From assembly GCA_014378915.1 (NCBI GenBank), contig JACMMS010000022.1, forward strand, positions 1 to 61,714: a DNA stretch of 61,714 nucleotides, given 5' to 3'. Of this stretch, positions 1 to 61,714 are shown in pieces. The notes beneath the pieces are model-generated. The model did not search any database, was not told the origin of the DNA, and saw nothing but the letters and a program-made list of their open reading frames with translations. How positions within the stretch are numbered: position 1 is the stretch's first letter; each line of letters begins with the position of its first letter. The translations under genes and the position numbers were made by a program. Source of the stretch: Methylophilaceae bacterium (lineage in GTDB: Bacteria > Pseudomonadota > Gammaproteobacteria > Burkholderiales > Methylophilaceae).

Positions 1-253
1 ACTGCGCCAGTTTTTTTAATCGGTAAACTTTACACTTATAAATCAGTGAAACTTGTTCAATCAAACTGGGCCACCTCTGACCACGCCCAGGTTTCTCTTT
101 GTGTTTCTTCCATCCATTACGGTGAAGCTCTCGGCTAATAGTCGAAACAGATCGACCCAATCCAACGGCTATCCAGCTAGACTTAAACCCTAATGTTAAC
201 TGCGCCTAAATAAAACTTCGCTCTTCAATACTTAATTGTTTGTAATTTCCCAT
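1..253 (-). mobile_element. IS30-family transposase, N-terminal fragment (cut by window edge, broken)
   Basis: Read on the minus strand from an ATG at 253, this translates as MGNYKQLSIEERSFI, then an in-frame TAG, then AQLTLGF and a helix-turn-helix with the motif GRSVSTISRELHRNGW. The ISREL.RNG signature and the QLSIEER start are typical of IS30-family DDE transposases, whose N-terminal HTH binds the inverted repeats. The stop after about 15 codons means this copy is inactive. The catalytic DDE part would lie left of the window. The element runs into the kinase pseudogene at about 290, where TTTGAAGTGCAACA on the minus strand could belong to its terminal repeat (inference). Confidence 0.75.
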
Positions 254-290
254 GCATCATTTTCCTTCGAAAAATGTTGCACTTCAAATT

Positions 291-906
291 TGAGCGCGCC
301 CATTATAAAAGGGCTAATTTCTATAGGTAATTCATGCACTGATAATGGCATTAAACGATCAACTTTTTGATGAATATTCACTTCAGCTAATTCGGTGATA
401 GGTTTAATAGATTGCTTGACTAGTAAAAATATGGCGATCAGTGATTTTGGAATCAACAATAGTATCGACAATATGGTTAAAAGTGCACCATTTTTCGCGA
501 CCTCTTCTCGCAATTTTGTAGGTTGAGCAACAGCCACCTTTTGTTGGTTGGGTAAAGCATAAATGAGAACTCTTTAAGGTTGTTTTTTAACGGTTATTTG
601 ATGGAAACTATTAGTTGAGTGATTGACTAAGTCACTTGGAGAAATGAAAGCATTGTCTTTGGCCTCATGATGATCAAAGTACTGAATGATCATGCCTGAA
701 TCTTTATTTTTCTTTTCATCAACTTCGAGATTAATTTGATTCTTGCTAGCTAGAATAGCCATTTGTGCTAAAGCACCATCTTGTATTTCACCTGCTTCAT
801 CCAGCGCTTTAGTATAAGATAATGCAACACTCAACAAATCTATCACGCCAATAATGACAGTCAGCCAAAATGAAAGACGATATTGAATCGATAACTTTAA
901 TTTTTC
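291..906 (-). pseudogene. QseC-like sensor histidine kinase, truncated by IS30 insertion
   Basis: The minus strand gives a typical kinase N-terminus (KLKLSIQYRLSFWL, a membrane segment), a periplasmic part to about 574, an in-frame TAA, then RVLIYALPNQQKVAVAQPT, a second membrane segment and a HAMP-like stretch ending VHELPIEISPF. There the kinase homology stops and the IS30 fragment begins, so the HisKA and ATPase domains are missing. There is no good start codon: a TAA sits directly before the first recognisable codon. Together with the broken regulator at 918-1549 it is the remains of a QseBC-type two-component operon. The family name is from recalled motifs; that it is a pseudogene is clear from the sequence. 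Confidence 0.8.
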
Positions 907-917
907 TTAAAAACCAT

Positions 918-1549
918 CTACCCTATACCTCTAACGTTTTTAATAGCATCGTTACTTAATTTTTTGCGAAGGAAATATATCAATACTTCAACCGCATTAC
1001 TTTCTACTTCCTCACCCCAAGCGTAAATTCTATCTTCTGAATTACCACGTGAAAGAATCGCACCCGGACGCACCATTAAAGCTTGAAGTATGAAAACTCG
1101 CGTTTTGATAATCTAATAGCGGTCTATTCCATAAACCATACTTGGTGATTACTGAGGTCTAGTGACAGAATACCGTTACTCAGTATGGTTGAGGTTGTAT
1201 CACTCTTACGCCTTATAACGGCTCTCATTCGTGCCAGCAACTCTGTCATTTTAAATGGTTCAAACACTTAATCATCTGCGTCCCTATCTAGCCCACGTAT
1301 GCAATCATTCACATCATCACGTGCGGTAACAATTAACAACGGCACTGGGTTTTCTTGGTTACTGATTGTTTTTAGAACCTCTAATCCATCTTTTCCAGGC
1401 AACCCTAAATCCAACAATACAATATCGCAATGCTGGCTGGCTAAAACGCTGAGTGACACCTCTCCATTTTCGACCCAATCTACAACATATGAGGCCTCTT
1501 GGAGTGCCTGAGCTACTATAACATCATCTTCTACCAGTAAAACTCGCAT
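918..1549 (-). pseudogene. QseB-like OmpR-family response regulator, multiply disrupted
   Basis: The start MRVLLVEDD, the phospho-acceptor stretch VLLDLGLPGKDGLEV and the T of LLIVTARD are those of an OmpR/QseB receiver domain. A TAA follows the ADD near 1268. In the same frame the gene carries on with FEPFKMTELLARMRAVIRRK, then meets a TAG (after QVWFME) and a frameshift within SKREFS. The DNA-binding winged helix follows in another frame (SNAVEVLIYFLRKKL, NVRGIG) with a final TAG where a Trp or Tyr codon is expected. A few residues are also missing after ALQEA. At least four lesions mean long decay, not sequencing error. Confidence 0.82.
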
Positions 1550-1574
1550 CGTTATTTTTGGCTCATCAAACCAT

Positions 1575-2327
1575 TTAGTAAACTACTTGCAACGCAAGAA
1601 AACCTGATAAACGATTAGTAGATGGCACATTGTTAAGCGCTTGGCCAAAAGAAAAAAGTAGATGGTAATCTGGAGTCATATTATAAATTCCACCCAAGTT
1701 AAATCCACTACCAGAATTACCTTGATGTTCGGTCGCTGATTCACTATAAATTTCTCCGCCTAACCTAAGGTCTTCATGAACCTTGTAGAGCGTAGTCAGC
1801 CCTAAAAACCAAGAGTTTTTACTGTTTAAGCTCTGATTAATTCTGTACCCCGTACCACCATAAACATTCCATTTTTCAGTATCGAACTGAGCCCAAATTG
1901 GTAAAAAAAGTTGCGTTTTACCTCGAGTATCACCTAACTTTTTATTACCTGATGGCAACTGTAACATAGGATAAATGCCAAGCATGATATGTTGATTTTG
2001 GATATTTTGATCAGAAAATCGATACTTAACGCCCACTTCAGTGTTATCAAATCCAAAGATTTTACTGCCTGATTCATATTCATACGAATATCTTGGCTGT
2101 GCATGTAGTTGGATATCTGGTGTAAGCCCGTAATTAATGTCGATACTAGGTATAGCCGCGGAAGCCCCGCTGTCTCTCCAAGTTTTGCTCACCGCATAAT
2201 TAACTTCCCAAGCATTTTTTTCAAGCGTTTCTGGGTCATCTGTCACAAAAGGCGGTCCAGCAAATGCTGCGTCAGATAAGAGTACCATTAAAAATAAAAG
2301 CAGTTTTTTTCTATTTTTATCAAACAT
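1575..2327 (-). CDS. MetA-pathway-like outer-membrane transporter protein
   Basis: This 250-residue protein starts MFDKNRKKLLLFL with a signal peptide ending near AFAGPPF. The mature N-terminus GPPFVTDDPETLE is typical of the family annotated as MetA-pathway of phenol degradation/putative transporter, predicted outer-membrane beta barrels. The rest is rich in alternating aromatic strands and ends in LALQVVY, a barrel-like C-terminus. The reading frame is open upstream for another 171 codons into the DUF347 gene, because no stop separates them. I start the gene at the ATG at 2327, where the signal peptide begins. Function is unknown; barrel localisation is inference. Confidence 0.65.
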   Translation of the reverse strand: MFDKNRKKLLLFLMVLLSDAAFAGPPFVTDDPETLEKNAWEVNYAVSKTWRDSGASAAIPSIDINYGLTPDIQLHAQPRYSYEYESGSKIFGFDNTEVGVKYRFSDQNIQNQHIMLGIYPMLQLPSGNKKLGDTRGKTQLFLPIWAQFDTEKWNVYGGTGYRINQSLNSKNSWFLGLTTLYKVHEDLRLGGEIYSESATEHQGNSGSGFNLGGIYNMTPDYHLLFSFGQALNNVPSTNRLSGFLALQVVY

Positions 2328-3149
2328 TTGTTTTCTATCATGTGAAATATAGAGTGGTTTTGTGTACTGTTCTCGTATAACTAGTGCATTTTTTTGACTC
2401 GCTTTACCCGGAAAAATTAGGAACCCTATGACAATAAGCGCTAGCAATACTTCAGAAGCGGTATAACAACTTAATTCCAAACCACCATGAGCAATAGGTT
2501 TATCCAAATAATCACCTAGCACCGCACCTAGAGGTCGTGTTAGAACAAATGCTGCCCAAAATAAGATAACGCGAGAAATATTGGTGCGGTTATAAGCCAG
2601 TACAACCAGTAAAAGCAAACTTCCAAAAATTTCGGCAGCGCCATCATAGCCAAGGCCTGCTGTATCCGCTGTCCAATCACCAAGTGCTGTACCTAATGTT
2701 TGTGAGAACATTATAGTGACCCAATAAAACATTTCAACTTTAGGTGACCTAACCGTATTAACCGCTATGCTTCCTTCAGCGCAATACCAAATAAGTAAGG
2801 AGCTGGCTAATAACGCTGATAACAATTCGGTTCCGCCCAAATAACCTAACCCTAAAGAGCGATCAGCAAAATCGGCTAACCTTGTGCCTAATGTCGTTGT
2901 TGCAATAATGGTGATTCAATACAAGTAAGGATTAAACTTTTTAGCCTTAATTTGTGAAGTGACAGCAACAATAAAAATTACACCAAAAATAAAACTACTT
3001 ACAAGATAGCCCAAGTTCATAGACATAGAAAGCGCATCGCCACCCGTTTCACCCAGCGTGGTAACGATAATTTTAATGATCCAAAACATCAAAGTAATTT
3101 CTGTTACTTTGATGAGTATATTTTGCATTGGTGTATGTTGATTGTTCAA
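2328..3149 (-). pseudogene. DUF347 (COG4705-like) membrane protein gene with in-frame TGA
   Basis: The protein has the internal repeat of this family: the pattern TLGTxLxDxxDxxLGLGY occurs twice, with a third, divergent copy (RPLGAVLGDYLD). The first 77 codons (from ATG 3149) end KFNPYLY then TGA at 2916, and the frame continues directly with ITIIATTTLG. Alignment of the internal repeats (FYWVTIMFSQTLG against YLY-stop-ITIIATTTLG) shows that the TGA replaces a Trp codon. Total length of about 274 codons fits a complete family member. The 3' end has lost its stop and runs in frame into the barrel gene at 2327. It is probably not functional unless the TGA is read through. Role in related bacteria is unknown. 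Confidence 0.7.
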
Positions 3150-3237
3150 AGCAGACCCTTTCTAAAATAAATCTATAGATTACTCATGCAAACCTTCATG
3201 CCATAAAACACTATCTATTCAATGTTAAGGCAGAAGA

Positions 3238-3253
3238 CTTAGGTAAAACTTAG
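3238..3253 (-). promoter_or_regulatory. Possible response-regulator box before DUF347 gene
   Basis: On the minus strand this reads CTAAG, six bases (TTTTAC), CTAAG. The 11-bp step and TAAG core match the boxes at 5984-6025, 6917-6932 and 36649-36665, with C in place of G at the first position. It lies about 90 bases before the DUF347 start at 3149, in the orientation of that gene. It is the weakest of the four sites. Confidence 0.35.
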
Positions 3254-3279
3254 CAGATTGATTAAGATTTAAAATTAAT

Positions 3280-3306
3280 ACTTAAATAACTTAAATAACT
3301 TAAGTA
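3280..3306. repeat. Three 9-bp tandem copies of ACTTAAATA
   Basis: Two perfect copies (3280-3288, 3289-3297) are followed by ACTTAAGTA (3298-3306). They lie just downstream of the DUF4337 gene and upstream of the DUF347 gene. This could be replication slippage in AT-rich DNA; no function is assigned. Confidence 0.6.
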
Positions 3307-3316
3307 AATCTATTGA

Positions 3317-3892
3317 TTAGATATTAAATATAGCCATTGCGGCAAACAACATACCGACACCAGCAACACCATAAACCGCATTTTTAAGCCATTTTCTTCG
3401 TGTAAGCAGAGAAATTGCGGCCAAAGATATAGCAATTTGCAATGCGGTCATCGCTGATGCCCAGCGATGATGTTGGTGCAATGTTTTTTCAGCTTTTAAT
3501 CCAAAATCGGTAGCTTGTGCAGTTAAAGTTTCCGCCTCTTTTTTGATTTGCTCTTTTTCTACTTGGTGTTTTGCAATGGCAGTTTGATACCTCTTGATAT
3601 CAACACCTGGAATAATAATCGCAAGCTCTTCTAAGTTTTGTTTACTTGATTTAGCTTGGTAAAAATTCCATTTATCAGAAGCTTCTGTAGTTCTAATAGC
3701 CTCATCGTTTTTATACATAGCCGCAACAGCTTGTGTATTTCCAGCTTCGTATCCAAACATAGCGCCAAGCGTTGCTAATATTGCTGTCACCACAGCAATA
3801 TTGCCCGCAAAATTATCATTCTTTTCGTGCTTTTCTATTGCTCGCTCCATTTCATCTTCATATATGCCATGCACTTCAAACTCTTCACCCAT
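3317..3892 (-). CDS. DUF4337-family membrane protein
   Basis: This 191-residue protein has an acidic N-terminus, a membrane segment at about 30-48 (AGNIAVVTAILATLGAMFGY), a long central charged helix rich in Lys, Glu and Gln (about 70-130, probably coiled coil), and two C-terminal membrane segments (about 143-162 and 171-189). The EGN-like motif YEAGNTQAVAAMYKNDEAI and the KWNFYQAKS box are those of DUF4337. The biochemical role is unknown. Its start is two bases after the kinase stop, so it is the third gene of the regulator-kinase operon and may be an accessory to sensing or a target product. Family assignment is fairly sure, function not. Confidence 0.8.
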   Translation of the reverse strand: MGEEFEVHGIYEDEMERAIEKHEKNDNFAGNIAVVTAILATLGAMFGYEAGNTQAVAAMYKNDEAIRTTEASDKWNFYQAKSSKQNLEELAIIIPGVDIKRYQTAIAKHQVEKEQIKKEAETLTAQATDFGLKAEKTLHQHHRWASAMTALQIAISLAAISLLTRRKWLKNAVYGVAGVGMLFAAMAIFNI

Positions 3893-3894
3893 AT

Positions 3895-5286
3895 TTACTC
3901 CTTAAAAAAAACACTGATTTTTGTACCCTCTTTGTCCTTATCACCACTCTCAATTGTGATTGTCGCATGATGTAAAGCCGTAATTTCTTTCACAATCGCT
4001 AAACCCAAGCCAGTACCAAAGTCTGTTGCTTCATTACCGCGATAAAAACGTTCGAATACCAGACCCTGCTCGCTCTTAGGAATACCTAACCCATTATCCT
4101 CAACTGTAAAACAGACACCGCCGTTTTGCATAAATACATTAAGCGTGACAGATCCACCATAAGGTGTGTAGCGAATAGCATTATCAATTAAGTTGTAAAT
4201 AAGGTTATGCAAGCCCAATTTTTCACCTGAAACTAGGCACTTTCTATCTTCACTTATACAAGACAATGTAATTTTTTTTGCACTTGCATTTAAATTAAAT
4301 TCGCAAGCAACCAATTTGACAAAACCAGCTAAATCAATCGGTTCAAAATCAAGTTGGTGAATAGCCTCTGGCTGGCTTTTTGCAAGAATGAGTAGCTGAT
4401 TAATTAAATGAATTAATCGTTCTGTGCTCAATGATATTTTTTGCAGCCTATTTTTAATATCAGGCAAACTTTTGGATTGATTAGCTAACTCTATTTGCGC
4501 GCGAGTTCCTGCTAAGGGCGTTCTTAGTTGATGTGCAGCATCCGCTAAGAAACGATTCTGGGAATGAATCGTTTGGTTAAGCTTCGCCATCAACTCGTTG
4601 ACTGAGTCAACTAATCTCGTAATCTCAATTGGAATATTGCTAATCTTAATCGGCTGTAAATCTGTGTATGAACGCTTGGCCAAAGCATCATTCACTTCCC
4701 ATAAAGGCTTTAAACCACTTTTAATGCCTATCCATAGTAAAACGCCAGCGGCAACAAACAATATTAATTGCGGTAGCAAAATCCAAGCGAGTATCTGTTG
4801 CCGAATATGTGTACGTTTATTAAGCGTTTCTGCCACCTGAATGTAAACATTGAGATGCTTGCCCGGTGCACCAATGGTTGCTGGCATAGAAATGATACGG
4901 ACTCTTTGATGATTAATTTCGCTAAAATAGTAAACAGTATTGGATTTTGCAAAAGATCCTTGCAGCTTTTTTCTATATTGAATACCTGGCTCACCAATTA
5001 AAGTCTGACCAAACTCATCTTTAACACTGTAAAAACCTTGGTCACTTGCATCAGCTAGTAAAGCTTTTTGTGTGTTTTGATCTAAAGGCACTAGTTTTTG
5101 TGCATTAAACCTCTCTAAAAACTCGTCAATATCATTAGCTGTTTGTAGCAAGCCATGATCAAATGTTTCACGCTCTACTTTGTTGGCAAAATGAAAGAGC
5201 AGGCTAGAGTCTAAAATGAGCAATGCCAACATTGGAATTAGCAGCCACTTCAGAAGTTGCCGACGGATTGAATACGGCTTTATCAT
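3895..5286 (-). CDS. Sensor histidine kinase, TctE/QseC type
   Basis: This 463-residue inner-membrane kinase has a membrane segment at about 12-33, a periplasmic sensor of the 2CSK_N type (about 35-160), a second membrane segment (about 165-188), and a HAMP-like linker. The HisKA box FLADAAHQLRTPLAG carries the phosphorylated His. The ATPase domain has NLIYNLIDNAIRYTP (N box), DNGLGIP (G1) and GTGLGLAIVKEI (G2). All catalytic boxes are present. The start overlaps the regulator stop by four bases, so the two are co-translated. TctE relatives sense small organic acids, but the ligand here cannot be read from the sequence. Likely target promoters carry the GTAAG boxes described separately. Confidence 0.92.
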   Translation of the reverse strand: MIKPYSIRRQLLKWLLIPMLALLILDSSLLFHFANKVERETFDHGLLQTANDIDEFLERFNAQKLVPLDQNTQKALLADASDQGFYSVKDEFGQTLIGEPGIQYRKKLQGSFAKSNTVYYFSEINHQRVRIISMPATIGAPGKHLNVYIQVAETLNKRTHIRQQILAWILLPQLILFVAAGVLLWIGIKSGLKPLWEVNDALAKRSYTDLQPIKISNIPIEITRLVDSVNELMAKLNQTIHSQNRFLADAAHQLRTPLAGTRAQIELANQSKSLPDIKNRLQKISLSTERLIHLINQLLILAKSQPEAIHQLDFEPIDLAGFVKLVACEFNLNASAKKITLSCISEDRKCLVSGEKLGLHNLIYNLIDNAIRYTPYGGSVTLNVFMQNGGVCFTVEDNGLGIPKSEQGLVFERFYRGNEATDFGTGLGLAIVKEITALHHATITIESGDKDKEGTKISVFFKE

Positions 5287-5954
5287 GTTTTAGCCATTTC
5301 TAAAATGTAACCTGAGCCGCTCATAGTGCGAATAGCGACGCCATATGGCTCTAGCTTTTTTCTAATACGATGAATGTAAACCTCAATCGCATTAATTCCC
5401 ACTCCTTCAGACCAATTACACAAATTCTCAATTAAAGCCTCTTTGCTAACAGCACGTCCTTCTCGTAACATTAACAGTTCTAATATACCGATTTCGCGTT
5501 TAGAAAATGCCAAGAAACCTCTACCTGCGCTAACTGTTCGATCTACTGCATTAAATGAAAGTGGTCCAAACTCAACCATGCTATGCACAGAGCGGTTTGA
5601 TCTTCTAATCAACGCTCTTAATCTGGCTTCAAGCTCGGGGAGTTTAAAAGGTTTTACTAGGTAATCATCAGCACCTAAATCTAGCGCTTTAATACGGCCG
5701 TCAATCGCTTCACGTGCGGAGATAATCAATACAGGAATAACTACTTTTCTTTGCCTAAGCTTACGCAGCACTTCTATACCGTCCATTTTTGGCAAGCTTA
5801 AGTCTAAAATAACCGCTTCATAAATTTGGTCATGTAAAGCTAAATCGGCATACTTTCCATCTTTTGCCCAATCTACTGCATAACCTGCATTTTTTAAAGA
5901 TTGATTCAGCGCATCACCTAAAACATCATCATCCTCAACTAGTAACACTCTCAT
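5283..5954 (-). CDS. OmpR-family response regulator (TctD/QseB type)
   Basis: This 223-residue regulator has a receiver domain (MRVLLVEDDDVLGDAL; acceptor Asp in AVILDLSLPKMDG; Lys in DYLVKPFKL) and a C-terminal winged helix (about 125-220) with SKREIGILELLMLREGRAVSKEAL and EVYIHRIRKKLEPYGV. It is intact, unlike the related pseudogene at 918-1549. AAGGAAAAG precedes the ATG at 5954. A large facing pair of direct-repeat boxes (5984-6025) lies 30 bases upstream, between this gene and the divergent desaturase, so it probably controls itself and the desaturase. Partner kinase follows with a four-base overlap. Confidence 0.93.
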   Translation of the reverse strand: MRVLLVEDDDVLGDALNQSLKNAGYAVDWAKDGKYADLALHDQIYEAVILDLSLPKMDGIEVLRKLRQRKVVIPVLIISAREAIDGRIKALDLGADDYLVKPFKLPELEARLRALIRRSNRSVHSMVEFGPLSFNAVDRTVSAGRGFLAFSKREIGILELLMLREGRAVSKEALIENLCNWSEGVGINAIEVYIHRIRKKLEPYGVAIRTMSGSGYILEMAKT

Positions 5955-5983
5955 ACTTTTCCTTAAAACATTAACGCAATTTT

Positions 5984-6025
5984 TGTAAGGTAAATGTAAG
6001 GCATCTGGCTTACATTTAGCTTACT
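5984..6025. promoter_or_regulatory. Double response-regulator operator between regulator and desaturase
   Basis: TGTAAG occurs at 5984-5989 and again at 5995-6000 (11-bp step). On the opposite strand the same pair is at 6009-6014 and 6020-6025 (AGTAAG for the outer one). GTAAGGTAAATGTAAG (5985-6000) and CTTACATTTAGCTTAC (6009-6024) form a 16-bp inverted repeat with one mismatch and an 8-base spacer. OmpR-family dimers bind such 11-bp-spaced direct repeats. Its place in the divergent gap suggests that it serves both genes; which regulator binds it is inference. Confidence 0.7.
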
Positions 6026-6031
6026 AAACTA

Positions 6032-6910
6032 ATGAATTCAATACTGATGAAAAAATCTCCGAGGTTCTTATTTGCTTACAGCTACTGGGATGTAATCCCA
6101 GCCGTTGCAGGTGTCTTACATGGTTTATACCTCATTATAATCCTGTTATTTTTCAAGCAATTACCTTTTTGGGCCAACTTGATACTGGGTTTTATTTACG
6201 CATTCAGTATTTCTTGGAACGTCAATGGTATTTCACATAACTTTATACACAATGCCTACTTCAAATCATTCTGGTTAAACCGACTATTCAGTTTACTAGA
6301 GTCAATGATCATGGGGTTTTCGCAAACCATGTATGAATATGTGCACAGACAACATCACATTGGTAACAATGACCGTTTAAATGAACAAGGCGAAACGATA
6401 GATTGGATTTCAATTTATGGGTTTGGCAAAAATGGCGAGCCTGAACACCCTATTAAATATGCGCTTCTTAGCTACTTTAGAGATGATCCTAAGCGCATAT
6501 ATGGCCTAATTCGCAAACACAGTTTATGGCTTGCCAATTTTGCAATATTTGAAGTAATTTTATCTTTCGGTTTCATCATAGGCTTATTTTTCATTAACTG
6601 GAAACTTGGCATTTACTATGTTTTTTTCTATTACCTAGGTCACTCGCTTTCAGCACTTAATGGCTATTACGAGCATTATGGCGCCAATCCAGATAAACCT
6701 ATTGCTTGGGCTGTGAGCTGCTACAACAAACTATTCAACATTCTGTGGTTTAAAAATGGCTACCACGCTGAGCATCATTATCGTCCAAAGCAACATTGGA
6801 CAAAAATGCACGAGCTACATGTAAAAATCAAAGATAATCAAATCAAAGAGGGTGTGAAGGTCATTAATTGGCCACATCAAATTGGATTTATGCAAAGTAA
6901 AACTAAATAA
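6032..6910 (+). CDS. Membrane fatty-acid desaturase-family protein
   Basis: This 292-residue membrane protein has the three histidine boxes of di-iron desaturases and hydroxylases: HNFIH (about 71-75), HRQHH (about 107-111) and HAEHH (about 248-252). Membrane segments lie at about 25-60 and 165-205. The family inserts a double bond or hydroxyl into acyl chains at the inner membrane; the substrate here is unknown. It could act on the product of the operon that follows at 6973, from which it is separated by only 62 bases that hold their own regulator box. ATG at 6032 lies seven bases after the operator, so the second ATG at 6047 (MKKSPRF) may be the true start. Confidence 0.82.
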   Translation: MNSILMKKSPRFLFAYSYWDVIPAVAGVLHGLYLIIILLFFKQLPFWANLILGFIYAFSISWNVNGISHNFIHNAYFKSFWLNRLFSLLESMIMGFSQTMYEYVHRQHHIGNNDRLNEQGETIDWISIYGFGKNGEPEHPIKYALLSYFRDDPKRIYGLIRKHSLWLANFAIFEVILSFGFIIGLFFINWKLGIYYVFFYYLGHSLSALNGYYEHYGANPDKPIAWAVSCYNKLFNILWFKNGYHAEHHYRPKQHWTKMHELHVKIKDNQIKEGVKVINWPHQIGFMQSKTK

Positions 6911-6916
6911 GTGCGA

Positions 6917-6957
6917 GTAAGTTTTTTGTAAGAAGTATTAGTTAAAATAAACATAAT
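6917..6957 (+). promoter_or_regulatory. Response-regulator box and -10 before the nine-gene operon
   Basis: GTAAG at 6917-6921 and 6928-6932 are separated by six T (11-bp step), matching the sites at 5984-6025 and 36649-36665. CATAAT at 6952-6957 could be the -10 element, 19 bases beyond the box, the spacing expected when an OmpR-type regulator replaces a -35. A clear AAAGGA ribosome site and the ATG at 6973 follow. This gives the operon a probable promoter under two-component control (inference). Confidence 0.55.
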
Positions 6958-6972
6958 AGCAAAAGGAAACAC

Positions 6973-7656
6973 ATGCTTTTTATAGTAGATTTTGATGGCA
7001 CAATTTCAGTAAAAGATACGATTGACGCCATGCTAGAAAAATTTGCCGATCCATCTTGGCAAGACATAGAGCAAGAGTGGTTGGATGGAAAAATTACCGC
7101 CGTTGAGTGTATGGCAAGGCAAATTGACATGGTAAAAGCCGACCATATGGCGCTTGAGAACTTCTTTCGAGGTATTCAACTTGATGCCAGTTTTTTACCG
7201 TTTTACAAACATGCAACGCAATTTGCAAAGCTAGTCATTGCCAGTGACGGTTTAGATCATGCCATTAAAGTAGCTATGCGCAATACTGGCTGGCCGGAAA
7301 TTCCTGTGTATTCGAACCACTTAAACTTTGTTCCGCAAGGCATCAAAATTACCTACCCTTTGCGCAAAGACGATTGTACTGGCGGTAATGGTATGTGTAA
7401 GTGTGCAGTAGCTAGAAGCTTATCGTTAGATGCATTAGGCCCGATTGTGCTAATTGGTGATGGCAAATCAGATGCTTGTATCTCAGGCATGGCTGATATC
7501 GTTTTTGCAAAGGGCTCACTAATTAAACATTGTGAAAGAAATCAAATTAAACACCATAAATTTCAAACCTTTGCCGACGTGCTCGCCATCATTAAACAAT
7601 GGCCGATTGAAAAACTATGGTTGAATGAAAAACAAAGCAGCATCAAATTAGCTTAA
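6973..7656 (+). CDS. HAD-superfamily phosphatase (MtnX/SerB-like)
   Basis: This 227-residue soluble protein opens with the HAD nucleophile motif IVDFDGTIS (Asp6, Asp8). It has a small alpha-helical cap, motif II in LVIASDGLD, and motif IV in LIGDGKSDAC. The layout is that of the HAD-IB phosphatases such as MtnX (2-hydroxy-3-keto-5-methylthiopentenyl-1-phosphate phosphatase) and SerB. A CTGGNGMCKC stretch before motif IV is Cys-rich. It is the first gene of a compact operon with an aminotransferase, arginase-fold enzyme, acyl carrier protein and ketosynthase, so a dephosphorylation step on a small amino-bearing precursor is likely (inference). Good AAAGGA ribosome site. Confidence 0.82.
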   Translation: MLFIVDFDGTISVKDTIDAMLEKFADPSWQDIEQEWLDGKITAVECMARQIDMVKADHMALENFFRGIQLDASFLPFYKHATQFAKLVIASDGLDHAIKVAMRNTGWPEIPVYSNHLNFVPQGIKITYPLRKDDCTGGNGMCKCAVARSLSLDALGPIVLIGDGKSDACISGMADIVFAKGSLIKHCERNQIKHHKFQTFADVLAIIKQWPIEKLWLNEKQSSIKLA

Positions 7657-7681
7657 TCAAAACTTTAAGACGGAAACCATT

Positions 7682-9055
7682 ATGGAAACGAAAATAATAG
7701 AAATTCTTAAAAAAAATGATAAGTATTGCTCACATGGCGATACTGTCAATTATGCAGACCCTCCAAAAGTGTTCGAGAGTTGTGACGGTAGCTTTTTATT
7801 TGATGAAAAAGGTATTGCCTATTTAGATTGGCAGATGTGGTATTCCGCTGTGAACTTTGGTTATAAAAACAAACGCATTGCGGATGTTTTGCATAAGCAA
7901 ATTGACACGCTTCCACAGCTTGCCAGCCAATATTTACATAAGGAAAAAGTAGATTTAGCTGAGATTATTTGCAAATACATGGAAGATAAATACGGCGTAA
8001 AAGGCCGTGTGCACTTCAATGTTGGCGGCGCCCAGGCTGTAGAGGATTCGCTCAAAGTAGTGCGTAACCATACAGGCAAAACCCACCAATTTGCCTTTAT
8101 GGGCGGTTACCACGGTCGCACTTTAGGTGCATCAGCTATCACATCTAGCTACCGTTATAGACGTCGCTTTGGTAACTTTGCAGATCGCGCAGAGTTTATT
8201 CCCTACCCTTATTGCTACCGCTGTCCTTATGATATGAAAGTCGAAACTTGCGATACCTATTGCCATAAACAATTTGAAAAGTTGTTTGAAACTGAATATC
8301 AATCAGTATGGGATACAAAAGCAAAAGAGTCTGAATTCGGCGCATTTTATATTGAGCCCATGCAAGGCACGGGTGGCTACATTATCCCGCCAGCTGGTTA
8401 CATGAAAAAACTACAAGAGTCACTTAAAAAACGTAATATTTTATTAGTGGCTGATGAAATTCAAATGGGTGTTTACCGTACAGGTAAATTATGGTCTTGG
8501 GAGAATTTCGATATCGTGCCTGATATTTTTGTATTTGGTAAAGCGATTACCAATGGCTTAAACCCTCTATCTGGCATTTGGGCACGTGAAGAACTTATTT
8601 CACCTGAAAAATTCCCACCTGGCTCAACGCATTCAACATTTGCTTCAAATCCACTAGGAACATCTGTGGCATTAGAGGTCATGAAAATGACGCAAGAAAG
8701 CAATTTTGAAGAACATGTGCGCGAACGTGGGGCATACTTTTTAAAACGTATTCAAGAACTTAAATCGCGCTGGAAAGTAGTAGGAGATGTAAGCGGCTTA
8801 GGTTTGGCGCTCCGCATTGAGCTATGTGAAAAAGATGGTTACACGGCTAGTCGAGCACTTGCAGATCGTATGTTTAATGAAGGCTTAAAAGGTGATTTAC
8901 TTGTTGGTGATAAAAATTATGGTCTAGTTTTAGATATTGGTGGTTATCAAAAGAATGTAATTACGCTCGCGCCATCATTATTAATTTCAGAAACAGAAAT
9001 TGATCTTGGTATTCATTTATTTGAGATGCTATTACGTAGATGTGAGGCTGAGTGA
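7682..9055 (+). CDS. Class III PLP-dependent aminotransferase
   Basis: This 457-residue enzyme belongs to the fold type I omega-aminotransferases (ornithine, GABA, lysine-6 and diaminobutyrate aminotransferase relatives). Visible elements: FNVGGAQAVEDS, the phosphate-binding GGYHGRTLGA (about 141-150), Asp258 in VADEIQMGVYRTG, and Lys287 in FGKAITNG as the PLP Schiff-base lysine. A Cys cluster (C178, C181, C190, C194) in the large domain resembles that of the archaeal-type ornithine/GABA group and could bind metal. It probably makes or uses a terminal amine for the product of this operon. Substrate is unknown. It starts 25 bases after the HAD gene with its own GGA ribosome site. Confidence 0.88.
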   Translation: METKIIEILKKNDKYCSHGDTVNYADPPKVFESCDGSFLFDEKGIAYLDWQMWYSAVNFGYKNKRIADVLHKQIDTLPQLASQYLHKEKVDLAEIICKYMEDKYGVKGRVHFNVGGAQAVEDSLKVVRNHTGKTHQFAFMGGYHGRTLGASAITSSYRYRRRFGNFADRAEFIPYPYCYRCPYDMKVETCDTYCHKQFEKLFETEYQSVWDTKAKESEFGAFYIEPMQGTGGYIIPPAGYMKKLQESLKKRNILLVADEIQMGVYRTGKLWSWENFDIVPDIFVFGKAITNGLNPLSGIWAREELISPEKFPPGSTHSTFASNPLGTSVALEVMKMTQESNFEEHVRERGAYFLKRIQELKSRWKVVGDVSGLGLALRIELCEKDGYTASRALADRMFNEGLKGDLLVGDKNYGLVLDIGGYQKNVITLAPSLLISETEIDLGIHLFEMLLRRCEAE

Positions 9056-9083
9056 GCCTAGTCCCTAGTGATATAAGATTTAA

Positions 9084-9971
9084 GTGATCACTCATATTAA
9101 CATTATTGATTTTGATGGCAGCATTACAGCCCAAAGCGAGTTTATTGCGCTGTTTAAGCCACGTATTAGCATCAGCAATTTAAGTCGATTTCAGCATGCC
9201 GCTCGCTTATGGACTAGCCCTAAAAAGTTTGCTGAGATTTGCAAAACAGCTTTTAATGGGCTTAAACCTGGGTTTACTTTAATCGGCTCCGGTGATTTTC
9301 ATCATTATTCTTTGGGTCTAATTAAACAATATAAAACGCCACTCACTATAGTGCTTTTCGACAATCATCCAGACTGGATGCAACCACCGCATCAATATCA
9401 TTGTGGCACTTGGGTATACAGTCTGGCACGCCTGCCTCAAGTGCAGCGTATTATTATTATCGGGCTTGAAAGTGGTGATATTAATGGCAAATGCTTTAAA
9501 AATGGAGATGTTGAAAGTTACCTGAATCAAAAAATTATCTTGCTGCCATATGAGCCTGTAATAGCAGAAGTGATAGGTTCCCAGACAACATCATTATATA
9601 GCCTATTAAAAAATGACTTGCAGGCGGGAATTGCAGAAATTATTAGCCATATTTCTACACAGCATGTCTACATCAGCATTGATAAAGATTGCCTGAGCAT
9701 TGAAGATGCTTTTACTAATTGGGAACAAGGTAGTTTGCCGCTATCAACAGTTATTGACACAATTATTGCGATTAAAAAGAAGTTTGAAATTGTAGGCGCA
9801 GATACCGTGGGTGATTACTCAACCCCTAGATTTCGCTCACCCCTGAAATGGATAGGTTCTTTACTGGATAGAAAAATATCAAGAAAACCTGACATCTCTA
9901 ATCGTTTTAAAAGTGAATTGAAGCGTAATGAATTGGCTAATATTTCACTTTTTAATGCATTGGATGGTTGA
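9084..9971 (+). CDS. Arginase/ureohydrolase-fold metal hydrolase
   Basis: This 295-residue protein keeps the manganese ligands of ureohydrolases in altered settings: GDFHH at 70-74 (for GGDHS), DNHPD at 93-97 (for DAHxD) and SIDKD at 199-203 (for SxDxD), with a Glu-containing tail (CLSIEDAF). Arginases, agmatinases and related amidinohydrolases cleave guanidino C-N bonds; distant members act on other amides. The altered flanks put it outside the classical arginase and agmatinase groups. The start is GTG at 9084, directly preceded by a TAA in frame, so no longer protein is possible; no clear ribosome site is seen. Substrate unknown. Confidence 0.75.
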   Translation: MITHINIIDFDGSITAQSEFIALFKPRISISNLSRFQHAARLWTSPKKFAEICKTAFNGLKPGFTLIGSGDFHHYSLGLIKQYKTPLTIVLFDNHPDWMQPPHQYHCGTWVYSLARLPQVQRIIIIGLESGDINGKCFKNGDVESYLNQKIILLPYEPVIAEVIGSQTTSLYSLLKNDLQAGIAEIISHISTQHVYISIDKDCLSIEDAFTNWEQGSLPLSTVIDTIIAIKKKFEIVGADTVGDYSTPRFRSPLKWIGSLLDRKISRKPDISNRFKSELKRNELANISLFNALDG

Positions 9972-10339
9972 TGCTTAAACCGTGGATTTTATTTGTAGTG
10001 GCCGTATTACTCGATACCCTAGGTACTGTGTTGTTTAAGCATGGTAGCAATCAACTTCCACAATCGAATCAGCTTGGCTGGCGTGGTCATGCAGAAAATA
10101 TTTTAGGCGCTCTAAAGCGCAAGGAAATCGCGTTAGGTGTGATTGTTTATATTGTTGAATATATTATCTGGATCGGCTTTCTTTCTACTATGACACTCAG
10201 TGCAGCATATCCATTATCAAGCGTCACTATCGTATTAATACTATTAGCCTCTTGGCTATTTTTGGGCGAAAAAATTGGTAAAAATCGCTGGCTTGGTGCT
10301 CTCCTCATTATCAGTGGCATGTTTTTAGTGGGGGGGTAA
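9971..10339 (+). CDS. SMR/EamA-like half-transporter 1 (four membrane helices)
   Basis: This protein of about 122 residues has four hydrophobic helices, with a first helix LFVVAVLLDTLGTVLFKHGS and a C-terminal pair containing AAYPLSSVTIVLILLASWLFLGE and RWLGALLIISGMFLVGG, the pattern of the small multidrug resistance and EamA-half proteins such as EmrE and ArnE/ArnF. Its ATG at 9971 overlaps the upstream TGA by one base; a TTG one codon earlier is less likely. With the second half-transporter at 14036, which closes the operon, it probably forms a heterodimer that moves or flips the product across the inner membrane (inference from ArnE/ArnF). Confidence 0.82.
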   Translation: MLKPWILFVVAVLLDTLGTVLFKHGSNQLPQSNQLGWRGHAENILGALKRKEIALGVIVYIVEYIIWIGFLSTMTLSAAYPLSSVTIVLILLASWLFLGEKIGKNRWLGALLIISGMFLVGG

Positions 10340-10344
10340 TTCTA

Positions 10345-11259
10345 ATGAAATTAAACTCAATGAATATTACTCAAATGCAGTTCACTGTTAATCAAGAAGA
10401 TCCCACCGTAAAAATTGATGCTTTACTGGGCCCCAACGGTTTTATAGAACGCAAAGGCAAATCAGCTGTTCTTTTAGTGCATGGTTTAACGGGCACCCCC
10501 GCAGAAATGAAGCATTTTGGTCGCGTACTTTCTAGAAAAGGTTTAACAGTGGCTTGTCCAGAGTTGGCAGGTCATTGTGCATCAATCAAAGCACTGCAAG
10601 CAACCAGTTGGAAAGATTGGTATCACTCAGTTGAAACTGCTTTTGATGCCTTAAATAGTGAATACGAACAAGTGTTCATTGCGGGTTTGTCTATGGGCGC
10701 CCTACTTGCATTGATGGTCGCAGCAAAAAGAAAATCAAAAGTAGCTGGCATTATTTTATTATCAAGCACTTTTTTTTATGACGGCTGGAATATGCCCCAG
10801 TTCCAGCAAAAAATCTTACTGCCGATTGTACTTTACACTCCCCTTAAATATTTTATCCATTGGGAAGAAACTGCACCCTATGGCATTAAGTGTGAAAGAA
10901 CCAGGGCGTTAGTTGCAGCAATACTAGATAACAAGGATGCAAAAACAGCCGATAAAATTGGATATTTCAAAACACCCGCAACTGTTATTTTAGAAAGCGT
11001 AAGGTTGATTAAGGCCGCCCGAAAATGCTTATCGGAAGTCACTTCCCCTGCTCTGATCGTGCATTCTACTGAAGATGACATGGCGAGCTTAAAAAATGCT
11101 TATTACGTTGAAAAAAACATAGCTTCTCAACATGTAGAAACGATGTACTTGGATGACACTTATCATGTTTTAACCCTAGACAAACGCAAAGACGATATTG
11201 CAAAACGAGTCGTTAAGTTTTGCGGAAATATTCCAACACTAGCGCTAACGCAAACATAA
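10345..11259 (+). CDS. Alpha/beta hydrolase (carboxylesterase/thioesterase-like)
   Basis: This 304-residue soluble protein has LLVHGLTGTPAEM (oxyanion region, about 43-55), the nucleophile elbow AGLSMGA with Ser116, the acid in ALIVHSTEDD (about 245-250) and the catalytic His in DTYHVL (about 270). This is the layout of Est30-type carboxylesterases. In an operon with an acyl carrier protein and ketosynthase it may release or edit an acyl chain from its carrier, or hydrolyse an ester in the product (inference). A run of seven G just before the start forms a strong ribosome site. It follows the SMR gene after five bases. Confidence 0.82.
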   Translation: MKLNSMNITQMQFTVNQEDPTVKIDALLGPNGFIERKGKSAVLLVHGLTGTPAEMKHFGRVLSRKGLTVACPELAGHCASIKALQATSWKDWYHSVETAFDALNSEYEQVFIAGLSMGALLALMVAAKRKSKVAGIILLSSTFFYDGWNMPQFQQKILLPIVLYTPLKYFIHWEETAPYGIKCERTRALVAAILDNKDAKTADKIGYFKTPATVILESVRLIKAARKCLSEVTSPALIVHSTEDDMASLKNAYYVEKNIASQHVETMYLDDTYHVLTLDKRKDDIAKRVVKFCGNIPTLALTQT

Positions 11260-11298
11260 TGCATTAATAAATTATTTGGCAACAACACAGGAAACACC

Positions 11299-11550
11299 AT
11301 GGAAGACACGTTCAGCATTGTGAAAGAAATGATTGCAAAGAAATTGGAAATTGAACCTGCAAGCATTCAATTAAATAGTAATTTAACTGATATTGGGTTA
11401 GATTCTTTAGACACTTTTGACATCATATTTGAAGCAGAAGATAAATTTGGTATCAAAATACCGAATGATCAAGTAAATGTGGTCACAATCAGTGATGTAG
11501 TCAACCTGTTTGATAGATTGTTACAAGAAAAAGCTAAAGTAAGTCTATGA
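11299..11550 (+). CDS. Acyl carrier protein, dedicated
   Basis: This 83-residue acidic protein has the phosphopantetheine site in IGLDSLDTFDIIF with Ser36, and ends in the usual helix (EDKFGIKIP, then SDVVNLFDRLL). Length and motif fit a discrete acyl carrier protein. It overlaps the following ketosynthase by four bases, so the two are almost certainly partners. It lies in a secondary-metabolite-like operon, not next to fabD/fabG/fabF, so it is not the housekeeping AcpP. An AACACAGGAAAC ribosome site precedes the ATG at 11299. Confidence 0.93.
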   Translation: MEDTFSIVKEMIAKKLEIEPASIQLNSNLTDIGLDSLDTFDIIFEAEDKFGIKIPNDQVNVVTISDVVNLFDRLLQEKAKVSL

Positions 11551-12809
11551 GTACAGCAGTCCTTCGCCGTGTTGTTATTACAGGGATAGGAGTTGTCTCT
11601 CCGCAAGGTAATACTCCTGTAGAGTTCTTCAATAACTTGCTGGCAGGTAATTCTGGAGTTAGTAGAATTAAGGCAAGCTTTGTAGATGCTTTAGAAACTA
11701 AAATTGCCGCACAAGCAGACTTTGATGGCACACAGTACTTCATAAAACAACAACTTGCATTATTAGATCGCGTTAGCCAATTTGCATTGTATTGCGCAGA
11801 ACAAGCAATACAGGATGCGCATTTAGTACTCTCAGAAGTTGAGCCTAGTCGCGTGGGTTGCTATATGGGCACAGGTATGGGCGGCGCAAGTGCCACGGAA
11901 GATGGTTATGATAGGTTGTTTAAACAAAAAGCAACCCGTCTAAAACCTTTTACTGTACTGATGGCAATGAATGGTGCAGCCGCTTCACAAATTGCCATGC
12001 AATACCATTTGCAAGGTCCAAATCTTACATTCACAACGGCTTGTTCCTCCTCAGCGATTGCGATTGGTGAGGCCGTTAGACAAATTCAGCATGGGTATTG
12101 CGATGTGATGATTGCGGGTGGTACAGAGGCCCTACTTACTTTTGGCACCATTAAAGCGTGGGAAGCATTGCGTACTTTAGCAAAGGAAGATGAGTTAAAC
12201 CTAGCTCATTCATGCAAGCCTTTTTCAGCTAATCGCACAGGCTTAGTATTGGGTGAAGGTGCCGCTGTGTTTGTTTTGGAAGAACTTACTTACGCACAAG
12301 CACGAGGTGCCAAAATTTATGCTGAAGTTTCCGGCTATGGCACAACCAACGACAGCACGCATATCACCCAACCTTCAGTAGATGGTCAAGCCAGAGCCAT
12401 GCAAGCTGCGCTAAACAACGCCAATTTAGTACCGCATCAAATAGGCTACATTAATGCGCATGGCACTGGCACCCAACTTAATGATGCCACTGAAACCGCA
12501 GCGATAAAACAAGTGTTTGGTGAGCACGCTAACAGTTTGTCAATAAGCTCAACGAAATCAATGCATGGACACTTAATGGGTGCAGCAGGTGCTGTAGAAC
12601 TTGTCGCAACAACATTGGCGTTAGTTAACAATCAATTGCCACCAACAATTAATTTACACGAGCCAGATCCAATGTGTGATTTAGATTATGTCGCTAACCA
12701 ATTCAAAAATGTAGATAACCTACAGCATGCTATGTCCAATTCATTTGCATTTGGCGGCACAAGCGGCGTACTGATTTTAAGTAAAGTGAATAATAGGAGT
12801 GCCTTTTAA
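11547..12809 (+). CDS. Beta-ketoacyl-ACP synthase II-like ketosynthase
   Basis: This 420-residue enzyme is a complete KAS II (FabF type). It has the nucleophile Cys166 in TTACSSSA, His305 in NAHGTGTQLND, Lys337 in SSTKSMHGH and His342 in GHLMGAAGAVE, giving the Cys-His-His set for decarboxylating condensation with malonyl-ACP. Start and stop overlap with its neighbours (four bases with the carrier protein, one base with the acyltransferase) point to a fixed complex. No reductase or dehydratase is in the operon, so either housekeeping Fab enzymes finish the cycle or the enzyme makes a single beta-keto extension. It is probably specialised, not housekeeping. Confidence 0.92.
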   Translation: MSTAVLRRVVITGIGVVSPQGNTPVEFFNNLLAGNSGVSRIKASFVDALETKIAAQADFDGTQYFIKQQLALLDRVSQFALYCAEQAIQDAHLVLSEVEPSRVGCYMGTGMGGASATEDGYDRLFKQKATRLKPFTVLMAMNGAAASQIAMQYHLQGPNLTFTTACSSSAIAIGEAVRQIQHGYCDVMIAGGTEALLTFGTIKAWEALRTLAKEDELNLAHSCKPFSANRTGLVLGEGAAVFVLEELTYAQARGAKIYAEVSGYGTTNDSTHITQPSVDGQARAMQAALNNANLVPHQIGYINAHGTGTQLNDATETAAIKQVFGEHANSLSISSTKSMHGHLMGAAGAVELVATTLALVNNQLPPTINLHEPDPMCDLDYVANQFKNVDNLQHAMSNSFAFGGTSGVLILSKVNNRSAF

Positions 12810-14029
12810 TGGATAAATTTATGACGCAAAGTCTAATGTACAACCAACCATTAGTATTGCCGCAAGCTACATATGAAGTGGCTAAGTATGTTGCAGAACG
12901 TAGTTTTAGCGCGGCAAAATATGAAGAAGTCTTGTGGGACAAATTACTACCTAATGATGCTGAGAGCTATCGCTATCACCTGGCTTTTGAAATCGGTAAA
13001 GTCGAAGGTTTCAAAACAGGTTACATAGCGGTTAAACGCAATAGTCTCGTTATATGTATCGCACCTTATTTCGTAATGGATTATCGCTTAGATACCACTG
13101 TACAAGGTGGATTAAAGCGCTTTTTGAACAAAATCACGCATTATGCACCCAAGCTGTTAAGCATTAAAATGGTGTGTGTTGGCTCACCTGTTACGGATAG
13201 TTGCAAAATCGGCTTAGCTAAAGACTACCCCTTTGATGCGGCCATGCTCAAGGCTTTATGCGATGAGTTGGAGCAGGTTGCAAAACGTGAAAAAGCCAGT
13301 GTCATCGCTTTTAAAGACGTCATGGACCATGATGCGCAATTATTCAGCGCAACCTTAAATGCAGCGGGATACGGAAAAGTGGCTAATATGCCAATTGCGA
13401 TTAACCTGATCCAATTTACCAATATCGATGAGTATTTCGCCACTTTAAGCTATACAACACGTAAAAACTTACGGCGCAAACTGAAGGCTAAAGCAAATAT
13501 TCACATAGAGGAATATGACGGTTTGCCACCTGACATAGAAAAGGTTTATCAACTATATTTAAACACTTACGAGCAAAGTGAGTTGAAGTTTGAAAAACTA
13601 ACATTAGAGTTTTTTGAATCAATTCCAGGCTTAATGCCTAATCACTGTCGTTTTGTGTTGTACTACGCAGAAAACCAGTTAATAGCCTTCAATTTATTAC
13701 TCCATCGCGATGGTATTTTGTTAGATAAATACATAGGCCTAGATAAAACGCTTGCAAAAAAATACAACATTTACTATCTAAGCTGGTTACATAATGTTGA
13801 AATGTGCATTCGTGATGGTTTTCATACCTACCAAAGTGGACAAGCTGCTTATGAAACTAAAATTCGCTTAGGTGCAACACTAGAGCAAACCTATATTTTC
13901 TTTAAACATTGCAATCCTCTGTGGAATAAGCCGCTTAAACTACTTTCACGTGCATTAGCCTATGCTAATTTTGATGATGCAGTTAAAGATAAGCCAACGA
14001 ACGCTAGATTAACTTCATACAAGCACTGA
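12809..14029 (+). CDS. GNAT/FemAB-like acyltransferase (Acetyltransf_6/BioF2-like)
   Basis: This 406-residue soluble protein carries a FemAB/GNAT-type domain in its C-terminal half (about 200-370). Typical features are SYTTRKNLRRKLKAK, the ENQLIAFNLLLHRDGILLDKYIG strands, and YYLSWLHNVEMCIRDGF followed by YQSGQAAYETK, as in the BioF2-like acetyltransferase group. Members transfer acyl or aminoacyl groups to amines. Directly downstream of an ACP and ketosynthase (TAATG overlap), it is the likely step that joins the ACP-borne acyl chain to the amine made by the aminotransferase (inference). The first 190 residues have no motif I recognise. Confidence 0.75.
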   Translation: MDKFMTQSLMYNQPLVLPQATYEVAKYVAERSFSAAKYEEVLWDKLLPNDAESYRYHLAFEIGKVEGFKTGYIAVKRNSLVICIAPYFVMDYRLDTTVQGGLKRFLNKITHYAPKLLSIKMVCVGSPVTDSCKIGLAKDYPFDAAMLKALCDELEQVAKREKASVIAFKDVMDHDAQLFSATLNAAGYGKVANMPIAINLIQFTNIDEYFATLSYTTRKNLRRKLKAKANIHIEEYDGLPPDIEKVYQLYLNTYEQSELKFEKLTLEFFESIPGLMPNHCRFVLYYAENQLIAFNLLLHRDGILLDKYIGLDKTLAKKYNIYYLSWLHNVEMCIRDGFHTYQSGQAAYETKIRLGATLEQTYIFFKHCNPLWNKPLKLLSRALAYANFDDAVKDKPTNARLTSYKH

Positions 14030-14035
14030 CAATCA

Positions 14036-14446
14036 ATGACTTTTGCATTCATAAAAAAAATGAATTGGGATATTGTGCTTATGTTTGCCGTATTGTTAAT
14101 TTGTGATACGGCAGCTCAGGTGTTTTTTAAAGTTGCCGCAGATAAAACTGGAGAAATCCCATTCTACAGCATACAAGCCCTTTCCACTTACTTACTCAAC
14201 TTAGTGCAAAACCCACAAATCATCATGGGGGTTATAGCTATTGTGATTGCATTTTTTACTTGGCTGGCGGTTATTGCTAAAATTGATCTTTCTAAAGCAC
14301 ATCTTATTACTTGCTTGGCTTACGGCACTGTACCGCTAAGCTCTATGTGGTTATTACATGAGACAGCGAGTGCAAAACAACTAATAGGTATATGTCTTAT
14401 TATTACAGGTGCTTTTATTGCATCTAAAAATGAAGCGAATAGCTGA
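14036..14446 (+). CDS. SMR/EamA-like half-transporter 2 (four membrane helices)
   Basis: This 136-residue protein has four hydrophobic segments, from DIVLMFAVLLICDTAAQVFFKVA to LIGICLIITGAFIASK, with the AHLITCLAYGTVPLSSMWLLHE third-helix pattern of EmrE/ArnE-type proteins. It differs from the first half-transporter at 9971 in loop lengths and sequence, so the pair is not a recent duplication. In the known ArnE/ArnF case, two unlike halves flip a lipid-linked amino sugar. Closing the operon six bases after the acyltransferase, it most likely forms the exporter or flippase of the product with its partner. Confidence 0.8.
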   Translation: MTFAFIKKMNWDIVLMFAVLLICDTAAQVFFKVAADKTGEIPFYSIQALSTYLLNLVQNPQIIMGVIAIVIAFFTWLAVIAKIDLSKAHLITCLAYGTVPLSSMWLLHETASAKQLIGICLIITGAFIASKNEANS

Positions 14447-14591
14447 AATAAATTTGTAAACTAGACAGCAAATTTTCAATATTATATTGCATTGTTTTAA
14501 GACATCATTTAAATCGTCCGGAGTAAAAACCAAAAAAATAACTTAAATCAATTAAACTAACAGATATTTCAATCTACTTAGCTAGTAAATA

Positions 14592-14876
14592 ATGAATTCA
14601 ATTTTAGATTTAAAAGACTCAATGGGTTTTATTGCCGCATTTTTAACAACTACTGCATTTGTGCCACAAGCCTATCACTCGTGGAAAACACGAGATTTAT
14701 CTGGTATATCTTTTCCTATGTACAGCTTGTTTACGCTTGGTGTTGCTGCATGGTTAATATATGGCTTAATGATAGATAGCCTACCTGTTATTGTGGCCAA
14801 TGCAATTACATTAATACTTTCCGCTGTAGTATTAGGCTTAAAAATAAAGCAAATCAAACAGTTAGATCAAAAATAA
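14592..14876 (+). CDS. SemiSWEET-type sugar transporter (PQ-loop)
   Basis: This 94-residue protein has three membrane helices and the PQ-loop AFVPQAYHSWKTRDLSGIS, followed by SFPMYSLFTLGVAAWLIYGL and a third helix with PVIVANAITLIL. Length and motif are those of bacterial SemiSWEETs, which dimerise to carry small sugars or other polar solutes by facilitated diffusion. It is separated from the lipid-like operon by 145 AT-rich bases with no visible terminator, and from the pqi operon by an inverted repeat. Substrate is not predictable. It is an isolated gene, and the ATG at 14592 gives the expected N-terminal helix. Confidence 0.88.
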   Translation: MNSILDLKDSMGFIAAFLTTTAFVPQAYHSWKTRDLSGISFPMYSLFTLGVAAWLIYGLMIDSLPVIVANAITLILSAVVLGLKIKQIKQLDQK

Positions 14877-14900
14877 TTTCTGTTTTTTACCGAACTTTAC

Positions 14901-14945
14901 AAAATTATTGATTAAATATTGTTATGATATTTAATCAATAATTTT
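14901..14945. promoter_or_regulatory. Perfect 18-bp inverted repeat before the pqi operon
   Basis: AAAATTATTGATTAAATA (14901-14918) and its exact reverse complement (14928-14945) flank a nine-base spacer, TTGTTATGA. A third copy of GATTAAATA follows at 14946-14954, so the last repeat ends two bases before the pqiA start at 14957. A site of this size on top of the start region is likely an operator for a dimeric repressor, or an RNA hairpin over the ribosome site. It is too AT-rich and has no T-run to be a classical terminator. Confidence 0.7.
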
Positions 14946-14956
14946 GATTAAATACT

Positions 14957-15568
14957 ATGCTGCCAGCACTATTAATCGCATGTAATCAATGTGACCTTTT
15001 ACAGTACGAGGTTAAACTGGTTGAGGGTGAAAAAGCTTGTTGTTCGCGTTGCAATGCCTTGTTATATAAAAATACAGCGCCGCATTACAATCAAGAAATC
15101 GCATTTACTGTCAGTGCAATTATCATGCTTATTATTGCGAATATGTTTCCAATCGCTACTATTATTGTACAAGGTCAAGTCATTGATGCCACACTGTTTG
15201 ACATCATTCAAACATTAGCTATGCAGCAGCAAAATTCACTTGCTCTGCTTGTGTTTATCACGCTGCTTTTAGCACCCACTGTAGAGCTTTTAGCGATGGC
15301 TTATTTGCTCATGCAGTTAAAATGGGGATGGCCAAAACATTATATAACACAAGCTTACCGATTACGTTTAAGCGTTAAAACCTGGGTATTAACTGATGTT
15401 TTTATGTTAGGCGTGCTAGTCGACTTAGTGAAATTAACCCCCATTGTGACCGTTAAAGTGGGTATCGCCGTGTGGGCACTGGGAGGATTAATTATTCTGT
15501 TAACCGCACTATCACAAGCTTTTGATACAAGAAAAATGTGGTCACAGATTGATTTTCACTCAACGTAA
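14957..15568 (+). CDS. pqiA: PqiA-like membrane protein, first half
   Basis: This 203-residue inner-membrane protein has an N-terminal zinc-ribbon-like pair (CNQCDLLQYEV and CCSRCNALLY), four membrane helices, and the family motif TAFMLGVLVDLVKL-like segment (TDVFMLGVLVDLVKLTP). In E. coli PqiA and YebS, two such modules form one protein of about 420 residues. Here they are separate overlapping genes. PqiA works with PqiB and PqiC to move phospholipids or other lipids between the membranes. First gene of a four-gene operon behind the inverted repeat at 14901-14945. Confidence 0.88.
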   Translation: MLPALLIACNQCDLLQYEVKLVEGEKACCSRCNALLYKNTAPHYNQEIAFTVSAIIMLIIANMFPIATIIVQGQVIDATLFDIIQTLAMQQQNSLALLVFITLLLAPTVELLAMAYLLMQLKWGWPKHYITQAYRLRLSVKTWVLTDVFMLGVLVDLVKLTPIVTVKVGIAVWALGGLIILLTALSQAFDTRKMWSQIDFHST

Positions 15569-16262
15569 CCAACCACCCTCGGCCAGATCTTTAGGTCTAG
15601 GTGGATGTGAGGTGTGCGGATTAGTATCGCGCTTACCTTCCGCTAATCCACCACTTAACTATTTGCAACTATGCGCACGTTGCCATAGCCCACTACACAG
15701 CCGAAAAAATAAAAGTTTATCTCGCAGTTGGGCATTGTTAGTCACGGCTTATCTGCTTTATATACCCGCTAATATGTTACCAATTATGGATACCAGCTCT
15801 TTATTTAACGCGCAACGCGACACTATCATGAGCGGTATTATTTACTTATGGCAAAGCGGTTCTTGGTCTTTGGCATTACTGGTATTTTTTGCCAGTATAG
15901 TGACGCCTCTTTTTAAGATGATTACACTCACTTTTTTGTTGTTATCAATACAGTTTAAAAATGCTTGGCACCCATTGCAGCGTACTAAACTGTATCGATT
16001 TTTACACAGCATAGGTCGTTGGTCTATGCTAGATATTTACATGGTGGCGATTTTAGTCACTTTAGTCCAAGTGAAATCCCTCACCGTGATTAAAGCTAGT
16101 CCAGGCGCGCTAGCCTTTGCTGCAGTGGTAGTATTAACCATGTTAGCGGTAGAAACTTTTGATCCACGGCTTCTATGGGATTCGGTTCTAGCCCAAAACA
16201 ATCAGCTGCAAAAAAAGTTCCATATAGATAATGAAAAAGCATTAAAGGAACAACATGAGTGA
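15522..16262 (+). CDS. pqiA: PqiA-like membrane protein, second half
   Basis: This protein of up to 246 residues is the second PqiA module: zinc-ribbon pairs CEVCGLV and CARCHSPLH, then four membrane helices with SWALLVTAYLLYIPANMLPIM, and the repeat of the family motif MLDIYMVAILVTLVQVK. The frame opens with TTG at 15522 and overlaps the first module by 47 bases. A later TTG at 15549 is an equally likely start, since the Cys motif begins only near 15606. Its stop overlaps the PqiB start by eight bases, so translation of the three genes is coupled. Confidence 0.85.
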   Translation: MIQEKCGHRLIFTQRNQPPSARSLGLGGCEVCGLVSRLPSANPPLNYLQLCARCHSPLHSRKNKSLSRSWALLVTAYLLYIPANMLPIMDTSSLFNAQRDTIMSGIIYLWQSGSWSLALLVFFASIVTPLFKMITLTFLLLSIQFKNAWHPLQRTKLYRFLHSIGRWSMLDIYMVAILVTLVQVKSLTVIKASPGALAFAAVVVLTMLAVETFDPRLLWDSVLAQNNQLQKKFHIDNEKALKEQHE

Positions 16263-17934
16263 TACACCACTTCCACCGTTAGAAAGCACATTACCAGAAC
16301 TGCCACAAAATAGCCAAATACCCAATTTAACTGTGCAACAACGTAGCTCTAGTGATGTGTCACTTATTTGGCTAATTCCACTGATTGCTATTTTAATTGG
16401 TCTATGGCTGGGTTTTCAGGCATTAACAGAGCGTGGCTCAACCATTACCATTACTTTTAAAACAGCTGAAGGTATCACTATTGGTACGCATATAAAATAT
16501 CGTAACGTCGATGTAGGTGAAGTCAAAAGTATCACCTTAAGTGAAGACCATAGCCAAGTAGAGGTAACCGCAAAGCTTGCTAAACAAGCTAAAAATATGC
16601 TGGTGAAAGATGCACGTTTTTGGGTAGTTAGACCTAGAATTTCTGGTGGTAGTGTAAGTGGTTTAGGCACTGTATTAGCCGGCGCGCACATTGGTATGGA
16701 TGCAGGAAAGTCCACAGATTCTGCACGAGAGTTTGTTGGCTTGGAAAGGCCGCCAATTGTCACAAGCGATGTTCCTGGTCACCAATACACGCTGCTTAGC
16801 GATGATATAGGATCATTAGATATTGGTTCTCCCGTGTATTTTCGCCATATACAGGCAGGCCAAGTAGTAGCGTTTGAGCTTAGCCCAAGTGGCAAACAAG
16901 TGATTGTAACTGTTTTTGTTAATACGCCTTACGACCGCTTTATTAATACTAATACACGCTTTTGGCACGCCAAAGGACTTGATATTAAGCTTGATAGTAA
17001 CGGTATAAAAATTAACACTGAGTCATTAGTTTCTATCTTGCTAGGCGGTGTTGCTTTTGAGAATATTGGCGATACTGAGCAACTGGCGCAGGCCCCAGAA
17101 AATACAGCATTCAGAGCATTTAGTAATCAAGATGAGGCGCTAAAAGTACCTGATATTAATATTTTACATGGTGTAATGGTATTTCAGGAGTCAGTACGTG
17201 GCTTATCACCTGGTGCGCAAATTGACTTCCGTGGCATTGTCATTGGTGAAGTGATATCAAATAGTATAGATTTTGATGTATCCACTAAAAAAATCAATGT
17301 GGTTGTGGCGGTAGACATTTATCCTGATCGCCTGCGCTCAAAAATCAGTAATACGCATCAGGCTAAGCAACTACCTTCTAACGAGTTACTTAGTGCATTG
17401 TTCAATAGAGGTTTGCGTGGACAATTACGCACTAGTAATCTACTCACAGGACAGCTATATATCGCTTTAGACTTTTTCCCTAATCTGCCAAAATCCTCGT
17501 TTAACACGAATAAAACACCTTTTGAAGTGCCTACAACACCGGGCAGCTTAGGCGAGTTACAAGTCAATTTAGCTTCAATTGCTAATAAGATAAATAAAGT
17601 TCCTTTTGAGGCGATAGGTAACGACTTGCATACAATCTTAAATAATGCAAATAGCTTAATCACTCAGCTAGATCAACAAATCGCACCAGATACACGTGAA
17701 ACCCTATCGGATTTACGTAGCACATTGGCTGAAGCAAAAACTGCAATTGCTGCAGCACAAGGCTCGTTAACAGCTATTGAAAATAGCGTAGGTACTGATG
17801 GTCAACTGCAACAAGACGCTCATCAAACCTTGCTTGAAGTCACCCGTGCAGCACAATCTACCCGTGCTTTAGTCGATTACTTAGAGCGACATCCTGAAGC
17901 GCTCATCAGCGGTAAGAAAGAAGATAGCGAATGA
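16255..17934 (+). CDS. pqiB: PqiB: MCE-domain intermembrane lipid transport protein
   Basis: This 559-residue protein has one N-terminal membrane helix (about 38-58, LIWLIPLIAILIGLWLGF) and then three MCE (MlaD) domains, at about 60-150, 175-265 and 295-400. Each has the strand pattern TITFKTAEGITIGTHIKYRNVDVGEV or similar. A C-terminal helical region (about 440-545) follows, which in PqiB forms the tunnel needle across the periplasm. The length matches E. coli PqiB (546). It takes lipid between inner-membrane PqiA and outer-membrane PqiC. The start is the ATG at 16255 within the stop region of the second pqiA module. Confidence 0.92.
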   Translation: MSDTPLPPLESTLPELPQNSQIPNLTVQQRSSSDVSLIWLIPLIAILIGLWLGFQALTERGSTITITFKTAEGITIGTHIKYRNVDVGEVKSITLSEDHSQVEVTAKLAKQAKNMLVKDARFWVVRPRISGGSVSGLGTVLAGAHIGMDAGKSTDSAREFVGLERPPIVTSDVPGHQYTLLSDDIGSLDIGSPVYFRHIQAGQVVAFELSPSGKQVIVTVFVNTPYDRFINTNTRFWHAKGLDIKLDSNGIKINTESLVSILLGGVAFENIGDTEQLAQAPENTAFRAFSNQDEALKVPDINILHGVMVFQESVRGLSPGAQIDFRGIVIGEVISNSIDFDVSTKKINVVVAVDIYPDRLRSKISNTHQAKQLPSNELLSALFNRGLRGQLRTSNLLTGQLYIALDFFPNLPKSSFNTNKTPFEVPTTPGSLGELQVNLASIANKINKVPFEAIGNDLHTILNNANSLITQLDQQIAPDTRETLSDLRSTLAEAKTAIAAAQGSLTAIENSVGTDGQLQQDAHQTLLEVTRAAQSTRALVDYLERHPEALISGKKEDSE

Positions 17935-18572
17935 GATTATTAACAGATGTAAAATTGAAGAAACTGGCTTGGTCAGTTGCTAGCTTAATAATGGCCACAG
18001 GCTGCGTGGGTACATCACCGAAAGAGAACTTTTACACCCTAAATAGCCAAGATTACTCTTTAATCCAGGCTGATAATAAGGTTCCAACAGCAATCAAATC
18101 CTTGCCGAATACTGTGATTAACATTACGCCTGTCAGTATTATCGAGGTGGTCGATCGCCCGCAAATAGTCATTAAACTTACGCCTAATAAAGTACAAATA
18201 TTAGAACAACAACGCTGGGCACAACCACTTAAAAATGAAATTGGCCGTGTAATTGCGAAAAACCTAAGCATATTACTCAATACAAACCTGGTAACTGCGT
18301 ACCCTACTAATACAATGAATACAAATTTAGTAGGCTATAAAGTGCAACTCAATGTACAACAATTTGAATCAAATTTAGGCTCAAATGCCACAGTAACCAT
18401 TAACTACACGGTGCGTAGAGTGTCAGACAATCAAATATTGAGCAATACAATAACCACTAATCAAGCCATATCTGGCAATAATTACAGTGATTTAGTACTT
18501 GCACATAGCAAAGCTATAGGCATTATTAGTAGTGAAATTGCTAAGACAATTGTAGGAATGGCTACTCAATAA
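17931..18572 (+). CDS. pqiC: PqiC: ABC-type transport auxiliary lipoprotein
   Basis: This 213-residue protein has a signal sequence ending in the lipobox MATGC, so it is anchored by Cys in the outer membrane. The following NFYTLNSQDY is the characteristic start of the PqiC/YmbA (DUF330) family, and it has the DRPQIVIKLTPNKVQILEQQRWAQPL motif, with W-A-x-P-L conserved. It completes the pqi lipid bridge by binding the PqiB tunnel at the outer membrane. ATG at 17931 overlaps the PqiB stop by four bases. Its stop lies one base from the convergent AsmA gene. Confidence 0.9.
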   Translation: MRLLTDVKLKKLAWSVASLIMATGCVGTSPKENFYTLNSQDYSLIQADNKVPTAIKSLPNTVINITPVSIIEVVDRPQIVIKLTPNKVQILEQQRWAQPLKNEIGRVIAKNLSILLNTNLVTAYPTNTMNTNLVGYKVQLNVQQFESNLGSNATVTINYTVRRVSDNQILSNTITTNQAISGNNYSDLVLAHSKAIGIISSEIAKTIVGMATQ

Positions 18573-18573
18573 G

Positions 18574-20607
18574 TTATGGTGTTTTACCCGCAACACTGTT
18601 TTTAACTGAGTTTTTTACTGGAGGTGCCTGCGCCTCTTTAATTATCCGTCCGCATTCACTTTCAACGCCTGGTCCCAAATCAAGTAATGGTATTATGACC
18701 AATAATGGGTTGAGGATACTCAGCGCAACAGCACCTAAGCCACGCGCTGCAATTTTGCCTTTATTCACATTAATAGCTGGGTTTGCAAAGTTACCCGTTA
18801 CATAAATTGGCGTGCTTAATGCAACAAAACTGGTATTTTTAGTTTTAGGATTTAACGTTAAATCCAACTTTTCTTGATTTAAATTCACCGTACCATTGCC
18901 AAATATGGTGCTTACTTCAGTATCTAACAATAAAGCATTTGTCTGCATAACGCCATGTTTGACATGAAAATCGGCTACAGCGCAATTAAGATTAATAATT
19001 TTGTCGCCTGCGATTTTTAATTGCAGAATCTCATCTAAATGCAGGCCGATTTTTTCAATTAACAGCTTACTTAGTTTGCCTTTTTCTACCACCAAACTCA
19101 CGCGGCCATTAGCGGTCCCTAACATACGATCGATAGAGTTTCCTTGCCCAGATAAATCAAAATCACCATTAATTTGACCCACACTGTTTTCGGTTAAGTC
19201 AATTGTTGGAAATAGTTTTGATAATACAACTTTACGTACATTAATTTTTGCAGTGGCTTGCATCGGGTTTTGTTGACCATTTAATGTAATAGTTGATTTT
19301 AAATGCCCGCCCGCAAAGCCAAAATCCAATGGACTCAGTTTCAGTACTGAGTTTTGCATGGTTAAATGCACCACTAGATTGTCTAGAGGTAGCGCTTTAT
19401 CGCGTAAAATGGAATTAGCTTTAAGCGATACATCTGCATCTAAGCTATTCCAGCGATCTGTTTTGAATGGCACATTGGGTAATACGCGGTGATCATCTGG
19501 TGTGACAGATGTTGCAACCACTTTAGCCGTATTATCAGTTGGTTTGACCTCTATTTTTTTGGCACCAATTAAAGGCCCCAAATCGTTCAAATCTAATACT
19601 TTAGATACCAACTTGCTTCGCATCATGGGCCGACTGCCACTATTATCAAAAGCGATGCTTCCTGCAATATCACTTTTGCCAATAACACCATTAAATTTAT
19701 TAAATTGCCAAAGCTTAGCGTAATGTTTCACATGCCCAGACACACTATATGCATGGCTTTCAGGAAAAGTTAATTCAAGAAGTTGGAACAATGCCGCTAA
19801 ATTATCACCTTTAATAGCAAGTTGCATATCCATCGCTGTCAGCTTAAGTAGGCTGGTGATACTGCCATCACCTTTTACATTAGTCTTACCTAAAGTGGCA
19901 TCAAATTTGATTGGGTATGCAGTATTTTGATCATTCAATGATAAAACAGAACCGCCTGCACCCTGCGCCTTTAATGCAACACCTTTATAAAAGCCATTGG
20001 CTTTAAAAGTAACGCCACTTTGAGTATCTCCACTTAACTTAATGTCGTTGAGATCTAATTTAATATTTTTCGATGTATCATTTTGATTTGGTAGACCCTT
20101 ACTTGATAGTTGCGCGCGAATGCTCGTACTTTGTTTTGTATCATCGTATCCAATTACACCCTTATCCAAAGTTAAACTGCCTATAGGAATACGCGCATTA
20201 TCATCAGATTGCTGCATATCCAATAACCAAGACTTTTTACCGTCAGGAGCTAACTCTAAAAATACAGTAGGCTTAGTCAGCTTGACTTCAGGAAACTCGA
20301 GCTTAAGCTTTAAAAGTGAAATTAATTTGATGGTAAATATCACCTCTTCGGCATTAAACATTTCTGGTTGTTTAGCCCAACTTGGATTAGAAAATGTCAC
20401 ATTTTTCGCATATATATGAGGGGCTGGCCAACCTGATTTAACATCTAAATCGCCTTTAATGATTAATTCACGTCCCGTTTTTTCAGACACTAAATGTTGC
20501 AGGGGTGCGCGCGCCCAATTCCAGCCAAATATAAATATAAATAGCGTGATAGCAATTAAAATAATGGTTAAAGTCGTAAAGAATAATTTAAATATTTTAA
20601 TTGGCAT
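18574..20607 (-). CDS. AsmA-family protein (AsmA/YhjG-like)
   Basis: This protein of about 677 residues has one N-terminal membrane helix (FFTTLTIILIAITLFIFIFG) and the AsmA start GRELIIKGDLDVKSGWPAPHIYAKNVTFSN. The long beta-rich periplasmic part ends with the AsmA C-terminal domain (DLSGQGNSIDRMLGTANG) and a hydrophobic tail (LGAVALSILNPLLVIIPLLD) followed by a Cys. AsmA-like proteins are bridge-type lipid carriers between membranes. I chose the ATG at 20607; the frame is open up to TTG at 20679 but this would put 24 extra residues before the helix. It converges with the pqi operon, a second lipid-transport system. Confidence 0.85.
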   Translation of the reverse strand: MPIKIFKLFFTTLTIILIAITLFIFIFGWNWARAPLQHLVSEKTGRELIIKGDLDVKSGWPAPHIYAKNVTFSNPSWAKQPEMFNAEEVIFTIKLISLLKLKLEFPEVKLTKPTVFLELAPDGKKSWLLDMQQSDDNARIPIGSLTLDKGVIGYDDTKQSTSIRAQLSSKGLPNQNDTSKNIKLDLNDIKLSGDTQSGVTFKANGFYKGVALKAQGAGGSVLSLNDQNTAYPIKFDATLGKTNVKGDGSITSLLKLTAMDMQLAIKGDNLAALFQLLELTFPESHAYSVSGHVKHYAKLWQFNKFNGVIGKSDIAGSIAFDNSGSRPMMRSKLVSKVLDLNDLGPLIGAKKIEVKPTDNTAKVVATSVTPDDHRVLPNVPFKTDRWNSLDADVSLKANSILRDKALPLDNLVVHLTMQNSVLKLSPLDFGFAGGHLKSTITLNGQQNPMQATAKINVRKVVLSKLFPTIDLTENSVGQINGDFDLSGQGNSIDRMLGTANGRVSLVVEKGKLSKLLIEKIGLHLDEILQLKIAGDKIINLNCAVADFHVKHGVMQTNALLLDTEVSTIFGNGTVNLNQEKLDLTLNPKTKNTSFVALSTPIYVTGNFANPAINVNKGKIAARGLGAVALSILNPLLVIIPLLDLGPGVESECGRIIKEAQAPPVKNSVKNSVAGKTP
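18579..18603 (+). terminator. Weak terminator-like hairpin after pqiC
   Basis: GTGTT (18579-18583) pairs with AACAC (18592-18596) over an eight-base loop and is followed by TGTTTTT. It lies seven bases after the pqiC stop and inside the 3' end of the convergent AsmA gene. The stem is short, so its strength is doubtful. Confidence 0.3.
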
Positions 20608-20728
20608 ATACGATTTTTTTGGTTGTTTTACTAGCCATTTATATAAACAATAATAGACAAAGCCATTTAAATTAATCAATAATTTAGATTAAATTAAATG
20701 GCTAATTAATTGATTATAAATAAAGTAA

Positions 20729-21283
20729 TTAAGCTAAATTCATGCGGCTAGATTCAAATAGAAACCAAGTACGCTGTTCTGTTTCATCTATCCATACTTC
20801 TATTAAGCTCGTTGTTGCTATGTCTTTGTGCTTTTCACACACACCGTGTGCTTCACGCAAACGTGAGACTATGGTTTTATTGTCATCACATAGTTCGGCC
20901 AACATATCTAATGGCTCAACATATTGAGCATCATTATCTAAAATACGTTGAGTGCGTGAAATGTGCCCGATTGAACGCAATGTTGAGCCGCCTAGCTTAC
21001 GAATACGCTCTGCAATAGGGTCTGTCATCCCATATAATTGCGTTGCTTGCTCATCTAACATGAGGTGATAATCGCGGAAATGTGGACCACTCATGTGCCA
21101 ATGAAAGTTTTTTGTTTTCAAATAAAGTGCGAATACATCGGCTAATACACCATTCATGGCGGCAGCAATATCACGAGTTGCATTACCTTTTAAATCCGTC
21201 GGTGTAGCGAGTGGGGCAACACGACGTTTTACTAAATCCAATACTTTTTTCTCACCTATTTTTTTGCTAATAGTTTTAGCCAT
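20729..21283 (-). CDS. dps: Dps-family DNA-binding ferritin
   Basis: This 184-residue protein has the Dps ferroxidase ligands with exact family spacing: His61 (NFHWHM), His73 (DYHLMLDE), Asp88 and Glu92 (TDPIAER), as in E. coli His51/His63/Asp78/Glu82. The Lys-rich N-terminus (about 25 residues, MAKTISKKIGEKK, KRR) would bind DNA. Dps forms a 12-mer that oxidises iron with peroxide and protects the chromosome in starvation. It is a single gene with its own start region, between AsmA and a BON-domain stress protein on the same strand, from which it is 39 bases away. Confidence 0.95.
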   Translation of the reverse strand: MAKTISKKIGEKKVLDLVKRRVAPLATPTDLKGNATRDIAAAMNGVLADVFALYLKTKNFHWHMSGPHFRDYHLMLDEQATQLYGMTDPIAERIRKLGGSTLRSIGHISRTQRILDNDAQYVEPLDMLAELCDDNKTIVSRLREAHGVCEKHKDIATTSLIEVWIDETEQRTWFLFESSRMNLA

Positions 21284-21322
21284 TTTAATTCCTTAGTTAA
21301 CAATAAATTTAAAAACTATCAA

Positions 21323-21790
21323 CTACATAGGGTCTGGAGTTGGTTCTATTACTGGCATATCTGTCAGGGGAGCTCGCGCCTGAGACTTTTCTGAGGCGGC
21401 TGGCATGTCCATAGATACAGGTTTTTCCGTAGATACGGTACTTTCTACGACTTGAGCAGCGCCTGCAGAACGTGCAATTTGTAATACTCTATCAACTTCT
21501 GCTTGACTTGACACAGTACCAGATAGCGTAACTGCGCCATTCATTGTTTCCACATTAACTTTAGTAACATTAACGCCCTGTTCTTGTGCTAGCTGATCTT
21601 TAATCATTGACGTCAACTCAGTATCTGACCTTGGGGTATCGCCATAATAAGATGGCGGTAAAGAGCGTTTAATCGTTGAATTATTACCAACAGTTTCGAC
21701 CGCATTAGCACTTGGAAAAATTGAAAGGGATAAAGCCACTGTAAGTAAGCTGGTTAATAAAATAGGATTAGTTTTGTTTAATATATGCAT
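21323..21790 (-). CDS. BON-domain periplasmic protein (OsmY-like)
   Basis: This 155-residue protein starts with a signal peptide (ILLTSLLTVALSLSIFPSANA). It has one BON domain (about 58-122) with the pattern DTELTSMIKDQLAQEQGVNV, MNGAVTLSGTVSSQAEVDRVLQIA and VVESTVSTEK. The Pro-rich tail contains PVIEPTPDPM. BON proteins such as OsmY bind phospholipid or stabilise the envelope in stress. Only one BON copy is present against two in OsmY. It probably shares stress induction with dps, downstream on the same strand. ATG at 21790 is preceded by AAGGAAA. Confidence 0.87.
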   Translation of the reverse strand: MHILNKTNPILLTSLLTVALSLSIFPSANAVETVGNNSTIKRSLPPSYYGDTPRSDTELTSMIKDQLAQEQGVNVTKVNVETMNGAVTLSGTVSSQAEVDRVLQIARSAGAAQVVESTVSTEKPVSMDMPAASEKSQARAPLTDMPVIEPTPDPM

Positions 21791-22213
21791 GATTATTTTC
21801 CTTTATGTTTAGCCATTTAATTAGCAAATATTTTAGTTAAATCGTGTATTCAAGCACTGCTATAAATGTTGATTTAACTTTTCAGTTCGAAATAGCTTGT
21901 AAGCATTATTTGTGAATTATGTCTTTGAAAATAACCGCATTTGTCTGGTTTTTTTGTAAGAAATATCTGACATAATTTATTATATGTCGATGTAAAAAAT
22001 TACTAATAATTGGAATCAATACACTTACATTAATGACTAAATAAATGACTCGCTGTACAAAAAACAGGAACGAAGTGCTGAACATATAGTAAAGAAATAA
22101 GCATATTCATTGTTGACGATGATTTATTCATGAGCACATTGCACGCAGAATATTTAGTGTCAGGTGAGTGAAGATTACGCTAGAAATGATGATTGCTTAG
22201 TATTTTAAACCTA
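21791..22213. other. Intergenic region with a regulator remnant
   Basis: These 423 AT-rich bases hold the promoter side of the BON gene and the remnant at 22088-22171. Two single TGTAAG half-sites occur (near 21897 and 21955), but neither has a good partner 11 bp away. No other gene was seen. Confidence 0.6.
22088..22171 (+). pseudogene. Receiver-domain remnant of a response regulator
   Basis: The plus strand reads KEISIFIVDDDLFMSTLHAE, then YLVSGE and TGA. IFIVDDDLFM is the beta-1 strand and acidic pocket that starts a receiver domain. There is no start codon (a TGA lies just upstream in frame), and nothing recognisable follows the stop. The match is about 20 residues, so this is a relic, and chance similarity cannot be fully excluded. 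Confidence 0.4.
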
Positions 22214-23695
22214 TTATTTAGCAGCACTTTTTGTCGGATTACTATGATCTAATTTACTCAGCTCACTACTATCCCAACCGCCGCCTAATGACTTAATCAG
22301 CAATACAACGGCTGATAGTTGGCTGCTCTGCACATTGAGTGCAGCTCTTTCATTATTCAGTGCAATAGCTTGGGCGTTGACCACGTTGATATAGGTTACT
22401 ATTCCGGCCTTGTACTGATTTGTGGCAATCTGTGCAGATTCTCGTGCTGATTTGACCGCATCTGCCTGTAATTGAGCCTCTTCATCAAGAATGCCTAATG
22501 CAACTAGGTTATCTTCTACTTCCTGAAACGCAATGAGTACAGATTGACGGTAATTTGTTGCTGTTTCATCATAAACAGCCACCGCTTGTGCGGTTTTTGC
22601 CTTACGCAAGCCACCATCAAATATGGTTTGTGCCAGCGCAGAACCTAATGTCCAGAACCGACTAGGGTAATCTAACCACTGCGAAAAACTGCGACTTTGA
22701 AAACCTAAAGTAGCTGAAAGCGTTAACGCTGGATAGTATGCTGCCTCGGTCACACCAATCTTAGCATTCGCGGAAGCAGCACGACGCTCAGCAGCCGCAA
22801 CGTCAGGGCGACGCTCTAATAACGCTGAAGGAATGCCTAGCGGAATTGCGGGCGGGGTGGTCACAAAAGCTGTGGTCGCAACTGGAATAGAAAAATCAGC
22901 TGGCGCTTTGCCTATAAGAACGGCAATTGCGTGCTCCATTTGGGCACGTTGTATACCCACGTCCACAGCTTGTGCTTTCGCTGATTTAAGCTGGGTTTCA
23001 GCAGCTACAACATCAGCTCGCGCTACAACACCAACTGCGTACTGGTTTTGCGTAAGTTTGAGCGATTTTTCATAAGCAGCGACAGTATCATCAAATAGTT
23101 GCTTTCTAGCATCGGCAATGCGCAACATATAGTAATCTTGCGCCAACACTGCCTGAGCACTTAGCTTTGCGGCTTCAATATCGGCAGCGCTTGCCTGCAA
23201 ACTGGTATCACCCGCTTCAACTGAGCGTTTGACACGACCCCAGATATCAGGCTCCCAACTGGCATCTGCATTGACGCGGTAAGTGCTATTAATTGTAGGG
23301 TCATAATTAGTTGCATTGGTATTATTGGTGGCATATTTATTACGGCTAAAAGATAAACCACCCGTTACCGTTGGGTAATAGTCTGCGCGCGCTTGCTGCA
23401 ATAGAGCGCGTGCTTGAGCATATTGAGCCTCTACAGCTTTAATATTGAGATTTGACACCTCGACTTGCGCCACCAGAACATTTAGCTCGCTATCACCAAA
23501 CAGCTCCCACCATTTTCCTTTAGGTAACGTATCTTGTGGCGCAGCTAATTTCCAGCCTTGCTGCTCTTTAAAAGCTACTGCGGCTTGCACTTCAGGTTTT
23601 ACATAATTAGGGCCCATGGTACAGGCGCTCAGCATGCAGCCTACTGCCAAACTGGCAATGACCGCTAATTGTAAAATCCGATTTAAATTAGGCAT
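22214..23695 (-). CDS. NodT-family RND outer-membrane lipoprotein channel
   Basis: This 493-residue protein has a lipoprotein signal ending near LSACTMGPNYVKPEV, the NodT/OprM hallmark. The two OEP repeats (about 65-255 and 280-470) contain YRVNADASWEPDIWG, ERRPDVAAAERR and the C-terminal GWDSSEL. It is the outer-membrane duct for the MdtABC pump encoded directly upstream on the same strand (36 bases after the MdtC stop). E. coli uses the remote TolC; here a dedicated channel is in the operon, a common arrangement in beta- and gammaproteobacteria. Confidence 0.93.
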   Translation of the reverse strand: MPNLNRILQLAVIASLAVGCMLSACTMGPNYVKPEVQAAVAFKEQQGWKLAAPQDTLPKGKWWELFGDSELNVLVAQVEVSNLNIKAVEAQYAQARALLQQARADYYPTVTGGLSFSRNKYATNNTNATNYDPTINSTYRVNADASWEPDIWGRVKRSVEAGDTSLQASAADIEAAKLSAQAVLAQDYYMLRIADARKQLFDDTVAAYEKSLKLTQNQYAVGVVARADVVAAETQLKSAKAQAVDVGIQRAQMEHAIAVLIGKAPADFSIPVATTAFVTTPPAIPLGIPSALLERRPDVAAAERRAASANAKIGVTEAAYYPALTLSATLGFQSRSFSQWLDYPSRFWTLGSALAQTIFDGGLRKAKTAQAVAVYDETATNYRQSVLIAFQEVEDNLVALGILDEEAQLQADAVKSARESAQIATNQYKAGIVTYINVVNAQAIALNNERAALNVQSSQLSAVVLLIKSLGGGWDSSELSKLDHSNPTKSAAK

Positions 23696-23730
23696 TACAA
23701 CAACTCCTCATCAAACTATTTTTGCAAACT

Positions 23731-26700
23731 CTATTTTTTCAGGCTTAAACGTCCAAGTTTTGGAGTCAGTAATTCACGCCACCAAATACTAAGCCTATCA
23801 AGGTAAAGGTAAACCACTGGAGTGGTGTATAGGGTGAGCATTTGGCTAAAAATAAGCCCGCCGACAATGGCGATACCTAATGGCTGGCGTAACTCGTGGC
23901 CTTCGCCAGAGCCTAAAGCTAGCGGCAATGCACCTAGCAGTGCGGCTATCGTGGTCATCATAATTGGCCGGAAACGTAGTTGGCAGGCTTCATAAATTGC
24001 GTCGCGCGAGCTTAATCCCCTTGTACGCTCTGCATTTATGGCAAAATCTATCATCATAATGGCATTCTTTTTGACGATGCCAACTAACAATAACACGCCT
24101 ATCATCGCCATTATATTGAACTCAACTTCAAACAGCAGCAAAGCCAATAACGCACCAACTCCAGCTGATGGCAAAGTGGATATGATGGTCAACGGATGAA
24201 TATAACTCTCATACAGAACACCCAATACAATGTAGATGGTGAGCAAAGCCGCCACAATTAACCATAGTTGATTACTAAGAGATTGCTTAAATATCTTAGC
24301 CGTACCCTGAAAATCTCCATGCACATTATCGGGCACGCCTATGCGCTTCATCTCATTATTAATGGCTAATGTAGCGTCAGATAATGAAACTTTCTCTGGG
24401 AGATTAAACGAAAGTGTACTTGCCGCAAATTGCCCTTGATGGTTCACAGACAGCGTTGTGTTAGTCGGACCAAAACTAGCGAATGTCATCAAAGGTACTG
24501 CTGTATTGGTACCATCTGCTTTAGGTACAATTATTTGTACATCACGCAATGCTTCTGGACTTTGCCAGAACTCTGGTGAGGCTTCCATGACCACTTTGTA
24601 CTGATTTAACGGATTATAGATAGTGGATATTTGGCGCTGCCCAAATAAATTATTAAGTGTTGAGTCTATTTTTTGCATATTAATACCAAGCCTGGAAGCA
24701 GCATCTCTATTGACGTTAATCATGGTCTGCGAGCCTTTATCTTGGCTATCGGTATTCACATCGGCAAGCTGAGGCAATTTAGAGAAGGCTTCTTTAATTT
24801 TAGGTTCCCATATACGCAAATCCGTTAAATTATCGGCTTGCAAAGTATATTGATATTGGGCGCCAGAAGAGCGACCGCCTACACGGATATCTTGATCTGC
24901 CTGTAAAGTGAGTTTAGAGCCAGTTTCGTGCGAGGTTTTTTTTCTAATCCTTTCAATAAACTGGTCACTCGTTACATCACGCTCTGAAGCCGGTTTTAAC
25001 GCAATCATCATACGCGCAGTGTTACGTGAGCCACCGCCAGTGGCTGCGCTAAAGGCCTGCACAGCAGGATCTGCTTTAATAATCTCAGTATAACGATTGA
25101 GTTTCCCCAACATCGCTTGATAAGAAATTGCCTGATCTGCAACGATATTACCCGTAATGCGGCCACTATCTTGTTGTGGGAAAAAGCCTTTTGGTACAAC
25201 AGTGTACAACCAAACATTTAAAACGACGGTGGCAAGTAGAATCAACATCATCAATGGGCTAAACTTAAGTGCCCATGCTAAAGAGCTTGCGTAGCCACTT
25301 TGCATAGACTCCAATATTTTTCGCGCAAAACGCGCTAATTTACGTTCTTTTTTAGCCCAGTCAGGTTTTCTGCTTCGCAACAAATAAGCACACATCATTG
25401 GCGTAGTGGTTAATGAAACGACTAATGAAACTAACACAGCAACTGCCAATGTGATGGAAAACTCACTTAAAAATCGACCAACCAAGCCCCCCATCATGAT
25501 GACAGGAATAAAAACCGCAACTAAAGAAATACTCATAGAAAGCACGGTAAATCCAACCTCTTTAGCACCTTGTAATGCAGATTCAAAAGGGCTTAAACCA
25601 TCCTCGATATGGCGAGAAACGTTCTCCAACACAACCACCGCATCATCAACAACAAAGCCTGTAGCGACAGTGAGTGCCATCAACGATAAGTTATCCAAGC
25701 TAAAACCAAATAAATACATGGCTGCAAAAGTAGCAATCAGCGAAACAGGCACAGCAACGGCCGGAATCAATGTAGCACGTGGGTTGCGTAAAAAGACAAA
25801 GACAACAAATATGACCAAGCCTATTGAAATAGCCAATGTGGTTTCAATTTCATGTAATGAGGCACGAATAGACGGTGTACGATCCAATACAATTGAAACG
25901 TCTACAGCACTGGGAATAGAAGACTTTAGCTGCGGCAACAAGGCTTTTACTCGGTCTATAGTTTCAATTACGTTAGCACCAGGTTCACGGCGCAAATGAA
26001 TGAGCACGGCTGGTTTGCCGTTAGCACTACCAAAATTGCGAACATCTTGTACTGAATCTTTAACGGTTGCTAGGTCTGATAACCGCACTACGACACCCTT
26101 ATTAACTGCAATAATCAGATTTGCATATTCAGTGGCCGCTTTCAATTGGTCATTAGCGCCAATTTGCCAATGACGGCGATCATTCTCAACAAAACCTTTG
26201 GGACGATTGGCATTAGTCGTAGAAACTGCGGTACGCACTGTTTCGGTACTAATGCCATAACGTGCTAACGCTAATGGATTGAGCTCTATGCGCACCGAAG
26301 GCTGTGAACCGCCATCTACGTCAACTTGACCAATACCTTCTACCTGAGAAAACTTTTGCGCAACGATAGAATCAGCAACTTCATAAATTTGTGCAGTGGT
26401 CATCGTATCGGAAGTCAATGATATATCCATCACAGGCGCATCAGCAGGGTTCACTTTGCGATACGTTGGGTTGCGGTTCAAACTAGTTGGTAATAGACTG
26501 CGTGCGCCATTAATAGCGGCTTGAACATCTCGTGCAGCGCCATTTACAGGTCGATCAAGGTCAAATTGTAAGATGATACGGCTAGAGCCTAAGTTGCTGT
26601 AAGAAGTCAACTCCGTAACACCAGCGATCCGTCCGAGTGCGCGCTCTAATGGGGTTGCTACAGTTGAAGCCATGGTTTCTGGGCTTGCTCCTGCCAATTG

Positions 26701-26847
26701 CGCTTGTACAGCAATGGTTGGAATATCGACCTGCGGTAATGAAGCTACTGGCAACATCGTGAATGCTAATGCACCAGCTAAAGTGATCCCTATGGTGAGC
26801 AGTGTGGTAGCAACAGGCCTATAAATGAAAAGTCGTGATAAGCTCAT
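23731..26847 (-). CDS. mdtC: MdtC-like RND efflux permease
   Basis: This protein of about 1038 residues is a full HAE1-type RND pump: [17 protein letters not shown] start, twelve membrane helices in two groups, and the proton-relay region [19 protein letters not shown] (helix 4) with the Asp pair. It has two large periplasmic loops and a second half with GVLYESYIHPLTIISTLPSAG. MdtC pairs with MdtB in a 2:1 heterotrimer exporting bile salts, novobiocin and similar compounds. The start is ATG at 26847, five bases after mdtB; an in-frame upstream extension to 26889 lies inside mdtB and is unlikely. Confidence 0.93.
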   Translation of the reverse strand: MSLSRLFIYRPVATTLLTIGITLAGALAFTMLPVASLPQVDIPTIAVQAQLAGASPETMASTVATPLERALGRIAGVTELTSYSNLGSSRIILQFDLDRPVNGAARDVQAAINGARSLLPTSLNRNPTYRKVNPADAPVMDISLTSDTMTTAQIYEVADSIVAQKFSQVEGIGQVDVDGGSQPSVRIELNPLALARYGISTETVRTAVSTTNANRPKGFVENDRRHWQIGANDQLKAATEYANLIIAVNKGVVVRLSDLATVKDSVQDVRNFGSANGKPAVLIHLRREPGANVIETIDRVKALLPQLKSSIPSAVDVSIVLDRTPSIRASLHEIETTLAISIGLVIFVVFVFLRNPRATLIPAVAVPVSLIATFAAMYLFGFSLDNLSLMALTVATGFVVDDAVVVLENVSRHIEDGLSPFESALQGAKEVGFTVLSMSISLVAVFIPVIMMGGLVGRFLSEFSITLAVAVLVSLVVSLTTTPMMCAYLLRSRKPDWAKKERKLARFARKILESMQSGYASSLAWALKFSPLMMLILLATVVLNVWLYTVVPKGFFPQQDSGRITGNIVADQAISYQAMLGKLNRYTEIIKADPAVQAFSAATGGGSRNTARMMIALKPASERDVTSDQFIERIRKKTSHETGSKLTLQADQDIRVGGRSSGAQYQYTLQADNLTDLRIWEPKIKEAFSKLPQLADVNTDSQDKGSQTMINVNRDAASRLGINMQKIDSTLNNLFGQRQISTIYNPLNQYKVVMEASPEFWQSPEALRDVQIIVPKADGTNTAVPLMTFASFGPTNTTLSVNHQGQFAASTLSFNLPEKVSLSDATLAINNEMKRIGVPDNVHGDFQGTAKIFKQSLSNQLWLIVAALLTIYIVLGVLYESYIHPLTIISTLPSAGVGALLALLLFEVEFNIMAMIGVLLLVGIVKKNAIMMIDFAINAERTRGLSSRDAIYEACQLRFRPIMMTTIAALLGALPLALGSGEGHELRQPLGIAIVGGLIFSQMLTLYTTPVVYLYLDRLSIWWRELLTPKLGRLSLKK

Positions 26848-26852
26848 ATTAA

Positions 26853-29800
26853 TTATGCTGTATGCGTATCTGAGCGTTGACCACGCCATTCATTAAGGCG
26901 GGTTGATAGCCTAACAAAAGCTAAATAAATGACGGGTGTAGTAAATAAAGTCAGTGCTTGGCTCACTATCAACCCACCGACCATCGTTAAACCTAGGGGA
27001 TGTCGCAATTCAGAGCCAACACCAGTGCCCAGCATTAAAGGCATTGCTGCTAACAATGCTGCCATAGTAGTCATTAATATTGGACGTAAACGCAACAAAC
27101 ATGCCTGATAAATAGCTTCACGGGCTGTTATACCCTGCTCACGCTGTGCTTCCAAAGCGAAATCGACGATCATGATGCCGTTCTTTTGCACGATACCAAT
27201 CAACAAAATAATGCCGATAATGCCCACTATACCTAAATCGTTACCTGAAATAATCAATGCCAATAACGCACCGATTCCAGCAGATGGCAACGTAGAAAGG
27301 ATAGTCACTGGGTGAATAAAACTCTCGTACAATACACCGAGTACAATATACATCGTGACAATAGCCGCTAAAATCAGAAATAGCTGATTAGCTAAAGAAG
27401 CACGGAAAGCGGTAGTGGCGCCTTGAAACACTAGACGCGTACTTTGTGGCAAGCCAATTTCTTGTTGTGCAGCTTCAATCTCTTTAACGGCCGCACTTAA
27501 CGAAACACCCTGTGCTAAGTTAAACGAAATATTAGCAGCTGGAAACTGCCCCAAATGATTAACAACTAAAGGCGTTTGACGCTCAGTAATTGTGGCGATG
27601 GAATTTAATGGTACTTGTCCACCAGGGGTTATCACGCTATTTGTATTATCTGTTGCGTTAGTAGCTGTAACATAAATTCCTGCCAAGGCATCTGGCCCTT
27701 CACGAAACTCTGGCGCAACTTCCAATACCACGCGATACTGATTGGATTGCGTGAATATATTTGAAATCAACCGCTGCCCAAATGCATTATAAAGTGCGTT
27801 ATCTATTGCCGCCGTTGTAATACCAAGCCTGCCAGCCGCATCCCGATCAATATCTAAATAGGCTTGTAAGCCTTCGTTTTGCATGTCACTCGCTACATCT
27901 TTAAGTAGTGGAGAGTGTTGCAAACGCTGCACCATTTTATCAACACCATTTTCTAATGTATCTGCGTTTGCATCATCCATCATGAATTGGTATTGGCTAC
28001 GACTAATGCGGTCCTCAATGGTTAAATCTTGCACTGGCTGCATGTAGAGTGAGATACCACTCAAAGGTGCAAGGTTATCTTTTAGATGCTGGATAACCGT
28101 TTGCATATTATCTGCGCGCTCTGCTTGTGGCTTCAAGTTAATCAACATGCGCCCACTATTCAATGTCGTATTACTGCCATCTACCCCAATAAAAGAAGAA
28201 ACGCTTTCTACAGTGGGCTCTTTAAGTATGATATCAACCAATGCCTGTTGACGCTCAGCCATCGCGGTAAATGAGATAGATTGCGGTGCCTCAGAAATAG
28301 CCTGAATCACACCTGTGTCTTGTATTGGAAAAAAGCCTTTAGGAACTGCAACATAAAGCAGCACCGTTAAACCCAATGTTCCTAATGCAACGAGTAAAGT
28401 TAAAGCTTGATGATTTAAAACTTTTGTAAGTAATTTGCCATAAAGTTGGATGATATTATCAATCACCGCACCCGCTTTTTTATAAAACCAGCTGCGTTCA
28501 CTTTCAGGCGTATGTTTCAACAAACGTGCGCACATCATTGGCGTTAAAGTCAGTGACACGACTGCGGAAATAAGGATTGAAACTGCCAAAGTAATGGCAA
28601 ACTCGCGGAATAAGCGCCCTACTACATCGCCCATAAATAGCAGTGGAATCAACACGGCGATGAGTGAAAACGTGAGCGAGATAATGGTAAAACCAATTTG
28701 CTTAGAGCCCTTAAGTGCAGCTTCCATCGGCGAATCACCTTGCTCAATGTAACGCGATATATTCTCAATCATCACAACTGCATCATCCACCACGAACCCA
28801 GTAGCAATAGTGAGTGCCATCAAAGTTAGATTATTGATGCTAAAGCCAGCGATATGCATGACGCCAAACGTGCCAACTAGTGACAACGGTACAGCAACGC
28901 TTGGGATTAAGGTCGCTGGAATATTCCGTAGAAACAAGAAAATCACCATCACAACCAGTGCAACAGACAATAGCAACTCAAATTGCACATCATGTACAGA
29001 AGCACGAATAGTGGTAGTACGGTCTGTTAGCACGACAACATTTAACTCGCCTGGCAATGAGTTTTGAATTTGTGGTAATAGTTCTTTCACCCGGTCGACC
29101 ACCTGAATTACATTGGCACCAGGTTGACGTTGAATATTCAATATCACCGCTGGGTCACGATTCGCCCAAGCAGCAAGTTGCGTATTCTCGGCATCTTCTA
29201 CTACATTGGCGATGTCACTAATGCGAATTGGTGCGCCATTGCGGTAAGCAATAACCAAACTACGATATTGATCAGCCGTCTTTAGTTGATCGTTAGTGCC
29301 GATGGTTGAAGCGCGTGCTGCGCCATCAAAACTACCTTTAGGCTGGCTTTGGTTGGCGTTGCTAATTGAAGTGCGTAAATCATCTAAAGTAATACCATAA
29401 GCCGCTAATGATTTAGGGTTAGCTTGCACACGCACTGCTGGACGCTGCCCACCGCTAATCGTGACTAATCCAACACCACTTAATTGAGAAATTTTTTGCG
29501 CCAATCGTGTATCAGCAAGGTCTTCCACCTTGGTAAGTGGTAAAGTTTTTGATGTTAACGCTAAAGTTAAAATTGGTGCATCTGCTGGGTTTACTTTGCT
29601 ATAAATAGGCGGCGTTGGTAAATCTGTTGGCAGAAAATTACTGCCTCCGTTAATTGCGGCTTGCACTTGTTGCTCAGCCACATCGAGGCCCATATTTAAT
29701 ACAAATTGCAAGGTAATCACTGATGCCCCACCAGAGCTGGTGGAAGACATCTGATTCAAACCAGGCATTTGTCCGAATTGACGCTCTAATGGCGCAGTGA

Positions 29801-29987
29801 TTGATGATGTCACTACATCAGGGCTAGCACCAGGGTAGAGTGTCACCACTTGTATCGTAGGATAATCAACCTCAGGAAGTGCTGATAAAGGTAACATGCG
29901 ATAAGCAAGAATACCCGAAAGTAAAATGGCAATCATCAGTAACGTAGTCGCTACTGGACGTAAAATAAATAAGCGGGAAGGATTCAT
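26853..29987 (-). CDS. mdtB: MdtB-like RND efflux permease
   Basis: This 1044-residue RND pump subunit starts [20 protein letters not shown] and has the same fold as MdtC. It has [21 protein letters not shown] in helix 4 and the second-half motif [21 protein letters not shown]. The two permeases are clearly paralogous but distinct over the periplasmic loops, as expected for the MdtB-MdtC heterotrimer. The ATG overlaps the MdtA stop by four bases. Substrates in the family are hydrophobic drugs and bile salts, but the role in this organism is unknown. Confidence 0.93.
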
Positions 29988-31408
29988 TCGACAGCAGGCT
30001 TTGATTTAACACTAACCTTGTGATGCGCTTTTTCTTTGATATTGTCGATGGCTTTGCTATCCGAATCTGCTGAGAGACGTGATAAATCAAGCGTCCTTGA
30101 TATGCCTGCCGCACCCAAATGAGTGCCATGTAGGTCGGGTTTTAACCCGATATTCTCAGCGTGCTTTGTAACATCAAATTTAACATTATCAGCATTATTA
30201 AAACTAGAAGACTCACGCATTGCAAGTTTAACTTTAGCGCCATCACTCAATTTATCAGCGCCATCGACCACCACCTCATCCCCCACATTTAAGCCACTCA
30301 CTATTACTACAAATTCAGCATCAGTTTGGCCAGATTTAACGGGACGTAAACTGACAGTATTTTTACCGTGTAATAAGTAAACATAATCGCCATTTTTACC
30401 ACGTTGCAAGCCAGCAACCGGAATAACAACAGCCGACTTTTGTACATTGACCAACATTTTAACGTTAACAAATTGATTGGGAAACAATGCACCATCTTGA
30501 TTTTTAAATTCTGCGCGCAACTTAATAGTGCCGGTAGTTGCATCAATCTGGTTATCGGCCGTGAGTAAATTACCGCTCGCTAATTTAATTTTTTGACCAC
30601 GATCAAAGGCCTCAACAGGTAAAACCTCACCTGCTTTAATGCGCTGATTAACTGCAGGTAAATTATCTTCTGGAATATTAAATAAAACGCTAATCGGCTG
30701 TAATTGAGTAATAGTGACGATACCGTTAACATCAGCGCTGTGGATCATATTCCCTGCATCAACCTGACGTAGCCCAACGCGACCACTAATTGGCGCTGTA
30801 ATGCGTGCGTAGCTAAGATTTAGTTTCGCAGTATCTACTTGTGCTTGGTCTACAGCTAAGGCGGCACGATACTGATGCACCAATGATGCCTGAGTATCTA
30901 CTTGCTGTTTAGAAATAGAATCTTGGTTAATTAATGTTTTATAACGCTCTGAGTCAATTTGAGCGTTTTCTAGCAAAGCTTTATCTTTATTCAGTTGAGC
31001 ATTTGCTTGTGCTAACTGCACTTGATAAGAACGTGGATCTATTTGCGCGATTAACTCACCCGTTTTAATCATTTGCCCCTCACGAAAGTATAGATTAACT
31101 AATTGGCCATCAATACGAGATTTGACAATAACTGAGTTGCGTGAGGTAACAGTACCTAAAGCATCTTGAAAAACTTTCATATCATGCTGCTCAGCTTTTG
31201 CAACTGAAACTGAAACTGATGTTGGCCTAGCGTTTGGATCAAACTTTTTATCATCAGCTAGTTCTGCCAGGCGGGTTTGATACTTATAAAACCAAAATAT
31301 TGCAACTAACAATATAACAATGAACACTAACCATTTTAAGCCACTTTTTTTTGACTTTTTATTATTTTTTTCTAAACCTAAAACTAATGTACTTTGGTGT
31401 TCATTCAT
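29984..31408 (-). CDS. mdtA: MdtA-like membrane-fusion protein
   Basis: This 474-residue periplasmic adaptor has an N-terminal membrane anchor (about 24-42, [18 protein letters not shown]). It also has the barrel-sandwich lipoyl halves ([20 protein letters not shown] and [18 protein letters not shown]), a helical hairpin between them (about 115-180), and a beta-barrel (about 230-390). Beyond the usual end there is a Lys/Ser-rich tail of about 80 residues, through which a REP-like hairpin (30129-30150) has been translated in frame. It is the first gene of mdtABC-nodT. Its start region carries an inverted repeat at 31446-31467. Confidence 0.92.
30129..30150. repeat. REP-like hairpin inside the mdtA 3' region
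   Basis: TGTAGG (30129-30134) is followed by TCGGGTT, TT, AACCCGA (30135-30150), a 7-bp GC-rich stem with a two-base loop. A GTAG lead and a tight hairpin are the layout of REP elements spread by RAYT (TnpA-REP) transposases. It falls at codons 420-427 of mdtA, in its unusual C-terminal tail. The hairpin at 33617-33636 begins with the same ATGTAGG. Confidence 0.55.
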
Positions 31409-31445
31409 AAAAGTAACCTTAAAAATTTTATTATTTATTCATCTT

Positions 31446-31467
31446 ATTGGAACTAATATGTTTCAAT
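31446..31467. promoter_or_regulatory. Inverted repeat upstream of mdtA
   Basis: ATTGGAAC (31446-31453) and GTTTCAAT (31460-31467) are complementary at seven of eight positions around a six-base spacer, TAATAT. It lies about 38 bases before the mdtA start and 155 bases before the divergent phosphatase gene. It could be the operator of a local repressor; no TetR or MarR gene is in the window. Confidence 0.4.
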
Positions 31468-31622
31468 AGGTTTGTATATTAAATTAATTAACAACATACT
31501 CAGCGTACTCAAATGAGTAACTAAAGTAATAACAGCGAATATTCACATATTAACTTAAGCATTTACCCTAATTTTGGGGAGGCTGTAAAATATTGTAAAA
31601 CTAGTTAAATTAGGTCACTTTT

Positions 31623-32363
31623 TTGCATAACACTCTTCGTATTGCTACTTTCAATATTCACAAAGGCGTCAGCATTTTTAATGCGCGGCTAATGTTGCAC
31701 GAACAACGCGAATTGATTCGAAAGTTACATGCAGATATTGTTTTCCTGCAAGAAGTTCGCGGAAGCCACGCGCGGCATAGAAAATTAACTACTGGTGCGC
31801 AATATGAATTTTTAGCAGATAGCGTTTGGTCAGATTCCGCTTATGGGCAAAATGCTGTGAGGCATGATGGTCATCATGGCAATGCTATACTCTCTAAATT
31901 CCCTATTATGCAATGGGAGAACGAAGATATTTCTGCTAGCCCAGCAGAGCAACGTGGATTATTACATTGTGAAATTGCCATACCGGGTTGGGATCAACCT
32001 TTACATTGCATTTGCGTGCATTTAGGTCTATTTTCAATATGGCGTCGCCAGCAATTAGCTGCGCTCAACAACCGAATCAATAAGCTGGTACCTAAAAACG
32101 CCCCTTTAATTATTGCAGGTGATTTCAATGATTGGACACAAAAAGCGACCGGATTATTGATTGAACATCAGCATTTAAAAGAAGTTTTTGAAGTCATACA
32201 TGGTAAACATGCCCGTAGCTTCCCTGCTTTATTTCCATTGCTTAGACTAGACCGTATTTATACACGCGGCTTTCATATTCAACATAGTGAAGTACATGGT
32301 GGAATCGCTACTGCGCATGCTTCAGACCATGCCGCATTATCGGCCACATTGTATAAGCTATAA
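31623..32363 (+). CDS. Endonuclease/exonuclease/phosphatase-family protein (YbhP-like)
   Basis: This 246-residue protein has all EEP-fold metal-site motifs: RIATFNIHKG (Asn), FLQEVRG (Glu), the His-Leu VHLGLFS, the AGDFNDW pair, and the final SDHAALSA. Members include DNase I-like nucleases and phospholipid or inositol phosphatases. Start is TTG at 31623 (MHNTLRIATF), with AGG upstream; there is no ATG before the first motif. It is followed after 20 bases by a ClsB-like gene, as ybhP is by ybhO/clsB in E. coli, suggesting a role in phospholipid metabolism rather than DNA repair. Confidence 0.85.
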   Translation: MHNTLRIATFNIHKGVSIFNARLMLHEQRELIRKLHADIVFLQEVRGSHARHRKLTTGAQYEFLADSVWSDSAYGQNAVRHDGHHGNAILSKFPIMQWENEDISASPAEQRGLLHCEIAIPGWDQPLHCICVHLGLFSIWRRQQLAALNNRINKLVPKNAPLIIAGDFNDWTQKATGLLIEHQHLKEVFEVIHGKHARSFPALFPLLRLDRIYTRGFHIQHSEVHGGIATAHASDHAALSATLYKL

Positions 32364-32383
32364 ATTAAGCTATATATTAAATA

Positions 32384-33598
32384 ATGAATCCCTTTCTAGA
32401 TAATAATCAAATTGCTTTATTGCGCAGTGGTGCCGATTATTTTCCTGCACTATTGTCAGCTATTAATAATGCTCAACACGAAATTTACCTGCAAACTTAT
32501 ATCTTTGAACCCGACAACACGGGATTAAAGATTGGTGAAGCCTTGAAAAGTGCTGCTTCACGCGATGTTAATGTATATGTGGTGTTAGATGGATTTGGCA
32601 GTAAAGATATTCCAAAAACTTATGTAAATAAGCTACAACTAGCAGGCGTTGAAGTGCTGTTTTACCGACCAAAAATTTCACCTTGGACCTTAAAACGTAA
32701 TCGTTTGCAACGCATGCATCGCAAAGTATCAGTCATCGACGGTGAGATTGGTTTTGTGGGTGGTATCAACATCATTGATGACTTTAATACGCCACACAAA
32801 ACATCGCCTCGCCTCGATTATGCTGTGCAACTACATGGCCCTATTTTAGCGAGCATGCATTTAAGCGTGAAGTTATTGTGGCGCCGACTTTATTTAAAAA
32901 AATTACGCTCTTTAAGGAACAACATCTTAAATACCGAGCAACACAAGCCTATTCAAACTGAATATAATTTGATACACCCAAGTGCAAGCCGAGTTTCCAA
33001 TCAAAATGTAGTAGGTGATATTCGAGCTCGATTTTTACTGCGAGATAATCTATGGCATCGACGTGATATTGAAGATGCTTATCTTTCCGCAATTAGGGCT
33101 GCAAAAACAGAAATTGTGATTGCAAATGCCTACTTTCTCCCAGGCTTGCGATTCCGTCATGCCCTTCGCAAAGCCTCAGAGCGCGGTGTGCGTGTAGTTT
33201 TATTATTACAAGAACGAGTTGAATATTTGCTATTAGACTTTGCCTCTCACGCTCTATATAGTGCTTTTTTAAAACAGGGCATCGAAATTTTTGAGTATCA
33301 TAAAAGCTTTATGCACAGCAAGGTGGCCGTCATTGACCATCATTGGTCTATGGTAGGCTCATCAAATATCGATCCGTTTAGCTTATTAATGTCACGAGAA
33401 GCAAATGTTGAAATTGATAACGCTCAATTTTCTGTTGAGTTAAGGCAAGAGCTACAGCAATCTATGGATGATGGTGCAACTAAAGTGACTGTGGATAGCT
33501 GGCTGCATGGACACATCATGAAAAGATTTTTTTCATGGATAATCTATGGCCTTGTTAGACTGATGATCGGACTTGCGGGCTACAGTACTAATCGTTAA
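32384..33598 (+). CDS. clsB: Cardiolipin synthase B-like phospholipase D family protein
   Basis: This 404-residue protein has two HKD motifs, HRKVSVIDGEIGFVGGINI (about 111-130) and HSKVAVIDHHWSMVGSSNID (about 308-328), each with the downstream GG/GS. The N-terminal IYLQTYIFEPDNTG is typical of ClsB, which joins two phosphatidylglycerols, or phosphatidylglycerol and phosphatidylethanolamine, to cardiolipin. The length matches E. coli ClsB (413). A C-terminal hydrophobic stretch (WIIYGLVRLMIGLAGY) may sit in the membrane. It forms a two-gene unit with the YbhP-like gene. Confidence 0.9.
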   Translation: MNPFLDNNQIALLRSGADYFPALLSAINNAQHEIYLQTYIFEPDNTGLKIGEALKSAASRDVNVYVVLDGFGSKDIPKTYVNKLQLAGVEVLFYRPKISPWTLKRNRLQRMHRKVSVIDGEIGFVGGINIIDDFNTPHKTSPRLDYAVQLHGPILASMHLSVKLLWRRLYLKKLRSLRNNILNTEQHKPIQTEYNLIHPSASRVSNQNVVGDIRARFLLRDNLWHRRDIEDAYLSAIRAAKTEIVIANAYFLPGLRFRHALRKASERGVRVVLLLQERVEYLLLDFASHALYSAFLKQGIEIFEYHKSFMHSKVAVIDHHWSMVGSSNIDPFSLLMSREANVEIDNAQFSVELRQELQQSMDDGATKVTVDSWLHGHIMKRFFSWIIYGLVRLMIGLAGYSTNR

Positions 33599-33616
33599 TC
33601 AAATAACTGCTTTAGT

Positions 33617-33636
33617 ATGTAGGTTTTAGCCTACAT
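33617..33636. repeat. REP-like hairpin downstream of clsB
   Basis: ATGTAGG (33617-33623) pairs with CCTACAT (33630-33636) over TTTTAG. Its ATGTAGG lead and TTTTA loop echo the element at 30129-30150. It lies between the clsB stop and dodecin, a usual place for REP elements. No T-run follows, so it is a poor terminator. Confidence 0.45.
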
Positions 33637-33716
33637 CCAAGTAAATTTTGGCGTGCTAACATTCAATAAGTAATAATAATTCAACTAAACCATTTAACTA
33701 AATTATGGAGATTAAC

Positions 33717-33926
33717 ATGACCGCACACACCTATAAAGTAATTGAACTTGTTGGTTCATCAACCACTGGAACAGATGATGCTATTCAAACTGCGATAGCA
33801 ATGGCATCGCTAACACTTAAAAACTTAAATTGGTTTGAAGTGGTTGAAACGCGCGGGCACATTGTGGATGGGAAAGTTGCCCATTACCAAGTGACGCTAA
33901 AAGTTGGTTTTAGAATAGAAGAGTAA
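33717..33926 (+). CDS. Dodecin family flavin-binding protein
   Basis: This 69-residue protein has the whole dodecin pattern: YKVIELVGSSTTGTDDAI, then AMASLTLKNLNWFEVVETRG (the Trp stacks on flavin) and HYQVTLKVGFRIE. Dodecins form hollow 12-mers that store FMN or riboflavin, or in some species CoA. I start it at the ATG at 33717, preceded by GGAG; an ATG 12 bases upstream overlaps that ribosome site. It stands alone between clsB and the convergent DUF1345 gene. Confidence 0.95.
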   Translation: MTAHTYKVIELVGSSTTGTDDAIQTAIAMASLTLKNLNWFEVVETRGHIVDGKVAHYQVTLKVGFRIEE

Positions 33927-33942
33927 TGGAGAGAAAAATAGT

Positions 33943-34587
33943 TTAACTAATTAAACTGGCGGCTATATTAATAGATAGACCGATAATAGCCGCATTGAAA
34001 AAAAAGCTTAATACCGATTGAAACAATACAACTTTTCGCATATCGCGCGTATTGACGATGACATCTGAGGTTTGTGCGGCAGAAGCAATGGTAAATGAGA
34101 AGTACAAGAAATCCCAATAATCAGGGGTAATAAGTTTGTTAGGAAAAGTTAATGGACGCTGATTTTTTGGTGCCTGATAATAAGTACGAGTGTAGTGCAC
34201 AGTAAATATGGTGCCTACAAAACACCATGAGCCCAAAATAGTAGTTGCAGTAAAAATATAATGCAAAGCACGAAAGCCTCCTGAATGTTTAGCTGCAGAA
34301 AACTCTAAAACTATAGTGGCTAAACTTGCAATAGCGGCTATTGATAGCAAAGCTAAGATAACCACGGCTCGCTTATCTTCTTGGTCTGCAATTTTAATAA
34401 CTTTATCATGCGTGGCATGCACCATTAACCAAGCCATTAGCACTAAGTAAGTCCAAACTGCTGTATTCCATCCAATCAAAATTTTAGATATAAATCGAAA
34501 ATGGCTAGGCATTAATAAAGCAATAAAAATACCCAAAATGATGGCAATTAGTAAACGTGGATGCGGGTGTTTTTTGAGTAGAAACAT
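33943..34587 (-). CDS. DUF1345-family membrane protein
   Basis: This 214-residue protein has about five membrane helices and the family motif DFLYFSFTIASAAQTSDVIVN near residue 160-180, followed by the conserved LFQSVLSFFFNAAIIGL. The function of DUF1345 is unknown. It starts with ATG at 34587 and converges with dodecin. The 166 bases upstream to the ABC exporter start carry the divergent promoters, with no clear operator. Confidence 0.87.
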   Translation of the reverse strand: MFLLKKHPHPRLLIAIILGIFIALLMPSHFRFISKILIGWNTAVWTYLVLMAWLMVHATHDKVIKIADQEDKRAVVILALLSIAAIASLATIVLEFSAAKHSGGFRALHYIFTATTILGSWCFVGTIFTVHYTRTYYQAPKNQRPLTFPNKLITPDYWDFLYFSFTIASAAQTSDVIVNTRDMRKVVLFQSVLSFFFNAAIIGLSINIAASLIS

Positions 34588-34753
34588 TGAAGACTCCCTA
34601 ATTTAGCCTCACTATATCACCCTAAATTAATACTAGTATTTATTTTAAGCGCATCTTAAATGCTTAATGAACGATTAGTAGCTTGCTAAATCATTACAAC
34701 GACACCATTTAAATATTTGGTTTTATTTAAGCTAACAAATAAACTGAGCAAAA

Positions 34754-36583
34754 ATGACAAACCCAGCCGCAATACCCCCCAAACGCATTACCTCACTCAA
34801 AGATTTGTGGCCATTTTTAAAGCCATATAGAAAACAATCAGCGTTGGCATTTGTGCTGTTGTGCTTGGCTTCTGGCGCATTATTGTTAGTGCCATTAGCT
34901 TTCAGAGATTTAATCGACTTTGGTTTTGGCGCGGCAAAGACAACTGCAAGCTCATCTCTAACCAACTCTGTTATCAATAGTGGCGGTGTAGCCTCTCATA
35001 TTAGCTTAAATAGCCATTTCGGCATTTTATTTGGCTTAGCCGCATTCTGGGCACTGATGGTAGCCTCTCGATATTACACGGTGGCATGGATAGGTGAACG
35101 CGTCACGGTAGATTTACGTAGCGCTGTTTATGGTCGCGTACTGACTCAATCTCCACAATTTTTTGAGACATTGCAAACTGGCGAAGTATTATCACGACTT
35201 ACTGGTGATACCACCCTCATACAGACGGTAGTTGGGAGCTCAGCCTCTATGGGCTTACGTAGCCTATTTCAATTTGTTGGCGGCATGATCATGCTGGCAG
35301 TCACCAGTCTCTATTTGTTCTCAATCAATATTGGGCTAATGATATGCCTAATTCTGCCAATTATGCTGATTGGACGCTCAGTTAAAAAGCTTTCACGCGA
35401 ATCACAAGACCGAATTGCAGATAGCTCTGCCATGGCCGGTGAGATTTTAAATGCCATGCCAACGGTGCAATCTTATACGCAAGAACAACGTGAAATTAAA
35501 CGCTTCAGCAATAGTGCAGAGTTAAGCTTTACTACAGCCATACGCCGCGTGCGTGTGCGCGCCCTGCTCACTGCCATCATTATTACCGCAGTGATGGGAA
35601 CAATTATTTTTGTTTTGTGGCTAGGGGCACGTCAAGTTAGCCAAGGCACGATGACAGGAGGCGAACTGGCTTCATTTGTGCTCTATGCAGCCATGGTGGC
35701 AGGTAGTGTAAGTACCATGGCCGAGGTTTGGGGTGATGTGATGCGTGCAGCGGGTGCAACTGAACGCTTGTTAGAGCTATTACATGCTGAGCCTGCGATT
35801 GCTGAGGCCGCTAAGCCCAAAAGCTTAACCATCAATACGCAAGCAGCCATTGTATTTAATGATGTAAGTTTTAATTATCCTTCACGTCCTTTAACACCTG
35901 CACTAAAAAATATCACGCTTAATATTGCTGCTGGTGAAACCATTGCGTTAGTTGGTCCATCTGGTGCTGGTAAAACAACCATGTTTCAGTTATTACTGCG
36001 TTTTTATGATGTAAAAACGGGAAGTTTGTGCATTAATGGGCAAGATATTCGTGAGCTTACGTTAGAAACTTTGCGTGGAATGATTGCGATTGTGCCGCAA
36101 GATCCAGTGATTTTTTCTGCCAATGTCATGGAAAATATCCGTTATGGTCGCTATGATGCCAGCGATGGGGAAGTTATTGCAGCTGCTGAATCTGCACAAG
36201 TTGCACAATTTGTAGCACAGCTACCACAAGGTTACGAAACGTTTTTAGGTGAACGTGGCACACGATTATCGGGGGGTCAACGCCAGCGTATTGCCATCGC
36301 ACGCGCAATTTTAAAAGATGCACCCCTCTTGTTATTAGATGAAGCGACCAGCGCTCTGGATGCAGAATCTGAAATATTAGTTCAACAAGGCTTAAATGCC
36401 GCCATGCAAGGGCGCACTACGTTCATCATTGCACACCGCTTAGCCACCGTGCAGAAAGCTGACCGCATTGTGGTAATGGAAAGTGGTGAGATTGTAGAAG
36501 TCGGCAATGCTGCCGAGTTACGCAATAAAGATGGATTATATGCGCGGCTTGCGAGCTTACAATTTAATGTAGATGAAGTTTAA
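34754..36583 (+). CDS. MsbA-like ABC exporter (fused membrane and ATPase domains)
   Basis: This 609-residue protein has a six-helix ABC exporter domain (about 20-330), then the ATPase: Walker A GPSGAGKTT (about 400), signature LSGGQRQRIAIARAIL (about 505), Walker B LLLLDEATSALD and the His switch in IIAHRLATV. It acts as a homodimer. The MsbA/LmrA group moves lipids, lipopolysaccharide cores or drugs. Neighbouring lipid genes (clsB, pqi) make a lipid substrate possible but not shown. It is a single gene; no lpxK follows, so it is not the canonical msbA locus. Confidence 0.9.
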   Translation: MTNPAAIPPKRITSLKDLWPFLKPYRKQSALAFVLLCLASGALLLVPLAFRDLIDFGFGAAKTTASSSLTNSVINSGGVASHISLNSHFGILFGLAAFWALMVASRYYTVAWIGERVTVDLRSAVYGRVLTQSPQFFETLQTGEVLSRLTGDTTLIQTVVGSSASMGLRSLFQFVGGMIMLAVTSLYLFSINIGLMICLILPIMLIGRSVKKLSRESQDRIADSSAMAGEILNAMPTVQSYTQEQREIKRFSNSAELSFTTAIRRVRVRALLTAIIITAVMGTIIFVLWLGARQVSQGTMTGGELASFVLYAAMVAGSVSTMAEVWGDVMRAAGATERLLELLHAEPAIAEAAKPKSLTINTQAAIVFNDVSFNYPSRPLTPALKNITLNIAAGETIALVGPSGAGKTTMFQLLLRFYDVKTGSLCINGQDIRELTLETLRGMIAIVPQDPVIFSANVMENIRYGRYDASDGEVIAAAESAQVAQFVAQLPQGYETFLGERGTRLSGGQRQRIAIARAILKDAPLLLLDEATSALDAESEILVQQGLNAAMQGRTTFIIAHRLATVQKADRIVVMESGEIVEVGNAAELRNKDGLYARLASLQFNVDEV

Positions 36584-36648
36584 AAATCAAATGACAAAAA
36601 GTAATTGACAAACTTATTATTAGAAGCTTTCTTAGTATCATAGTCCGA

Positions 36649-36665
36649 TGTAAGATTTATGTAAG
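36649..36665 (+). promoter_or_regulatory. Response-regulator box before the metal-efflux operon
   Basis: TGTAAG at 36649-36654 and 36660-36665 (11-bp step) matches the operator at 5984-6000. TATTAT at 36691-36696 could be the -10. In that case transcription would begin around 36703 and the GTG at 36714, not the ATG at 36684, would be the first usable start codon. An alternative TTGACA at 36605-36610 lies upstream, with no good -10 at the right distance. Confidence 0.5.
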
Positions 36666-36713
36666 TTAATCTCAATAAGATAAATGAAAATATTATTAAT
36701 CGGTGATTTTGTT

Positions 36714-38015
36714 GTGCGAAAAAAAATAAGTTTTGTCAAATTGATGGTGTTAACGACTATTTTTTTTAATATAAATAGTTTTGCGGATGAAATACCACTG
36801 GATCATTTATCTCTTCAACAATCAGTGTCAGTTTTTGAGGCAAGTAATAAAGAGCTTTTATTAGCAAAACGGAATATCGAAGGCGCTGAAGCAGATAAGC
36901 TAACAGCCGCTCAAGCGCCAAACCCTGAAGTTAGTCTTGGCCTATCCAATTTAAACCTCAACTTCAGTCAAGGTAATAAAAATTCGCAACGTAGTAATAG
37001 TCTTTTTGATAAAACATTGCAATCTACAGTGCAAATTAGTCAATTACTTGAGCGTGGTAATAAGCGTGATTTAAGAACCTCCGTCGCTGATGATGCTTAT
37101 AAAGCCTCACAATTTGATTTTAAAGACACGCTTAGACAACAAGAATTAGCCCTTGAGAATGCCTACTACGACTTAGTGCTGGCACAAGAATCAGAAAAAA
37201 TTCAATCATCCAATGTGGATCTATACGAAAAATCACTTAATGCTGCTTCACTCAGGTTAAAAGCTGGCGATATTGCCGCATCAGATGTCGCACGTATTAA
37301 AGTGGATTTTCTGCGAGCACAAAATGATTTACGCCAATCAGTTGCCAATCGTCAAAAAGCACAGGCGACTTTAGCGTACATCATCGGCCAAGAAAAAAAT
37401 GTACAATCTATTGTTGCGACAGATACTTGGCCGCAAATTGAAGCATCCGCAACTACTCAATCAAATGAAAATAACACAGAAGATCGTGCAGACGTATTAG
37501 CGGCAAAAGCGAGATCACAACAAGCTGGTGAACTACGCAACTTAGCTCAATCGTTAAAAGCTAGGGATGTCACAGTCGCTTTAGCCTATCAACACTTTCC
37601 TGGCCAAGAGCCTGCGGTCGGTGTAAATACAATTGGCGCAACTGTCAGCTTTCCTCTATTTACGAATTATCAATATCAAGGTGAAATTGCACGTGCAGAA
37701 ACTAACTATTATATTGCTCAAGACTTAAAAGAACAAATTCAAGCACAGGCAATCAGAGATTTAAGTAAAGCGAAAGCAGATTTAAATGCTGCATTAGATA
37801 AAGTCAATCGCTTTGATGGACAAATGCTCGATGAAGGCAAAAAAGCGGCAGATGCAGCAGAGTTTGCTTATACACATGGAGCAGTAGACGTTACCTACTT
37901 ACTGGACTCACGTCGCACATTACATGCTATAGAATTGGATGCCGCTGCAAGTCATGCTGACTTTGCTAAATCACTTGCTGCTTGGCATGCCACTATTAAA
38001 AATGAGAAAGAATGA
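36714..38015 (+). CDS. CzcC/CusC-like outer-membrane efflux protein
   Basis: This protein of about 433 residues is a TolC-like outer-membrane factor of a heavy-metal RND system: two OEP repeats, with ANKELLLAKRNIEGAEADKLTAAQAPNPEVSL at the front and the RADVLAAKARSQQAGEL and GATVSFPLF motifs of the CzcC group. I prefer the GTG start at 36714 because it gives a normal signal peptide (MRKKISFVKLMVLTTIFF...SFADE) with GGTGAT before it; ATG 36684 would put ten hydrophobic residues in front. No lipobox Cys is present. First gene of czcCBA-type operon behind the regulator box. Confidence 0.85.
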   Translation: MRKKISFVKLMVLTTIFFNINSFADEIPLDHLSLQQSVSVFEASNKELLLAKRNIEGAEADKLTAAQAPNPEVSLGLSNLNLNFSQGNKNSQRSNSLFDKTLQSTVQISQLLERGNKRDLRTSVADDAYKASQFDFKDTLRQQELALENAYYDLVLAQESEKIQSSNVDLYEKSLNAASLRLKAGDIAASDVARIKVDFLRAQNDLRQSVANRQKAQATLAYIIGQEKNVQSIVATDTWPQIEASATTQSNENNTEDRADVLAAKARSQQAGELRNLAQSLKARDVTVALAYQHFPGQEPAVGVNTIGATVSFPLFTNYQYQGEIARAETNYYIAQDLKEQIQAQAIRDLSKAKADLNAALDKVNRFDGQMLDEGKKAADAAEFAYTHGAVDVTYLLDSRRTLHAIELDAAASHADFAKSLAAWHATIKNEKE

Positions 38016-39169
38016 TGAAAAAAACAATCGCTTATTTACTTGCTATTGCAAGCATCAACCTCACCAGCATATCGTTTGCGCAGGATGCAACTAACAAACA
38101 TGGTATAAAACAACCAACAAATAGCATTAATAGCACTCATACCAGCAACAAAAATGAAGTGGTATTAGCTGCGAATTCTAATCAACTAGTTAATTTAAAA
38201 ATTGAGCCTGTTAAAGAGATATTTGCGCCAAGTACTGAGCCACTGAATGGAAAAATTACCTTTGACGAAAATTACACATCTCGAATTGGTACGCCGATTG
38301 ATGGGCGAGTTGCAAAAATTAATGTGCAAGTCGGTGATTCAGTTAAAGCCGGTCAAGTACTCATGTTGATTGATGCACCTGACTTAGCTAACGCTTTGGC
38401 TGATTCACACAAAGCAAATGCAGACTTGCAGTTAAAAAAACAAGCCAAGGAACGTAATAACATGCTGTTTGAAGGCGGTGTAGTGGCTAAAAAAGATGTG
38501 GAAGGTACAGATGCTGACTACGCGGTAGCTGAAACCGAGATGGTACGTGCTAATAGCAAATTAAAAAGCTTAGGTTCATCCAATAAAATGATGGGTGAAA
38601 ACTATGCAATACGCGCACCGATTAGCGGCTTTATTATTGATAGGCAAGTCAATCCAGGCAACTTGCTGAGAGCTGATGCACAAAATCCCAGTTTCATTAT
38701 TAGCAACCCTCAGCACCTATGGGCAAGCATAGATTTACCAGAGCGTGATTTAAGTAAAGTAACCAAAAATCAAATGGTATCGATAGAAGTAGATGCCTAT
38801 CCTAATGAAATTTTTACTGGCCGTGTTCAATCCATGGGTCAAATGATGGATCCGATTACGCGCAGAATCCAAGTTCGATGCATAGTAGACGGTAAAGGTA
38901 AGCTTAAGCCTGAAATGTATGCCAGAGTTACCCCTATCAGTTCACGCAACTATAAAGTCTTAAAAATCCCAAACTCTGCACTTATTACAGATGGACTATA
39001 TAGCTATGTATTCGTAGAAAAATCAACAGGGCATTTAGCAAAAACAAAAGTCACTTTAAGTTCACAACAACTAGATTTTTCGATTGTAAATGAAGGGCTT
39101 AATGCAGGTGACCGTGTAGTGACTGTAGGAGCGATTTTACTCAATTCAGAGCTTTCATCTGAGCATTAA
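38012..39169 (+). CDS. CzcB/CusB-like membrane-fusion protein
   Basis: This 385-residue periplasmic adaptor has a signal peptide (AIASINLTSISFA), barrel-sandwich halves (GTPIDGRVAKINVQVGDSVKAG and IRAPISGFIIDRQVNPGN), a short helical hairpin, and a beta-barrel with WASIDLPERDLSKVTKNQMV. The C-terminal domain includes VPN-like IPNSALITDGLYSYVFVEKS. It has no His-rich metal-binding N-terminus of the CzcB kind. ATG at 38012 overlaps the upstream stop by four bases. Confidence 0.88.
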   Translation: MMKKTIAYLLAIASINLTSISFAQDATNKHGIKQPTNSINSTHTSNKNEVVLAANSNQLVNLKIEPVKEIFAPSTEPLNGKITFDENYTSRIGTPIDGRVAKINVQVGDSVKAGQVLMLIDAPDLANALADSHKANADLQLKKQAKERNNMLFEGGVVAKKDVEGTDADYAVAETEMVRANSKLKSLGSSNKMMGENYAIRAPISGFIIDRQVNPGNLLRADAQNPSFIISNPQHLWASIDLPERDLSKVTKNQMVSIEVDAYPNEIFTGRVQSMGQMMDPITRRIQVRCIVDGKGKLKPEMYARVTPISSRNYKVLKIPNSALITDGLYSYVFVEKSTGHLAKTKVTLSSQQLDFSIVNEGLNAGDRVVTVGAILLNSELSSEH

Positions 39170-39203
39170 TTTACTCATCATTCAATTAAATTAGGTCATA
39201 TGC

Positions 39204-42200
39204 ATGTTAGATAAATTAATTACCTTCTCACTTGAGCAACGCGTCTTCATTTTAATCGGCACTATTATATTGGTGATTGCAGGATGGATAGCAGTCACTA
39301 ACTTACCTATTGAGGCTTTTCCAGATGTAGAAGATGTACATGTGAGTATTGTGACCCAAGCTAATGGCTTAGCGCCTGAAGAAGTTGAGCGTGTAGTAAC
39401 CTTGCCGATTGAGCGTGGTATGAGCGGTGTGCCGCATTTATCACAAATGCGCTCAGTTTCAATTACAGGGCTTTCAGTTGTTACACTGACTTTTTCTGAA
39501 AAAACTGATGACTACTTTGCTAGGCAGCAGGTTTTAGAGCATCTACAAGGCATTTCTCTTCCCCCAAGTTATCAGCCATCGCTAGCGCCACTGACTACTG
39601 CTGTAGGTGAAATCTATCGCTATAAACTTGATGCTCCTGCTAGTATGCCACAGCGAGAAATTAGAGCGATTCAAGATTGGACGATAACCCCTATATTGCG
39701 CACAGTACCTGGAATTGCCGATATTACAAGCTTTGGCGGTTCAATTAAAGAATATCAAGTAAAAATTAATCCATATTTACTTAAAAAATTCAATGTCAGC
39801 ATTGATCAAGTCAATGTTGCGTTATCTAAAAATAGCTCTAATATCGGCGGCGGTACGATGCATCGCGGTGACGAAGCTTTGGTAGTAAGAGGTGTTGGAT
39901 TATATAAAAATATTAACGATATTGGGCAAACCGTCATTACTTCCCAAGATGGAAAACCAATACTGGTGAGTGATGTTGCACGTGTAGAAATTGGAGATAG
40001 GCCGCGCTCTGGTATTGTTTCTTACAATAAAGAAGATGATGTCGTTATTGGCATTGTGCTAATGACTAAAGGGCAGAACCCCGCAAAAGTCATTGATGCG
40101 CTGCGACTTAAAATCAATGAAATTAACGCCACTTTACCTGCTGGCGTAATAATCCATCCGTTATACGACCGTACCACTTTGATTAACCACACCGTAGATA
40201 CGGTAACCGAAAACTTAATCGTCGGCGCTTTACTCGTAGTGACTATTCTCATTATATTTTTACGTAATTGGCGTGCAGCGCTCATTGTTGCGGCTGTTAT
40301 CCCATTATCATTACTGTTTGCTTTTATCGTGATGGATATTTGCGGTGTATCGGCCAACTTGATTTCACTCGGCGCGGTCGACTTTGGCATTATCATCGAC
40401 AGTGCAGTTGTGTTGGTGGAGGCTTTAATGGTGCGGCTTGCACTTAATAATATTGAAGGTCACCATCAAGGTTACGGTAAGCGCATCCATAGCTTAAAAC
40501 ATACCGCGGTTGAAATGGGACGACCGATTCTATTTTCTAAACTCATTATTATTTTAGCATTTTTACCAATTTTTACCTTTCAAAAAGTTGAAGGTAAAAT
40601 ATTTTCACCCATGGCATTTACACTCAGCTTTGCCTTACTTGGTGCGATTATTTTAACGCTAACGTTAGTCCCTGCCTTGCTTTCTTATACGATGCGTAAG
40701 GGTAATATGGCAGAAAAGCATTCAAACTGGATGCATAACCTACAAACGTTTTACGGCAATGGCTTAAAGAAGCTAATCCCTTTCAGGTTACCGATACTTG
40801 GGGTTTCCGTATTACTACTCACCGTGACCTTGCTTTTAGCACCAAGACTAGGCTCAGAATTTTTACCTAAATTAGATGAAGGCAATATTTGGCTAACATT
40901 AGACTTACCACCTTCTAGTAGTATAGAAAAAACCAAGCAAATTGAACGTAAAGTACGCGCTATATTAATGAGTTATAAAGAAGTCGATATGGTGGTGAGT
41001 CATGTTGGCAGACCAGACGATGGTACCGACCCCAAAGGTCCTAATCATATAGAAATATTGGTTAATTTAAAATCACATAATACTTGGAGCTTTAGCAATA
41101 AAGATGCGCTGGTTGAAAGCATATCTAAAAAAATTCACGAGATACCTGGTATCCCTACCAACTTTTCACAAGTGATTCAAGATAATGTAGAAGAGGCACT
41201 TTCAGGTGTTAAGGGTGAAATTGCGATTAAAATATTTGGATCTGATTTAAGCGTTCTAGAATCTAAATCAGATGAAGTAGTGGCTGTATTAAAAGGTATT
41301 CGAGGCGCATCCGATGTAGATGCCATTCGTATTTCAGGTAATTCTGAACTCGATATCAACCTGCAAAAAGATAAACTAGCACGCTATGGCTTAAATGTAG
41401 ATGATGTAAACGCGACTATTCAAACTGCAATGGGTGGTTCTGCCGCCAACACATTTTATGACGGTGATAAACGCTTTGATGTAACGGTGCGGCTAGACCA
41501 TGATTTTAGAGATGCTTTTGATGATGTTGCTGAACTGCCAATAGCACTTCCCAATAATGCTGGGAGCATTCCATTAAGTGAAGTCGCTAATATTTCGATT
41601 AAACAAGGTGCATCTCGTGTAAGTCGTGAAGGTGTATCGCGCATCGTCTCGATTAAAGCCAACTTAACTAATCGTGATCAAGGTAGCTTTGTAAAAGAAG
41701 CTATGGAAAAAGTAAATCAAAAAGTTCACTTACCTCAAGGCTACACCATGACCTGGGGCGGACAATTTGAAAATCAGCAACGTGCCATGAAACGCTTAGA
41801 TGTCATTGTGCCATTATCTCTCATGCTGATATTTGTAGTATTGTTTAGCGCGTTTAAATCCGTTAAAAACTCATTGTTAGTGTTGTTAATGATTCCTTTT
41901 ACACTGATTGGTGGCTTAGCTGGGCTGGGCTTAGCTGGATTGCATTTATCGGTATCAGCAGCTGTCGGATTTATTGCATTGGCTGGTATTTCTGTACAAA
42001 ATGGTGTAATTATGGTGGAACAAATCAAACATCTATTATTAGAAGGCAAAGTGCAAACCAGTGCAATTTTGGAAGGTGCAACATCCAGATTAAGGCCTAT
42101 TTTAATGACTGCACTGATGGCTGGCATAGGCTTATTGCCAGCGGCACTTTCGCATGGCATGGGTTCTGAAACACAACGGCCTTTTGCAGTGGTCATTGTA

Positions 42201-42311
42201 GGTGGGTTGATTACAGCTACCTTCTTTACATTGCTGTTGATTCCACTGCTTTATCATTACTTTTCGGATGAGCCTAAAAATGTAGGTATGCGTGCGAATT
42301 TAGCAGACTAA
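39204..42311 (+). CDS. CzcA/CusA-family heavy-metal RND efflux permease
   Basis: This 1035-residue HME-type pump has MLDKLITFSLEQRVFILIGTII at the front, ALPIEAFPDV (NLPIEAFPDVEDVHV), and helix-4 motif VDFGIIIDSAVVLVEALMVR with the D-x5-D-x6-E charges of the CzcA group (proton/metal relay). The second half has NGVIMVEQI and the [20 protein letters not shown] motif. The DFG form favours divalent Zn/Co/Cd/Ni over Cu/Ag, but the exact metal is not certain. The stop abuts the stop of the convergent gene at 42312 with no gap. Operon ends here. Confidence 0.92.
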   Translation: MLDKLITFSLEQRVFILIGTIILVIAGWIAVTNLPIEAFPDVEDVHVSIVTQANGLAPEEVERVVTLPIERGMSGVPHLSQMRSVSITGLSVVTLTFSEKTDDYFARQQVLEHLQGISLPPSYQPSLAPLTTAVGEIYRYKLDAPASMPQREIRAIQDWTITPILRTVPGIADITSFGGSIKEYQVKINPYLLKKFNVSIDQVNVALSKNSSNIGGGTMHRGDEALVVRGVGLYKNINDIGQTVITSQDGKPILVSDVARVEIGDRPRSGIVSYNKEDDVVIGIVLMTKGQNPAKVIDALRLKINEINATLPAGVIIHPLYDRTTLINHTVDTVTENLIVGALLVVTILIIFLRNWRAALIVAAVIPLSLLFAFIVMDICGVSANLISLGAVDFGIIIDSAVVLVEALMVRLALNNIEGHHQGYGKRIHSLKHTAVEMGRPILFSKLIIILAFLPIFTFQKVEGKIFSPMAFTLSFALLGAIILTLTLVPALLSYTMRKGNMAEKHSNWMHNLQTFYGNGLKKLIPFRLPILGVSVLLLTVTLLLAPRLGSEFLPKLDEGNIWLTLDLPPSSSIEKTKQIERKVRAILMSYKEVDMVVSHVGRPDDGTDPKGPNHIEILVNLKSHNTWSFSNKDALVESISKKIHEIPGIPTNFSQVIQDNVEEALSGVKGEIAIKIFGSDLSVLESKSDEVVAVLKGIRGASDVDAIRISGNSELDINLQKDKLARYGLNVDDVNATIQTAMGGSAANTFYDGDKRFDVTVRLDHDFRDAFDDVAELPIALPNNAGSIPLSEVANISIKQGASRVSREGVSRIVSIKANLTNRDQGSFVKEAMEKVNQKVHLPQGYTMTWGGQFENQQRAMKRLDVIVPLSLMLIFVVLFSAFKSVKNSLLVLLMIPFTLIGGLAGLGLAGLHLSVSAAVGFIALAGISVQNGVIMVEQIKHLLLEGKVQTSAILEGATSRLRPILMTALMAGIGLLPAALSHGMGSETQRPFAVVIVGGLITATFFTLLLIPLLYHYFSDEPKNVGMRANLAD

Positions 42312-43049
42312 CTAGAATTTAAATGCAACGGATAATCTTAGCATGCTTTCTTGGCTAAAGTTTACTTTGGGTTCGTAGGCAAAGCGCAAAGAATATTTTG
42401 AAACATCATAAGTTATCGTGGAACCTGTAGCACGAATAGACTCACCGAAGGCATCATCAGGGCCGCTCTTATTAAAGATATCTAATGTTAACCTTTGAGC
42501 ATACACAAAAGATTGGCGAAAAACCAAGTGCATGATTTGTTGTCCATTATTAATCCTATCATCTTTTACGGTATATAAAGAAATGCTGGTATTTTCAGCA
42601 TTTCTCCAACCGACTCCATAAGTAATCGCATCATTAGGATCAAAATTAATATTATCATAAGGTCTCAAATTAGTTCGCCCGATGCCTGCTAACACAAAAA
42701 ATGGCGCACCAATTTCTGCATATTCAGACCATCCAAGAAAGCCATGCTCTGCAATTTGCAATGAAGAAGTTAAATGAGTATACATAAGCTCATCCGTACG
42801 TTCATAGCCTGCACGCAGTTGAGTAAAATTAGAAGAGCTTTCAGCATAATTACCAAGCCAAATTGTTTGATTACTTTTGCTAGCACGTAAATTAATATCG
42901 TTAGCTTTAGTAGACTCAGTAGAATAATGTGAGGCAGTTAGTTTATATTCAACCTTGTTTAGTTTTGGCTCTTCATCCGCCAACGCAAAGCCACTAACAA
43001 TGGCCAGTTTTAAGATTGCTATTATTACAATTTTTTTACTGGCTAACAT
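42312..43049 (-). CDS. Hypothetical outer-membrane beta-barrel protein
   Basis: I do not recognise this 245-residue protein. It has a signal peptide (IVIIAILKLAIVSGFALA, then DEEP) and a sequence of short alternating strands with many Tyr, Asn and Ser. It ends in RLSVAFKF, with the C-terminal Phe that marks outer-membrane barrels. Internal features are YGVGWRN and RFAYEPKVNF. It lies immediately downstream, convergently, of the metal-efflux operon and 50 bases upstream of rlmB on the same strand. A role in the envelope is inferred from signal peptide and C-terminus only. Confidence 0.7.
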   Translation of the reverse strand: MLASKKIVIIAILKLAIVSGFALADEEPKLNKVEYKLTASHYSTESTKANDINLRASKSNQTIWLGNYAESSSNFTQLRAGYERTDELMYTHLTSSLQIAEHGFLGWSEYAEIGAPFFVLAGIGRTNLRPYDNINFDPNDAITYGVGWRNAENTSISLYTVKDDRINNGQQIMHLVFRQSFVYAQRLTLDIFNKSGPDDAFGESIRATGSTITYDVSKYSLRFAYEPKVNFSQESMLRLSVAFKF

Positions 43050-43099
43050 GGATATCTGCCATAAACCTTTGACTATAATCCTCTAATAAAACTTACGCT

Positions 43100-43852
43100 T
43101 TAGATAACTAAGCTGCGCTGCCTACGCACTTCATACAAACAAATTCCACTCGCCACAGATACATTTAAGCTTTCTACAGAGCCATACATCGGAATGGTGA
43201 CTAAGGCATCACAGGTTTCAGCTGTTAAGCGGCGAATGCCCTCGCCTTCTGAACCTAATACAATGGCGATTGGGCCTTCTAACTTGGTATTTAGTAAGTT
43301 GCTTGGTGCATCCATTGTGGTACCGATCACAAAAACGCCAGCTTCTTGTAATTCACGAATAGTGCGTGCGAGATTAGTAACAGCAATAAACGGGACAGTC
43401 TCAGCCGCACCACTGGCTACTTTACGTACGGTGGCATTTAAGCCTACCGCACGATCTTTAGGGGCAATCACCGCATGCACACCCATGGCATCTGCCACGC
43501 GCAAGCAAGCACCTAAATTGTGGGGATCTTCTACACCATCTAAAATTAAAAAGAATGGTAGCTCGGTAAGGTCAGACTCTAAAATATCGTGAATATCTTT
43601 ATAAGGGATAGGTGTATCCACCACGCGTGCAATTACACCTTGATGACGACCATTCATGCCCGCCATGCCATCTAAACGTGACCGCTCTACTTCCATGGTG
43701 CGTACATTGTATTGCTCAGCCATTTTGAGCAAATCCTTCATACGTGCATCTATACGATCGCGGTCGATTAAAATTTCTTGGATGCTAGTACCATGTTGGC
43801 GTAAACGGCTTAAAACGGCGTGAAAGCCAAATAAAATACGGGTGTCGCTCAT
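43100..43852 (-). CDS. rlmB: 23S rRNA (guanosine-2'-O-)-methyltransferase RlmB
   Basis: This 250-residue SpoU-family enzyme methylates G2251 in the P-loop of 23S rRNA with S-adenosylmethionine. The substrate-binding N-terminal domain opens with [17 protein letters not shown]. The catalytic knot has the three SpoU motifs: [36 protein letters not shown] and [24 protein letters not shown]. It follows rnr on the same strand by 48 bases, the usual rnr-rlmB pairing. Confidence 0.95.
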
Positions 43853-43900
43853 GTGTTACCTTTTGCTTTTCTAATTTAATGATATTGAATATTTTGATTT

Positions 43901-46360
43901 TTAAGACTTAGCTTTACGTCTGCTTTCATTAGTTTTTTTAGCAGTTGCACGCTTTGCGCGGCTAGATTTATTGACAGGCGTATCGTTTTTAGGCGAGTTA
44001 CTTTTAGATTTGGTCACTTTTAGTGTTTTGTCTTTTTTTAAGTGACTTGTGGCTGGTTTAACTGCGCTAGATTTATCAGCAGATAAACGAGTGGCGCCTG
44101 ATTGACTGGTGGGCTTTTGAGCAAACTTATCATCACTTAGTGAAGATTTAGCTCGTGTGGGTTTTGATGTAGCAGCAGTATCATTATCGACATGCTCTTT
44201 TGTTTCTTTAGTCGCTAAAACAAAATCAATTTTGCTGGTTTCTAAATCAACTCGCGCCACTTTCACTGTAAGCCTATCGCCAAGGCGATACTTTACTCCA
44301 GTACGCTCACCAGACATTTCATGACGGGCTTTATCAAAATTAAAGTAATCGTTACCAAGCTCCGTTACATGCAACAAACCTTCTACGTATACACCATCAA
44401 GTGCTACAAATAAGCCAAATCCAGTCACGCCAGCTACTGTGCCATCATATATTTCACCCAGCTTATCTTGCATGTAATAGCATTTTAGCCATGCATTAAC
44501 ATCACGAGTGGCATCATCAGCCCGCCGTTCAGTCATAGAGCAATGAATGCCTAACTTGCTCCAATCACCCGCCTTGTATTTATCGCCATTAAGTACGGCT
44601 TTGATCGCGCGGTGAATGAGTAAATCGGGGTAGCGTCTGATAGGCGAAGTAAAGTGCGCATATGCTTCATAAGCCAACCCAAAATGACCTACGTTATCGG
44701 GGCTGTAAACCGCTTGCTGCATAGAGCGCAACAATACTGTTTGCAACAATTGCTCGTCTGGACGCCCTTTAAACTGTTTAATGAGCCTGCCGTAATCTTT
44801 GGCGTGTGGGGTATCACCACCTGCTACACCGAAACCAAACTCCCCCATAAACGTACGTAAAGCTTCTAATTTTTCAGGTGTTGGGCCCTCATGAATACGA
44901 TACAACGCTGGATGCTCATTCGCCTTTAAAAAATCAGCTGCACATACGTTCGCTGCAAGCATGCACTCTTCAATTAATCGATGCGCTTCGTTACGTGCAT
45001 AAGCCTCTATACGATCTATCTTACCGTTGTCATTAAAAATCATGATGGTTTCAGAAGATTCAAACTCAATTGCACCACGCTTTTCACGTTGAGCCAACAT
45101 CAGCTTATATAATGAATACAAATGCTGCGCATGTGGCATCAACCATGCATATTCTTGCGCTAATTCACCTTCTGGGTTTTGCAGCATTTCAAATACTTGT
45201 GTATAGGTCATTCGGGCTTTAGAAAGCATAATCGACGGATAAAACTTGTATTGTTTAACGACACCAAGACCATCCACTTGCATGTCACAGACCATGCACA
45301 TACGCTCAACCTCTGGCTTAAGTGAGCATAAACCGTTAGATAGCGCCTCTGGCAACATTGGGATAACACGACGTGGGAAATAGACCGAATTACCACGGTC
45401 ATAAGCCTCTAAATCTAATGGATCTCCTGGTTTAACGTAATAGCTTACATCCGCAATAGCCACTACTAAGCGCCAGCCTTTGCCTTGCGGTTCAGCATAT
45501 ACCGCATCATCAAAGTCACGCGCAGTTTCACCATCAATGGTGATAAGGGCTAAATCGCGGACATCAACACGACCTTTATAATCAGCAGGCTGCACTAACG
45601 GGCTAAATGCCTCAGCCTGCCTAACAGCGGCTGGTGAAAACTCATGTGGCAATTGATGTTTACGCAAAGCAATTTCAATTTCCATGCCGCTATCAGCGTA
45701 GTTACCTAGAATTTGTATCACCTTACCCATTGGACGAGCATTAGCTGATGGCTGTGCTGTTAGCTCTACCGTAACGACCTGCCCTACTTTTGCACCCATA
45801 TCTAAATGGTACGGAATCAAAATATCCTGATTAATACGTTTATCTTCAGCCGCCACAATGGTGACGCCTTGGCCTTGCATTACACGTCCAACTAAGGTTT
45901 GATTAGTGCGCTCAAGCACTTCAACGATTTTTCCCTCCGGGCGGCCTTTGCGATCTAAACCTGCCATGCGTACCATTGCGCGATCACCATGTAACACTTG
46001 CGACATTTCACGTTGTGATAAAAACAAATCCTCTTCACCGTTATCAGGAATTAAAAAACCAAAACCATCAGGATGCCCCTGTACTTTACCAACAATTAAA
46101 TGTAATTTTTCTGCAATACATAACTGATTTTTGCGATTACGCATAATTTGCCCTTCACGCTCCATTGCGTTGAGACGCTTATTAAATATTTCGCGCTCCT
46201 CATCACTAATGTCCAACAACAAATACAATTGATCCGCGCTTAATGGAATGCCTTGATCAGACATGATTTGCAGCACAAACTCTCGACTAGGCAGCGGGCT
46301 AGCGTAATTTGAAGCTTCTCGCGTAGCATGTGGATCTGAGTTTCTGGTTTTTTTGCTCAT
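43901..46360 (-). CDS. rnr: Ribonuclease R
   Basis: This 819-residue 3'-5' exoribonuclease has a winged-helix start (about 25-85), cold-shock domains (about 90-240), the RNB catalytic domain with DLALITIDGETARDFDDAVY (Asp cluster for two metals), an HxxxR region (HFTSPIRRYPDLLIHRAIKA), an S1 domain (about 640-725), and a Lys/Ser-rich tail (about 735-819). It degrades structured RNA and faulty mRNA and matures rRNA. ATG at 46360. It is co-directional with rlmB. Confidence 0.95.
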   Translation of the reverse strand: MSKKTRNSDPHATREASNYASPLPSREFVLQIMSDQGIPLSADQLYLLLDISDEEREIFNKRLNAMEREGQIMRNRKNQLCIAEKLHLIVGKVQGHPDGFGFLIPDNGEEDLFLSQREMSQVLHGDRAMVRMAGLDRKGRPEGKIVEVLERTNQTLVGRVMQGQGVTIVAAEDKRINQDILIPYHLDMGAKVGQVVTVELTAQPSANARPMGKVIQILGNYADSGMEIEIALRKHQLPHEFSPAAVRQAEAFSPLVQPADYKGRVDVRDLALITIDGETARDFDDAVYAEPQGKGWRLVVAIADVSYYVKPGDPLDLEAYDRGNSVYFPRRVIPMLPEALSNGLCSLKPEVERMCMVCDMQVDGLGVVKQYKFYPSIMLSKARMTYTQVFEMLQNPEGELAQEYAWLMPHAQHLYSLYKLMLAQREKRGAIEFESSETIMIFNDNGKIDRIEAYARNEAHRLIEECMLAANVCAADFLKANEHPALYRIHEGPTPEKLEALRTFMGEFGFGVAGGDTPHAKDYGRLIKQFKGRPDEQLLQTVLLRSMQQAVYSPDNVGHFGLAYEAYAHFTSPIRRYPDLLIHRAIKAVLNGDKYKAGDWSKLGIHCSMTERRADDATRDVNAWLKCYYMQDKLGEIYDGTVAGVTGFGLFVALDGVYVEGLLHVTELGNDYFNFDKARHEMSGERTGVKYRLGDRLTVKVARVDLETSKIDFVLATKETKEHVDNDTAATSKPTRAKSSLSDDKFAQKPTSQSGATRLSADKSSAVKPATSHLKKDKTLKVTKSKSNSPKNDTPVNKSSRAKRATAKKTNESRRKAKS

Positions 46361-46782
46361 TGGTTTTTTGCTCTTTGACTTAGGGATAGCCTAGGTTGTT
46401 CTTTATGATTAATACGACATGATTAATACGATAAATTGCTAAAGGTACAATTTAAAATTGAAGCTCCGCTTATGACTTAAAATAGTAGCATGATGCGGGC
46501 TAAAATCAAAAATTAATCATTGATTTAAATCAGATATTGATAAACGAGATTGAGTGAATCAAGCAACTTTCTGTTGCCATGTTGTTGAAATTATTTCGGA
46601 TAGTCTGGATGAAAAATTAAACATATATTGCACATATTTGCTGATTTTTTTACTTAGAATAAATCTTGAATATTCGCTTCAAAAGTAGGTTTAAAGCTAA
46701 ACTTTTGAGTCCACTATACTCGCATATGATTTTGGTATTTTGTTAAAAACTAGAGCAGTTTAATTACATACAAGGCTCGCCA
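46361..46782. other. Intergenic region upstream of rnr
   Basis: These 422 AT-rich bases carry the rnr promoter region and the 3' side of the HD-GYP gene. The FNR-like site at 46520-46533 is the only patterned element that stands out. No gene, RNA or strong terminator was seen. Confidence 0.6.
46520..46533. promoter_or_regulatory. FNR/ANR-like site upstream of rnr
   Basis: TTGATTTAAATCAG matches the consensus TTGAT-N4-ATCAA at nine of ten fixed positions. It lies 160 bases before the rnr start. The AT-rich setting makes chance matches fairly likely, so this is a weak call. Confidence 0.3.
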
Positions 46783-47832
46783 CTAAATAATAGCTTCTTC
46801 GCAGTCACTATATTTTTCGCGAATATCTAAAATATTTTCCCAATTAGCAAAAAATGCTTGCACGCATTTTGGATCAAAATGACTGCCACTTTGCTCTTTG
46901 ATATAATTGGTAGCAGTCTCAATATCCCAAGCATTTTTGTAGGGTCGCACCGTTGTTAGTGCATCAAAGACATCTGCAATAGCACATATACGAGCAAACA
47001 AAGGGATCTTTTCTTCAAGTAAACCTTGCGGGTAGCCGCTACCATCGTATTTTTCATGGTGCGAATAAGCAATAGCCTCACCAGCCTGCAATAACTTTGA
47101 AGTGCTGCCTTTCAGTATATTCATACCAAACTCTGGATGCCTACGCATGACTGCCCACTCTTCATCATCTAATGCAGATGGTTTTAACAAAATATGATCT
47201 GGCACTCCTATTTTGCCAATATCGTGCAGTGGGGCTGCATCTAATATTAACTGACAATCAGCTTCTGAAAGGCCTAAATTAATCGCAATATGTTGCGCGT
47301 AGTAAGCCATGCGCAAAATATGCGTACCAGTTTCTGAATCACGGTATTCTGCAGCGCGTGATAGACGTAATGTGGCTTCTTTTTCACGAGAAACTACTTG
47401 TGCTGCAATTCTCTTTACTTCCTCTGTTAACCACATTGCGCGGTTAGTCAATTGAAGTTGGGCTTTGCGTAAAGTGAGCATGTTTTTGACTTTAGTAGTT
47501 AAATCAATGCGGTCAATTGGTTTATACAAGCAGTCATTAGCACTCGCTTGCAAAGCTAAATGACGCACTGCAGTTTCAGTATAAGCAGTGACGATCATCA
47601 CTGGAATTGCACTTTTACCTTGGAGTTTGCGAAACGCTTGTATAAATTGTATGCCATCCATATCGGGCATCATGTAATCTAATAACACTAAATCAGGATC
47701 GTTATACGCACACCAAGCCAATGCTTGCTTGGGATTAGTGTATTGAATAGGCTCAATGTGATCTATTTTTTCTAACATAGCAGTAATCAAGTTAATGTTA
47801 GGTTGGTGGTCATCTACAATAAGCACTTGCAT
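46783..47832 (-). CDS. Response regulator with HD-GYP domain (c-di-GMP phosphodiesterase)
   Basis: This 349-residue protein has an N-terminal receiver (MQVLIVDDHQPN; Asp in LVLLDYMMPDMDG; Lys in LYKPIDRID) and an HD-GYP domain (about 165-335). The metal and signature residues are all present: HILRMAYY, HDIGKIGVPDH, HPEFG, and HHEKYDGSGYP. It should hydrolyse cyclic di-GMP to GMP when phosphorylated. It is the gene directly downstream of the hybrid kinase at 47905 (72 bases) on the same strand and is therefore its probable output, linking that kinase to the motile/sessile switch. Confidence 0.93.
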   Translation of the reverse strand: MQVLIVDDHQPNINLITAMLEKIDHIEPIQYTNPKQALAWCAYNDPDLVLLDYMMPDMDGIQFIQAFRKLQGKSAIPVMIVTAYTETAVRHLALQASANDCLYKPIDRIDLTTKVKNMLTLRKAQLQLTNRAMWLTEEVKRIAAQVVSREKEATLRLSRAAEYRDSETGTHILRMAYYAQHIAINLGLSEADCQLILDAAPLHDIGKIGVPDHILLKPSALDDEEWAVMRRHPEFGMNILKGSTSKLLQAGEAIAYSHHEKYDGSGYPQGLLEEKIPLFARICAIADVFDALTTVRPYKNAWDIETATNYIKEQSGSHFDPKCVQAFFANWENILDIREKYSDCEEAII

Positions 47833-47904
47833 AGCTAATCCTTTAATATGAGTATGTTTATAAACTGAAAAAACACCATTTTAAACACTGTTTTAAATTC
47901 CGTT

Positions 47905-50900
47905 TTAGTCATAAGCAGCACTAAATGCTGCCACCTCCTTAAGTGCTTGTTCCGTTGCAGTAAGTAAATCTTTTGCTTCAACTATTAAATGTTGTGAATC
48001 ACTGTTTTTATTGGTCTTATGCACTAGCGCAATACGCTCAAGTGAGCGTCCCAAATCACTTAAGACCTCTAAACCAATATTAGATGCAGAGCCTGCAATT
48101 TGATGACCAAGCTGCTTAATTTCCACATAGTTTGAGTCCTTAACTGCTTTAGTTAATTTAAGCATAGTGTCGATCATGCTTTCGTTGAAAATATCCAAAA
48201 TATTTTTAATAACATGTTTATCATTTCCAAATACGTCTATCAACCTGTTTATATCGACCACTTGTCGAATAACTTGAGGGGGATCTCTTTTAATACTAGT
48301 ATCCAGCATTATTTTTTGTACCCAAATTTCTAGCAGGGTTTGTAACTCCGCCGCTTGAATAGGCTTAGATAAATAAGCATCCATACCCGCAGCCAAGCAA
48401 AGCTCACGATCCCCACTCATTGCGTTAGCTGTCATCGCTATAATTGGAATGTGTTCGCCAGTTGCTTGCTCTTGCCCACGGATAATTTTAGTCGCTTCAT
48501 AACCATCCATCACAGGCATGTGGCAATCCATTAAAATCAAATCAAATTGATTAGAATTTAATGTGGCCACCGCCTCGGCACCATTACTCACTGTAGTGAA
48601 ATTATAGTTAAGTCGGCTCAGCTGATTTTCAGCCACTTTTTGATTAATGATATTGTCATCGACTAATAAAATAGATATTTCCTGATCCACTATATTGAGC
48701 GGAACGACATAGTCAGTTTGACGCTTGCGAGTGACAAGCACTGGATTGAATGTTTGCCTGCGATCTAAAGTAATTAAAATCGCATCAAATAATATAGATT
48801 GTTTAATAGGTAATAACGGACAGTAAGTCGTTCTTTCATCTAAATCTGTAATCAATTTACGTGCTTCAGATAGCATTAAAATGCGCTGTTTAGGGTTATG
48901 TTCCCTAATGAGCTGTTTAGTTTTAGCTAAATCCAAACCTTCAACTAAAGAAGTAAGCAACACTAAATCAAACTCTTGTTCTTGTGCTAATACTGACATT
49001 AGTGTGTTTTCATTAGTAACCTCTCTGCCATGAATGCCCCATGTAGATAAGCTTTTAACAATAATGCTACGTGCTGCACATGGTGGCGCCATAATTAAGG
49101 CAGTTCTACCTGCAATAAAATTAAGACCTAACTCGGCAGATTGATTATTTTCAGTGCCTAAATTAATCTCAAACCAAAACGTTGAACCTTTATTTACTTT
49201 ACTGCTAATACCAATTTGACCGCCCATCGCCTCAACTAAGCGTTTAGAGATAGTTAAGCCTAAACCAGTGCCTCCATAAAGCCTTGTAATTGAGCCATCA
49301 CCTTGTATAAAAGGCTGGAACAAGGTTTCAATAACACTCTGGCTCATACCAATACCTGTGTCTTTAAGCTCTACTCTAATTAAACATTCATGTTCTGTGC
49401 GACTAATTAAGCTAGTGGTTAGCGAGACTTCGCCATGATTGGTAAACTTAATGGCATTGCCTAATAAGTTGATTATGACTTGTCTAATCCGCCCTTCATC
49501 ACCCAATAAAATAGAAGGCGTTTTCGGGTCAACATAACTCATCAATGTAATTTTTTTTTGTCGCGAATTAGAAGCAAGCAGATCAATACAACCTTCAACT
49601 AATTTCATTAAATTAAATTGCTTTGAAATTATTTCTAGCTTGCCAGCTTCAATTTTTGAAAAGTCTAAAATATCATTAATCACTTCTAACAAAGCACTCG
49701 CTGAGTCTTTAATTGTTTTTGCAAAATCACGTTGCTGATCATCTAAATCAGAATCTAATATCAAATCTACCATACCCACCACACCATTCATTGGCGTTCT
49801 AATTTCATGGCTCATCGTTGATAAAAATTGTGATTTTGTACGTACCGCATCTTCAGCTATTTCTTGTGCATGTTTAAGTTCAGTGACGTCATATAACCAG
49901 CCTAAAATTGCGCGCTCACCCTCATACTCAATACAAAAGTACGAGGTCAAACACCAAATCTGTTCTAAATCAGCTGTTTGTAACTTAAGCAAACGATTAA
50001 TAACGGGGTTACCCGTTGCCGCAAGCTTAGTGATTTCGATGTAATCATCTGGTTTTTGATGAAAATTGGCTGGCTTAGCACCTAATACTTTGTCAGCATC
50101 TAAGTGTATTAAGTGTGCAAAGCTCTGATTAGCGAAGATAATTTCACCAGTTCTAATGGAAGAAATTCTCACAGCAATAGGGCTTAACTCCAATAATTCA
50201 CGCATGCGTGAAGCACTTTGCTTAAGCGTTTCAGCAATGATTTTTTCATTTTCGATATTCCTAAAAATCACCACACTACCGGTAATTTCTTCACCATTAC
50301 GCAAAGGAGAAGCAGTCATAGCCACGGGGAATCGTACGCCATCTTTTGAGGTAAAGAACCGCTCATCTGAGTGTATTACCTCTTTTTCTACCATCGATTG
50401 CTTAACTAAAGACTCATCATATTTCAAATGCTTGCCATCTTCTCTTGGTGGATGAACAACAGAGTGCATATTACAATCTTGAATTTCTTCCCACTTCCAA
50501 CCTAACAACCGCTCAGCTTCTGGATTAATAAAGATTAAAAATCCATTTTGGTCCACTACATAAACAGCCTCACTCATTGAATCGGTAATACGATTAATAA
50601 ATTGCTGTTTTTGATTAATTGTATCATCAGCGGTTTTTCGTCGGGTAAAGTCACGCGTCACCATTGAAAAACCTTCATGTTTTCCAACTAAACCTGAAAT
50701 GGGACGAATGACCGTGTTAGCCCAAAACTTACTACCGTCTTTTCGGTAACGATAGCCCTCTTCCTCAAATTTATTCAACATAAAAGCTTGTTCTAAAATC
50801 TCAGAAGTTCGACCATATAAGGTTTCAGTTTTTGGGCAAAAAATCGCAAAGCTACGCCCTAAAACATCCTCATTACTGTAGCCATGCATTCGTTCTGCAC

Positions 50901-51762
50901 TGATATTCCAAGACTTGATATAGCCATAAATATCCAACTTAATAATCGCATAATCTTCAATAGTTTCGAGTAGAATCGCTAAATCTCGCTCACTATGTTG
51001 TTGCGATTTTTTAAATTTGCTATATCCCACAATGTAAGAAAAAAACAACAGCAACAATGTAATAAAAACAACAATTGTGATTAAAATCGCCAGCTGATGT
51101 GCATTAATTTCTACATCTGGCATCCTACTGGTAGGAGTTTTTATATAGTAAGTTGAAACCATGGCGACAAAGTGCATCATCCAAGCAGATATACTCAATA
51201 CAATGGCCGAAGCCACCTCATAAAACTGACCTACCAAACGTGATTTATTCAAAAAATTTAATACGTTATAAGCTATGAAAATGGAAAAAACTAAAGAAAA
51301 TACTAGCCAATAAGGATTAATGGCAATTTGACCAGGCAAGCGTATAGAAAGCACACCTAAATAATGGATAACGCTGAAGCCGCCACCTAACAAAATGCTG
51401 GAAAAAAACAGTCTTTTTCTAGAGACATTGCTAACTTCAATCAAAATAACTACAATTAAACCAACAAAAATCGCTGGAAAAATTGACAAAAGTGTCAACA
51501 TCCCGTCATAGGTTTTACCAATTGAATTAACAAACGACAATATGCCCATATAATGCATTGCCCAAAAACCAACACCCATATTAATGGAGCTTAAGACAAT
51601 CCATATCCAGTTGGTATTTTTTGAGGCTTGGTTGACGCGCCTTAAAGTATCGATGGCTACATAAGAAGTAAATATGCAGATTAAAATAGAAATAATAGCA
51701 ACGTATAAATTGTAATCCCCTTGATAAAGCAGTTCAAGATTAGAAACTTTATTTGGATACAT
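47905..51762 (-). CDS. MHYT-PAS hybrid sensor kinase with receiver and Hpt domains
   Basis: This 1285-residue protein begins with an MHYT membrane domain (about 15-245) whose repeats contain MHYMGILSF, IHYLGVLS and MMHFVAMVS, proposed to bind copper and sense diatomic gases. Three PAS domains follow (about 260-635). The HisKA box is FLSTMSHEIRTPMNGVVGMV, and the ATPase has NLLGNAIKF and GTGLGLTISKRL. Next is a degenerate receiver (about 885-995), an intact receiver (LVDDNIINQ; Asp in LILMDCHMPVMDGYEA) and a C-terminal Hpt with the His in LGHQIAGSASN. It is a complete BarA-like phosphorelay in one chain. An HD-GYP regulator lies downstream; a REC-Hpt protein diverges from it. Confidence 0.93.
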   Translation of the reverse strand: MYPNKVSNLELLYQGDYNLYVAIISILICIFTSYVAIDTLRRVNQASKNTNWIWIVLSSINMGVGFWAMHYMGILSFVNSIGKTYDGMLTLLSIFPAIFVGLIVVILIEVSNVSRKRLFFSSILLGGGFSVIHYLGVLSIRLPGQIAINPYWLVFSLVFSIFIAYNVLNFLNKSRLVGQFYEVASAIVLSISAWMMHFVAMVSTYYIKTPTSRMPDVEINAHQLAILITIVVFITLLLLFFSYIVGYSKFKKSQQHSERDLAILLETIEDYAIIKLDIYGYIKSWNISAERMHGYSNEDVLGRSFAIFCPKTETLYGRTSEILEQAFMLNKFEEEGYRYRKDGSKFWANTVIRPISGLVGKHEGFSMVTRDFTRRKTADDTINQKQQFINRITDSMSEAVYVVDQNGFLIFINPEAERLLGWKWEEIQDCNMHSVVHPPREDGKHLKYDESLVKQSMVEKEVIHSDERFFTSKDGVRFPVAMTASPLRNGEEITGSVVIFRNIENEKIIAETLKQSASRMRELLELSPIAVRISSIRTGEIIFANQSFAHLIHLDADKVLGAKPANFHQKPDDYIEITKLAATGNPVINRLLKLQTADLEQIWCLTSYFCIEYEGERAILGWLYDVTELKHAQEIAEDAVRTKSQFLSTMSHEIRTPMNGVVGMVDLILDSDLDDQQRDFAKTIKDSASALLEVINDILDFSKIEAGKLEIISKQFNLMKLVEGCIDLLASNSRQKKITLMSYVDPKTPSILLGDEGRIRQVIINLLGNAIKFTNHGEVSLTTSLISRTEHECLIRVELKDTGIGMSQSVIETLFQPFIQGDGSITRLYGGTGLGLTISKRLVEAMGGQIGISSKVNKGSTFWFEINLGTENNQSAELGLNFIAGRTALIMAPPCAARSIIVKSLSTWGIHGREVTNENTLMSVLAQEQEFDLVLLTSLVEGLDLAKTKQLIREHNPKQRILMLSEARKLITDLDERTTYCPLLPIKQSILFDAILITLDRRQTFNPVLVTRKRQTDYVVPLNIVDQEISILLVDDNIINQKVAENQLSRLNYNFTTVSNGAEAVATLNSNQFDLILMDCHMPVMDGYEATKIIRGQEQATGEHIPIIAMTANAMSGDRELCLAAGMDAYLSKPIQAAELQTLLEIWVQKIMLDTSIKRDPPQVIRQVVDINRLIDVFGNDKHVIKNILDIFNESMIDTMLKLTKAVKDSNYVEIKQLGHQIAGSASNIGLEVLSDLGRSLERIALVHKTNKNSDSQHLIVEAKDLLTATEQALKEVAAFSAAYD

Positions 51763-52160
51763 CAGTTTATTTCTTTCAAATCAATAATTTATATTTTATT
51801 AGTGAGTTATTTTTTATTTGCATAGATAGAAAACTTGATCACCTTAATATTAAGTGGTTAAATTTATTAAAGCAAATAGACTCTGTAAAATAGCTTAATT
51901 TAACTATTGACTCACCAATCAATCAAATTATGCTGATGTCGTTATCAACAAAATATTAGTTGCATTCATTTAATCAACTTGTTGCTGGATTTAACATGTT
52001 TAAGTACTGTGTTAATAATTGTTTTATCTAGCTATATGGTCTTAATTTCTAATGTTTTTTGTAGTGGCACACTTTCTGCTTGCTGCATTTATAGGCGTTA
52101 GCTTTCTAATTCATTTTGTGATTAGAAAAATATTAATAGCAAACTTAAAGGTGTAATAAA
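51763..52160. other. Divergent intergenic region, hybrid kinase and REC-Hpt gene
   Basis: These 398 AT-rich bases contain the promoters of both genes. The perfect 12-bp palindrome CTTAATATTAAG at 51843-51854, about 80 bases before the kinase start, is the only patterned element. The GTG start of the REC-Hpt gene follows AAAGGTG. No further gene was seen. Confidence 0.55.
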
Positions 52161-52949
52161 GTGCCCTCAGTTCAAAATAAAGCGACACAAAAATTAAATG
52201 TATTGATTGCTGACGACCATTTAATTAATCAGCTATTTATACAGGCCATTTTAACAGGCACCGGACATTCATGTTTTGTAGCGCACAATGGTGTTGAGGT
52301 GCTAAGTCTATTAGAAGAGCAAGTTTATGATTTAGTACTAATGGATGGGCAAATGCCCGTCATGGATGGCTACGATGCCACTGCAGAAATTAGAAGGCGC
52401 GAGCAAGCTGCAGGTGGCGTTATTCAAAGAAAGCATATTATTGCTGTTACGGCTAGCGGTAGCAAATATGATGAAAAACATTGCTTAGATGCTGGCATGG
52501 ATGATTACATTGCTAAACCTATTGATCCTAAAGTGTTATTAAGCAAAATTGAGGCAATAAGCCGTGCAAAAACTAATGCAAAATATAATCAAGTTAAGTC
52601 AATTTTAGAGGTTGATCAAAACATGCTCTCTACTAAAGCGCTTGCATCTATTAAGCCGGATGATTTGAAAAAAATCGTCATTATGATGCTGGAGTTTTTA
52701 CCTTTAGCTTACCAGCAGCTCATTGAAGCTTATGAGCTTGATGACCCAATCCGCGTTTCACAAATTGCACATAATCTCGCGGGCTCCACCTCAATGGTCG
52801 ATGTAGCCGCTTTATTCAAAGCCTCCATACTATTAGAGCAAACAGCACGTGATGGTGACTTAGAAAATATTGAACCAATGATTACCGAGCTTAAACCACT
52901 TATTGATGACTACATAGATGAGCTTAGTAAATTAATTAAGGCGCTTTAA
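52161..52949 (+). CDS. Receiver-Hpt phosphotransfer protein
   Basis: This 262-residue protein has a receiver (LNVLIADDHLINQ; Asp in LVLMDGQMPVMDG; Lys in DYIAKPIDP) and an Hpt domain (about 165-260) with the phospho-His in IAHNLAGSTSMVD. It has no DNA-binding or enzymatic output. It could take phosphate from the receiver of the divergent hybrid kinase and pass it on, or drain it. The start is GTG at 52161 with AAAGGTG upstream. It lies next to the flagellar cluster on the same strand, but a hairpin at 53033 probably separates them. Confidence 0.88.
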   Translation: MPSVQNKATQKLNVLIADDHLINQLFIQAILTGTGHSCFVAHNGVEVLSLLEEQVYDLVLMDGQMPVMDGYDATAEIRRREQAAGGVIQRKHIIAVTASGSKYDEKHCLDAGMDDYIAKPIDPKVLLSKIEAISRAKTNAKYNQVKSILEVDQNMLSTKALASIKPDDLKKIVIMMLEFLPLAYQQLIEAYELDDPIRVSQIAHNLAGSTSMVDVAALFKASILLEQTARDGDLENIEPMITELKPLIDDYIDELSKLIKAL

Positions 52950-53032
52950 TGCTAGGTAGTATTCAAGCATTTTTTAAATTAAAGTTTCAGTCAATATTGC
53001 CGTTATTCCTATTATATACATCCAAAAATTTG

Positions 53033-53055
53033 AGCTTTAATTAAAGCTACTTTTT
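53033..53055 (+). terminator. Terminator-like hairpin before flhB
   Basis: AGCTTTAATTAAAGCT (53033-53048) is a perfect palindrome that folds into a 6-bp stem with an AATT loop and is followed by ACTTTTT. It could end the REC-Hpt transcript. The AT-rich stem makes it weak. Confidence 0.4.
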
Positions 53056-53162
53056 CCCCATTAATCATCAGATACACTCTCAAGCTAGTCCACGATAATT
53101 GTTTCTAACAGGCGTACCAGTTATTAACTGACTGGTACTATTTAAGTTAGAGGGCAATCAAA

Positions 53163-54353
53163 GTGGCTGAAGATAGCGATTTAGAAAAAACAGAACCAGC
53201 CTCCTCAAGACGCATTGAAAAAGCACGTGAGGAAGGTGATGTGCCGCGCTCTCGTGAGCTTGCCACTTGTATTGTATTGCTTGCTTCTGGTTTAGCATTG
53301 TGGGTGTTAGGGCAACACTTGAACGATGCGCTTAAAGAGAATTTAAGTGCGGGCTTAAGTTTTGATCATCAATCTGCTTTCGATGCTAGCTACTTGCTAA
53401 ACCGCATCAGCGCCTCACTCTCCGACTTGTTGATGGCTTTTGCGCCATTAGCGGCTGTTATTTTATTGGTAGGCGCTTTTTCACCCGCGCTCATGGGTGG
53501 TTGGATTTTTTCTGCAAAAGCCTTAGAACCTAAATTCACCCGCTTAAACCCTATTCAAGGTTTTGGTAATCTGTTCTCCAAAAATTCAATGGTCGAGCTT
53601 GTTAAATCTATCATTAAAGCGACTTTAGTAGGTGCTGTCGCTTATGTTGTCGTTAAAAAAGATTTAGAGCCTATCTTAGGGCTTTCTCAATTACCTATCC
53701 ATGAAGGTGTTCATGTCGTTAGCCTGCTTTTAATTAAAGGTTTTTTGTCTATTGTTGCTGCTTTAGTGCTTATTGCAGCATTAGATGTGCCCTACCAACT
53801 TAAACACTATGCCGATAAGTTAAAAATGACGCGTGAAGAAGTGCGTCAAGAAGCTAAAGAGTCTGATGGCAACCCTGAGATGAAAGCCAAAATTCGCCAG
53901 CAACAACGCGAAATGGCAAAACGCCGCATGATGGGTGAAATACCAAAAGCGGATGTGGTCATTACCAACCCAACCCATTATGCAGTTGCCATTAAATACA
54001 GTGGTAACGATATGCGCGCACCTGTTGTGGTGGCTAAAGGTTCTGATGTGCTTGCACTTAAAATTCGTGAAATCGCTGCTGAAAATCACTTACCTTTATT
54101 AGAATCGCCTAAACTTGCCCGTGCTTTATATGCACATACTGAATTAGGTGATGAAATCCCAGAGGCCTTATATTTAGCGGTGGCTGAGGTATTGGCTTAT
54201 GTGTTTCAACTACGCGCTTACAAACAGGGTGATGGCGCTTACCCAGAATTGCAACGCAATGTAGTTGTGCCAGATTCGCTAGACCCACATTATGTAGATG
54301 TACAAAAAAGTACTCAAAATGGCACTCAAGTTAGCAAGGCTATGCCAGTATGA
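53163..54353 (+). CDS. flhB: Flagellar export apparatus protein FlhB
   Basis: This 396-residue membrane protein of the flagellar type III export gate starts with GTG at 53163 and has the MAEDSDLEKTEPASSRRIEKAREEGDVPRSREL front. It has four membrane helices (about 30-210) and a cytoplasmic C-terminal domain with the self-cleavage motif NPTH (VVITNPTHYAVAIKY). Cleavage there switches export from rod-hook to filament substrates. First gene of the flhBAFG-fliA-motCD run; 213 bases upstream hold its promoter. Confidence 0.96.
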   Translation: MAEDSDLEKTEPASSRRIEKAREEGDVPRSRELATCIVLLASGLALWVLGQHLNDALKENLSAGLSFDHQSAFDASYLLNRISASLSDLLMAFAPLAAVILLVGAFSPALMGGWIFSAKALEPKFTRLNPIQGFGNLFSKNSMVELVKSIIKATLVGAVAYVVVKKDLEPILGLSQLPIHEGVHVVSLLLIKGFLSIVAALVLIAALDVPYQLKHYADKLKMTREEVRQEAKESDGNPEMKAKIRQQQREMAKRRMMGEIPKADVVITNPTHYAVAIKYSGNDMRAPVVVAKGSDVLALKIREIAAENHLPLLESPKLARALYAHTELGDEIPEALYLAVAEVLAYVFQLRAYKQGDGAYPELQRNVVVPDSLDPHYVDVQKSTQNGTQVSKAMPV

Positions 54354-56428
54354 ACGGCCTAGATATTAAAGCTATGTTGAATAGATTAGGTGGCAGCTCA
54401 GTGGCAGCGCCGCTGATTATTGTCATGTTGCTATCAATGATGGTACTGCCATTGCCCCCAATTATCCTTGATATTATGTTTAGCTTTAACATCGCGCTTT
54501 CTATATTGGTGCTATTGATTGGGCTTAACACAGTTAAGGCACTGGACTTTCTGGCTTTTCCAACTGTGTTATTAATGACAACCATGCTGCGTTTATCGCT
54601 CAACGTTGCATCAACTCGTTTAGTATTAACTGAGGGCCATAGTGGCCCAGCGGCTGCAGGTAAAGTGATTGAAGCCTTTGGACACTTTTTAATAGGTGGC
54701 AATTACGCGGTAGGCATTGTGGTGTTTGTGATTTTAACTATCATCAACTTTACTGTAGTGACTAAAGGTGCTGGTCGGATTGCCGAGGTTGGTGCCCGCT
54801 TTACCTTAGATGCGATGCCAGGCAAGCAAATGGCGATTGATGCTGATTTAAATGCAGGGTTAATTGGTGAAGATGATGCACGCCGACGCCGTACTGAAGT
54901 GAGCCAAGAAGCCGAATTTTATGGCGCGATGGATGGTGCAAGTAAATATGTGCGCGGTGATGCAGTTGCAGGCATTTTGGTGATTATCATCAATATTATT
55001 GGTGGCTTAATTGTGGGCTTATTGCAGCATGATATGTCGTTTATGGATGCCGTTAAAAACTACACTATGCTTGCGATTGGTGATGGTTTAGTGGCGCAAA
55101 TTCCGTCCATTATAATTTCAATAGCTGCAGGTGTTGTAGTTTCTCGTGTTGCTAATAACCAGGACATCGGTAAACAGTTGGTCAATCAATTGTTTTCTAA
55201 CCCAAAAACAATTTACATCACAGCGGGAATTATTGGCGGGATGGGTGTAATACCTGGCATGCCTAATTTAGCTTTTTTAACTTTGGGCTTAATATTAAGC
55301 GGCGGTGCTTATTATCTTGAGAAAAACCAAGCTAAAAAAGACGAACCTCAAGAAATAGCAGCGCAAGCTGCAATTCCAGAAGCTGAAGAAGCCAGTTGGA
55401 AAGATATTTTCCCTATAGACATTATCGGCTTAGAAGTCGGTTACAGACTCATTCCGCTAGTAGATGCTGCTCAAGATGGCGAATTATTAAAACGAATCAA
55501 GGGCTTACGTAAAAAATTTACACAAGTTGTGGGCTTTTTATCACCCACTGTGCATATCAAAGATAACTTAGAATTAAAAGCTTCAGGTTATCGCATTACC
55601 CTTAAAGGCGTAGAAATAGCCAGTGGAGAATCTTATCATAACCAATTTTTAGCCATTAACCCTGGTATGGTATCAGGGAATGTACCTGGGCTAGAAACAA
55701 CTGAACCTGCATTTGGCTTACCTGCAATTTGGATTAATGCCGATGTCAGAGATCAAGCACAAGCCATGGGCTATACAGTCGTAGATGCCAGCACTGTGAT
55801 TGCTACGCATTTAAATCAAATTATTAACACGCATGCTTCTGAGCTATTAGGTCGAGATGAAGTACAGCAATTGCTTGATTTAATCGCTAAAGAATCACCA
55901 AAACTCATTGAAGAACTTATTCCTAAATTACTTAGCTTATCTGTTTTACAAAAGGTGCTACAAAACTTATTAGTTGAAGGTGTGAACATCCGCGATATGC
56001 GTACTATTTTAGAAACCCTAGCCGAACATACACCACGTACCCAAAACCCAGAAGAGCTCACTACCCTTATCCGCGTGCAATTGGGCAGATCAATCGTGCA
56101 ACAGTTGTTCCCTAATAGTAATGAAATTTCAGTGATTACTTTAGATAATCAACTCGAGCGCTTACTAGTGCAATCCATGCAATCCAACAACGGTGGCTCT
56201 GCCATAGAACCAGGTTTAGCAGATACCCTTGCACGCGAAGCAGAATACGCCTCACGCCAGCAAGAGCAATTGGGCGTAACGCCTGTATTACTTGTTTCTG
56301 CTTCACTCAGAACTTCATTATCAAAATTTTTACGCCGCGCAATACCTCAGTTACGTGTGTTATCACATGAAGAATTACCCGATTCAAAAACCATTAGAGT
56401 GACTAGCCTGATAGGAGGCACAGTATGA
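54350..56428 (+). CDS. flhA: Flagellar export apparatus protein FlhA
   Basis: This 692-residue protein has eight membrane helices (about 20-315) with the FHIPEP-family motif FPTVLLMTTMLRLSLNVASTR and the cytoplasmic loop AEVGARFTLDAMPGKQMAIDADL. The large C-terminal domain (about 345-690) docks export chaperones and contains WIN (AIWINADVRDQAQAMGY). It forms the nonameric ring at the export gate and uses the proton motive force. ATG overlaps the flhB stop by four bases. Confidence 0.97.
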   Translation: MNGLDIKAMLNRLGGSSVAAPLIIVMLLSMMVLPLPPIILDIMFSFNIALSILVLLIGLNTVKALDFLAFPTVLLMTTMLRLSLNVASTRLVLTEGHSGPAAAGKVIEAFGHFLIGGNYAVGIVVFVILTIINFTVVTKGAGRIAEVGARFTLDAMPGKQMAIDADLNAGLIGEDDARRRRTEVSQEAEFYGAMDGASKYVRGDAVAGILVIIINIIGGLIVGLLQHDMSFMDAVKNYTMLAIGDGLVAQIPSIIISIAAGVVVSRVANNQDIGKQLVNQLFSNPKTIYITAGIIGGMGVIPGMPNLAFLTLGLILSGGAYYLEKNQAKKDEPQEIAAQAAIPEAEEASWKDIFPIDIIGLEVGYRLIPLVDAAQDGELLKRIKGLRKKFTQVVGFLSPTVHIKDNLELKASGYRITLKGVEIASGESYHNQFLAINPGMVSGNVPGLETTEPAFGLPAIWINADVRDQAQAMGYTVVDASTVIATHLNQIINTHASELLGRDEVQQLLDLIAKESPKLIEELIPKLLSLSVLQKVLQNLLVEGVNIRDMRTILETLAEHTPRTQNPEELTTLIRVQLGRSIVQQLFPNSNEISVITLDNQLERLLVQSMQSNNGGSAIEPGLADTLAREAEYASRQQEQLGVTPVLLVSASLRTSLSKFLRRAIPQLRVLSHEELPDSKTIRVTSLIGGTV

Positions 56429-58080
56429 ACGTAAGAAAATTTTTCGCAAAAACTTCGCGTGAAGCACTCAATATGGTGCGTAACGAATTAGGCGATAGTG
56501 CCATTATTTTATCGAACAAAGAAGTCGATGGCGGTAGCCAAATTTTAGCCTCGCGTGAGGAAGATATGGATACGCTCATTAACCAGGCGCCAACTCCCGC
56601 CTCAGAAGTGATGCTATCTAGCCAACATCGCACGCAAAATAACGCTGCGCCTAATAAAAAGCTATTACCAGAACGACCAGATAGCTTTTTAAATATGGTA
56701 CTTAATCAACAGCGTGATGAAGCCCCTAGCTCTACTTCGCAATTTGCAGAGACCAATTATGCGGGCTATGAAGATGAGGCAGAATCTGTATTTAATGAGC
56801 CACGCTATGCTCACGGCCATCAAAGCCAAGAAACTAATAGCCGCCGTGAACAGAGTCGCACACAAACTCATGTACAAAACTTTGGCTCAGAAGATTACTT
56901 AGAAGATGAATATAGTTCTGAAGTAGCCTCAGTACAATTTGTACAAACACAGGCCAAGCAAGCTAAGCAAACATTTGGCAAAGACCTGAGCCCTAAAAAT
57001 CAAACTAATCAAGCCACACCAAAAAATAATATACCTAAAAATGCTGCTAAAACTAATGTTGAAAAAGCGCTTAGTAGCGATGCCAACAACCAAGAAATGG
57101 CCAGCGTGATGAGAGAGATTCGTACAATGCGCAGCATGCTTCAAAGCCAAATTGCTGAAATTTCTTGGGCAAATACACAACGTCGTGAGCCGTTTAAAGC
57201 AAACTTGCTCAACAGAATGCTCACGGCTGGATTTAGCCCATCGCTATCACGTCAAATTACAGAAAAATTACCTAAATTTAGCAAGTTTGAACAAGCTGCA
57301 AAATGGGCAGACACCATACTTTGTAACAATATGCGCACTATAGAAAATGAAGATAATTTGCTTGATAAAGGTGGCGTATTTGCAATTATCGGCCCAACGG
57401 GTGTAGGTAAAACCACCACTACAGCTAAACTTGCCGCACGTTTTGTCATGAAACATGGTGCAAACAAACTGGGCTTAATTACTACTGATAGTTATCGTAT
57501 CGCTGGCCATGAGCAATTACGCATTTACGGCAAAATCTTAGGGGTGATGGTACACACCGTTAAAGATCAGGCGGATTTAGAAATTGCGCTAAATGAGTTG
57601 CGTCATAAACACACAATTTTGATTGATACAGTAGGCGTTAGCCAACGCGACCGGATGGTCACCGAGCAAATTGCGTTGTTATCTAGCAATAACTTTCATA
57701 TCAAAAAATTATTGTGCCTTAATAGCACCAACACTAATGAAACACTTACTGATGTGATCCGCGCCTACCGTGGACGTGGCATAGATGGCTGCATTTTAAC
57801 CAAGCTAGATGAAGCAGCCACCATAGGTAGCGCATTGGATGTAATTATTAGAGAAAAATTACGTTTGTATTTTGTAGCCAATGGCCAACGCGTACCTGAA
57901 GATTTACTGGCGCCAAATAAGCAGTATTTAATACATAGAGCCTTTAAATTAGGTGCAGCTAATAGCCAATTATTTCAACATAGACCAGAGGATTTAGCCA
58001 TTATTATGGCCAATAGTATCAGCATGGAAGAGCAAGGTATGTCGAGCAACCTAGATACGATGGAGTTTAACCATGCCTAG
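56425..58080 (+). CDS. flhF: Flagellar biosynthesis GTPase FlhF
   Basis: This 551-residue SRP-type GTPase places the polar flagellum. The B-domain front has MNVRKFFAKTSREALNMVRNELGDSAIILSNK. A long low-complexity linker (about 70-210) is rich in Gln, Asn and Ser. The N-domain follows, then the G-domain with GPTGVGKTTTTAKLAARF, TTDSYRIAGHEQL, LIDTVG and TKLDEAATIGSALDV. The linker is longer than usual. Start overlaps flhA by four bases and it overlaps flhG by eight. Confidence 0.95.
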   Translation: MNVRKFFAKTSREALNMVRNELGDSAIILSNKEVDGGSQILASREEDMDTLINQAPTPASEVMLSSQHRTQNNAAPNKKLLPERPDSFLNMVLNQQRDEAPSSTSQFAETNYAGYEDEAESVFNEPRYAHGHQSQETNSRREQSRTQTHVQNFGSEDYLEDEYSSEVASVQFVQTQAKQAKQTFGKDLSPKNQTNQATPKNNIPKNAAKTNVEKALSSDANNQEMASVMREIRTMRSMLQSQIAEISWANTQRREPFKANLLNRMLTAGFSPSLSRQITEKLPKFSKFEQAAKWADTILCNNMRTIENEDNLLDKGGVFAIIGPTGVGKTTTTAKLAARFVMKHGANKLGLITTDSYRIAGHEQLRIYGKILGVMVHTVKDQADLEIALNELRHKHTILIDTVGVSQRDRMVTEQIALLSSNNFHIKKLLCLNSTNTNETLTDVIRAYRGRGIDGCILTKLDEAATIGSALDVIIREKLRLYFVANGQRVPEDLLAPNKQYLIHRAFKLGAANSQLFQHRPEDLAIIMANSISMEEQGMSSNLDTMEFNHA

Positions 58081-59008
58081 CTTCACAAATGCTGATTTCT
58101 CTAACGCTGATTTTTCAAAGTCTAGCTATTTAAACGACCAAGCTTCAGGCTTACGTCGCTTAATGGTGAGCCCACAGCCGCGTGTTTTATCCATTATTTC
58201 TGCGGCAAAAACTCAGCCTGCAAGGCTGATGAGTAATCTAGCCGCAAGCTTATGTTCCGATGGTGGCGATGTACTGATTGTGCAAAACAGCCCTTTTCCT
58301 TCTAACGTTAAATTAAAAGCACCACTCATCGACTTCATTCATAAGCCCATGGATGTTAATCAAATGACCACACAAATGGATGAAGGTTATTACGTAGCCG
58401 CATTATTACGTCATCAACAAGAAAACGCATTGGATTTTGAAAGAGGCAGCTTGTTAGATTCATTATTTTGCAAATTAGCGATGCAATATCAATTTGTGTT
58501 GGTAGAAACCAAGCTTAATCACCAGCAACAATTGCCGATTAAAACACTGAATCTTGGACAAATTGTGATTCACCTCACCAGCCAAGCAGAAGATATTAAA
58601 CAAGCGTATCAACTCATTAAGCAAATTTCAACCCAGCATATTCATGCGAATATTGAAAGCCAGCCTATTGGTATTTTAGTCACCGATACCAGCGATGAAA
58701 AAGCCAAAATTATATTTAGAAATATCACCCAAGTTGCCAAACGCTATTTAAAACTAGAATTAAAGTTTATTGGCGTTGTACCCGCTGATGAGGCATTAGC
58801 CAAGGCATCAAAACTAGGCAGCAGTGTCATTAATGCATTTCCGTTAGCACAAGCTAGCGCTGCATTTAAGGCTATTGCAAAACACTTAGATTACAGAATA
58901 GATGATAGAAGCACATCACCCTATTTACCTCACCATGCATCTGATTATGCACGTAATGTTAACCACCGTTTATTAAGCGGCTCTGGTATTTTTGAAGGAG
59001 CAATGTGA
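58073..59008 (+). CDS. flhG: FlhG/FleN-like flagellar number regulator, degenerate ATPase
   Basis: This 311-residue MinD-like protein lies in the flhG place, between flhF and fliA. Normal FlhG has a deviant Walker A of the type KGGxGKT after VIAVTSG. Here the aligned stretch is RVLSIISAAKTQPARLMSNLA, without the glycines or the signature lysines, and the usual DADLGLAN is replaced by VQNSPFPSN. The remaining SIMIBI fold can be followed (LVETKLNHQQQ, IVIHLTSQAEDIKQAYQLIKQI, IGILVTDTSDEKA). It probably cannot bind or hydrolyse ATP as MinD does. It may act as a structural partner of FlhF. Confidence 0.82.
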   Translation: MPSFTNADFSNADFSKSSYLNDQASGLRRLMVSPQPRVLSIISAAKTQPARLMSNLAASLCSDGGDVLIVQNSPFPSNVKLKAPLIDFIHKPMDVNQMTTQMDEGYYVAALLRHQQENALDFERGSLLDSLFCKLAMQYQFVLVETKLNHQQQLPIKTLNLGQIVIHLTSQAEDIKQAYQLIKQISTQHIHANIESQPIGILVTDTSDEKAKIIFRNITQVAKRYLKLELKFIGVVPADEALAKASKLGSSVINAFPLAQASAAFKAIAKHLDYRIDDRSTSPYLPHHASDYARNVNHRLLSGSGIFEGAM

Positions 59009-59742
59009 TGTATAACGCCACTGGGCAATGCCTAGATGAAACCAAAATGCTGCAACAACATGGCATGTTGGTTAAAAAAATCGCCTATCAAATGAAAGCT
59101 AAACTACCTGCGAGTGTAGAGGTTGACGACCTGATTCAGGCGGGCATGATGGGCTTACTTGATGCGGTTAAAAAGTTTCAAGATAACCTAGGCGCACAGT
59201 TTGAAACCTATGCTGTGCAACGTATTCGCGGCTCTATTATTGATGAACTGCGCAGTGCAGATTGGCTACCGCGTAGTGTACGAAAAGACATGCGCACTGT
59301 AGAAAGCGCAGTAACACAGCTAGAGCAAAAACTACAACGCCCTCCTACTGAAGGTGAAGTAGCCAAACATATGGAGCTTAGCATTGATGATTACCGCGAG
59401 TTGCTGGGTGATTGTAGCGGCCACCAATTATTGTATTACGATGATTTTCAGGAAACTGAAAACGATGGACATTTTTTAGATCGTTACATGAATGATGTTG
59501 CCAGCAACCCTTTGCAAGTATTGCTAAGCAGCAATTTTAAAGAAAGCTTAGTAGTTGCGATTGGTGATTTACCAGAGCGCGAAAAGCTGTTAATGGCCTT
59601 GTATTACGAGCAAGAGCTTAATTTAAAAGAAATTGGCGCGATTATGGGAGTTTCTGAATCTCGCGTTTGCCAATTACATACACAAGCCGTAGCACGATTA
59701 AGAGTAACAATGAAAGAGAAAGCATGGACTGGGGCAGTATAA
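59005..59742 (+). CDS. fliA: RNA polymerase sigma factor FliA (sigma-28)
   Basis: This 245-residue sigma factor has region 2 (GMLVKKIAYQMKAKLPASVEVDDLIQAGMMGLLDAVKKF and YAVQRIRGSIIDELRSADWLPRSVRKD), region 3 and region 4 (LPEREKLLMALYYEQELNLKEIGAIMGVSESRVCQLH). The DWLPRS motif is specific for FliA. It transcribes late flagellar and chemotaxis genes once FlgM is exported. ATG overlaps flhG by four bases; the 3' end overlaps the MotC gene by 19 bases. Confidence 0.96.
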   Translation: MMYNATGQCLDETKMLQQHGMLVKKIAYQMKAKLPASVEVDDLIQAGMMGLLDAVKKFQDNLGAQFETYAVQRIRGSIIDELRSADWLPRSVRKDMRTVESAVTQLEQKLQRPPTEGEVAKHMELSIDDYRELLGDCSGHQLLYYDDFQETENDGHFLDRYMNDVASNPLQVLLSSNFKESLVVAIGDLPEREKLLMALYYEQELNLKEIGAIMGVSESRVCQLHTQAVARLRVTMKEKAWTGAV

Positions 59743-60464
59743 GTGGCATAGTCATTGCACTACTTGCGCTGCTGCTAGGTCAAGCGGCAGAGGGTGGCCA
59801 CATTGGCTCATTACTACAACCTGCTGCATTTTTAGTGGTATTTTTTGGCACGCTTGGTGCAGTGTTATTGCAAACTAAGCCTAATAACTTTGTGCTTGGT
59901 ATGCGCATGTTACCGCTCATTTTTAAACCCATTGTCGATGATCGATTAAGCCTGATTAAAAAAATAAACCGCTGGAGTTATATCGCGCGTAAAGATGGCC
60001 TACTTGCATTAGAGCCACAATTACAAATTGAAAAAGATCACTTTGTTAAACAAGCTTTACGTTTAATGATCGATGGTATTGCACCAGAAAAAATCCGCGA
60101 AATATGCAGTATCGATATGTATTACTATGAGCAAAAACAACGCCAAGCCGCCAAAATATGGGAAGCTGCAGGCGGGTATTCTCCCACACTAGGGATATTA
60201 GGTGCGGTATTAGGCCTAATTCATGTGATGGAAAATTTATCTGACCCGAGCAAACTAGGCAGTGGTATTGCCGTTGCCTTTGTGGCTACGATTTACGGTG
60301 TTGGATTAGCTAATTTATTCTTTTTACCTATCGGTAATAAGCTCAAAAACTTGATTAATCATGAAATGATGCGCCGCGAAATGATATTAAACGCCTGTGT
60401 TTCTATTGCCAAAGGCGATCACCCAAAAATAGTAGAAGAGCGGCTTTACACTTACATGCACTAA
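59724..60464 (+). CDS. motC: Flagellar stator protein MotC (MotA family)
   Basis: This 246-residue inner-membrane protein has four helices with MDWGSISGIVIALLALLLGQAAEGG, a large cytoplasmic loop (about 65-150), the AAGGYSPTLGILGAVLGLIHVM third helix and FVATIYGVGLANLFFLPIGNKLK at the end. This is the PomA/MotC pattern. The start ATG at 59724 lies 19 bases before the fliA stop in another frame; the longer frame from 59667 would put 19 hydrophilic residues before the first helix, which I reject. It forms the ion channel with MotD. Confidence 0.93.
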   Translation: MDWGSISGIVIALLALLLGQAAEGGHIGSLLQPAAFLVVFFGTLGAVLLQTKPNNFVLGMRMLPLIFKPIVDDRLSLIKKINRWSYIARKDGLLALEPQLQIEKDHFVKQALRLMIDGIAPEKIREICSIDMYYYEQKQRQAAKIWEAAGGYSPTLGILGAVLGLIHVMENLSDPSKLGSGIAVAFVATIYGVGLANLFFLPIGNKLKNLINHEMMRREMILNACVSIAKGDHPKIVEERLYTYMH

Positions 60465-60496
60465 ATATTAATAGCCTTTAATAGAAATCCCACACC

Positions 60497-61252
60497 ATGC
60501 GTAGAAAACACTATATAGAAGAGCCCGATAACCACGACCGCTGGCTAATTTCGTACGCAGATTTTATTACTTTATTGTTTGCATTTTTTGTTGTGATGTA
60601 CTCTATTTCATCAGTGAATACTAATAAATATACGCAACTCACTTCATCGCTAGGCAGTGCTTTTAATCAAAATAGCGCGCTTATGCTGAACAAATATGCC
60701 GCTGTTGGTGGTAGCACCGGCAATGGATCCAAACCTAAAATATTTAGCCCGCTCAATTTGACCAAGCTAAAAACTGACCGGCACAACCGCGAAAAAAAGA
60801 ATATGACGGCTATAGCTGGGCAGCTTACGCAATCGTTAGCCCCGTTAGTCAACATAGGCAAAATCGACATTACCGTTAACGAACACGGATTAATGATTAA
60901 CCTTAATGATAGCTTATTGTTCACCCCAGGCTCGGCAGAGTTATCAGAAAACGCCACTGCACCACTAAGCGAAATTGCCGCGCAACTACAAACACAATCT
61001 AACCCAATTATTGTAGAAGGCCACACCGATAACACCCCCATTAGCAATCGCGATTACCGCTCCAACTGGGAGCTTTCCGCCATTCGTGCCAGCCGTTTAG
61101 TTGGCCTACTCAGCGCTGAAGGTATTGCAGAACAACGTTTAAGCGCCACTGGCTACGGTGCATCGCGTCCTATTGCAGATAACATTGATGAAGCAGGAAA
61201 AGCAAAAAACAGACGCGTTGCTATTATCGTGGGTTATAAAAACTTGCCCTAA
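60497..61252 (+). CDS. motD: Flagellar stator protein MotD (MotB family)
   Basis: This 251-residue protein has one N-terminal membrane helix with WLISYADFITLLFAFFVVMYS, where the Asp in YADF is the ion-carrying residue. A plug/linker region follows (about 50-130), then an OmpA-like peptidoglycan-binding domain (about 145-250) with VEGHTDNTPISN, NWELSAIRASRL and GYGASRPIADN. With MotC it forms the stator. It lies 32 bases after motC. Downstream is the convergent integrase remnant. Confidence 0.94.
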   Translation: MRRKHYIEEPDNHDRWLISYADFITLLFAFFVVMYSISSVNTNKYTQLTSSLGSAFNQNSALMLNKYAAVGGSTGNGSKPKIFSPLNLTKLKTDRHNREKKNMTAIAGQLTQSLAPLVNIGKIDITVNEHGLMINLNDSLLFTPGSAELSENATAPLSEIAAQLQTQSNPIIVEGHTDNTPISNRDYRSNWELSAIRASRLVGLLSAEGIAEQRLSATGYGASRPIADNIDEAGKAKNRRVAIIVGYKNLP

Positions 61253-61280
61253 GTAAGCTTGCTTTAATGATTTAAGCGCA

Positions 61281-61714
61281 TTACAAAACATCTAATGGGC
61301 TAGTAACCCCTCGGCCACCTTTATTAATCACGTGCGTATGAATCATAGAGGTAACCACATCACTATGCCATAATAGATCTTGCACAGTATGAATATCATA
61401 GCCACTCTCTAGCAAATGCGCAGCAAAACTATGTCTAAACGTATGTGGTGTTGCAAGCTTAGTAAAGTCAGCATCACGCACCGCCTGCTTAACCGCCTTT
61501 TGCACTGCTAGATTTTGCAAATGATGCCGCCTAACCACTTGCAAACTTGCATTTACTCGATGATCGACCGATTGCTTAGCAGAAGGAAAAACATACTGCC
61601 AAGCCCAAGCATATTGAGCATTAGGATATTTTTTTTATTAAAAGCATTTGGCATAAACACACTGCCATAACCAACTGCTAAATCTTGTTCATGCAAATCT
61701 TTAACTCCAGCCAC
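61281..61714 (-). pseudogene. intI: Integron integrase (IntI), broken, cut by window edge
   Basis: On the minus strand the C-terminal half of an integron-type tyrosine recombinase is readable. [22 protein letters not shown] is followed, in another frame, by [31 protein letters not shown], and [20 protein letters not shown]. The WQYVFPS and RRHH patches with HLLESGYDI are IntI-specific. A frameshift falls in the T8 run at 61629-61636. The active-site Tyr of the MIYTHV motif is His here (ATT CAT ACG), and the Gly of LLGH is Trp. So the enzyme is dead. Any attI and cassettes would lie to the right of the window. Confidence 0.88.

Follow-up and report, generated by a model that had tools for sequence, protein, structure and literature searches.

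A ten-gene locus of a Methylophilaceae bacterium contains a widely shared candidate module for the biosynthesis and export of an acylated, amine-bearing compound

Ten open reading frames on the plus strand of contig JACMMS010000022.1 from a Methylophilaceae bacterium (positions 6032-14446 of the 61,714-nucleotide stretch analysed here, called the window) belong to a module that is shared much more widely than among methylotrophs. With a probability of about 0.45, we consider it a regulated module that makes and exports an acylated compound bearing an amine, most probably a lipid: a fatty chain is probably coupled to a small amine and the product then carried over the membrane, the substrates being putative. 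From the gene set, the catalytic residues, two predicted enzyme folds, the acidic membrane residues of the transporter halves and the linkage across lineages we infer the reactions and the product, including N-acylation, its lipid nature and flipping. A set kept together through rearrangement in Alpha-, Beta- and Gammaproteobacteria is a strong candidate for a common, so far unseen envelope lipid or amide, and tractable hosts such as Pseudomonas protegens carry the module. If our reading is true, it would provide a function for a Cys-variant ureohydrolase family and a probable physiological cargo for an SMR pair.

The positions and named families of the sequence-only reading are borne out by ORF calling and by Pfam and NCBIfam. 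The locus opens with a membrane fatty-acid desaturase or hydroxylase (6032-6910), with the three His boxes HNFIH, HRQHH and HAEHH. It is followed by an MtnX-like HAD-IB phosphatase (6973-7656), a class III PLP enzyme (7682-9055), a ureohydrolase-fold metalloenzyme, called arginase-like here and used as marker of the module (9084-9971), the first SMR/EamA half (9971-10339), an alpha/beta hydrolase similar to monoacylglycerol lipase and Est30 (10345-11259), an acyl carrier protein (ACP, 11299-11550), a beta-ketoacyl-ACP synthase of FabF/KAS II type (KAS, 11547-12809), a FemAB-like tandem-GNAT acyl- or aminoacyltransferase (12809-14029) and the second SMR/EamA half (14036-14446). From 5' to 3', a gap of 62 bases after the desaturase is followed by gaps of 25 and 28, an overlap of 4, gaps of 5 and 39, overlaps of 4 and 1 and a gap of 6; for the first SMR half, the ATG at 9971 lies one codon past a TTG at 9968, which is also a possible start.

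The catalytic residues noticed earlier are present and also kept across relatives, in counts that include some genomes twice (L011/L135, L012/L136 and L014/L129 among them). The HAD protein scores 24.6 bits with Pfam HAD, under the cut-off of 27, and above the cut-off with NCBIfam TIGR01489; its Asp6, Asp8 and Asp163 are each found in 75 of 76 relatives. The class III enzyme (Pfam Aminotran_3, 9e-74) retains the PLP lysine Lys287 in 81 of 84 sequences, the remaining three being gaps. It had been called an aminotransferase; the class assignment stands, but the protein could also be an amino-acid racemase. In the alpha/beta hydrolase (Hydrolase_4, 1e-23), Ser116 is kept in 79 of 86 relatives and replaced by Cys in seven, and both candidate Asp residues and His274 are invariant (86/86).

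The linkage analysis started from 80 loci, the top-ranking ones among at least 585, and kept the 53 with 8 kb on both sides, 27 being left out for short flanks. Counts on the 53 thus lean to close relatives, and Pseudomonas accounts for 27 of these loci. Within 8 kb of the arginase-like gene we found FemAB in all 53 loci, the hydrolase in 51, two SMR halves in 50, and the HAD and class III genes in 49 each. The four core enzymes (FemAB, HAD, class III, hydrolase) occur together within this distance in 48 loci and with the two SMR halves in 47; after removal of Pseudomonas, the full core set is present in 21 of 26. These counts take any class III match with E up to 1e-4, and in seven of the 48 complete loci the gene counted is no more than distantly related, with E from 1e-10 to 1e-14. 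In an even draw of 398 genomes from the phylum, the arginase-like gene was detected in 16 and FemAB in 24, all 16 lying inside the 24 (hypergeometric 5e-23, kinship ignored). Both genes are at most 6 kb apart in 15 of the 16, the remaining genome having them on two contigs, and in ten the matches are separated by no more than 150 bases; one arginase-like match (G481) has an internal stop. Eight of the 24 FemAB carriers gave no arginase-like match, yet at most five or four candidates were scored per genome and such absences are thus no proof. Gene distances among arginase-like protein, FemAB, hydrolase and HAD correlate with Mantel r of 0.73-0.89, the top value belonging to FemAB and the arginase-like protein, and those of the class III enzyme track the others weakly (0.14-0.26), in tests on 38 non-redundant rows, 25 to 34 per pair, with species kinship uncorrected. 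Chance clustering is ruled out by the 53-locus linkage, the Mantel correlations and the co-occurrence in the even sample.

A restriction to methylotrophs could not be upheld. The arginase-like gene was found in 10 of 187 Methylophilaceae genomes, and many of the 80 best loci outside this family are from Pseudomonas or Alphaproteobacteria; the labels Omnitrophota and Phycisphaerales stem from single metagenome-assembled contigs. The expectation of a conserved order in several genomes proved correct for the family, where the order from HAD to the second SMR half is kept in six sister loci (L014, L127, L128, L129, L135, L136) and is thus no peculiarity of one strain. Outside Methylophilaceae, however, the order varies by lineage whereas the set persists, in scrambled form also within the order and class of the window (L132, L133, L156, L157, L159). 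Partial sets were observed as well: the Methylophilaceae locus L120 has HAD, class III, hydrolase, ACP, KAS and FemAB and neither the arginase-like gene nor the SMR pair in 18 kb, L034, L038, L049 and L068 contain only desaturase, arginase-like gene and FemAB (with short flanks in L034 and L038), and L158 only FemAB, arginase-like gene and SMR pair. The ORFs of relatives were called mechanically, with some wrong starts and some spurious ORFs remaining.

The arginase-like protein matches Pfam Arginase (2e-8), as do all 32 aligned members, and its predicted structure (pLDDT 93.9) aligns with ureohydrolases at Z of about 21-22 and 12-20% identity by structure. Like agmatinase and arginase, it has the six positions H126, D149, H151, D153, D230 and D232 of SpeB, which we take to be the binuclear-metal ligands, kept in 81 of 81 sequences. 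The proposed arginase-fold hydrolase is thus supported in fold and metal site, but the whole family (81/81) carries a cysteine (Cys107) at His163 of SpeB, presumably the usual catalytic histidine (H141 in arginase). Position 244, aligned to SpeB E274, which we assume to be the guanidinium-binding Glu, is Glu in 56 and Asp in 25 of the 81 sequences; the register is uncertain here, as HMMER pairs Gly243 with the corresponding Glu of formimidoylglutamase. The SpeB comparison rests on MAFFT because hhalign of the family with SpeB gave one aligned column.

Both SMR halves match Pfam EamA, the first also Multi_Drug_Res. Like the proton-coupled SMR transporters, the two window halves have an acid, Asp, at the first-helix position of EmrE Glu14, and Asp or Glu is found there in 113 of 120 halves, some genomes being included twice (e.g. 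L011/L135, L012/L136, L014/L129). ArnE and ArnF, likewise two unlike halves of SMR size whose operon also encodes an amine-making enzyme, have Ser and Ala, respectively, so the retained acid suggests a cationic cargo.

The acyl-chain genes are optional members of the module. The desaturase (FA_desaturase, 1.3e-25; no match in a PDB sequence search) shows the three His boxes in 33 of 33 relatives and occurs in two tandem copies in a Methylotenera locus (L012). The attachment site Ser36 of the ACP (PP-binding, 1e-12) is present in 27 of 27 relatives and the Cys166/His305/His342 triad of the KAS (ketoacyl-synt, 1e-50) in 30 of 31, with one gap. A housekeeping fabF and ACP are encoded separately elsewhere in the window's own genome. 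Since desaturase, KAS and ACP were found in only 21, 7 and 6 of the 53 long-flank relatives, the core cannot be taken to include an acyl part and may not process fatty chains. Cyclopropane synthase was observed near the module in L015 and L041, and DevBCA-like ABC exporter genes adjoin it in L007 and L125, with DevC and DevA matches below cut-off. Together with desaturase, ACP and KAS and the monoacylglycerol-lipase-like hydrolase, these are signs of a lipid.

The FemAB-like protein matches Pfam FemAB_like (3e-16) and Acetyltransf_6 (PF04339/PF13480), and one of 36 aligned members also Pfam FemAB (E 0.003). A PDB sequence search gave a single match at E 0.74, and no NCBIfam model matches the window protein at E up to 0.01, including the curated model that presumably exists for XrtA/PEP-CTERM-associated FemAB. 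The predicted structure (pLDDT 90.9) has a tandem-GNAT fold and is closest to FemX and to Sbb17/Sba18, synthases that depend on aminoacyl-tRNA (Z 20.6-22.4 for this group), followed by MprF domains (Z 17-19). An aminoacyl donor is therefore a serious rival to acyl-ACP: aminoacyl-tRNA would supply an amino acid that FemAB attaches to either a lipid or a small acceptor, the ureohydrolase-fold enzyme would edit the residue (e.g. arginyl to ornithyl), and the SMR pair would export a cationic aminoacyl lipid or peptide. The close spacing of FemAB and arginase-like genes and their top distance correlation would suit such a route, as would the one Pfam FemAB match. However, N-myristoyltransferases, which use acyl-CoA, align as well (Z about 16), so the donor cannot be read from the fold and the model appears as compatible with aminoacyl-tRNA as with acyl-ACP; FemX, Sbb17 and MprF share 8-17% identity with FemAB by structure, and the membrane domain of MprF is absent. 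The dedicated ACP and KAS beside the window gene suit acyl-ACP better, and an aminoacyl route has no obvious need for the phosphatase and the class III enzyme. We regard it as doubtful, one chance among several.

A product that is not a lipid at all is unlikely; it would be a diffusible amine, a polyamine derivative or a short amide, serving as signal, osmolyte or antibiotic and leaving the cell through the SMR pair. Desaturase and KAS would then be side recruitments in some lineages, consistent with the lack of KAS and ACP in most of the 53 loci and of the desaturase in more than half, and the EmrE-type acid would fit; the usual substrates of ureohydrolases are guanidino compounds that are small and soluble. 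Against this stand the recurrence of the lipid enzymes and the DevBCA-like exporters. Highly improbable is an Arn-like modification of envelope sugar or lipid A, in which an aminated, capped and decapped group would be flipped by an ArnE/ArnF-like pair. ArnF gives the best NCBIfam score of the SMR halves, below cut-off, DegT/PseC-like aminotransferases lie near the module in L025, L031, L059, L125 and L131 (in L156 and L157 by a similar start), and two-component control would agree with it. The membrane acid absent from ArnE/ArnF argues against it, as does the finding that none of the ten genes encodes a glycosyltransferase or an ArnT-like protein; no ArnA-, ArnC- or ArnT-type family is among the listed Pfam and NCBIfam matches of their products, the NCBIfam lists of the class III enzyme and the KAS covering 25 entries each.

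For the preferred reading, an acylated amine built and exported by the module, the class III enzyme would act with the HAD-IB phosphatase to supply a small amine or an amino alcohol. In the window genome, ACP and KAS may help to build the chain, which the desaturase would modify and FemAB would couple to the amine by an amide bond. The ureohydrolase-fold enzyme may take off a guanidino, amidino or similar cap and expose the cationic amine, and the alpha/beta hydrolase might trim or recycle an ester-linked chain. The product would cross the inner membrane via the two acid-bearing SMR halves, under control of the two-component system. Of the pathway first suggested, one functional module with lipid-type enzymes and a cation-type SMR pair is retained; the acyl part is not assumable for the core and the donor is open to aminoacyl-tRNA. 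It is quite possible, if short of probable, that this is an undescribed pathway whose products, cationic acyl-amines or aminoacyl lipids, form a new class. They would be decapped by the Cys-variant ureohydrolase and flipped by an acid-bearing heterodimeric SMR pair, with the local two-component system switching the pathway on; it would probably be shared horizontally, its carriers being Pseudomonas, Alphaproteobacteria, the Methylophilaceae with other members of their order and, for part of it, Rhodanobacteraceae.

Among known systems, FeeM has a GNAT-like fold and a dedicated ACP beside its gene; to our knowledge, a class III enzyme, a ureohydrolase-fold protein and an SMR pair are not part of a FeeM-type system. 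The enzymes described in PMC4897644 put an acyl-ACP chain on an amine, the same chemistry as proposed here. Ornithine-lipid and aminolipid synthesis by OlsB/OlsA, GlsB and GluB follows this logic as well, leading to amino-lipids (PMC11631085). OlsB is a PF13444 protein according to the same paper, whereas this domain is matched at E up to 0.01 by no protein in the alignment of 36 FemAB members, to which the window's own belongs, and the PlsC-like partner OlsA, the second O-acyltransferase of ornithine-lipid synthesis, has no counterpart among the ten genes. The main text of this review names no arginase, aminotransferase, flippase or FemAB. In agreement with the earlier statement that no described pathway with this set was known to its author, we found none in the open-licence literature, as far as its texts were available, including PMC4897644, PMC11631085 and PMC11844350.

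A scan for promoters and terminators gave no signal (21 promoter-like sites versus 28.7 expected, 3 terminator-like versus 7.3 expected). A guanidine-riboswitch-controlled SMR/hydrolase locus was rejected, as positions 5000-16500 gave nothing in Rfam at gathering score, and a defence system with no PADLOC match for four of the ten proteins. Facing the operon on the minus strand (3895-5954) is a two-component system, its probable regulator, consisting of a sensor histidine kinase with a 2CSK_N sensor domain (3895-5286) and an OmpR-type response regulator (5283-5954). In the 53 relatives, a response regulator lies within 8 kb in 41 and a histidine kinase in 35.

The ORF listing places the ten genes of the locus on the plus strand at 6032-14446, and family profile matches agree in kind with the names that the sequence-only reading had given to all ten proteins. 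Catalytic residues are conserved in the alignment of relatives as well. The HAD protein belongs with the MtnX-like HAD-IB phosphatases, and the KAS is FabF-like; the nearest solved structures of the alpha/beta hydrolase are a lipase, monoacylglycerol lipases and Est30-type carboxylesterases. Aminotransferases and amino-acid racemases are both among the nearest solved relatives of the class III enzyme. The operon is faced by a sensor kinase and an OmpR-type regulator; this two-component system adjoins a gene for a DUF4337 protein (3320-3892, minus strand). The locus is followed at 14592-17934 (plus strand) by genes for a PQ-loop/SemiSWEET protein, two PqiA proteins and one PqiB-like protein with an MlaD domain, the PqiA/PqiB-like genes being of the MCE lipid transport type.

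A profile search with the arginase-like protein, using one genome per species, gave at least 594 matched stretches, of which at least 585 were confirmed and the best 80 were read. These 80 represent Methylotenera, Methylophilus, Pseudomonas, Labrys, Bosea, Aureimonas, Agrobacterium, Caulobacter and Rhodanobacteraceae, among other groups, and one metagenome contig each carries the label Omnitrophota and Phycisphaerales. L129, from a genome (G206) assigned like the window to the Methylophilaceae, and L014 (Methylophilus sp. 13) are the same contig. Of these best 80 loci, 53 have 8 kb on either side. FemAB lies near the arginase-like gene in every one of them, the hydrolase does so in 51, a pair of SMR halves in 50, HAD in 49 and a class III enzyme likewise in 49. 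The full core of four enzymes (FemAB, HAD, class III enzyme and hydrolase) is present in 48, comprising 27/27 Pseudomonas loci and 21/26 others. The incomplete loci lack HAD (L026), the class III enzyme (L046), both inside 8 kb (L064), or HAD, class III enzyme and hydrolase (L049, L068). Two SMR halves occur in 47 of the 48 complete loci, and the class III enzyme is of the window's own type (E < 1e-100) in 41 and a distant relative in seven. Less frequent members among the 53 are the desaturase (21), KAS (7) and ACP (6). A Methylotenera copy of the module carries a tandem desaturase pair (L012:6052-7777). Conserved gene order had been proposed as support for the locus; the gene set is kept across relatives, but its order is rearranged between lineages.

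In an even sample of 398 genomes of the phylum (cut-offs E up to 1e-10 for the arginase-like gene and 1e-20 for FemAB), the arginase-like gene was found in 16 and the FemAB type in 24. All 16 arginase-like carriers also carry FemAB; eight of the 24 FemAB carriers have no arginase-like match. The two genes lie at most 6 kb apart in 15 of the 16 genomes, and within 150 bases in ten of these; in the sixteenth (G520) they are on separate contigs. Among 150 genomes of the window's order, five have the arginase-like gene, each with FemAB at E < 1e-50, and FemAB occurs without it in others. Within Methylophilaceae the arginase-like gene is patchy (10/187 genomes, 6/24 genera). Since gene order is rearranged between lineages, recent descent alone does not seem to account for the linkage, which looks to be maintained by selection or by joint transfer. 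One genome, probably a Pseudomonas (G560), has a smaller second locus of FemAB, arginase-like gene and SMR pair (L158, contig C22) and another FemAB on contig C52.

Modelled structurally (pLDDT 93.9), the arginase-like protein shows a ureohydrolase fold, with Z of about 21-22 against arginases, guanidinase, agmatinase and formimidoylglutamase. An alignment with E. coli SpeB shows all six metal-ligand positions conserved, and the substrate Glu position may hold an acidic residue, on which a second alignment disagrees. All 81 arginase-like sequences have Cys at the catalytic His position. This need not abolish turnover, because the rat arginase variant H141C was crystallised with its products, according to the entry title (1hqg).

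Both SMR halves of the window have Asp at the EmrE Glu14 position, and 120 SMR halves near the module (some genomes counted twice) have Asp in 72 and Glu in 41. The corresponding residue is Ser in ArnE and Ala in ArnF of E. coli, which argues against simple ArnE/ArnF membership. The acidic residue suggests that the pair is proton-coupled or binds cations, and thus that its cargo would be amine-bearing.

We tentatively read the module product as an acylated amine-bearing lipid or amide that would be decapped and then exported (probability about 0.45), a reading in which we infer every substrate. The main rival, an aminoacyl-tRNA route, is judged less probable. The closest structures to the FemAB model (pLDDT 90.9, tandem GNAT) are FemX, Sbb17/Sba18 and MprF, and N-myristoyltransferases rank lower; the modelled fold would fit an aminoacyl or an acyl donor without deciding between them. 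On either alternative the product would be cationic and directed to the envelope. Sequence comparison supports a dedicated KAS within the family and order. The genome has separate fabF and ACP genes in its fatty-acid synthesis locus, and the window KAS shares 40% identity with this FabF, 50% with a third KAS and 70% with the KAS of a sister module (L120). In the KAS tree the module proteins form two groups; the third KAS and the very long FabF branch join the side holding the window KAS, so the tree falls short of showing one common origin for every module KAS. An acyl-adenylate donor would be hinted at by L070:1108-4392, on the Phycisphaerales-labelled contig, where genes read by eye as a probable AMP-forming acyl ligase and an SGNH-like hydrolase sit between a class III enzyme and FemAB with the arginase-like gene.

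The general logic of amine, chain and export is known from aminolipids (PMC11631085) and N-acyl amino acids (PMC4897644). As far as the excerpts of these papers go, the locus departs from them in its acyltransferase family, its ureohydrolase-fold enzyme and its SMR pair. The open-licence literature searched gave no description of the gene set, and the excerpted parts of a Methylotenera lipid paper (PMC11844350) treat quinones and hopanoids, with nothing about this locus.

The third ACP and KAS pair of the genome adjoins a type III PKS-like protein (L099:686-5455, contig C47), together with an FAD oxidoreductase; a methyltransferase-looking protein without Pfam match is also encoded. By gene content L099 is a candidate second specialised lipid or polyketide locus. 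In relatives, DevBCA-like ABC exporter genes adjoin the module (L007:12851-17002, L125:15416-17285; DevC/DevA model matches below cut-off), in L007 with a NodT/TolC-type outer-membrane protein. Caulobacter OR37 and Labrys each carry a cyclopropane fatty acid synthase gene close to the module (L041:2259-3503, minus strand; L015:16881-18140, plus strand). Several distantly related lineages have a DegT/PseC-like aminotransferase gene in the vicinity of the module (L031:11836-13053, with similar ORFs in L025, L059, L125 and L131).
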